Below, piece after piece: positions 1 to 32,614 of a stretch of 32,614 bases of DNA. Source of the stretch: Candidatus Woesearchaeota archaeon CG_4_10_14_0_2_um_filter_33_13. Lineage in GTDB: Archaea; Nanobdellota; Nanobdellia; Woesearchaeales; GW2011-AR9. A program made the position numbers and the translations under genes. The stretch lies in assembly GCA_002792115.1 (NCBI GenBank), contig PFNQ01000051.1:1-32614 (forward strand). The letters are read 5' to 3'. Below the pieces are notes generated by a model. The model saw nothing but the letters and a program-made list of their open reading frames with translations, had not been told where the DNA came from and searched no databases. Each line of letters starts with the position of its first letter. Within the stretch, counting starts at the first letter, position 1.

Positions 1-25
1 TCTTACAATTAGGACATTTAAACAT
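1..25 (-). CDS. N-terminal start of a zinc-ribbon protein (partial)
   Basis: The reverse strand reads ATG followed by codons for MFKCPNCK before the window ends. The CPNC knuckle is typical of the first half of a zinc ribbon, so this is probably a small zinc-binding archaeal protein. A strong Shine-Dalgarno sequence, GAGGTGA (reverse strand of 32-38), sits 6 bases before the ATG, which supports a real translation start. Eight codons are too few to name a family: transcription factors, ribosomal proteins and many uncharacterised archaeal zinc ribbons begin this way. Confidence 0.6.
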
Positions 26-96
26 TTTTATTCACCTCAATAAATGGAAAATACTGCTCATTTATTAATCTGACGCTTTAGACGCACTGTCCTATT

Positions 97-112
97 CCGA
101 AACCTTTATAAA
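97..112 (+). promoter_or_regulatory. Promoter: BRE-like element and TATA box
   Basis: CCGAAACC (97-104) followed by TTTATAAA (105-112) fits an archaeal TFB-recognition element plus TATA box. Its centre is about 28 bases before the ATG at 137, so the transcript probably has little or no leader, although a weak GGTAGTGA lies at 123-130. Confidence 0.6.
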
Positions 113-136
113 TTAACTACTTGGTAGTGAGAGTAT

Positions 137-772
137 ATGGCTTATAGAATAACTGATACCCAAGAACGAGGAATGTTCATTTGTAATATTGCTGCACAAA
201 CATTAGTTAGAGAACTACCTGAAATTGCAGATGATTATCATCCAAATGGAAGAGGATTAACATTAAAAGAGATTGTGCAAGGTAGAGATTTAGTCAATTA
301 TTTAGGTTTACACAGCCCAAAAGCTGAAGCAATGGCTATTAATGCTGTTTGGTTAGCTTTAGGTGATCTATTAGGAGAAGAAAGAGACACCATTGGTAGA
401 AGTAATTCCTTAGCTTCATTAAGAAGATATAATGATGCACGCCGTAAACCAGAATCATTAGAAACAATTCCAGTAATGACAGATAGTGAAAAAGGAACAT
501 TAGGTGGAAAAGCTTCTGTTGAAGCTAGAGGTCTTGTTGCTTACGTAACGGCTGAAGAAGCTCTTAACGGTGTAGCAGAATTAGATTATTTAAGAAAACT
601 GTTAGAAGATCAAACTTATATGCATCAAAAAGGCCATAGAGTAGGCATGCCAGATTGGAAACTAATTACAACAGAAGTAAACCGAGTTTATCATAAATCA
701 ACGCCCGTACGTAAAGCAAAACCATTAAGAAGTGCAATTTATCGTTCTATGATAGATGCAACTCAAAAGTAA
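137..772 (+). CDS. Unrecognised 211-residue protein
   Basis: I do not recognise the family. The 211-residue product looks soluble and largely helical, with no signal peptide, membrane segment or cysteine pair that would bind metal. Residues 1-90 look like a helical bundle. A glycine-rich stretch, TLGGKASVEARG, lies near residues 120-131, and the C-terminus is basic (PVRKAKPLRSAIYRSM). The start is supported by the TATA box at 105-112. It is followed by its own intergenic region and then uL11, so it is probably monocistronic. The basic end could suit nucleic-acid binding, but that is a guess. Confidence 0.7.
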   Translation: MAYRITDTQERGMFICNIAAQTLVRELPEIADDYHPNGRGLTLKEIVQGRDLVNYLGLHSPKAEAMAINAVWLALGDLLGEERDTIGRSNSLASLRRYNDARRKPESLETIPVMTDSEKGTLGGKASVEARGLVAYVTAEEALNGVAELDYLRKLLEDQTYMHQKGHRVGMPDWKLITTEVNRVYHKSTPVRKAKPLRSAIYRSMIDATQK

Positions 773-817
773 ATCTAATACCTTCATTTTCTAGTTAGAC
801 AATTCTAAATAATAAAG

Positions 818-825
818 TATATAAA
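818..825 (+). promoter_or_regulatory. TATA box of the uL11 gene
   Basis: TATATAAA lies in an AT-rich stretch after the 211-residue gene. Archaeal spacing would start the transcript near 845-850, giving uL11 a leader of about 145 nt. That is long for this window, where most first genes look leaderless. Confidence 0.55.
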
Positions 826-892
826 TAGAACCTTTATTTTAAGCAAAGTTACGCACAATATACTGATAATAGGTGATTAAATCACTAACACA

Positions 893-993
893 AGGAGGAG
901 AAGATATCATCTCATGATGTATGACTATGGCACTAAGCCAATTTATTGGCGCAGGTGGCATGTCTTTGAATGATAATCTTTTGTAAAGATTAT
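893..993 (+). promoter_or_regulatory. Structured leader of the uL11 mRNA with upstream ORFs
   Basis: A strong AGGAGGAG (893-900) lies about 90 bases before the uL11 start, too far to serve it. Two short ORFs follow: 914-973 (19 codons, MMYDYGTKPIYWRRWHVFE) and 921-986 (21 codons, ending 5 bases before the uL11 ATG). Two hairpins are visible: GCCAAT/ATTGGC (937-950), and a 9-bp stem ATAATCTTT/AAAGATTAT (973-981 with 985-993) whose 3' arm includes the first two bases of the uL11 start codon. uL11 has no good Shine-Dalgarno of its own, so coupling to an upstream ORF or opening of the start hairpin is plausible. Archaeal ribosomal-protein operons can be autoregulated at the leader, but I see no proven protein-binding motif. 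Confidence 0.45.
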
Positions 994-1699
994 GGCAAAA
1001 CAAATAGTAGACGTTATGGTTGAAGGTGGAAAAGCAACAGCTGCACCACCATTAGGACCAGCTTTAGGTCCAACCGGTGTTAACATCGGTCAAGTAGTAG
1101 CAGAAATTAACAAAAAAACTGCTGATATGAAAGGTATGCAAGTTCCTGTAAAGGTAACTATTGATCCTTCTAACAAATCTTTTGAGATTAGTATTGGTAC
1201 TCCACCTGCTGCAGCTTTGATTAAAAAAGAAGCTGGCGTGGAAAAGGGTGCTAGTAATCCTTTGAAAGAACGTGTAGCAGACTTAAAAATGGAGCAGATC
1301 ATCAAGATTGCTAAAATGAAAGAGTCTGTTTTGCTTGGTAAAGATGTTAAGGCAAGATGCAGAGAGATTGTTGGAACATGCCAATCCATGGGAATGATGG
1401 TTGAAGGTATGTCCGCCCAAGATGCATTGAAAGCCATTGCAGCTGGTCAATTTGATGAAAAGATTAAATCTGGTAAAACTGAGTTAACTGAAGAAGAGAA
1501 GAAACAATTACTTGCAGAGAAGAAGAAATTGCAAGAAGATATTGAAAAGAAACGTTCTCTTTACGAGGCTAGAGCCAAGGATATTTTGAAACAGTTCGAA
1601 AAAGATCCTAAAAAAGCTAAGAAAGCAATGATGGAAGCAGAAATTCCAATGCAGATCATCAATGAACTAGTACCAGAAGAGGAGAAGAAGAAAAAGTAA
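992..1699 (+). CDS. rpl11: Large-subunit ribosomal protein uL11 with C-terminal extension
   Basis: This is ribosomal protein uL11, the stalk-base protein that binds the GTPase-associated centre of 23S rRNA. The hallmark N-terminus (GGKATAAPPLGPALGPTGVN, residues 12-31) and the C-terminal RNA-binding domain (about 70-155, with VEGMSAQDALKAI) are intact. Archaeal uL11 is usually about 155-165 residues. This one has 235. Residues 162-235 form a Lys/Glu-rich, probably coiled-coil tail ending in KKKK. It stands alone, with none of its usual archaeal neighbours (nusG, L1, L10, L12). The ATG at 992 is the only sensible start, since the MAKQIVDVMVEGG motif begins there. The tail is the odd part. Confidence 0.97.
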   Translation: MAKQIVDVMVEGGKATAAPPLGPALGPTGVNIGQVVAEINKKTADMKGMQVPVKVTIDPSNKSFEISIGTPPAAALIKKEAGVEKGASNPLKERVADLKMEQIIKIAKMKESVLLGKDVKARCREIVGTCQSMGMMVEGMSAQDALKAIAAGQFDEKIKSGKTELTEEEKKQLLAEKKKLQEDIEKKRSLYEARAKDILKQFEKDPKKAKKAMMEAEIPMQIINELVPEEEKKKK

Positions 1700-1740
1700 A
1701 CCTTCTTTCTTTAATTTTTTATTTTCTATTTTTTTCATCA
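1700..1740 (+). terminator. T-rich terminator after uL11
   Basis: Several runs of T (TTTAATTTTTT, CTATTTTTTT) follow the stop codon directly. Archaeal RNA polymerase terminates at such U-tracts without needing a hairpin. Confidence 0.5.
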
Positions 1741-1793
1741 AAGTTATATTCTAACACAAATATCTTTATTAACAATCAATTGATCTATCTGTT

Positions 1794-2288
1794 ATGAAAT
1801 TAATAAAATCCATTTTTTTTGCTTTAATTATTTTAATAATTGTTGTTTTAATATTAATCACTTTAATTCCAGAAACAAAAACAATCTATCCTGCAAGTTC
1901 TTCCGGCTCCATTAAAACTAATTTTATCAGCGTAGCAGAGTTATTTAATAATTTAGATTATTACCAAAATAAAGAAATAATCGTCAAAGGATATGTATTA
2001 AATGTCTTAGATTATTGTAAGGCCTCTACCATGGAATGCTGGGGTAAACCAGTATTATCGACAGATGTAGAAACAAATTATACTCAGCAATTACAATTAA
2101 GAAACACTAACGGACAGTTGTTAGATGGATGTACTTCAACTAAAGAACCATGTCAGGGTTTTGTTAATGCTAAAATATATGAGATAAATGGCATCCTAAT
2201 AAAAACGGAACCTCAGATGATTAATGGTAAAAGTAATTTAAACATTTATGCTTTAAAAATAAATTCTTTCAAAGAGATTACTTCTTAG
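1794..2288 (+). CDS. Membrane-anchored small protein, possible OB-fold
   Basis: Residues 5-28 form one very hydrophobic segment after MKLIK, which fits a signal anchor with the rest outside the cell. The exterior part (about 30-164) begins FISVAELFNNLDYYQNKEIIVKGYV. That resembles the first strands of OB-fold domains that start with a 'keVtVkGyV' strand, but I cannot confirm the fold. Four cysteines at about 75, 82, 114 and 120 could form disulfides. A T/A-rich element near 1762-1770 is about 27 bases before the ATG, so the mRNA is probably leaderless. The 3' end overlaps the convergent 770-residue gene by 11 bases. Function unknown. Confidence 0.75.
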   Translation: MKLIKSIFFALIILIIVVLILITLIPETKTIYPASSSGSIKTNFISVAELFNNLDYYQNKEIIVKGYVLNVLDYCKASTMECWGKPVLSTDVETNYTQQLQLRNTNGQLLDGCTSTKEPCQGFVNAKIYEINGILIKTEPQMINGKSNLNIYALKINSFKEITS

Positions 2289-4590
2289 GGAAAAAATATA
2301 CAACTGCTCCTTTACCATTACAATCAACGTAAATTTCCTGTACTGACGCTTTAGTATTTCCATCTAATTTAATTTCTGAGCCATCTGGTGCAGTAATTGT
2401 ATCAGTTAAAGACAGTTTTTCTAAACCAATCTTTTTTACACCAACTTGATTAACACCTAAGTCTCGAGCACTAACTGTAAGTTGACTGGAACGGGAAAAA
2501 TCAGAATTATGTGACATCCGATTAAGATTACGTGAAGAGATAACTGCACTCAAATTATCAGTCTCAGCTAAGCGATCTAGCTCTACTTCTGCAGTTAAAC
2601 TAACTTGATCATAACCAGTTAATAAAATAACGGGTCTAGCATATTGTTCTATAGCTTGGTACATTTCTGGCGTTGTTGTATAATGTGAACAGAATAATCT
2701 TCCCTGAGCTCTGAACGGTTGACTAACATAAGGAGTCCTAGCTAGAACGTGCGCTCCCTTGGGAACAGATAAAGAAATACTGGGATCACATTTTCTATCA
2801 CTGGGATCTAATTGAACAAAATTTATCATTCCATCCTTAACAAAATATTCTAACTTTGCAGACCCTAATTTTTCATCAACAAATCTAGCAAATTTATCTA
2901 ACAATTCTAGAGTAGCTAAATCGTGCGGGCAGCGTGTTCCATTAACAATAGTAGTCCTTTCTTCCCAAGCTTGCTCAATAACTGCCTCTACTTTATGAAA
3001 TCCACTATATTGAACATCAGGCCCTTCTATCCAAACTAAATTTGGAGAATTACCTTCAAAGCTTTTAGTAACCATTTTAGGTTTACCAGCATTCATTTCA
3101 ACATAAACTCCACCAAAACCTTCAGCAATAGCCTTTCCATGACCAATAGTTGCTTCAATAATTGTATCTTTACTTGGATCGCCTTGTAATGAAGATAATA
3201 AAAATCCAGAGGTGTCTGGCATAGTGAAAGGCATTGCTAAATGATGAATAACTGTTCCTTTCGGCACAGTCTTCAAGACATCTCGACGGAATAAGAAATC
3301 TAGATAAAATACAATTAAGCGATCAACATTAGTGGGGTTTTGGATAAACCATCTTAAAGTATCAACGCTTGACAATTGACCGGAAGGACCACCATATTCA
3401 TAATTTGCTGAAGAGCGAAATACTAAAGAACGATCTTCAGGTACTACCTTACTTAATTTTTGTCTTAAAGAAAGATACTGTTCTAAGATTTGATTTCTAT
3501 AATTAACATCTGTTCTTAAAGCTTCATCAAAATGAAAATTTGCTCTAGGCATCATTGTCCTGAAGAATTGATTAAAGTCAGATTCTTGTACTAGAATGTC
3601 AATAACATCTGGAACTGTAACCATACTTGAATATTCTGGATGTTCAGCAGTAAATTCTTTGACTAAATGATTTAATAATTGTACGCCCATATATTTACCA
3701 CCATGTTCAGCAATGATGGTATGAGCATCAAAACCAAATAATTCTGTTTCAGCTGTTAATGTTGCTTGTTCTAGACTAGATTGATGTTGAGATATATTTG
3801 TTCTACTTATTGCTGCTTGTCTTCTTAAACGAGCGTTTTGTCCAGAATGTCGTTCTCCACGATCAAAGATAAGTATATTCATAGCAGAATGAAAACGGTC
3901 CAATATTAATGTTGATGTTCTGCTTAGTCTCCACAGATCTTCATTAAATCCTGCCAAAGCTAATTTATATGCTTCTAAATCAAACTTTTTTCCTTCTTGT
4001 AAAGCAGCAACTTCTGCATTTAATAACCATGCACCTCTTCCTCTAGCATAATAATTCTTGTATAAACGTTCTTTAACAAAGCCAGATTGTTGTAGTAAAG
4101 AAATAACTTCATCATTATCAGAATGAGCTAAGATTCTTTGATAATCAAAACAAGAAGTTAGCTGTTGAAAAGCAGCAGATAATGAATTAATAACAAGACT
4201 TCCTTCTTGCTCTGTCAGTAAACCGCGATTGTAAGCTACTGAACCTAAACGAAAAGTCCCTTCTTGCAATCTCTTTGGCAGATCCCCATCGTCTTCCATT
4301 CCCATAATGTAGCCTAACGATCTACCATCTTTTACAACCGTGATTGCTAATGAACTACCATCACTTAATTCATCAATAAAATCCCAAGCAGTATATCCAA
4401 TGTGTTTATCATAGAAGGAAGCATCAACATCAGCTAACATAGCTGCAAAAAGTTCTGGTGCATTAATGACTTGCATCTCAATATCACCTAATGAGGATAA
4501 TCTAGATTTTTGTTGATCCAAAATACTACTGACTATTGTTTCTAATTGTCTTATTTTAGCTGATTTAATTAGTTTAGGTTTTTTTGCCAT
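2278..4590 (-). CDS. GNAT-like / PEP-synthase-like ATP-grasp / phosphohistidine-like fusion
   Basis: Three modules are visible in 770 residues. Residues 40-190 are GNAT-like and end in YKNYYARGRGAWLL, matching the end of the GNAT protein two genes upstream. The acetyl-CoA loop (R/Q-x-x-G-x-G) is not recognisable, so this copy may be inactive. Residues 285-600 resemble the N-terminal ATP-grasp domain of PEP synthase, pyruvate phosphate dikinase and rifampin phosphotransferase: HGGK (296-299), RSSANYEYGGPSGQ (392-405), SGFLLSS (461-467), EATIGHGKAIAEGFGG (479-494) and EYFVKDGMINFVQLDP (581-596). Residues 605-720 look like the swivelling phosphohistidine domain, with MSH (His694) and SARDLGV (707-713), though the spacing is longer than usual. 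I see no PEP/pyruvate-binding barrel. By analogy it could phosphorylate an unknown acceptor. It is last of three minus-strand genes, 54 bases after the 1082-residue gene. Confidence 0.75.
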   Translation of the reverse strand: MAKKPKLIKSAKIRQLETIVSSILDQQKSRLSSLGDIEMQVINAPELFAAMLADVDASFYDKHIGYTAWDFIDELSDGSSLAITVVKDGRSLGYIMGMEDDGDLPKRLQEGTFRLGSVAYNRGLLTEQEGSLVINSLSAAFQQLTSCFDYQRILAHSDNDEVISLLQQSGFVKERLYKNYYARGRGAWLLNAEVAALQEGKKFDLEAYKLALAGFNEDLWRLSRTSTLILDRFHSAMNILIFDRGERHSGQNARLRRQAAISRTNISQHQSSLEQATLTAETELFGFDAHTIIAEHGGKYMGVQLLNHLVKEFTAEHPEYSSMVTVPDVIDILVQESDFNQFFRTMMPRANFHFDEALRTDVNYRNQILEQYLSLRQKLSKVVPEDRSLVFRSSANYEYGGPSGQLSSVDTLRWFIQNPTNVDRLIVFYLDFLFRRDVLKTVPKGTVIHHLAMPFTMPDTSGFLLSSLQGDPSKDTIIEATIGHGKAIAEGFGGVYVEMNAGKPKMVTKSFEGNSPNLVWIEGPDVQYSGFHKVEAVIEQAWEERTTIVNGTRCPHDLATLELLDKFARFVDEKLGSAKLEYFVKDGMINFVQLDPSDRKCDPSISLSVPKGAHVLARTPYVSQPFRAQGRLFCSHYTTTPEMYQAIEQYARPVILLTGYDQVSLTAEVELDRLAETDNLSAVISSRNLNRMSHNSDFSRSSQLTVSARDLGVNQVGVKKIGLEKLSLTDTITAPDGSEIKLDGNTKASVQEIYVDCNGKGAVVYFFPKK

Positions 4591-4644
4591 CCTTTTGTAA
4601 ACTTAACTATAATATTAACTATAGATTAACTGGATCATATTAAA

Positions 4645-7600
4645 CTATTGTGGTAAAGCATTAGCTATTTCTACAAACATATCAGTAGGGAGATAAAAAC
4701 CAGTAGTCTCTCCGGCTAATTCTTTTCTTTGATCGTGCCGCCACATTTCTAAGTAACGTGTTTCTTTAGGAATTCTTAGATGCCCATCTCCCCTTATCTT
4801 AGCTAAATCTACACTTACAGGAGATCCAAATCCTAAAACCTCACCCATAAACCCAGCAAACTTTCTAGATTTGCCGTTCATTCCATTTCTCCCGCTATTA
4901 ATAAAAACATACTCGGATTTAGTGTCTATAGCAGAACCAGCAATTCCCCTAGCTGCCGCACCTAACCATTTTAAATCTTCCATTCGGTCTAAATCTACAC
5001 CACCTTCAAAAGAGTCAACACCTAAGACCAGTTGATCATGACGGTTTTCACAATTGACTAAAATACTTGCACCAATCGGTTGATAAATAGAACTATTAAA
5101 ACCAGGACTATGATGAATAATTCCGATATGTGGATCGGCATGATAAAACAAAGAATGAACTTCCTCTGCCTCTTTATCTTCTGACATTAATGCACAACAA
5201 TGTAGTCTTCTTCCATCACCCAAATCATGAAGTGTCCAGTCTTGCATTTTAGTAGTTAGACAATTAAAGGGATCAGATTTTGCTTCTTTTAGCTCAACAA
5301 GTTGTTTAAACATTGATCTTAATTCAGTTCTACCAGGTAATGGTTTTGAAGAAACCAAATAATTCATCTCAATGGCTGAAAGAATACTATTAGCAGCAGC
5401 CATTCTTTCTTCTCGTGGACAATCTGGAATTTGTAAGATCTCTAAATTTTTACTAATCTGGGCATAAAATGCTCCTGGTGGAACATGACTGTGTAATAAT
5501 AATTGTCGCGCTGAAGATAACATTTGTGGATTAAATATCTGGCCTGCTTCTGCTAAACGATCTTCCCTTCTAGAAAGCAAACCATACGTTAAATACTTTG
5601 TTGCTTCTGTATAATCAACTAACGCCTTTAATGTTCCAATAGGAATTGTTTCGTACACCTTTCCAACAGGAAATAATGCTTTGTTATGTTTACCTTGTAC
5701 CTCTAGCTCTACAATTTGCTGCAACAAGTCTCTAGCATCCTCTCCTTTAGTACAGCAAATTAAGTCTAAAGCAAAATTTTCTGAATATCTTAATCCGGGG
5801 GCATTAGGTACAGATTGGAAGAACGTACTCACTGCACGTTGTGCTCCTTCGTACCAAGCAACGAAATCAGTATTGCTCGGTTCTTGTACGTTAAGATACT
5901 TCTTAGCTCTCTTGTCAAATTTAGAAAAAAACTCAATTTTTCTTTCTAAAGGCTCATCAGAATTAATGACTGTAGCAACTCTTGCTAAATGTTCACTGCT
6001 AGTTAATTCTGCAGCATCTAAGGCAGAATAAACTTGTAAAACTTTAAGCGGATCTAATTCTAGTTTCTTAAATAAGTTTAGTCTCTGTAAATAGCCCTTA
6101 ACTCTAATCTCTGCTAGATAAGGATTTTTCTGAATAGTTTTCTTAACTGCCCTTTTAGAGGTTAATCCTTTAACCATTTGCATTAGTTCTTTGTATCTAT
6201 CTAATTCTAACCCCATCAATTCTGCTGCTTTTCCTGGCCATGAATTATCAACTGTTGGGTCTGGCATACCCTCTAAATTAACTAATAGTGAATATTCTCT
6301 AAGTTTACGATCTTTTGTTCTTAAGGAAAGGTCTTCTGAAAGCAAGACTTCCGCAACGTGGTCAAATCTTCCTTCTAAGTCGTATTTCTCCACCAGCGGC
6401 AAATATTCTTTATATTGATCAATATCCATTCCAGCTGATAAAGCTAAAGCACTAGATCTGATTACCTCACCAAGACGATAATATCGATGAATCCTTCTTT
6501 TTTCTTCACCTCTTTCAACTTTCTCGTCTAATTCTCTCGCTTCATCAGCAACATAATCTAACCACGGCATTAAATTATCTTTACTTTCTTTAACTGCTAA
6601 GTGTAAAGATTCTAAAACTCTGGCAGTTAAATCATCATCAAACCTTCCTCTAATGATCTTATAAATATCAAAAGATTCTTCTCCTAAGACAGAATACATT
6701 TTAGTAAAGCGTCTAAAAAAGACTAATCCAGAAGGATGTTCATGACTTATTTGACTTGGCTCCGGGATTGGATCTTGAGAATGAGCTTCTACCGCAAATC
6801 TTAACACGTCCAAAAAACGGTCTTCAATTCCTGCTTCTTTAAATCGTCGATATTGCTTAAACAAATCGTCTTTACCACTATGATAATATAATAATATTGG
6901 ACAATGGTCAGCAATCGGTTCTAAAACAACATTAACATCCCTAAAAATAATGTCATTAATACGTTGTTTCTCTTCTTCTGGCAGATCTTTAAATTCTGGC
7001 CATTCTTTTTCATGGTCTTTGCCATATCCCCAGAATAAACCAGCGACAATAGAATATGGGATGGAACCATGATGGACAACTTTAGAAAGTAAAGGCATCA
7101 TTGCATCCACATACTCAACAGGAACTTCTCCTTTAGTTCTTTCCATTCCACTTAAGAAATCTTTAACTGCGCTACTAAGATGTAATGGTTCAATCGCCCC
7201 AGTATGATTAATTGCTGCTAAAAAAGCAGGAATATAACGAGCAAAACCTAAATCATGCATCTGTTTAAACTCTGGCAAGTGGGTCCATTCTTCTCCCCTT
7301 TTAGCGACAACATAATATCTTAAACAGCAATGCACATTATCAAAATTACCATCTTTAGCTCCCCAATAAAGCATCTGATCAACACCAGTAAATAAACCTC
7401 TTAAAATATCTCCCATCTGCCATTCAGTAGCTAAAGTAAGAGTCTCGGGAAGAGTTTCTAACATCAAACTTACACCAGAACCAATTCTTCTTTTAGAAAT
7501 TTGTAATTCTCTTTCATAATGCCCATCTGGAGAAGATTCTCTATCAGGAATTAACAATTCTTTAGTACCATCATAAAAATCCAGATAAGTATTAATAATC

Positions 7601-7893
7601 GCTAAACCAGCATTTAGGGTTTCTGTGTCAGGGGCAGTAGCAACAATCTCTGATAATTGTTCATTAGCTAAATCTTCTAAATCAAAATTTCCCGTTCTAA
7701 ATCTTTCAGAATAACTCCAAAATCTTTCACCACCATATAAACCTGCTTCATCTTTAACAGCCTGTTCTAAACTAGGAAGACGTTCTCTAATTCTCTGAAT
7801 GGCTGATTGCGTACTTTCAGGGAGCGTGCTTAAATCTAAATCAAAAGTAGGTTTAACCTCAATTCTTTTTCCGTCGGCTCCAAATATATGCAT
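4645..7893 (-). CDS. Giant uncharacterised protein, helical repeats plus C-terminal alpha/beta domain
   Basis: I do not recognise this 1082-residue protein. Residues 15 to about 860 read as nearly continuous amphipathic helices with many Leu, Glu, Arg and Lys, like an alpha-solenoid or HEAT/TPR-type scaffold, without an obvious repeat unit. The last ~210 residues differ: alternating strands and glycine turns (IGASILVNC, LVLGVDSFEGG, YVFINSGRNGMNGKSRKF) suggest an alpha/beta domain. That pattern is loosely like acetyltransferase-type folds, but I cannot show it. There is no signal peptide or membrane segment, so it is probably cytoplasmic. It sits between a GNAT gene (45 bases upstream) and the GNAT/ATP-grasp fusion (54 bases downstream) on the same strand, which suggests one transcript and a shared task. 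Confidence 0.8.
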   Translation of the reverse strand: MHIFGADGKRIEVKPTFDLDLSTLPESTQSAIQRIRERLPSLEQAVKDEAGLYGGERFWSYSERFRTGNFDLEDLANEQLSEIVATAPDTETLNAGLAIINTYLDFYDGTKELLIPDRESSPDGHYERELQISKRRIGSGVSLMLETLPETLTLATEWQMGDILRGLFTGVDQMLYWGAKDGNFDNVHCCLRYYVVAKRGEEWTHLPEFKQMHDLGFARYIPAFLAAINHTGAIEPLHLSSAVKDFLSGMERTKGEVPVEYVDAMMPLLSKVVHHGSIPYSIVAGLFWGYGKDHEKEWPEFKDLPEEEKQRINDIIFRDVNVVLEPIADHCPILLYYHSGKDDLFKQYRRFKEAGIEDRFLDVLRFAVEAHSQDPIPEPSQISHEHPSGLVFFRRFTKMYSVLGEESFDIYKIIRGRFDDDLTARVLESLHLAVKESKDNLMPWLDYVADEARELDEKVERGEEKRRIHRYYRLGEVIRSSALALSAGMDIDQYKEYLPLVEKYDLEGRFDHVAEVLLSEDLSLRTKDRKLREYSLLVNLEGMPDPTVDNSWPGKAAELMGLELDRYKELMQMVKGLTSKRAVKKTIQKNPYLAEIRVKGYLQRLNLFKKLELDPLKVLQVYSALDAAELTSSEHLARVATVINSDEPLERKIEFFSKFDKRAKKYLNVQEPSNTDFVAWYEGAQRAVSTFFQSVPNAPGLRYSENFALDLICCTKGEDARDLLQQIVELEVQGKHNKALFPVGKVYETIPIGTLKALVDYTEATKYLTYGLLSRREDRLAEAGQIFNPQMLSSARQLLLHSHVPPGAFYAQISKNLEILQIPDCPREERMAAANSILSAIEMNYLVSSKPLPGRTELRSMFKQLVELKEAKSDPFNCLTTKMQDWTLHDLGDGRRLHCCALMSEDKEAEEVHSLFYHADPHIGIIHHSPGFNSSIYQPIGASILVNCENRHDQLVLGVDSFEGGVDLDRMEDLKWLGAAARGIAGSAIDTKSEYVFINSGRNGMNGKSRKFAGFMGEVLGFGSPVSVDLAKIRGDGHLRIPKETRYLEMWRHDQRKELAGETTGFYLPTDMFVEIANALPQ

Positions 7894-7938
7894 CTTTAAC
7901 TTTAAACAACTAAAAACACCTCGACTAAAACTATTAAC

Positions 7939-8604
7939 TTACCTTATTCCTGGATCAATTACACTCCTAATAACTCGCGATTGGTCGCGAATATTCTTAC
8001 GCATTAACCAAGCATCGTTCTTTCCATTATCAACTACAGCTTCATCTTCGTCAGCATAATAACCTTTGATAAAGTGTTCTTTACGATATCCTAATTGTTC
8101 ATAACAAGTTGTTAATATTGGATCGTCAAATGCATGTAAAATAACATGATCATAACCTGCTTGTCTTACCGCTTCTTCAAACAAGCCCATCAAAGAAGGA
8201 AACAGACCAGTATTTCCGCCCCTTAAATCAGGAATAATGGCAGCAGAGTTAAGATAAAAAGTTTTGTGATCATTTTTATGAACCTCTTCTAGATCTCTAC
8301 TTCCTAAAACATAAGCAACAAGCTCTTCTCTATCACCTTTTCTGCTTGGTCTACGCTGGTATAAAGCAAAACCAATAGCAGTTTCATCAGCTAAAACATC
8401 AGTTATGTCTTCTGCATCATAAGCGATATCAGGAGTAAAACAAGCTTTATCAACAGCTAACATCCCATTAACGTGTTGACTACCTGGGTTAAGATACTCA
8501 ACCCGCGTTGGTGTTTTCTGTTCTTCCGTTAGAATTCTGCTAGCAGCATCAACTTTTCCTTTTATCAACTCATATAATATGTCTTTAAGCGTTTCCTTAG
8601 CCAT
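7939..8604 (-). CDS. GNAT-family N-acetyltransferase
   Basis: A 221-residue GNAT protein. These transfer an acetyl group from acetyl-CoA to an amine on a protein or small molecule. The central strand and acetyl-CoA loop are clear: LNSAAIIPDLRGGNTGLF (118-135), with the R-G-G-x-T-G pyrophosphate-binding turn at Arg128-Gly133. Near the C-terminus YEQLGYRKEHFIKGYYADEDEAV is the usual GNAT ending. About 45 N-terminal residues precede the domain. It is the first gene of the three-gene minus-strand cluster and has its own TATA box at the leaderless distance. Its domain is related in sequence to residues 40-190 of the 770-residue fusion. Substrate unknown. Confidence 0.85.
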   Translation of the reverse strand: MAKETLKDILYELIKGKVDAASRILTEEQKTPTRVEYLNPGSQHVNGMLAVDKACFTPDIAYDAEDITDVLADETAIGFALYQRRPSRKGDREELVAYVLGSRDLEEVHKNDHKTFYLNSAAIIPDLRGGNTGLFPSLMGLFEEAVRQAGYDHVILHAFDDPILTTCYEQLGYRKEHFIKGYYADEDEAVVDNGKNDAWLMRKNIRDQSRVIRSVIDPGIR

Positions 8605-8625
8605 AATTAAGTAAGGTAAATTAAG

Positions 8626-8635
8626 TATTTATAAA
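8626..8635 (-). promoter_or_regulatory. TATA box of the GNAT/1082/ATP-grasp cluster
   Basis: The reverse strand reads TTTATAAATA, centred about 27 bases before the ATG at 8604. This predicts a leaderless transcript for the three-gene cluster. I see no equally good TATA box before the other two genes, although the 54-base gap before the third (4591-4644) is AT-rich enough to hide one. Confidence 0.6.
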
Positions 8636-8736
8636 TGTTTTTACAAGTTGTTACTAAAAAGAAGTACTTCTCTCTTAATGATTGTAACAACAACTATGAT
8701 AATTATAAGGAGTATAATAACTATGATTGGGTCAAA

Positions 8737-8757
8737 AGATTATTTTTAAAATAATCT
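8737..8757. promoter_or_regulatory. Perfect 21-bp palindrome upstream of dedA-like gene
   Basis: AGATTATTTT (8737-8746), a central T, and its exact inverse AAAATAATCT (8748-8757). It lies in the 203-base gap between the divergent GNAT and DedA genes, 50 bases before the DedA start, and could be a repressor site. The rest of the gap holds promoter-like AT-rich sequence and nothing else I can name. Confidence 0.4.
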
Positions 8758-8807
8758 CAACCTTTAGAAAAGATAAAGTTTAAAAGCTTGTAAACATAAT
8801 AAATAAT

Positions 8808-9422
8808 ATGAGTTTGGTAACTACCATATTATCGTTCTTTTTGCAGTATACGCCACTTTTATCATTTTTAGGAGCTATTATAGGAGGAGAAGAAACTTTG
8901 ATCCTTCTTTCAATATTAGCCTCTCAAGGTCATTTACTTGTCTGGACGGTATTCATATTCTTTTATATGGGAATTATAACTTCTGATTTATTATGGTACT
9001 TTATTGGAAGAACAAAACTATTTGATTGGATGATAAAAAGAAAATATATTTCAAAAGTGTATCTCCGTTGGGATAAACTACTGAACAGGGCGACAAAAGG
9101 AAACAATTTTCAAGCATTACTGATTACAAAATTTCTGTATGGATTACGCTTACCTACCATTATGTATTTAGCAAGGGAAAGAATGCATTTTAAATCATTC
9201 TTGTTTTATACAATTATAGTCAATTTTATTTGGACATCAATTATTATGATGATTGGATGGTCTGCTGGAAAAGGAATTTCTTTAGCAACTGATTTATCAA
9301 ATAATCTAATTCTGTACCTGGTATTAATAGGCATCACAATGTTAGTCTTCACCTTGTTAATCAAATTCCTATCAAAAATAACAAAAAAATGGTTGATCAA
9401 AACGCAAAAGCAATTGAACTAA
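8808..9422 (+). CDS. DedA / SNARE-associated family membrane protein
   Basis: A 204-residue polytopic membrane protein of the DedA family. Members translocate lipids, and bacterial UptA and its relatives recycle undecaprenyl phosphate across the membrane. Diagnostic stretches are GGEETLIL (26-33), the D-x-x-W-Y-x-x-G-R segment (LLWYFIGR, about residues 61-68), and the amphipathic ITKFLYGLRLPTIMYLARERM followed by a long hydrophobic helix. About four hydrophobic segments are visible. The gene overlaps the downstream hydrolase/glycosyltransferase gene by 34 bases, so the two are almost certainly co-translated. In an archaeon the carrier would be a dolichyl-type polyprenyl phosphate, and a GT2 partner makes a role in glycan-lipid metabolism reasonable. 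Confidence 0.88.
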   Translation: MSLVTTILSFFLQYTPLLSFLGAIIGGEETLILLSILASQGHLLVWTVFIFFYMGIITSDLLWYFIGRTKLFDWMIKRKYISKVYLRWDKLLNRATKGNNFQALLITKFLYGLRLPTIMYLARERMHFKSFLFYTIIVNFIWTSIIMMIGWSAGKGISLATDLSNNLILYLVLIGITMLVFTLLIKFLSKITKKWLIKTQKQLN

Positions 9423-10789
9423 AGGCCGATTCAGATAATGAGTTTTTTCTGATACATGGTTATACAGGAAGCCCAACTGACTTTAATCAGTTACCATACC
9501 ATCTCCATAAAAAATTTAATGCTAATGTTAGAGTAATCATGCTAAAAGGACATGGCACTAAAGTAGAAGATTTAGATGATATAACTTTTAACGATTTATT
9601 AACTCAGATAGAAACAGCACTAAGAGAAGATATAAATAAAGGTAGAAAAATTATTTTGGGAGGACTTAGTTTAGGAGCTGTTTTTGCTTTACACTTATCT
9701 GCAGAATATCCAGTAAGAGCTGTTTTCAATATTTGCCCAACATATATCTTAAGATTTCCCTTTAATGTAAAGGGTATTGAACACTTAGGAAAGTACAAAA
9801 AATATTGGAAAAAACCTAGAAAAACCGATGAAAAATTAAAACGAGAAGGTACCTTTAGTTATGATTATATGCATGCAAACGGAATAAAGATAGTAAGAGA
9901 GGCAAGTAACAAATTAAAGGATAGAATAAATAAAATTAAATGCCCAATTATGACAATATGTTCAATAACTGATCCGATTGGACATCAGAAATCATTGAAA
10001 GAAATTCACAATAATGTAAAATCATCTATTAAAAGAAAAAAGATTTTTAGAAGTAGAATCCATAACATTTTCTTCTCTAAAACAGAAAATTTAGTATACA
10101 AAGAAGTAAGCGACTTTGTCAAGGAAAATAATTTATTTGATCTTGATAAACAAGAGAAGATTGCTGCCATTATTCCATCATATAATGAAGCAGAAAGGAT
10201 TGGAGAAGTGTTGAAAGTTCTTTGTGATATTGATATCTTAGATGAAATAATAGTAATTGATGACGGTTCTACAGACAACACTAAAGATGTAGTCAAAAAT
10301 TTTGAGAAAGTTAAGTATTATAAGAATAAAAATAATATTGGAAAAGCCGGTTCTATGGACTTAGGTGTAAAGTCAACTGATGCAGAAATTATATTCTTTT
10401 GTGATGCTGATTTAATTGATTTAAAACCAGAAATAGTAACTAAAATTATAGAACCAGTAAAGAACGGCAACTATAACATGTTTATCGGACTTAGAGGTAA
10501 TTTCATGCAAAAAACTGTCCATCTATTTGCAATAAACTCTGGTGAGAGAGCTCTTAGGAGAATTGTTTGGGAAGAACTTCCTAAACAGTTTAAATATAGG
10601 TATAGAGTAGAAGCAGGATTAAATTATTGTGTAAAAAAGTATTTTGGTGGTTTTGGGTATAAAGAATTTGATTATTCTCAACCGCTTAAAGAAAAGAAAT
10701 ATGGATTTATTAAAGGTACTATACTTAGATGGAGCATGAATATTGATGTTTTGATTGCATATATACAAGAAATATTCGGAAAAGCATAA
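9389..10789 (+). CDS. Alpha/beta-hydrolase fused to GT2 glycosyltransferase
   Basis: A two-domain fusion of 466 residues. Residues 15-245 are an alpha/beta hydrolase of the carboxylesterase/monoacylglycerol-lipase type: oxyanion motif HGYTGSP (23-29), nucleophile elbow GGLSLG with Ser94, and likely Asp195 (SITDPIG) and His225 (RIHN) completing the triad. Residues 256-466 are a family-2 glycosyltransferase: IIPSYNEAERI (261-271), IVIDDGSTDNT (288-298) and a metal-binding DAD (339-341), as in dolichyl-phosphate sugar synthases. No transmembrane tail follows. It overlaps the DedA gene by 34 bases, which suggests joint work on a polyprenyl-linked sugar or glycolipid: the GT2 half adds a sugar and the hydrolase half cuts an ester. 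The substrate is not readable from the sequence. Confidence 0.88.
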   Translation: MVDQNAKAIELKADSDNEFFLIHGYTGSPTDFNQLPYHLHKKFNANVRVIMLKGHGTKVEDLDDITFNDLLTQIETALREDINKGRKIILGGLSLGAVFALHLSAEYPVRAVFNICPTYILRFPFNVKGIEHLGKYKKYWKKPRKTDEKLKREGTFSYDYMHANGIKIVREASNKLKDRINKIKCPIMTICSITDPIGHQKSLKEIHNNVKSSIKRKKIFRSRIHNIFFSKTENLVYKEVSDFVKENNLFDLDKQEKIAAIIPSYNEAERIGEVLKVLCDIDILDEIIVIDDGSTDNTKDVVKNFEKVKYYKNKNNIGKAGSMDLGVKSTDAEIIFFCDADLIDLKPEIVTKIIEPVKNGNYNMFIGLRGNFMQKTVHLFAINSGERALRRIVWEELPKQFKYRYRVEAGLNYCVKKYFGGFGYKEFDYSQPLKEKKYGFIKGTILRWSMNIDVLIAYIQEIFGKA

Positions 10790-10828
10790 AAAGATTAACA
10801 AATAAATTTAACTAATCAATTAAAATTA

Positions 10829-11050
10829 TTACCTTTTCCTGATCTTATCAAGCTCTTCAATTTCAGCTCTTTTAATTTCTAATAAAGTCTCAGAAAGCTT
10901 TTGGACTAAATCACCTAATTTGTTAGTTTTGTGCATCTGTTTCATCAATAAAGAAATAACAACTATTGATTCAACCAAGAGAATAAAGATAATAATACTT
11001 AGAACAAAGATAACTTCAACTAATGGAATATCAACGCCAAATACTAACAT
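10829..11050 (-). CDS. Small membrane protein with coiled-coil tail
   Basis: A 73-residue protein with one long hydrophobic segment (about residues 8-36), then a charged, helical tail (KQMHKTNKLGDLVQKLSE and onward) ending in KIRKR. The topology suggests a short outer end and a cytoplasmic coiled coil. It begins 27 bases after the stop of the giant beta-helix gene on the same strand, and GAGGTG lies 11 bases before its ATG, so co-transcription is likely. Being paired with the surface protein it could help anchor or organise it, but that is inference from position only. Confidence 0.65.
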   Translation of the reverse strand: MLVFGVDIPLVEVIFVLSIIIFILLVESIVVISLLMKQMHKTNKLGDLVQKLSETLLEIKRAEIEELDKIRKR

Positions 11051-11077
11051 CTTCTTTCATGCACCTCTTTTTTATAA

Positions 11078-14000
11078 TTATAATTCTTCCTTTTTTAAAC
11101 CTTTCTTTTTACCTTTCTTTTTGTTAACAAAATAAATTATTGAGATAACACAGAGAAATAAAAATAAGATTGGAATTGACCAGCTTAATACTTTAAACAA
11201 TTTATCTTTAAACGTAACCTGCTTACCACCATTCATCTCAACATTAAACTCATTTTCAGTAACTAAAATACCACCTTTATAGATCTTAGTTTGGATTTGA
11301 TACTCATCATTATAGATTAAAGGATTGTACTTGTATTGTTGAGCAAAGACTAAAGCTTGCTGAGTTTTTACATGATAAGGTCCATATAAATCACTAAAGT
11401 AATTTTTCTTGCCATCCTTGCTGTTGATGTTCATCTCCACAGTGTATCTATTAAGATCCGGAGATAAGTCAACAGTCGCCCCACCAGTGATACTATTACC
11501 ATTTCCATTATTATTATCATTACTATTGCCATTACTATCTTCAGTTTCTTTAAAAATTTCTTCTGGAGCAAGAACAACATAAATGTCCATCAGATCATTT
11601 TCAACATCTAAATCTATTGCAGAGCCAGAAACAGCTGTTCTCTCAACAAAAACTTCTTTTTCATAAACAGCTTCACCAAAAGTAGTAAACTGAATTTTAA
11701 TCTGTCTGGGGATTGTTAAACCCTCATTAATCTCAATATCTCTAACCACTTTCTCCCCAGGAGGAATAATTATCTCTTCAGGATCAACTAAGGTAGCTTG
11801 CAATAATCTACCTGTAATGGAATTACTGGAATAAGATAAAGATGCCAAGTTATAAAATGCTGAATCTTCTCCGCCCATTGTTTTAGTGTTAACGATAAAG
11901 AAAGGATCATCAACTTGCTGAAGAATATTAGGAAATAACTTTATCGCTTTTTTACCGGTATTTTCTAAAGTAAATGTGACAACAGTTTTTCCAATATCTT
12001 GTTGTGATTCTGCTTCCGACTTTAAATACTTTTTAACATCTTCTGCTGAATAAACATCTGTTGTTACAACTGTTGATTTAGAAGTTTTAGTAGGAGCCTT
12101 AACTTCTGGAGTGGTTACCGCTGCAGCTACTGCTGTAGAACCACTACTGCCACTCCCACTTCCGCTACCAAGTTGTACTTCCGTAACACAAGTAGTTATC
12201 TTTGGCCCATAATCTACGCCATAACCTCCGCTATATGGATATATCTTTGAAGATGTAGTACTATTGTATGGATAATCATTTGAGGTGTTTGTTGTCGGAC
12301 CATCCGCATAAGTATCATTGTTACTATCTGTCCCTTTATTACAATAATCGTCCCATTCATTGCCTTGAGCAGTAAAATTACCAGAAACATTAACAGAAGT
12401 ATTGAAGTAATTACCATCAGAAGTCCTAAGATGATAAGAAGAAGAACCACTAATCTTATTGTGATAAAATAAATTGTCTGTTCCAGACAAAAGATAAATT
12501 CCGTTACTAAATCCCGTTAAATTATTGTTATGAAAAGTATTATTGTTAGATAATGTTTGAATAGCAAAAGCTCCCGAACCGGTACTAAGGGAATTATAAG
12601 ATATGTCTGAATTAGCACAATAATAAAGATAGACCCCATAAAAATTGTTATCATCAAAAACACTATTAGTGATGTTCCAATTATTCCCAACATTACAATT
12701 CACTCCATAATCATTACCTGTAAAGTTACTTCCACTAATAGTGACATTATCAACGTGATCAAAATAAATCCCCGGCCAATAGTTATTAATAAAACTAGAA
12801 TTGATAAAATTATGACCATATGAATTAATGATATAAGCACCATAATAGAAATTATCAAATTTACAACCGATAACTGTAATATTGTCATAATTAGTTCCGA
12901 TATAACGGTTATATAATCCCATACCCTCTTGATAACCACGAATAATAGTGTTATCACAAGTAATAACTAAATCATCTGCACCAGCAACTAAAACTCCTCC
13001 AGAGTCACTATCATTAATAGTATAAGTTCCAGGACATAGATTAGTATTAGAGGTGAGAACTAAATTATCACTAGGTACAGTACAATTAAGTACAAAAGAG
13101 AGATTTAAGTAAGTATTGTTAGTTTCTGATAGATTAATCACGGAGTTATTTATCACTGTTTCAGAGGCTGTTGAGTATGTAGCTGTAATGTTCTGCCTAT
13201 TAAGATAAGTGATTCCCGATAGATTAATCTTAAGCTCACTAACTTCTAAAACGGCAAGCCCATCAACATCTGTTTGTTGGGTATCATCAACAGTGTTACC
13301 AGCATCAATTAAATAAGCAGTAACATTAACATTCTGTAAGGGCGTAGTTTCGTTATTAGTGACGTTAACTGTAACGTACCATTTTTTGTAAATGCTAGCA
13401 GTACCGCTGATGTTAATTAGGCTAATGTTAATAGAAGAATTTACAATAGAATTATTTGTTCCTCCATCATTAATGGCTAAGAGATCAAATTGATTGTTTA
13501 TAAAAGTGCTATCAAAGATTTTATTATTGTTAGAAGTATTTAAGATAAGTCCATAAGTGCTATTTGACAAGTTTAAAGAATAAAAATTAGAATAATTGGT
13601 ATTATAAACATCTAAAGCGTTACTAAAATTTATGATGTTTAAGTTTGAAACATTAATCCCTGCTCTGTTGTTAAAGCTAAGTGCAGTTCCAGAGCCATTT
13701 CCAATGATGCTATAATCCCCACCATCAATAACGATGTTATCACCAGTAATAGTTAAACAAGTTCCGTTACTGTAAAGATTCTCACCAAGCGTAAAGTCTG
13801 AATTTAAACTCATTCCGCAAAATACTTCAAGTAAGGACAAGTTTATTTGTGCTCCGGTTGTATTAATCAGATTAAGATAACTTTGGTTTTGAGTGTAACC
13901 ACTTTTGATAGCAGTAATCAGATGATTATTAGTGAGGTAGTAAGTGATATTGTTCTCCATATAATATTCAGTAAGTTCTAAAGTTCCAATTCCGTTAGCA

Positions 14001-17000
14001 CTAGTTTGTGTTGTGTCGTCAAGTATGTTAGTAGCGTCATAACCATTCAAAGTAACATTTTCAATAGAACCATCACTACTATTAGTTACATTAACATCAA
14101 CATACCATTTAACATAAAGATAATTATTAGCTTCAGAACTTAATTTAGATTTATTAAAAGTAACGTTAATGAAATAGTTCTCTGCACTGCCATCATAAAA
14201 GCGAACTGAATTTCCAATCATATCGTTAACAAAGGTATTATTGTCAGAATTATAATAGATATCTAATTTATTGCTCAGATTATTATTAGAAAAGCGGTTA
14301 TTCGCCGAATCCATTAAATGTATATCAATTGTTTCTCCAGCACCATAATAACCATCATTGTAGAGGGTATTTCCACTAATGTTCATATTGTCGTTGTATA
14401 AAATTCGTAGTCCAAGATAAGTGTAGTTAATGATATTGTTAGTAATCTTGTTATTATAACTAAGCTGATTATAATTGACACCCTCTAAGTTAATACCATT
14501 AAAGAAATCTATGATAGTAAGATTATTAATAGTGATGTTACTAACATTTGTTCCAGTTATTCCAGTGTTAGAATTTGTATTACCTAACAAGGTAGCACCA
14601 TTACCTTCTATTACAATATTACTAGCATTAAGAGTAAAACAATCCTCACCGACACCAGCAGTAATTATCTGGCCAGGAGGTATAGTTACGTTAGAATTAA
14701 TTACTCCGCAACTGATAATAGGAATATCAATTAAAGGCAAGTAGTCTTTACTATTACCTCCACTAATATTATATTCTACGTCACCAAATCCGTCAAAATT
14801 TGCGTCTGAATAAATGTAATCTTCCCAAAAATTTCCCCCAGTACAATTCTCACCTAAAATATTAGTAGCTCCACACATCTCTGAAATATTCCAATTATTA
14901 GAACTATCATCAAAAGCGTTGTTAGTGTTGTTAGAAAAATAATTGTTATAAATAGAATTGTTGTTGGAATTTATAATCTTAGTTCCGTTAGCAGAATTGT
15001 TCTGGATATAATTATTAGTTATATAGTTGCTATCAGCTCCTTGATAAAGATATAATCCGTCAGTACCATTGTTAATATAAATACCAGTAAGATTATTTAG
15101 AGTAGCATTCTCCATGTACCCCCCAACAGAAAAATTTGTTATAATCAGGTTTTTGATAGTAACATTAGTCTGATTAGTTATATTGATCCCGATGCCTGTA
15201 CCATCTCCAGTTATAATGGCATCATTTCCGTCTATTACAATGTTACTTTCATTAACAATAAAACAATCTCCTGCAGAGGTTAAATCGGTAATTAAAGTTG
15301 TACCCTCATTAATGTAACCGCAAACAGGAATTGAGATATTTCCGGTTAATGTAACAGATATGCTTTCTGTCTCGGAAAGGTTGATATTAGTAAAATTAAC
15401 TAAAATACCACCTACCGAAGCGTTGATGGTGTGATTAGTAACATAATTGGCAGAAACAATATCTTGAACAAACTCAGTAAGGTTTAGTAAAACTTCTCCT
15501 TGTGAATTTGTTATTGCACTTGATTCTAATCCACCGGTGTTATTGTATGCAGAAACATTTACTCCCTGCAGATTCTCTCCTAAAGTATTATTAACTTTAG
15601 TTCTAACAAACCATTTAACATAAGCGCTACCTCCACTAGCAGAAGTAACATTGATCTTACTTTTGTTAAATGTAAGATTAATTAATTGTGTGTTATGACC
15701 GCCTTGGTAATCAAAAAAGGTGCTATTTTGAATGATTTCATTTACAAAAGTGTTGTTATAATTAAAACCGGGAAGATCAATAGAATAATTATTATCATTA
15801 TAATGATTATCGATAAAATAATTGTTATCAGAATTTCCCCCGACATACATTCCTTTATCTGTATTATTTATTAATGACCCTTGAAACTGGTTCATGCCAG
15901 TACTGGTTAAATAAAAACCATATTGGGCATCGTGAATAGAATTATTTACAAATATATTTTGAGATGAGCTACTCGAATAAATTCCTTGCTCCGTCTTTTC
16001 AACTTCATTATTAGTTAAGTTGTTATAATAACTGGAAGTAGTTACAATAATGCCGACAGTCGCTGTTGTATTTTCACCATTGATATAATTGTTTTCTAAG
16101 CGGTTATACAAAGAATAGGCAAGATAAATTGCTACATTTGAATCCATAAAATCATAAACGGAATTTCCAGAGATGAGACCAGAATCTGAACCACCAATAT
16201 ATATAGCCACGCTATTATTGTAAAAGGTATTGTTAGAGATAATAGTACGATCTACAGAATCAACTGCCACTCCAATAGAGCTTGTGTCATAAATACTATT
16301 AGAAATTATTTCAATATCGGTGGAATAAACATAAACACCTCCGGAACTGATAGAATATATTGAGTTATTGTACAACAAGTTATTTGGTCCTTGAAAGTAT
16401 ACCCCATAACTGCGAGTATTAGAAATATTGTTATTGCTTAAATTATTATAACTAGAAGTAGCTTCTATTCCTAAACCATAAAAGCTAATGTTTGATATAA
16501 TGTTGTTATCAATAGTGTTATAATCCGAAAACCATAAACTTATAGCAGAACCAGTAATGCTAGATAAATTATTGTAGCTAATATTAGAATCATCTGTGTT
16601 AAGAGTATAAACTCCAGCACTAGTTGTATTAGAGTTTCCTACGTCATAAATATCATTATTTATGACAGTTACGTTACTTGCTCCCAGACGAATTCCATAA
16701 ATACTAGTCGCCGCAGATCGGTTAATGTTTCTTATAATATTGTTAGCAATAGTAAGGTTATTATTAGAACCAGTAACCATAATTCCGGTAATCTCAGTAC
16801 CGGTTAAATTTTCAATAATATTGTTAGAAACAATCCCATTTAAATTAATATCAATGCCGTCACTACAATTATAAATATAATTATTCTCTATTGTAAAATT
16901 ATATCCGTTAGCAAAAATACCTTGGCCCTCAATGGCAGTTTCACCAAAGTTAATGATTGTACAATTACGGAGGGTAATATTATTATAAGGTTGGATCCAC

Positions 17001-17494
17001 ACACCAGAATAAGAACCTGTTGACGTACCACTAATAGTATGGCCATCACAATCAAGTATCACATCGGGACTACCAATTATTAATCCGTAATCTGCACACC
17101 CAGTTAAATCAGAAGCCATCGTATAAGACTCATTTAACGTATCACCGCAACTACAAGATGTTGCTCCGCCACAATTAGATTGAATAGATATCTGTTCAGA
17201 AGTACTTAAATCGTCCTGGAAAATAATTGCTCTGTCTTGAAAAGTTACATCATTAAGTAAATCATCAGATGGAGTAGGTAAGAATTTTTCTTCAACAATT
17301 GATTTAGGAGGGATTATTGATTCTGGAACAGCTAAAGGTTCTGCTTCCACTACTTCTTCATCTGTACTTAATCCGATAACATTCCCAGTAATTTGATTAT
17401 CTCCGATTGAATTCAAAACAAAGAATGAAGCTATAATTAAGAATAGAACAACAACTACCACACCTACAAATTCCCCCCTTTTACCCGAGTACAT
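11078..17494 (-). CDS. Giant parallel beta-helix cell-surface protein
   Basis: A 2138-residue secreted, membrane-anchored protein. Residues 1-30 hold a hydrophobic signal/anchor, followed by ITGNVIG, a motif common on surface proteins of this kind of archaeon. From about residue 108 there are long runs of right-handed beta-helix turns (pattern NNxIxNNxI, NosD/PbH1 type). About five blocks each open with a cysteine and a line like DNIVIDGxGxxIxG. Between blocks lie short domains starting YVKWYVDVNVTN or YKKWYVTVNVTN, probably Ig-like sandwiches. Asn-x-Ser/Thr sequons are extremely dense, implying heavy N-glycosylation. After a Gly/Ser linker comes a C-terminal beta domain, one transmembrane helix (about 2095-2120) and a Lys-rich cytoplasmic tail. 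It is probably a stalk, adhesin or glycan-binding surface fibre. Confidence 0.9.
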   Translation of the reverse strand: MYSGKRGEFVGVVVVVLFLIIASFFVLNSIGDNQITGNVIGLSTDEEVVEAEPLAVPESIIPPKSIVEEKFLPTPSDDLLNDVTFQDRAIIFQDDLSTSEQISIQSNCGGATSCSCGDTLNESYTMASDLTGCADYGLIIGSPDVILDCDGHTISGTSTGSYSGVWIQPYNNITLRNCTIINFGETAIEGQGIFANGYNFTIENNYIYNCSDGIDINLNGIVSNNIIENLTGTEITGIMVTGSNNNLTIANNIIRNINRSAATSIYGIRLGASNVTVINNDIYDVGNSNTTSAGVYTLNTDDSNISYNNLSSITGSAISLWFSDYNTIDNNIISNISFYGLGIEATSSYNNLSNNNISNTRSYGVYFQGPNNLLYNNSIYSISSGGVYVYSTDIEIISNSIYDTSSIGVAVDSVDRTIISNNTFYNNSVAIYIGGSDSGLISGNSVYDFMDSNVAIYLAYSLYNRLENNYINGENTTATVGIIVTTSSYYNNLTNNEVEKTEQGIYSSSSSQNIFVNNSIHDAQYGFYLTSTGMNQFQGSLINNTDKGMYVGGNSDNNYFIDNHYNDNNYSIDLPGFNYNNTFVNEIIQNSTFFDYQGGHNTQLINLTFNKSKINVTSASGGSAYVKWFVRTKVNNTLGENLQGVNVSAYNNTGGLESSAITNSQGEVLLNLTEFVQDIVSANYVTNHTINASVGGILVNFTNINLSETESISVTLTGNISIPVCGYINEGTTLITDLTSAGDCFIVNESNIVIDGNDAIITGDGTGIGINITNQTNVTIKNLIITNFSVGGYMENATLNNLTGIYINNGTDGLYLYQGADSNYITNNYIQNNSANGTKIINSNNNSIYNNYFSNNTNNAFDDSSNNWNISEMCGATNILGENCTGGNFWEDYIYSDANFDGFGDVEYNISGGNSKDYLPLIDIPIISCGVINSNVTIPPGQIITAGVGEDCFTLNASNIVIEGNGATLLGNTNSNTGITGTNVSNITINNLTIIDFFNGINLEGVNYNQLSYNNKITNNIINYTYLGLRILYNDNMNISGNTLYNDGYYGAGETIDIHLMDSANNRFSNNNLSNKLDIYYNSDNNTFVNDMIGNSVRFYDGSAENYFINVTFNKSKLSSEANNYLYVKWYVDVNVTNSSDGSIENVTLNGYDATNILDDTTQTSANGIGTLELTEYYMENNITYYLTNNHLITAIKSGYTQNQSYLNLINTTGAQINLSLLEVFCGMSLNSDFTLGENLYSNGTCLTITGDNIVIDGGDYSIIGNGSGTALSFNNRAGINVSNLNIINFSNALDVYNTNYSNFYSLNLSNSTYGLILNTSNNNKIFDSTFINNQFDLLAINDGGTNNSIVNSSINISLINISGTASIYKKWYVTVNVTNNETTPLQNVNVTAYLIDAGNTVDDTQQTDVDGLAVLEVSELKINLSGITYLNRQNITATYSTASETVINNSVINLSETNNTYLNLSFVLNCTVPSDNLVLTSNTNLCPGTYTINDSDSGGVLVAGADDLVITCDNTIIRGYQEGMGLYNRYIGTNYDNITVIGCKFDNFYYGAYIINSYGHNFINSSFINNYWPGIYFDHVDNVTISGSNFTGNDYGVNCNVGNNWNITNSVFDDNNFYGVYLYYCANSDISYNSLSTGSGAFAIQTLSNNNTFHNNNLTGFSNGIYLLSGTDNLFYHNKISGSSSYHLRTSDGNYFNTSVNVSGNFTAQGNEWDDYCNKGTDSNNDTYADGPTTNTSNDYPYNSTTSSKIYPYSGGYGVDYGPKITTCVTEVQLGSGSGSGSSGSTAVAAAVTTPEVKAPTKTSKSTVVTTDVYSAEDVKKYLKSEAESQQDIGKTVVTFTLENTGKKAIKLFPNILQQVDDPFFIVNTKTMGGEDSAFYNLASLSYSSNSITGRLLQATLVDPEEIIIPPGEKVVRDIEINEGLTIPRQIKIQFTTFGEAVYEKEVFVERTAVSGSAIDLDVENDLMDIYVVLAPEEIFKETEDSNGNSNDNNNGNGNSITGGATVDLSPDLNRYTVEMNINSKDGKKNYFSDLYGPYHVKTQQALVFAQQYKYNPLIYNDEYQIQTKIYKGGILVTENEFNVEMNGGKQVTFKDKLFKVLSWSIPILFLFLCVISIIYFVNKKKGKKKGLKKEEL

Positions 17495-17518
17495 CTAATA
17501 AGATATTAAAATTATTAC

Positions 17519-17528
17519 ATTTATAAAC
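17519..17528 (-). promoter_or_regulatory. TATA box of the beta-helix gene
   Basis: The reverse strand reads GTTTATAAATG, centred about 29 bases before the ATG at 17494, the leaderless spacing seen elsewhere in the window. Confidence 0.55.
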
Positions 17529-17574
17529 TTTTGTTTTTAATATGATTTAGAAGATTTAACAAAAATGAAAAAAG

Positions 17575-17658
17575 CGCCGACGCCCGGATTTGAACCGGGA
17601 AATCCTTGCGGAAACAAGATTTCCAGTCTTGCGGAGTACCAGATTGTCCCACGTCGGC
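17575..17658 (-). tRNA. trnS-GGA: tRNA-Ser (anticodon GGA)
   Basis: A complete type II tRNA of 84 nt with no intron. The acceptor stem is GCCGACG/CGTCGGC with discriminator G. The anticodon stem-loop is CAAGA-CTGGAAA-TCTTG with anticodon GGA, reading UCC and UCU serine codons. The variable arm TCC-GCAA-GGA is long, as in serine tRNAs. The T arm is CCCGG-TTCAAAT-CCGGG. No CCA is encoded. A T-run (reverse strand of 17569-17573) follows closely as terminator, and an AT-rich TATA-like element lies near 17684-17693. Confidence 0.95.
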
Positions 17659-17764
17659 AATATTAAGATAAAAAAAGGCCCCCATTTAAATAAGTTTCTT
17701 TAACACTCCCCACTGGACAAATACGGACAAAAGTTATAAACCAATTAGTTGTTAATTATTCAGA

Positions 17765-18379
17765 ATGAAGATTACTAAAGATTTAGCTTTAGTTTATGGA
17801 GTTTTATTGGGGGACGGATGTTTATCAAAAATCAGAAATCATAGTTTTATTTCCATAACTTGTAATATTCATTCAGACAAGGCCTTTCTTGAGAAAATAA
17901 AACCTTTTTTAGAAAAACTAAGACAAAAACCTATCAAACTTTATGAAAGAAAGAAATACGGCAAAATTGAAATTAACTTTTCTGATAAAAAGCTGTTTAA
18001 TCAATTTTTAAAATCAAGTTTCCCAGTAGGCAAAAAAGGACCAAACTTAATAGTTCCAGACAGAATGTTACCATTTTTAAAAGAGATTATTAATGGGTAT
18101 TTTGCTACAGATGGTAGTTTGGTAATTACCAATAATAATGGCATTAAATATCCCCGATTAGAATTTTCTAGTATATCAAAATCATTGCTTCAGCAAGTTC
18201 AAAAATTCTTAAAAACACTTGAAATAACCGGAAATATCTACATTTCTAAAAGATACTCAAATAACTGGAACACCCTATATCGTTTACAAATAAATGGAAA
18301 AACCAATTTAAAGTTATTTAAAAACAATATCGGATTTATCAATCCAAAACATGAAATAATTTGTAATAAAATTCTTTGA
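17765..18379 (+). CDS. LAGLIDADG homing endonuclease, free-standing
   Basis: A 204-residue single-chain endonuclease with two LAGLIDADG helices: LALVYGVLLGDG (7-18, catalytic Asp17) and LKEIINGYFATDGS (105-118, catalytic Asp116). Such enzymes cut a long target site and spread the intron or intein that carries them. Some (maturases) help splicing. This copy is not inside an intron: it stands between tRNA-Ser and the two-intron tRNA-Met, ending 14 bases from the latter on the opposite strand. A TATA-like AAGTTATAAAC lies about 28 bases before the ATG. Both catalytic aspartates are present, so it may be active. The link with the tRNA-Met introns is suggestive only. Confidence 0.88.
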   Translation: MKITKDLALVYGVLLGDGCLSKIRNHSFISITCNIHSDKAFLEKIKPFLEKLRQKPIKLYERKKYGKIEINFSDKKLFNQFLKSSFPVGKKGPNLIVPDRMLPFLKEIINGYFATDGSLVITNNNGIKYPRLEFSSISKSLLQQVQKFLKTLEITGNIYISKRYSNNWNTLYRLQINGKTNLKLFKNNIGFINPKHEIICNKIL

Positions 18380-18393
18380 TTTAATCAAAAAAA
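18375..18393 (-). terminator. T7 run and palindrome after tRNA-Met
   Basis: Reading the minus strand, seven T residues (18393-18387) follow the tRNA discriminator directly and run into the palindrome TTTGATTTAATCAAA (18375-18389), which also covers the stop codon of the convergent endonuclease gene. It probably ends transcription of the tRNA. Confidence 0.55.
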
Positions 18394-18429
18394 TGGCGAA
18401 GGGGGGATTTGAACCCCCAACCCCCACGT

Positions 18430-18483
18430 AACCCAGTTATATGTTGAGTTTTAGTCATCGTCCGAAGACTCATCGCTCAACCA
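18430..18483 (-). other. Intron 2 of tRNA-Met, canonical position 37/38 (54 nt)
   Basis: Its removal joins A37 to A38. The central 4-bp helix pairs exon bases CTCA (18489-18486) with intron bases TGGG (18435-18432). On the 3' side the bulge is TT|A, and G31-C39 closes the exon stem, as expected for the archaeal splicing endonuclease. The intron body folds through GTTGAG/CTCAAC. The helix just beyond the 5' bulge is less regular than ideal. Confidence 0.8.
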
Positions 18484-18490
18484 TATGAGC

Positions 18491-18518
18491 TTCACCCAAA
18501 CGGTTTTAAACCATTAAT
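18491..18518 (-). other. Intron 1 of tRNA-Met, non-canonical position 30/31 (28 nt)
   Basis: The central helix pairs exon CACC (18524-18521) with intron GGTG (18496-18493), four perfect pairs. The bulges are AC|A at the 5' site and AA|G at the 3' site, both of three bases. The intron body is a 5-bp hairpin, AATGG-TTTAAAA-CCGTT. It lies inside the anticodon stem, so splicing is needed to form the G31-C39 pair. Confidence 0.83.
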
Positions 18519-18588
18519 GTGGTGCTATAACCAGGCTAAGCCACTTCGCCAATTTAACAGAAAATAAACAGTTGTTATTTAAAGATTT

Positions 18589-18993
18589 CTACTTAAACAG
18601 CTTAGCAACTTCTTGAACAGAAAGTTCTCCCGGATTCTTGATGATTGAATGCATACTTCCACCACCATCTCCAGAATAACGAGGCATAATATGAACATGT
18701 AAATGTGGAACTACCTGACCAGCTTTCTCTCCATTATTCCACCCAACGTTAAATCCATCTGAATTTAATTTAGTTTTTAAAAGTTGCATTACATTCTTGA
18801 TAAACGGAATTAATAGTCCACTTTTCTTTTCATCAAGATCAGATATTAAACGTGCATGATTTTTTGGTATAATAATGGTATGTCCTTTAGCATGTGGATG
18901 AACATCTAGAAACGCTAAAAAATTATCATCTTCATAAATCTGGAAAGAAGGTATTTCCTTTTTAATAATCTTACAAAAGATGCAATCACTCAT
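18589..18993 (-). CDS. HIT-family (histidine triad) nucleotide hydrolase
   Basis: A 134-residue HIT protein, complete and of typical length. The histidine triad is H97-L-H99-V-H101 in PHLHVHIMPR. The N-terminus has the C4-x-x-C7 pair seen in zinc-binding HINT-type members (CIFCKIIKKEIPS), and HPHAKGHTIIIPKNH is the standard central segment. These enzymes cleave the phosphoramidate or phosphoanhydride of nucleotides such as AMP-lysine, adenylated intermediates or diadenosine polyphosphates. It is divergent from nrtR, with a TATA box (reverse strand TTTATAAATTTTC) about 27 bases before its ATG. The exact substrate cannot be read from sequence. Confidence 0.93.
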   Translation of the reverse strand: MSDCIFCKIIKKEIPSFQIYEDDNFLAFLDVHPHAKGHTIIIPKNHARLISDLDEKKSGLLIPFIKNVMQLLKTKLNSDGFNVGWNNGEKAGQVVPHLHVHIMPRYSGDGGGSMHSIIKNPGELSVQEVAKLFK

Positions 18994-19051
18994 TTTGTGA
19001 TGTAAAGAAAAGAAAATTTATAAAGGTTGTTATACTGCTTCTTGTTGTAAT

Positions 19052-19058
19052 AACACTA
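19052..19058. promoter_or_regulatory. AACACTA half-site in the nrtR promoter
   Basis: AACACTA is the reverse complement of TAGTGTT and matches the core TAGTGT found repeatedly before the NAD genes. It lies about 35 bases before the nrtR start, where a regulator could control its own gene and perhaps the divergent HIT gene. Confidence 0.35.
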
Positions 19059-19092
19059 TTATGTTTAAAATCATAAAAACAACGACACAAAT

Positions 19093-19764
19093 ATGGCAAA
19101 AGAACATTTAGATCCGATTCATAACTTTGCAAGGCCAGGATTGGCTGTCGACGTAGTTTTGTTTACGATCAAAGATCATGATCTTAAGGTTGGTCTAATA
19201 AAAAGGGAAGATGACCCTTATTTAGGGAAGCTTGCTCTTCCTGGAAGATTTGTTAGATATGATGAGCCCATTGAAACAACAGCCAAAGAAGCATTAAAAT
19301 TAAAAGGTGGAGTGAAACCTGAAAGTGTATTCTTAGAACAATTGTATACGTTTGGTCAAGAATTAAAAAGAGATACTAGAATTAGAACAGTAACTATCGT
19401 CTATTACGGATTAGTAGAATCAAATAAAATAGATTTTCAAAAAAGTAATTTGTTACATTGGAACTCAGCCTATGATCTCCCACCACTTGCCTTTGACCAT
19501 AAAAAAATCATTGAATATGCAATTCACAGACTTAGAAAGAAAGTTCAAGAAAGCGATTTCGCCTTTCAATTGATGCCGGAAGAATTTACTTTAAGCGAGT
19601 TGCAAAAAGCTTACGAAATAATTTTGAATGAAGAACAAGATAAACGGAATTTCAGAAAAAAAATAATTGAATTACATATTCTTAAGGATTTAAAGAAAAA
19701 GAAAATGGAAGGTGCTCATCGCCCAGCAGCAGTTTATTCTTTTATACGCAATAAAGCTAAATAA
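19093..19764 (+). CDS. nrtR: NrtR-type Nudix-related transcriptional regulator of NAD metabolism
   Basis: A 223-residue regulator in which a catalytically degenerate Nudix domain is joined to a winged helix. Residues 15-140 are the Nudix fold: LALPGRFVRYDEPIETTAKE (48-66) keeps the strand and turn, but the REUxEE metal-binding core is missing (KEALKLKGG), as expected for a domain that binds ADP-ribose or another NAD derivative instead of hydrolysing it. Residues 155-223 carry the family hallmarks LMPEEFTLSELQKAYEII, DKRNFRKKI and HRPAAVYSF. In bacteria NrtR represses NAD biosynthesis and salvage genes. Here it precedes a complete NAD(P) gene set on the same strand, 194 bases away, so the assignment is supported by both sequence and context. 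Confidence 0.92.
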   Translation: MAKEHLDPIHNFARPGLAVDVVLFTIKDHDLKVGLIKREDDPYLGKLALPGRFVRYDEPIETTAKEALKLKGGVKPESVFLEQLYTFGQELKRDTRIRTVTIVYYGLVESNKIDFQKSNLLHWNSAYDLPPLAFDHKKIIEYAIHRLRKKVQESDFAFQLMPEEFTLSELQKAYEIILNEEQDKRNFRKKIIELHILKDLKKKKMEGAHRPAAVYSFIRNKAK

Positions 19765-19823
19765 TCCGTCTTCAAGCTAAAATTAAACATAAATATACTA
19801 AAAAAGTATACTATTGTGGAGAC

Positions 19824-19933
19824 TTAGTGTGTATTCTACCAAAAGGTTTATATATAAGTGTGCATATTACACTATCAAGGTGATTCAAACAAATGCGCGA
19901 ATCGCCTTTTTTAATAAAAGAGTTAGTGTATAA
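19824..19933 (+). promoter_or_regulatory. Promoter and candidate operators of the NAD operon
   Basis: A TATA box, TTTATATATAA (19847-19857), predicts a transcript start near 19878. A dyad with AGTGT (19857-19861) and ACACT (19869-19873) overlaps the TATA box and start region, the right place for a repressor. Related copies are TTAGTGTGTA (19824-19833) and TTAGTGTATAA (19923-19933). The natural candidate binder is the NrtR-type protein encoded just upstream. I have not compared these with published archaeal NrtR sites. Confidence 0.5.
19877..19912 (+). terminator. Hairpin followed by T6 in the NAD operon leader
   Basis: AAGGTGATTC (19877-19886) pairs with GAATCGCCTT (19899-19908), a 10-bp stem with one G-T pair and a 12-base loop. 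A T-run (19907-19912) starts in the stem end. It resembles an intrinsic terminator or attenuator placed at the very start of the predicted NAD transcript. The alternatives are termination of nrtR read-through or a 5' stabilising hairpin. Confidence 0.5.
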
Positions 19934-19943
19934 ACAACATTAA
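19893..19943 (+). CDS. Possible 16-codon leader peptide of the NAD operon
   Basis: AGGTGA (19878-19883) is spaced 9 bases before an ATG that opens MRESPFLIKELVYKQH and stops at 19943, 15 bases before the first structural gene. The Shine-Dalgarno is in the 5' arm of the hairpin and the first codons are in its loop and 3' arm, so translation and hairpin formation exclude each other. This is a common layout for attenuation. No run of one regulatory codon is present, and the ORF may be chance. Confidence 0.3.
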   Translation: MRESPFLIKELVYKQH

Positions 19944-19958
19944 CAAGAGGAAAATAAA
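19922..19958 (+). repeat. Leader repeat A (before the 98-residue gene)
   Basis: GTTAGTGTATAA begins a 37-base stretch leading to the ATG at 19959. It resembles leader repeat B (20256-20291): an identical 12-mer, then a similar ACAACA, AAGAGGAAAATAAA spacing and Shine-Dalgarno. Confidence 0.6.
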
Positions 19959-20255
19959 ATGGCAATAAATCCACAAGATCTAATGAGAAGAGTAGCTGGT
20001 AACAACAAAAACGCGTTAGAAAGGCTAGAAGAAAAAGTTGATGACGCTTTAGCACAGACTTTTGACGGAAGACGAGCAATTATCTCCAGAAATAGAGAGT
20101 TTAGTCAGTTACCACAGTACCTTAGAGAACAATTCTTAGAGCAATATAGAGCCCAAGGATGGAATGTTAAAGAGCAATTTGATCAAAGAGACGGGGACTA
20201 TCTAGAATTTAGTTTTAGCCAGGGAGATTTGTCTGGGGGATATTTTAGGAGATAA
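19959..20255 (+). CDS. Unrecognised 98-residue protein of the NAD operon
   Basis: I do not recognise this family. The product is 98 residues, soluble and charged. Residues 1-35 look helical (LMRRVAGNNKNALERLEEKV), the middle has YLREQFLEQYRAQGW, and the end is strand-like (YLEFSFSQGDLSGGYF). No cysteines or metal motifs are seen. It is the first structural gene after the NAD promoter, has AGAGGA before its ATG, and is flanked by two copies of the same leader repeat, so it is probably regulated with pncB. It might be a regulator or partner of the NAD enzymes, but only the position says so. Confidence 0.65.
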   Translation: MAINPQDLMRRVAGNNKNALERLEEKVDDALAQTFDGRRAIISRNREFSQLPQYLREQFLEQYRAQGWNVKEQFDQRDGDYLEFSFSQGDLSGGYFRR

Positions 20256-20291
20256 GTTAGTGTATAAGTTACAACAATAAAAGGAATAAAA
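20256..20291 (+). repeat. Leader repeat B (before pncB)
   Basis: It begins one base after the stop of the 98-residue gene with the same GTTAGTGTATAA as repeat A, followed by ACAACAATAAAAGGAATAAA and the pncB ATG. It may be a duplicated mRNA element or a second operator. Confidence 0.6.
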
Positions 20292-21758
20292 ATGAAAAAA
20301 CCAAATATGCTTGAATTTACTAAGGACTTAACGGTTGCAGTTGCAGACTTCTATGAATATAGTATGGCAGAAGCTAACCTCTTAGAAGGAATTAGTGGTA
20401 AGCAATCAGTCTTTGATGTTATCACTAGAAGAATGCCAACAAACAAAGTTGTTGGACAATTTGAACATCAGGGTATAAAGTATGATCAATTAGTTAAAAG
20501 AGATTTTTTAGTTAATGCTGGGTTAGAACAAGCAGCAGCTTATTTCTTAGAAGGAACAGGAAATCAAAGAATCAGAAACTTTATGGAAAGGGTTCAAGGA
20601 GTTACCGACTTAGATTTCTTAAATTGGGTTGAAACCTTTAAGTTTCAAGGCGATGTTTATGCCATGCCTGAAGGAACTATTTTCTTCGCTCAAGAACACC
20701 AAATGAGGGTTCATGAAAGATTTGAAGAAGCTCAAGTTTATGAAAGTTTATTATTAAACACAATTAATCCACAAACAAATGTTGCCACTACTGCTAACGA
20801 TATTGCTGAAGTAGTTGGCTTAGACAAAATTCTATTAGAAGGTGGAAGTAGAAGAGCCACAAGTCCACAAAGTGCTATCTTTAATTCTAGAGCAGCAAGA
20901 ATTGGTGGATTTAATGCTTCTTCTAATGTTGCCTATGGAATGGAATTAGAGGAAAGAGTTGGAGGAACTCATGGCCATTCTTATGTTATGCTTCATCCTG
21001 AAGAGTATAGTGCTTTCAAAGCGCAAGTAAATAGTTTTGGGGATAAAGTATGTTTTTTATTAGACACTTACAATGTCAAAGAAGCGTTTGAAACTTCATT
21101 AAGAATTGTTGAAGAAGAAGGATTAAACCATTTTGCTTTTAGAATTGATAGTGGTGATCTTTTAGCACAGGCAAGATGGATCCATGCAGAATTAGCAGAA
21201 AGAGGTTACAAAAGAGATTCTTACACATTAATCGCTTCAGACGATTTAACTGCTGGAAAGATAAAAAGATTAGAAGAAGAGGGAGCAGATATTGACAAAT
21301 ATTTAGTCGGAACTTATGTAGTTAATCCGCCAAAACCAGTTACTGCCGTTTACAAATTAGCTGCCTTTAAAGACGAAAAAGGAGAATGGAATCTTCGCGG
21401 AAAGCTATCTGAAGAGTTTAGTAAGGCAACCTTACCAGGAATAAAACAAGTATATCGTATCTCTGGAGAGGATGGTTACTACAAAAAAGATGTTGTGGCT
21501 TTTGAAGGAGAAGATCTAACAGCTTATCTCGATAAAGGAGACGCAATAGAAGAATTACTAATTCCAATAATTAGGGATGGGGAACAAGTTTATCATTTTC
21601 CAACAGTTTCCGAAATTTCTCAAAGAAGAATTGAGCAGTTGTCAAGATTTAGAGACATCTCCAATTACCAAGTAATTATTTCTGATGCTGTTAAGGCAAA
21701 ACAAATGGAGATCATGCAAGAACATGGTTTCAAGATTGAAGGAGGATATACAAAATGA
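20292..21758 (+). CDS. pncB: Nicotinate phosphoribosyltransferase
   Basis: A 488-residue enzyme of the NaPRTase/NAMPT family that makes nicotinate mononucleotide from nicotinate and PRPP. Diagnostic blocks are the N-terminal DFYEYSMAEA, EGTIFFAQEH, the phosphate-binding region GGSRRATSPQSAIFNSRAA, SSNVAYGMELEERVGGTHGHSYVM and FLLDTYNV. The IDSGDLL and IASDDLT segments complete the barrel. Length is normal. The Shine-Dalgarno AAGGAA is 6 bases before the ATG. Its last codons overlap the PncA-like gene in an ATGA (21755-21758), so the two are translationally coupled. The nicotinamidase next door makes nicotinate the likely substrate, though an NAMPT-like use of nicotinamide cannot be ruled out from sequence alone. 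Confidence 0.93.
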   Translation: MKKPNMLEFTKDLTVAVADFYEYSMAEANLLEGISGKQSVFDVITRRMPTNKVVGQFEHQGIKYDQLVKRDFLVNAGLEQAAAYFLEGTGNQRIRNFMERVQGVTDLDFLNWVETFKFQGDVYAMPEGTIFFAQEHQMRVHERFEEAQVYESLLLNTINPQTNVATTANDIAEVVGLDKILLEGGSRRATSPQSAIFNSRAARIGGFNASSNVAYGMELEERVGGTHGHSYVMLHPEEYSAFKAQVNSFGDKVCFLLDTYNVKEAFETSLRIVEEEGLNHFAFRIDSGDLLAQARWIHAELAERGYKRDSYTLIASDDLTAGKIKRLEEEGADIDKYLVGTYVVNPPKPVTAVYKLAAFKDEKGEWNLRGKLSEEFSKATLPGIKQVYRISGEDGYYKKDVVAFEGEDLTAYLDKGDAIEELLIPIIRDGEQVYHFPTVSEISQRRIEQLSRFRDISNYQVIISDAVKAKQMEIMQEHGFKIEGGYTK

Positions 21759-22594
21759 GAAAAAGAATTAACGTTTTAGTAGATTGGGGAAAAGCTTTTG
21801 TTAACCTCAACGGAAGTTTTTATTGTGGAACTACAGAAGCACAAAAAGATCGTGCTGCTGAAGTGTTAAGCACTTCTGATTTAGTACTTTACTTATCAGA
21901 TGTACATTCCAGAACAAGTTCAGAGTTTACAGTTAACGGAGGCTTATATCCAGCACACAATTTAGTTCAAAAACATTGGAAGAATTTAGAAGATTTAGCA
22001 GTAGAACCAGGCAAGGATGTCAGTCCACAATTAACAGAAAAACTTTATGATTTAGTTAAAGATAAAAGAAGTGGATTAATCGTTCCAAGACATGTCTTCT
22101 TACAGGATTATAATGGTGAAAAGAATCCACAACCTGCTTTTACTATTAATGAAGTATCAGAAACCTTTGGTGTCACTCCTTTATATGATCCAAGAAGGTT
22201 TTTAGATGGAGAGATTGATTATGTCGTTAATGCCAAACATCTTTTTGATGGAACTAGAACTAACGCCTTAAGCTGGTTAGGAAGTATTCCTGGGGTTCCA
22301 GATTTAGATATGAATGTGTTTTCTCTTCTTAAACAGAAGTATGGGCAAGGTGAAGATTTGGAGTTTGATTTTACAGGAGTTGTTACAGGCATCTGTCTTT
22401 ATCAAAGTGCTAGTGGAACAAAACAACTCTTTCCTAGATCAACAGTAAATATCATTTCTGATGCTGCAACTCACTTAGTCTATGCCCCATTAGGAATTGA
22501 AAGTGAGGACATGGGAAATATTGTAGCAAGAAAAATGTGTCAACAAGTTGGTGTAAATTACATCTCAACCGCAGAATATTTAGGAGGTAAATAA
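21755..22594 (+). CDS. pncA: Nicotinamidase-like cysteine hydrolase (isochorismatase superfamily)
   Basis: A 279-residue hydrolase, longer than the usual ~180-215. The catalytic triad is visible: Asp10 (VLVDWGKAF), Lys161 (NAKHLFDGT) and Cys214 (GVVTGICLYQSA). The nicotinamidase-type metal site is also visible: Asp49 and His51 (LSDVHS) and His68 (GGLYPAHN, in place of the usual WPxHC). It should convert nicotinamide to nicotinate plus ammonia, feeding the overlapping upstream pncB, which would be an odd arrangement for any other isochorismatase-like enzyme. The extra length is mostly between residues 75 and 150. Sequence is divergent, so the substrate is inferred from active-site pattern and neighbours. 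Confidence 0.82.
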   Translation: MRKRINVLVDWGKAFVNLNGSFYCGTTEAQKDRAAEVLSTSDLVLYLSDVHSRTSSEFTVNGGLYPAHNLVQKHWKNLEDLAVEPGKDVSPQLTEKLYDLVKDKRSGLIVPRHVFLQDYNGEKNPQPAFTINEVSETFGVTPLYDPRRFLDGEIDYVVNAKHLFDGTRTNALSWLGSIPGVPDLDMNVFSLLKQKYGQGEDLEFDFTGVVTGICLYQSASGTKQLFPRSTVNIISDAATHLVYAPLGIESEDMGNIVARKMCQQVGVNYISTAEYLGGK

Positions 22595-22595
22595 A

Positions 22596-23558
22596 ATGTC
22601 AAAACAGGAAACAATTGCAGAAACCAGTTTAGAAAGAAGGATACTCCTACCGGAGATAGAAGATTATGAAATGGCTACAAGAGAGATTGGTGATTTTGTT
22701 ATAGATAAAGTGTTGGCAGTTAATGCAACAGGGTGTGTAATTGGGTTGTCTGGAGGAGTAGACTCTACTACTACCGCAGCAATAATTAAACATGCTTTTG
22801 AACATTACAATGCTGGCAATTCAGAACAACAGTTAGAATTAGTTGGTTATATCTTACCATCTAACACAAATGATCCAAAAGATTCCGAGGATGGTATTAG
22901 AGTAGCTGAACAACTAGGAATTAAATATCAAACAATAGGAATTGAAGGAATCATCAACGCATATGAAACAACAAATCCAGAAGCATGTTCTAACCAATTT
23001 CACCGTGGAAATTTAACGTCTAGAGTTAGAGCTAATGTACTTAATACTAAAGCTGCTACTGAGAAGAAGATTGTTGCTGGAACTGGAAACAGAGATGAAG
23101 ACGGTGATGATAATGGTCGAGGAATTGGTTATTATACTTTGTTTGGAGATGGAGCTGTGCATATTAGACCAATTGCTAACCTTCCAAAACGTCTTGTTAG
23201 AGAGATGGCTGTATATCATGGCTTTGACAAAGACTTAGCATACAGAGAACCAACTGCAGGTTTAGAAACAGGACAATCTGACTTCAAGGATTTAGGATAC
23301 CATTATGATGTTGTAGAGATTGTAGGAGAAGGAGTTTCTCAGGGATTTAGTAAAGAAGAAATTGCTATTCATTCACAAGTTACTTCTTTGATAGATAGAG
23401 ACTTCAGAGAATATGCAACCTTTTTTGGAAAGAGTAAATTTTCATCATCCGTTGAAGTTGTAGATGATATCATCAGAAGAAATGCTAGTGCACAAAAAAA
23501 ATCTGAGATTATAAACCCGCCTGCAGCACCAGTAACACTACTATATCAGGAGAGATAA
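22596..23558 (+). CDS. nadE: NAD+ synthase, ammonia-dependent type
   Basis: A 320-residue NAD synthase that amidates nicotinate adenine dinucleotide using ATP and ammonia. It has the P-loop-like SGGVDS (52-57), the GTGNRDED and GYYTLFGDGAVHIRPIANL blocks, and EPTAGLETGQSDFKDLGY for the dimer/NaAD site. There is no glutaminase domain, so ammonia must be free, and the PncA-like enzyme next door would release some. GGAGGT lies within the end of the previous gene, and only one base separates the two genes. Length is slightly above the bacterial 275-residue enzymes because of a loop after the SGGVDS helix and a short tail. Confidence 0.95.
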   Translation: MSKQETIAETSLERRILLPEIEDYEMATREIGDFVIDKVLAVNATGCVIGLSGGVDSTTTAAIIKHAFEHYNAGNSEQQLELVGYILPSNTNDPKDSEDGIRVAEQLGIKYQTIGIEGIINAYETTNPEACSNQFHRGNLTSRVRANVLNTKAATEKKIVAGTGNRDEDGDDNGRGIGYYTLFGDGAVHIRPIANLPKRLVREMAVYHGFDKDLAYREPTAGLETGQSDFKDLGYHYDVVEIVGEGVSQGFSKEEIAIHSQVTSLIDRDFREYATFFGKSKFSSSVEVVDDIIRRNASAQKKSEIINPPAAPVTLLYQER

Positions 23559-23562
23559 ACAA

Positions 23563-24489
23563 ATGAAACAAGAAGCTTTAGTCATTGGCAGATTTCAGCT
23601 TGTTGGTAATCATCACGCTGATCTTTTTGAACAGATTGTTGAACACCATTACCAAAAGCATAGACTACAACAACTTAATGTTGGAATTGGCGTAGCTAAT
23701 ACCATTGACCATAAAAATCCCTTCTCTGGTACTGAATGTTGGCAGATGATTAAACCGATTGCACAAGCAGCAGCTAAAAAGATGAATGTTAGTTTACAAT
23801 ATCGATTAGTTGATGACATTAATGATCCACCAAATTATGCTACCCACGTTTCAAATATATTTGGGTTAGATACTGCAGCAAGTGAAGTAACTGTTTTCTC
23901 TTCAAATGATTATACTAATCAATGTTTTTTAGGAAGAGAAAACTATCATGTTGTATCCATTGAAGAAAGAGTTGCTCAACATTCTACACAACTCAGAGAT
24001 TTGTACACTAATGGTTTTGATATTAGTAATTTAGTACCAGATAATGTTAACGAATTCTTACAAAATAGTAACGCTAGAAGGAGGTTAGAGAAAATGAAAT
24101 ATGATAATCCCATACCAACAGTAGATTTAGTCATTGAATATGAAGATGGAATTGTAATAATTGAAAGAGCAGGAACTCCTAAAGGTTATGCTCTACCAGG
24201 AGGACATGTTGATTACGGTGAAAGTACAGAAACAGCTGCAATTAGAGAGGCTAAAGAAGAAACAAATTTAGATGTTTCTAACCTAAAATTAATTGGTGTT
24301 TTTTCTGACCCATTAAGAGATTCAAGGGGCCATAGAATGTCAATAGCATATTCTGCTAAAGGAATGGGAGAATTAAAACGTGGTAGTGATGCTAAAACTG
24401 TTCAGGTTTATTCTTTAGATCAAATTCCAAAGTTAGCCTTTGATCATGACGACATTTTAATGAGATATAAACAAAATGAAAACCATTGA
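23563..24489 (+). CDS. nadM: NMN/NaMN adenylyltransferase fused to a Nudix hydrolase
   Basis: A two-domain 308-residue protein. Residues 1-170 are a nucleotidyltransferase of the archaeal NadM type: VIGRFQLVGNHHADLF (7-22) is the nucleotide-binding turn and HSTQLRDL (140-147) the ISSTxxR-type motif. The usual HxGH reads GNHH, so the first histidine is missing. Residues 185-308 are a Nudix domain with a full box, Gly214 to Leu236 (GHVDYGE, then REAKEETNL). Fusions of this plan are known from bacteria, where the Nudix half hydrolyses ADP-ribose. The first half should join AMP to NaMN or NMN. It is 4 bases after nadE and overlaps the radical-SAM gene by 14 bases. Confidence 0.9.
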   Translation: MKQEALVIGRFQLVGNHHADLFEQIVEHHYQKHRLQQLNVGIGVANTIDHKNPFSGTECWQMIKPIAQAAAKKMNVSLQYRLVDDINDPPNYATHVSNIFGLDTAASEVTVFSSNDYTNQCFLGRENYHVVSIEERVAQHSTQLRDLYTNGFDISNLVPDNVNEFLQNSNARRRLEKMKYDNPIPTVDLVIEYEDGIVIIERAGTPKGYALPGGHVDYGESTETAAIREAKEETNLDVSNLKLIGVFSDPLRDSRGHRMSIAYSAKGMGELKRGSDAKTVQVYSLDQIPKLAFDHDDILMRYKQNENH

Positions 24490-25504
24490 TGACTTAGAAG
24501 GAAAAGTTTACATGACTTGTTCCGCTTGTATGTCTGTTTACGCAGATGGTTTAAGTTGGGCTAACGCTAACACAGACAGAATTGTTAAAGATGCAGAAAA
24601 TGCAGAACATGTTGTTGTACTCTCTTGTCAAGTAACAGACTTAGCTATTCTTAATGATTTAAGAACTGCAGAAAGGATTAAAGCAGAAAATCCAGATAAG
24701 AATTATTATGTCAGTGGGTGTTTAGGCCAAAGAACTGATGTTGAACTTCCAAACTTTTTACAAAGATTAGAAACTCCTCGGGCAGCGTACCAATTCTTAG
24801 ATGACCGAACATTAGTTCACTTTGAAAAACCATTCTGGGTTCCAAATTTTAAAGAAAAAGAAGAAGAAAAAGAAGAGGAACAAGACAATCAAATTAAAGA
24901 TGGGCATCTGTTTAGAAACATGTATCCTTTAAGAATTGGTAAAAGTTGTCCAAACAGATGTAGTTATTGTACAATTAGGATTACTAGAGGAACGTTTGAA
25001 CAATATGAAGCACAAAGATTAGAAGATGAATTTTTAGCCTTTGATGATGTTCTATTAGTTGCTGATAGTCCAACAGTACAACAAGTTAAAGATTGGCATG
25101 AAATTGCAGTTAGAAATAGTAAGAGTTTCTCGATAAGAAATGTTGAACCAGTAATAACTACACATTGTAAAGATGAACTCTTAGATTTAGCAGACAGAGG
25201 TTTATTGAAAGCATATCACTCACCAATACAAAGTGCTGATCCTGCCGTTTTAAGAGATATGAGTAGAAATGTTCCAGCAACTTTAGAAACAATGAGAATT
25301 GCTGAAGAATTAAAAGGAAGGGGAGTTTATATTGCTACCAATATAATTATTGACTATAAAAGTTTTAATCAAGATTTTTCCAGAATCTTGAGATTATATG
25401 ATTATGTTAGTTGGAATCCACTGTGGGATAATCAATGGAACAGACAAAAAGCAGAAGAGAGGTGGCAAAAATATATTGTTAACGGCCCACCTCAATTGAA
25501 ATAA
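24476..25504 (+). CDS. Radical-SAM methylthiotransferase-like protein without TRAM domain
   Basis: A 342-residue relative of the MiaB/e-MtaB methylthiotransferases. Residues 10-115 correspond to the N-terminal UPF0004 domain with candidate auxiliary-cluster cysteines Cys15 or Cys18, Cys51 (LSCQVTD) and Cys82 (SGCLGQR). The radical-SAM cluster is C158-PNR-C162-SY-C165, and YHSPIQSADPAVLRDMSRN is the family's late barrel motif. A Glu/Lys-rich linker (126-137) separates the two. The C-terminal TRAM domain, which binds tRNA in the known enzymes, is absent. It overlaps nadM by 14 bases and precedes the NAD kinase gene, so it is a genuine operon member. It may thiomethylate something other than tRNA, or act on tRNA through a partner. 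Confidence 0.83.
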   Translation: MKTIDDLEGKVYMTCSACMSVYADGLSWANANTDRIVKDAENAEHVVVLSCQVTDLAILNDLRTAERIKAENPDKNYYVSGCLGQRTDVELPNFLQRLETPRAAYQFLDDRTLVHFEKPFWVPNFKEKEEEKEEEQDNQIKDGHLFRNMYPLRIGKSCPNRCSYCTIRITRGTFEQYEAQRLEDEFLAFDDVLLVADSPTVQQVKDWHEIAVRNSKSFSIRNVEPVITTHCKDELLDLADRGLLKAYHSPIQSADPAVLRDMSRNVPATLETMRIAEELKGRGVYIATNIIIDYKSFNQDFSRILRLYDYVSWNPLWDNQWNRQKAEERWQKYIVNGPPQLK

Positions 25505-25520
25505 AAGGAAAGGTAAATAC

Positions 25521-26429
25521 ATGAACCAATTAATTCTTGTTCCAAGTAAAAGCCGTTATGAATTAGAGATAGAAAAATATGGTTCGGAAGCCGTCGCATC
25601 TAGAAGATACGCTGCCAGAGAACGTTGGAGAGATATTAAAGAAGGACATGATACCCAGAAAAGAAATTTAGATTACTTAGTAAGAAGATTAGAAAATGAC
25701 ATTTTTATCGATCGCTCTGAGTTAACTGATGAAGTTATTAGAAATAACGGTACGTTTGTTTTTGTTGGTGGCGATAATCACTTTACTTATTGTTCTCAAA
25801 TTATTCTTCATTATCTTCAAACACATACTGATGAAGATAAATCTGTTGTTGGTGTTGTATTAGATGCGAATAGAAGTAGTGGTGCATTATTAAATTACGA
25901 TGTTAACTCATTTTTAAGTTCTGTAGATAGAATTAGAAAGGGTACAATAACTAAAGAACAATGGACAACCTTAGAGGCAACAGTGAATAATGGTTCTAAT
26001 AGATTAGTAACACCTGCTGTTTGCGATTATTTTGTTGGAGAATATAGTAATTTATTCATGTCAAGAAACGATATTTTTAAAGCAGAGATTTCAGGAAAAG
26101 TTCTTCCAGAGAAATCATCAGGCATATTAGTTGTCACTGGTGCAGGTTCTTCACCAGGTTCTTGGTATGATAACATTCATCAATGTTACTTCTCAACTCC
26201 AGATCATTTTGCCAGAGATGAAGAATCTGCTAAAATAATACTTAGAGAAAACAAATCCAAAGCAAAAACCACATTACAGAAAGGAAAAGTTTTGATAATT
26301 GACTCTTATAACGACACAAGAGGAATTATTGCTCCAGATTCACATGAAGACCATTCCATACCTTTCGAAATGGGTGCAAGACTAGAAATAAGGATCAGCA
26401 ATTTAAAGCTGAAGGTAGTAAGGCCATAA
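25521..26429 (+). CDS. nadK: NAD kinase, NADK2-like
   Basis: A divergent 302-residue NAD kinase, which phosphorylates NAD to NADP. The GGDG motif reads FVGGDNHFTY (81-90), keeping the catalytic Asp85. SSGILVVTGAGSSPGSWYDNI corresponds to the 'SSG...TGTGS..W' block that typifies the mitochondrial NADK2 branch. CDYFVGE occupies the place of the NE-containing helix, without the usual Asn-Glu pair. The C-terminal IIDSYNDTRG and SIPFEMGARLEI fit the family's beta sandwich. A Shine-Dalgarno AAAGGT lies before the ATG, 16 bases after the radical-SAM gene. As last gene of the cluster it completes the pathway to NADP. Divergence in GGDG and NE is notable. Confidence 0.78.
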   Translation: MNQLILVPSKSRYELEIEKYGSEAVASRRYAARERWRDIKEGHDTQKRNLDYLVRRLENDIFIDRSELTDEVIRNNGTFVFVGGDNHFTYCSQIILHYLQTHTDEDKSVVGVVLDANRSSGALLNYDVNSFLSSVDRIRKGTITKEQWTTLEATVNNGSNRLVTPAVCDYFVGEYSNLFMSRNDIFKAEISGKVLPEKSSGILVVTGAGSSPGSWYDNIHQCYFSTPDHFARDEESAKIILRENKSKAKTTLQKGKVLIIDSYNDTRGIIAPDSHEDHSIPFEMGARLEIRISNLKLKVVRP

Positions 26430-26442
26430 TAAAAGCAACAAT

Positions 26443-26455
26443 AATATTTATAAAA
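26443..26455 (+). promoter_or_regulatory. TATA box of the histone-like gene
   Basis: TATTTATAAAA, centred about 26 bases before the ATG at 26476, predicts a leaderless mRNA. Confidence 0.55.
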
Positions 26456-26475
26456 TCATACTACATACCAAAGAT

Positions 26476-26652
26476 ATGATCACAGTAAGAACTCAAGTTA
26501 AGGAAATTCTTAAGGAATCTGAGTTAGGATTGGATAATATTTCTGCAGACTTCATGGATCGTTTAGACGAAAAAGTCAAAGAAATCATTATTAAAGCTGC
26601 CAAAAGAGCTAAAGAAAATAACCGTAAAACAGTTATGGGTAGAGATGTTTAG
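26476..26652 (+). CDS. Small archaeal histone-fold protein (DUF1931-like)
   Basis: A 58-residue protein reading MITVRTQVKEILKESELG at the start and KEIIIKAAKRAKENNRKT near the end, finishing VMGRDV. The pattern of a long central helix, then RAKxNxRKTVMxRD, is the C-terminal half of the histone fold as found in short DUF1931-type proteins of DPANN archaea. It likely dimerises and binds DNA or acts as a regulator. A TATA box at leaderless distance confirms the start. It stands alone between the NAD cluster and the CBS gene. Confidence 0.85.
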   Translation: MITVRTQVKEILKESELGLDNISADFMDRLDEKVKEIIIKAAKRAKENNRKTVMGRDV

Positions 26653-26705
26653 AAAACTAGGAAATCTTGACAATTTTTGCCGTTTAAGACAGCTAGGTTT
26701 TGGGT

Positions 26706-26730
26706 GATAGCCTTTTTTAAAAAGGCTATC
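26706..26730. terminator. Perfect 25-bp inverted repeat between histone and CBS genes
   Basis: GATAGCC plus five T (26706-26717) is mirrored exactly by AAAAAGGCTATC (26719-26730). As RNA it gives a 7-bp GC-containing stem with an AU-rich extension, a plausible terminator. It also lies just before the TATA-like TTTATATACAC (26740-26750), so it could be an operator for the CBS gene. The remainder of this 155-base gap shows nothing else I can name. Confidence 0.45.
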
Positions 26731-26807
26731 TTCAGAAGATTTATATACACATAAATATTACTTTTATCAGTAAAAACTAGAAGTAATAAAACTAGAGGTG
26801 AGATGAA

Positions 26808-27941
26808 ATGGAAATAAAACCTCTCATAAATGAGGACTATATAATTCTTGACGAGGAAGCTATGCTTTCTGAGTTAATGGGTAAGTTACAGGCTTTTGAG
26901 AAAAGAGTTGGACTTGTATTTAAAAAAGATAAATATCTAGGTCTTATTGAGAAAAAATGGCTATTAAAGTCGCGCTTGGATGTCAGTAAAACTAAATTAA
27001 AGAGTTATGTGCAAAAGACCCCCATTATTAACGAAAACGCAGATATAATCGAAACCGCTTATTTGATGTATCAAAGCAATTTAGATTATGTGCCAGTAGA
27101 AAGTAACAAGAAAATTATTGGTGTTTTAAGTGGTTTGGATTTGGCAGGTTCCTCATTAAACCTTGACGAGATGAATAAAGTTAAAGTATCAGATATAAAA
27201 TTCATAAAACCATCTAAATTAAATAAAGATGACCCAATTGGTGCAGCCTTAAAAGTGATGTATGAAGAAAAGATTGATGTTGTTCCAATATTTGATAAAG
27301 GTCAATTATATGGGATAGTTAGCTTTAAAGATATTATCAGGAAATATTTAAACTGGACTCCAAACAGAGACAACTCAACTAAGTTTAACAAAGAAGCTAG
27401 TAGTAAAAGTGCAGCGGTCGATATGCCTCATCTGGCCTCTTTGCCAATTAGTAACTTTAGTACTAATGATAACTTAATGACTATTATGCCTAGTGAAGGA
27501 ATAAACAAAGCTCTTCCTAAGATGATTAAGAACAATATTAATAATCTCTTAGTAATGGAAGATAATGTGTATGTTGGATTGTTAACTGTCAAGAGTTTAC
27601 TCCGTAAAGTGGCTAGCTTAAAAATACCAAAGAATTATAACATTAAGTTTATTGGCTTGAAGGAAGTTAAACTTTTACCACATCAAAAGTATAATTTCCA
27701 AAAGATTGCTAGCAATGAGTCTTTTAAGTTAGAACGAAAGATAAAAAATAAATTAAACTTAATTATTCATCTTAAAGCCCATGAAAAAGAAGGTGGGAAA
27801 CAGAAGTTCTCTGTCCATATGCGCTTAGAGTATCCAGGAAGAATCATCACTAGTTCGCAAGATGACTGGGATTTAGAAACTGCTTTAAGAAAAACCTTTA
27901 ATAACGCAAAAAACGCTACAAGTAAAAGGTTTAAAGAATAA
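26808..27941 (+). CDS. CBS-domain protein with ribosome-hibernation-like C-terminus
   Basis: A 377-residue protein with about four CBS motifs (residues 10-70, 68-125, 126-185, 205-268; for example ALKVMYEEKIDVVPIFDKGQ). These form modules that bind adenine nucleotides. The last ~105 residues are different: NLIIHLKAHEKEGGKQKFSV followed by RLEYPGRIITSS and DDWDLETALRKTF resembles the HPF/RaiA (S30AE) fold that docks in the decoding site of idle ribosomes. I infer a stress factor that senses energy state through the CBS part and binds ribosomes through the tail. A strong GAGGTGA is 7 bases before the ATG, and TTTATATA provides a promoter. The CBS call is sure. The hibernation similarity is by eye. 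Confidence 0.85.
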   Translation: MEIKPLINEDYIILDEEAMLSELMGKLQAFEKRVGLVFKKDKYLGLIEKKWLLKSRLDVSKTKLKSYVQKTPIINENADIIETAYLMYQSNLDYVPVESNKKIIGVLSGLDLAGSSLNLDEMNKVKVSDIKFIKPSKLNKDDPIGAALKVMYEEKIDVVPIFDKGQLYGIVSFKDIIRKYLNWTPNRDNSTKFNKEASSKSAAVDMPHLASLPISNFSTNDNLMTIMPSEGINKALPKMIKNNINNLLVMEDNVYVGLLTVKSLLRKVASLKIPKNYNIKFIGLKEVKLLPHQKYNFQKIASNESFKLERKIKNKLNLIIHLKAHEKEGGKQKFSVHMRLEYPGRIITSSQDDWDLETALRKTFNNAKNATSKRFKE

Positions 27942-27985
27942 TTTTTATTTTGTGTTATTTTATTTTTGATTTCTTTTTTTCATTT
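27942..27985 (+). terminator. T-rich terminator between convergent genes
   Basis: Six T-rich runs (for example ATTTTTATTTTG and CTTTTTTT) follow the CBS stop codon and precede the 3' end of the convergent Lrp gene, as expected of an archaeal U-tract terminator. Confidence 0.5.
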
Positions 27986-27990
27986 GTTTT

Positions 27991-28473
27991 TTATCTGCTT
28001 TTGGTCTCTTTAATGATGGAACCATTAATATTATCAAATTCTGCTAAAAATTGCTCCTTTTTAAGATCTTCAATTAAATAATGTATTTGATGGTTCTCTA
28101 CATCATACTTTTCAGGTATGCCATCGACGAACTTATCTAAATCGCGTAGATTACGATGAACTGTTTCTAAGATTAAATCCCAACCATTGTTAGTTTTATA
28201 AATAGAATTAACACAGTTCTGTTCAGAAAGGTAATTAACTAACGGACTTTTATCTTTTGATCTTACTCTTAGAAAGATTTGTGCTTTAGTGTGATATCCT
28301 AATTTCTGGAAATCAACGATTACCGTTGATTTTGTAATAATGTTATTTTGTAATTCTTTTAACATGTCAAAAAGAGTAGAAATGAGTACACCTGTTTGTT
28401 TACTAATCTCAGTTAACTTTAACCGAGAATCTTTTCTTAAATAAGATAAAAATTGTAATACTTTCTCATTCAT
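27991..28473 (-). CDS. Lrp/AsnC-family transcriptional regulator (copy 1)
   Basis: A 160-residue feast/famine-type regulator. The N-terminal helix-turn-helix begins MNEKVLQFLSYLRKDSRLKL and includes ISKQTGVLISTLFDMLKELQ. The C-terminal half (KAQIFLRVR, CVNSIYKTNNGWDLILETV) is the ligand-binding RAM fold. I place the start at 28473 although the frame is open 15 codons further, because the longer form would contain the TATA sequence TATATATGTATATG and because GGGGGGAT lies just before this ATG. It is divergent from the AbrB-PhoU gene with a 130-base shared control region, so it may regulate that gene as well as its own. It is a paralogue of the regulator at 30632-31078. Confidence 0.88.
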   Translation of the reverse strand: MNEKVLQFLSYLRKDSRLKLTEISKQTGVLISTLFDMLKELQNNIITKSTVIVDFQKLGYHTKAQIFLRVRSKDKSPLVNYLSEQNCVNSIYKTNNGWDLILETVHRNLRDLDKFVDGIPEKYDVENHQIHYLIEDLKKEQFLAEFDNINGSIIKETKSR

Positions 28474-28560
28474 TAAATCCCCCCGTAGACATATACATAT
28501 ATACCTAAAAGTTAACAAAACATTTATATATATCTAATCAATAGATAATACACCGCATAC

Positions 28561-28580
28561 TGATTATATAGATATAATCA
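28561..28580. promoter_or_regulatory. Palindrome in the divergent Lrp / AbrB-PhoU promoter region
   Basis: TGATTATA (28561-28568), TAGA, TATAATCA (28573-28580) is a perfect 8-bp dyad located 26-45 bases before the AbrB-PhoU ATG, over its likely TATA element. It is a good candidate operator for one of the two flanking regulators. Confidence 0.45.
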
Positions 28581-28605
28581 CTAATATTAATAAAAAGTGA
28601 AAATA

Positions 28606-29532
28606 ATGGAATCAAGGAAATTAATCCAATCCGGACCAAGTTCTTTAGTAGTTTCTCTTCCAAACTGGTGGTTAAAAGATAATCATCTTAGTAAAGGTAT
28701 GAGTATAGAAATAGAGGAATTAGGCAATGACCTCAGACTTTTCTCTAATAAAGCAAATAAGTTTAACGAGGATAAGGATAAGGACAAACTGAAAAGATAT
28801 TACCTCAAAAACAAAGAACCATATATCATAGAGGAAGAACTGATCTATTGTTTCTTAAATAATATTTCTGAAATTGAATTGCCGTTGGATTTAGTAAGAA
28901 CAGTTAAGCCATTATTAAACAAAGTTCCTGGAGCTGAAATTAGAATATCTAGAGATAAAGCGGTGATATACAATCTTTTAGAGAAAAAAGAAGTTAACCC
29001 AAAGAAAGAGATTAACTATTGTCTAAAATCGGCTGAAGAAATATTTAAACAGATATGTGAAGTTGAAAAAGAAGAAGACACCTACGAATTGATTAGTTTG
29101 TTAAAAAATATTTTAAGAAGATTAATTATTACTGAAAGTTTTGTTAATGAATTAATCATTGATACAAAAAAGAGAGCCAGTTTAAAGTATAACATATTAG
29201 AACTAGTGCAAATTAAACAAGTAGTCAGAGAATTACCTATTTTATTAAAACATGAACTTCGCCTTATAAAGTTAGTGATGTATTACAAAAGCAAAAATAT
29301 TAAAAAAATACTTTCACAGATTGAAGAGTTTTTCCCATCTAATTTTGAGACTAAACAAGAAGAATTTGTTTCTGTAATCAAAAGACAAATTAAGATTAAA
29401 AGTAAGATAGAAGTGTTGACTAATCAATTATTAGAGGTTCATGAGAAAGGAGAAGCAATAATAATCGACCAAACCATGAGTATATTACATTCTTTACGAC
29501 GCATCTCAACTACGACGATTCCTCTGATTTAA
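28606..29532 (+). CDS. AbrB-PhoU phosphate uptake regulator
   Basis: About 308 residues. Residues 1-45 (RKLIQSGPSSLVVSLPNWW, then LSKGMSIEIEE) are a SpoVT/AbrB swapped-hairpin DNA-binding domain. The remainder is helical with the layout of PhoU three-helix bundles. Archaeal proteins of this plan are annotated as phosphate uptake regulators, although no pst transport genes are in the window. I use the ATG at 28606, where the AbrB domain begins. A GTG nine bases upstream is also possible. The 3' end overlaps the convergent HD gene by 27 bases. The PhoU half lacks the E/DxxxD metal clusters that I would expect in canonical PhoU, so the ligand is uncertain. Confidence 0.82.
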   Translation: MESRKLIQSGPSSLVVSLPNWWLKDNHLSKGMSIEIEELGNDLRLFSNKANKFNEDKDKDKLKRYYLKNKEPYIIEEELIYCFLNNISEIELPLDLVRTVKPLLNKVPGAEIRISRDKAVIYNLLEKKEVNPKKEINYCLKSAEEIFKQICEVEKEEDTYELISLLKNILRRLIITESFVNELIIDTKKRASLKYNILELVQIKQVVRELPILLKHELRLIKLVMYYKSKNIKKILSQIEEFFPSNFETKQEEFVSVIKRQIKIKSKIEVLTNQLLEVHEKGEAIIIDQTMSILHSLRRISTTTIPLI

Positions 29533-30618
29533 TAAGTACTCAAAATACTTTCTAAGAGTTTTATCTTTTATGTGCATGTTTGCATTATTCCAAAATTCGT
29601 CACATAATTCAGAATTACAAAACTTCTCATAAAATAGTGATTGAATCACCACCTCTAAACGGTCAAGCTGTTTAAGATATTTTGCAATGATGGTTTTCTG
29701 TTGTAGATATTCAGCTGAAAGAGAACCACACTTTTTGTACATTGGCTCAGGAAGGATCTGTTGTAACGAGCATATCTCGCTCTCTACTTTAAGCTTGCAC
29801 TTTTGTTGATTTATAAATCTACCCGTTTCACAGATGGAATCCCCACTTAATAATTTTCCAATCTCATGAACAATAGCCATACGAACTAACTTTTCCCGAT
29901 TAATATTATTGGGGAGAGGAACAACTAAAGACAATAATGATATTCCAAAGCTGTGACTAGCAATACTCTCGGGGTTGCGAACATCTTTTAGTCTCCAAGC
30001 TGATTTCTGTACATTCTTCAGTTTAAGAATATCTTTAAAAACATTAATCTGATTGTGCTTACATTTAAACTCTGAATTATTTCTTGCTTGAAGTAAACAA
30101 TTATAATATTCTTCCATTCCTCTTTCCTTTAAGTATTTCTCAGAATTTAACCAAAATTGATCTAAAACACCAGGAGGAGCTTTTTTCTCATAGATCATTG
30201 TTTGTATTAACATTTCTATTTTATCAACTCCCTTAACAAATCTCGATTCAGGACTTTTCTGTTCTAAGAACTCTAAAACAAGTTGTTTCAAGGTTTCATT
30301 ATCTAACTTAGAAAATAAAGTTTCAATAGCTTCATGTTCTTTACTTACTTTTTCAACATTCCTCTCGTTATTAACATATATTCCGTTCTCAAAAACAATA
30401 TCGCCAGTTATAACCTCGCAAATTTCGTGTAAAATAGCCATCTTAAGCATCTTATCTTTATTTAAACCTTTAATGTCTGGCCATAATAAACATAATGCTG
30501 CAACCCCAAAAGAATGTTCTGCAACCGTCTCTGGATGTGGAATATCACTTAAAACCCACCCTGAACGCAATGTTGATTTTAAAGAAAAGGCTGTTCTGAC
30601 AAATTCAAGTATATGCAT
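29506..30618 (-). CDS. Tandem HD-domain phosphohydrolase-like protein
   Basis: A 370-residue protein made of two related HD domains of the YfbR/HDDC2 (5'-deoxynucleotidase) type. Copy 1 (residues 1-180) has RSGWVLSDIPHPETVAEHSF with His35, then LHEICEVITGD (His64-Glu65, Asp73) and late Asp132. Copy 2 (190-370) has AWRLKDVRNPESIASHSF with His222 and VHEIGKLLSGD (His251-Glu252, Asp260). In both copies the HD pair reads HE, and copy 2 also lacks the conserved acidic residue after it. It may be a nucleotidase with altered metal use or a partly dead pair. The start at ATG 30618 is preferred to a TTG three codons upstream. It follows the second Lrp gene by 13 bases and so is likely its target. Confidence 0.83.
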   Translation of the reverse strand: MHILEFVRTAFSLKSTLRSGWVLSDIPHPETVAEHSFGVAALCLLWPDIKGLNKDKMLKMAILHEICEVITGDIVFENGIYVNNERNVEKVSKEHEAIETLFSKLDNETLKQLVLEFLEQKSPESRFVKGVDKIEMLIQTMIYEKKAPPGVLDQFWLNSEKYLKERGMEEYYNCLLQARNNSEFKCKHNQINVFKDILKLKNVQKSAWRLKDVRNPESIASHSFGISLLSLVVPLPNNINREKLVRMAIVHEIGKLLSGDSICETGRFINQQKCKLKVESEICSLQQILPEPMYKKCGSLSAEYLQQKTIIAKYLKQLDRLEVVIQSLFYEKFCNSELCDEFWNNANMHIKDKTLRKYFEYLLNQRNRRS

Positions 30619-30631
30619 AAAAAACAAGTAT

Positions 30632-31078
30632 TTAATCTAATTTAAAAACTTTTTCCCTAATAACTTCATCTACAACTTGATATTGATAAATCTCTGTAAT
30701 ATTAAAACTATTCTTTATCTTCTCAACTAATTCTAAGTGATCTTTAATATCCTTTGATAAAACCTCGACCATAAAATCATAACCACTATTAATATGATAA
30801 ATAGAATTAACGTTTTCTTGGCCTTGTAAAAATCTTAACAATTCATTTTTATGTTCAGGAATAACTTTAATAACAACTTTACTATGATGATTAATACCTA
30901 ACTTCTTAAAGTCAACTAAAGCCGTATACCCAGTGATTATTTTTTCCTTTTTCATTTTATTAATTTTATCGTAGATTGTTGAAGTAGGCATTTGTACAAC
31001 ATCAGATATTGATAACAGACTTGTTCGCGCATCTTTTCTAAGGTGTTTAATAATTTCCAACTCTTTTTCATTAAGCAT
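30632..31078 (-). CDS. Lrp/AsnC-family transcriptional regulator (copy 2)
   Basis: 148 residues: an N-terminal helix-turn-helix (LNEKELEIIKHLRKDARTSL, ISDVVQMPTSTIYDKINKM) and a C-terminal RAM domain (SKVVIKVIPEHKNELLRF, NSIYHINSGYDFMVEVL). Length and order are typical. It is divergent from the CyuA-family gene, and the 169-base region between them contains repeated TTCCGGAA boxes, so a role in controlling amino-acid or sulfur metabolism is plausible because Lrp-type proteins often sense amino acids. It precedes the tandem HD gene on the same strand. A TATA element (reverse strand TTCTTATTTATTACTA) is about 25 bases before the ATG. Confidence 0.92.
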   Translation of the reverse strand: MLNEKELEIIKHLRKDARTSLLSISDVVQMPTSTIYDKINKMKKEKIITGYTALVDFKKLGINHHSKVVIKVIPEHKNELLRFLQGQENVNSIYHINSGYDFMVEVLSKDIKDHLELVEKIKNSFNITEIYQYQVVDEVIREKVFKLD

Positions 31079-31121
31079 TCTGGGATGTAGAGTTTAGTAA
31101 TAAATAAGAATTGTCTAAATG

Positions 31122-31195
31122 CTTCCGGAAACTTTCCGAGAGATTTTTGTTTATTTATAAACTTCCGGAAATCTTGCGGAATACTTGCGAATTTT
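31122..31195. promoter_or_regulatory. TTCCGGAA boxes flanking the cyuA-like TATA element
   Basis: CTTCCGGAA occurs at 31122-31130 and 31162-31170, exactly 40 bases apart and on either side of TTTATAAA (31154-31161). Looser copies (TTTCCGAGA, CTTGCGGAA, CTTGCGAA) follow at 31132-31180. The two exact copies are palindromes, as expected for a dimeric regulator such as the adjacent Lrp protein. Confidence 0.55.
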
Positions 31196-31247
31196 TCGGG
31201 GAAACGGAAATTAAAAGGAACGTTCTAGAGAATTGTGGTGAGACCCA

Positions 31248-32614
31248 ATGAATCCACAAATGAATGTTATGAAATTTTTGAATGAAAATGTTTGTCCTGC
31301 AACAGGATGTACTGAACCAGTAGCGGTAGGTTATGCAACAGCAATTGCTTACCAAGTATTGCATGGAAACTTTCAAGTTAGCGATGCAGGAATTTTATTT
31401 CCAAGCACAGCACCAATAGTTGATATTGATGAAGTAAGATCAATAGAAATTAAAACAGATCGTGATGTGTACAAAAATGCCTTAGCAGTGGCAATTCCTG
31501 GAACTAACGGACAAAAAGGTATGGCTATTGCTTCAGCAATGGGTTTATACTCAAGTCCTGCTATGGGACTAAACTTATTCTCAGGAATTTCTGAAGAATC
31601 TGTTAGAAATGCTAACGAAGTTCTACGTCAAGGAAAAGTTTCTATTCAAAAAGTAACTGATGCAGCACCAACAGCAAGATTAGATATTGAGGTTTTACTT
31701 GCTTATGGTAACGGGCACCCTAAAGAGACATATGTCAGATTATCAGATAAGCATGATCACATCAGAACAATATCGGTTAATGATAAAGTCATTTATGAAG
31801 GTACAGATATAACGTCCGCTTCTGGTCAAGGAACTGCTTTTCCTAACACCATTGAAGAGATGGTGGCAATCGTTAAAGGAATGAATGGAGATGAAAGAGC
31901 AGCAGTATATCGTGGCATAGAAATGAACTTAGCTATGGCCAAAACGGGATTATCAACTGAATATGGATTAAGAAGTGGAAGAACGTTACAAAAACTTGTA
32001 GATGAAGGAACTTTAAATTTAGACTTAGTAACAAAAGTAAGAATTGCTGCTGCGGGAGCAGGGGATGCTAGAATGGGTGGCGCAGATATGCCGGTCATGA
32101 GTACAGCAGGTTCTGGAAATCAAGGGATAACAGCATTAATTCCAATTGCCATCACCGGAGAACATATAGGTGCAAACAAAGATAGAATCGCTGAAGCAGC
32201 ATTATTATCACATCTAGTAACAAAGTATGCATCGCTCTCTTCTGGATATCTCTCCGCCATCTGCGGATGTACAATTAAAGCTGGAATTGGTGCTGCTGCA
32301 GGAGTTGCCTACTTATTAGGTGGAGATAACGAACAGATTGGTGCTGCAATTAACTTGATGTCAGCAAACCTAACTGGAGTTGTTTGTGATGGTGCTAAGG
32401 AAGGTTGTTCATTAAAATTATCAACCGCGGCAGGAACCGCCACAGAAAGTGCATTAATGGCAATTTCTGGAGTAAGAGTTCCAAGCGACAACGGTATAGT
32501 CTTTGCTAATGGTGAAGATACTATCAAAGGAATTGGTAGAATCGCACATTCTATGGTTACTACTGATCTTACAATAGTTGAACTAATGCAAAGTAAACCA
32601 AAACAAGGAGGTCA
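31248..32614 (+). CDS. Cysteine desulfidase / serine dehydratase-like Fe-S enzyme (3' end beyond window)
   Basis: 455 codons are open from the ATG at 31248 to the window end with no stop, so the gene is cut off at its 3' end, close to its natural limit (relatives have about 395-440 residues). The sequence matches the CyuA/YhaM (UPF0597) family, which degrades L-cysteine to pyruvate, ammonia and sulfide using a [4Fe-4S] cluster and is related to L-serine dehydratase. CPATGCTEPVAVGYA (16-30), SAICGCTIKAG (Cys339, Cys341) and VVCDGAKEGCSLKLS (Cys380, Cys387) supply the cluster region. GGTGA is 6 bases before the ATG. Substrate (cysteine or serine) cannot be separated from sequence. Divergent from the Lrp regulator. 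Confidence 0.9.
   Translation, partial: MNPQMNVMKFLNENVCPATGCTEPVAVGYATAIAYQVLHGNFQVSDAGILFPSTAPIVDIDEVRSIEIKTDRDVYKNALAVAIPGTNGQKGMAIASAMGLYSSPAMGLNLFSGISEESVRNANEVLRQGKVSIQKVTDAAPTARLDIEVLLAYGNGHPKETYVRLSDKHDHIRTISVNDKVIYEGTDITSASGQGTAFPNTIEEMVAIVKGMNGDERAAVYRGIEMNLAMAKTGLSTEYGLRSGRTLQKLVDEGTLNLDLVTKVRIAAAGAGDARMGGADMPVMSTAGSGNQGITALIPIAITGEHIGANKDRIAEAALLSHLVTKYASLSSGYLSAICGCTIKAGIGAAAGVAYLLGGDNEQIGAAINLMSANLTGVVCDGAKEGCSLKLSTAAGTATESALMAISGVRVPSDNGIVFANGEDTIKGIGRIAHSMVTTDLTIVELMQSKPKQGG

Follow-up and report, generated by a model that had tools for sequence, protein, structure and literature searches.

This locus raises the question of what three adjacent genes could do together when they encode an acetyltransferase-like protein, a giant protein that belongs to no named family, and a fusion of acetyltransferase-like and ATP-dependent phosphotransfer modules. 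The genes, here called A, B and C, lie in a 32,614-nucleotide stretch of DNA (the window) on contig C40 of an archaeal MAG of 1.33 Mb (G000). The answer that we favour, with a probability of roughly 40%, is that they form one accessory transcription unit building a multi-protein modifying enzyme, which acetylates and/or phosphorylates a single target.

Organization of the locus

All three genes are on the minus strand, as are their domains and the promoter element described below. Gene A (7939..8604) encodes 221 aa, gene B (4645..7893) 1082 aa and gene C (2278..4590) 770 aa, with gaps of 45 and 54 bases between the ORFs. A single TATA-box-like element was found for the unit, TTTATAAATA at positions 8635-8626, 22-31 bases upstream of the gene A ATG, a spacing that fits an archaeal transcript with a short leader or none. 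The arrangement given in the original prediction, three genes on one strand with these gaps and one TATA box, was thus confirmed by both the ORFs and the promoter element. At its 3' end, gene C overlaps a convergent gene (1794-2288) by 11 bases. A search for structured RNA in the locus found none. The GC content of the trio (0.35-0.37) falls inside the range of its neighbours, and horizontal transfer, judged by base composition, was rejected on that ground.

Gene A, a NAT-like GNAT

The sequence of gene A marks the protein as NAT-like within the GNATs, and its CoA loop is near-canonical. Its GNAT domain, delimited by a GNAT profile, spans aa 33-205 (8508-7990) and carries the loop variant RGGNTG at aa 128-133, to be compared with the pyrophosphate-binding loop consensus R/QxxGxG/A. 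An orthologue in a second archaeal genome, G217, has a canonical loop (RGQGFG), and the two loops together suggest that these proteins are catalytic. The window copy gave no significant match to Pfam (PF00583) or NCBIfam. We nevertheless count gene A in the GNAT superfamily because homologous proteins match PF00583 (Acetyltransf_1), namely the G217 orthologue (E 9e-16) and a GNAT that is fused to B in a third genome, G146 (E 5e-7). The weak PDB matches of the GNAT domains of A and C are with NAT enzymes: Naa20 for gene A (E 0.01) and the SSO0209 group (E 0.006 to 0.04).

Gene C, a GNAT joined to predicted phosphotransfer modules

Profiles and alignments indicate that gene C is a fusion of three parts, a degenerate GNAT, an ATP-grasp of PPDK type and a phosphohistidine domain. 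The GNAT domain (aa 36-194, 4009..4485), recognized by profile and PDB comparison, has a degenerate CoA loop (YNRGLLTEQEG) and is related to that of gene A (blastp 26% over 162 aa, E 1e-9), as had been predicted. It is followed by a PPDK_N-like ATP-grasp (aa ~290-600, 2791..3723) and a swivel-like phosphohistidine domain (aa ~610-770, 2281..2763). In an alignment of aa ~290-770 with four relatives, Lys299 (GGK), Arg392 (RSS), Glu581, Gln593 and His694 (2511-2509) are kept. His694 is invariant across the five C-like proteins, and at its position the protein from G284 shows the classical phosphohistidine motif GAKTCHSA; we regard it as the putative phosphorylatable histidine of the swivel domain. 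The arginine of the PPDK-family QxRP motif is replaced in gene C by Asp595 (QLDP). The proteins of G217 and G284 likewise have Asp here, while shorter relatives in G075 and G327 retain the arginine. This substitution means that the ATP chemistry of C may be altered or lost.

The window copy of gene C has no significant match in Pfam or NCBIfam, and PF01326 (PPDK_N) gave no hit in it; in the G217 orthologue PF01326 is found with E 2e-4, under the curated cut-off. A C-family profile, on the other hand, matched PEPS/RPH PDB chains over the ATP domain only (E 5e-6 to 6e-5). The entries matched, 5hv6 (E 5e-6), 5fbs, 5hv1 and 5hv2, are titled 'phosphoenolpyruvate synthase' and are structures of the Listeria rifampin phosphotransferase. 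The PEP-synthase/rifampin-phosphotransferase-like modules foreseen for this protein were therefore recovered: the ATP-grasp is of the PPDK/RPH type, and the phosphohistidine-type domain has an invariant histidine. Gene C shares this pair of domains with PEP synthase and PPDK but has no PEP/pyruvate-binding barrel (no PEP-utilizers_C match). A RIF-binding domain is absent too, the ATP-grasp directly adjoining the His domain.

Rifampin phosphotransferase itself (RPH, PMC4844700; Listeria, PDB 5hv1-5hv6 and 5fbs-5fbu) has in common with C a PPDK_N-type ATP-grasp, a C-terminal phosphohistidine swivel domain and the conserved Lys, Arg and His. Unlike RPH, C begins with a GNAT, lacks the RIF-binding domain and has Asp in place of the QxRP arginine. 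The likeness raises the alternative that the locus serves to inactivate or tailor small molecules, with C phosphorylating a natural product or antibiotic as RPH does rifampin, A acetylating it like an aminoglycoside acetyltransferase and B binding the substrate as a scaffold. This would fit the rifampin phosphotransferase entries being the solved structures most closely related to the ATP domain of C, the ability of both GNATs and RPH-like enzymes to modify drugs (RPH: PMC4844700) and the patchy distribution of the genes. It fits less well with a C protein that offers no counterpart to the RIF-binding domain, or with GNATs whose PDB relatives are N-terminal protein acetyltransferases, not aminoglycoside enzymes. 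The scaffold, at more than 1000 aa, would also be out of place, as we know of no drug-modifying enzyme that uses one of that size, and we consider this explanation unlikely.

VadK (Rv1127c), a PPDK_N plus His protein with no PEP barrel, autophosphorylates and regulates metabolism (PMC13400623). It resembles C in combining an ATP-grasp with a His domain in the absence of a PEP/pyruvate barrel, but has neither the GNAT nor the giant partner of C, in which PPDK_N is barely detectable. PPDK-derived kinases also include the HpeHI kinase (PMC12167813), and gene C may represent a further architecture beside RPH, VadK and this enzyme. Since the domain set of VadK equals the C-terminal part of C, the locus could conceivably be a regulatory phospho-signalling system, in which C is a VadK-like, PPDK-derived histidine kinase acting on metabolic enzymes and the GNAT parts sense acetyl-CoA instead of catalysing. 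The LMW phosphatases found near B in two genomes (G116 and G509, see below) are in keeping with this, but the near-canonical CoA loops kept by gene A (RGGNTG) and its G217 orthologue (RGQGFG) point the other way, and signalling of this kind appears improbable.

Gene B, a giant protein with a probable GNAT-like end

The 1082-residue product of gene B could not be assigned by the original prediction, and the same holds for our searches: Pfam, NCBIfam, PHROG and PADLOC models gave no match, nor did a PDB sequence search. Matches of the B profile to 3-dehydroquinate dehydratase (E 0.07 or worse) were dismissed as chance. Two parts can be distinguished. The first, aa 1-880 (5254..7893), is probably a helical scaffold, as judged from a model of aa 600-900. 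The earlier description of B as solenoid-like is borne out in part, in that aa 600-900 are predicted to be all-helical, at low confidence (two-sequence AlphaFold model, pLDDT 42). Sequence repeats were undetectable in the window protein itself, however, and are clear only in relatives (L014 and L072).

The second part, aa 885-1080 (4654..5241), is conserved and, on the evidence of profiles and a predicted model, is likely to be a GNAT-like domain without a CoA loop. The core contains a conserved Cys (in the window protein, at Cys899-Cys900) and, in the region of the GNAT CoA loop, Asp960-Ser-x-Glu; the loop itself is absent, with DSxEG in its place. In the predicted model the elements run in the order four strands, helix, strand, helix, strand, and the core motif VDSxEG...N..P..F aligns with the strand 4, helix 3, strand 5 region of GNATs, which together suggest the GNAT assignment. 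In hhalign, a 22-member B core profile scored 31.5 with a GNAT profile and 29.0 with GNATs from elsewhere in the genomes, compared with a maximum of 19.0 for 200 block shuffles, 11.3 for the reversed profile and 15.8 and 17.4 for unrelated families. When the model of the domain was searched with Foldseek, about 40 of the top 50 hits were GNATs, none of them individually significant. As the AlphaFold models of B derive from two-sequence alignments and are poor (pLDDT 42 for the helical part, 36 for the GNAT-like domain), they could not serve as sole support.

The domain defines an unnamed family present in none of the libraries searched. In one genus of the family f68 the B core forms a multi-copy family, in proteins of 480-860 aa with helical repeats, and the alignment of f68-type with window-type cores has a probability of 97.8%. 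The probable third GNAT-like domain at the end of gene B had been overlooked in the original prediction.

A possible coupled mechanism

In the multi-protein modifying enzyme that we favour, B would be a large scaffold holding A, by analogy with the Naa15 solenoid that holds Naa10 in NatA. The likeness to NatA lies in a large helical partner combined with a NAT-like GNAT; it does not extend to the sequence, since B has no match to Naa15 in Pfam or PDB searches, and B, unlike the NatA subunit, probably ends in a GNAT-like domain. NatA also has no phosphotransferase, in contrast to the trio. In B and C, the GNAT-like modules may be non-catalytic and used for docking or substrate recognition. The ATP-grasp of gene C would phosphorylate His694, and phospho-His694 would then swing to hand its phosphate to an acceptor. 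C itself offers no PEP barrel and no other evident substrate domain, so this acceptor would presumably be bound by GNAT-type modules within the complex. Such a complex would most likely target a protein, and phosphotransfer could either activate or reverse the acetylation function.

Taken furthest, the locus would encode a new class of archaeal multi-protein machine: a giant protein organized around three GNAT-fold modules, of which two do not catalyse, would mechanically couple acetyl transfer to phosphotransfer from ATP to histidine, and the B domain would define a new family widespread in Nanoarchaeota. This full version is a tentative proposal and rather doubtful as a whole. A single complex that couples acetylation with phosphotransfer would, if true, be unusual. 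The parts of the trio each belong to or resemble a known superfamily, while literature searches and the libraries searched yielded no description of the C architecture, the B family or their combination. Nanoarchaeota are a large group, for the most part uncultured, and next to nothing is known of their regulatory chemistry; with the B-domain family recurring across the class, and in multiple copies in one genus, an experiment on B would annotate many proteins.

Distribution of the trio

A single-sequence search with B found matches in six of the 371 genomes of the phylum, the window's own included. A profile of its C-terminus (the last ~200 residues) extended this to 22/371 phylum genomes and 16/353 genomes of the order. 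The complete trio is restricted to two of the 371 genomes, G000 and G217, the latter from the same order but another family. The genes of G217 run GNAT - B - short ORF - B - C, with BLAST identities to the window proteins of 22% (A), 24-31% (B) and 28% (C). B is duplicated in tandem here, and an in-frame TGA cuts the first copy short, leaving its end as the short ORF. The identical order of A, B and C in so distant a genome indicates that the trio is probably a genuine modifying system, acting on a protein or a metabolite.

Trio-type C was found only in these two genomes. It is missing from other genomes of the G217 family, the trio is missing from G217's own genus, and other B carriers, G146 among them, have no C; the GNAT-less C relative of G284 lies on a 3.8-kb contig that has no B. 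With so patchy a distribution, and with C lacking in other B carriers and in the G217 family, A-B-C looks like an accessory unit. In G146 one B protein carries at its N-terminus a fused GNAT that shares 35% identity with A, and in G173 a GNAT is fused C-terminally to the B core. The G146 contig was the only match in a search of the contig set. B sequences at two contig ends of G146 overlap by 121 aa that are similar but non-identical, which identifies them as two B paralogues, not halves of one gene.

The original prediction had also suggested a defence-like role, which found no direct support. An antiviral or conflict system, with B sensing infection and the GNAT and phosphotransferase parts modifying host or viral translation factors, might explain why these accessory genes are rare, patchy, large and multidomain, why one of the tandem B copies in G217 has a premature stop and why G146 has two B paralogues. 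Yet no matches came from PADLOC or PHROG, searches of viral contigs and phages returned no relatives, no defence genes were recognized in the window or in the G217 neighbourhoods, and the base composition is ordinary, all of which makes an antiviral function quite unlikely.

Genes near B in other genomes

Conservation of the trio had been put forward as the test of a joint system, and the outcome was mixed: the order recurs in the distant G217 and B is linked to a GNAT in half of the testable genomes, but the strict trio is confined to 2/371 genomes and C is missing in G146. A GNAT that is fused to B or lies no more than 2.5 kb from it was found in 8/16 testable genomes against 0.74 expected (Poisson-binomial P ~2e-7, post hoc and uncorrected for ancestry, with lineages that are not fully independent). 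A GNAT gene lies close to B in G185, G116, G255 and G509.

These data bear on the simplest alternative, that A, B and C are unrelated neighbours linked through the recent transfer of one island. In favour of this view, only two complete copies are known, and other B carriers lack C; but A-type GNATs fused to B elsewhere, and the enrichment of GNATs near B across many lineages, are difficult to reconcile with it. The order preserved at 22-31% identity, moreover, implies a linkage of long standing, and we judge a chance neighbourhood very improbable.

PEP-utilizing genes are likewise found near B, in 5/16 genomes compared with 0.5 expected (P 9e-5, post hoc), or in 4/16 when G173 is excluded (P 1e-3, post hoc). 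In G116, a single run contains two LMW-phosphatase genes, a B core, a GNAT and an enzyme-I-like PEP-utilizing protein (PEP-utilizers_C, E 1e-57). G509 has a B core and a GNAT, followed within 10 kb by a PPDK_N-His protein and an LMW-phosphatase. The gene in G173 encodes a canonical PEP synthase and is convergent with B, a placement that may be due to chance.

Homologues of gene B in other genomes

In G217, which belongs to the same order but another family and carries two tandem B paralogues, the first paralogue is interrupted by an in-frame TGA (L010:9631-9633) in its conserved C-terminal domain, and the conserved protein sequence continues in the same frame beyond it; this codon is either a nonsense mutation or an assembly error. 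Downstream of the second B paralogue of G146, closely spaced genes form a long co-directional run (L011:2587-16176), the first five of which yielded no significant Pfam assignment. The run in G116 (L062:4704-11785) encodes two LMW-phosphatase proteins, the B core, a GNAT and a PEP-utilising protein resembling enzyme I; upstream lies a gene weakly similar to DUF3419.

Family f68, genus g163 (L023-L044, L066-L072), combines helical repeats and the probably GNAT-like B core domain, here bearing the motif FLVDSVEGHRTFRKP, in one protein. These proteins are multi-copy (up to four per genome), and GNAT genes mostly do not adjoin their genes.

Other genes in the window

A LAGLIDADG endonuclease gene (17765-18379, plus strand) is flanked by tRNA-Ser and a 157-base tRNA match (18394-18550, minus strand) that ARAGORN missed, an arrangement which suggests that region 17574-18550 contains a tRNA gene interrupted by an intron, together with an intron-homing endonuclease. 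Genes for an NrtR-type regulator, nicotinate phosphoribosyltransferase, NUDIX and radical-SAM proteins cluster at 19093-25504 and probably serve NAD salvage. A 2138-residue right-handed beta-helix (NosD-like) protein (11078-17494) is probably a surface protein. An alpha/beta-hydrolase fused to a family-2 glycosyltransferase (9389-10789) adjoins a gene for a VTT-domain membrane protein.
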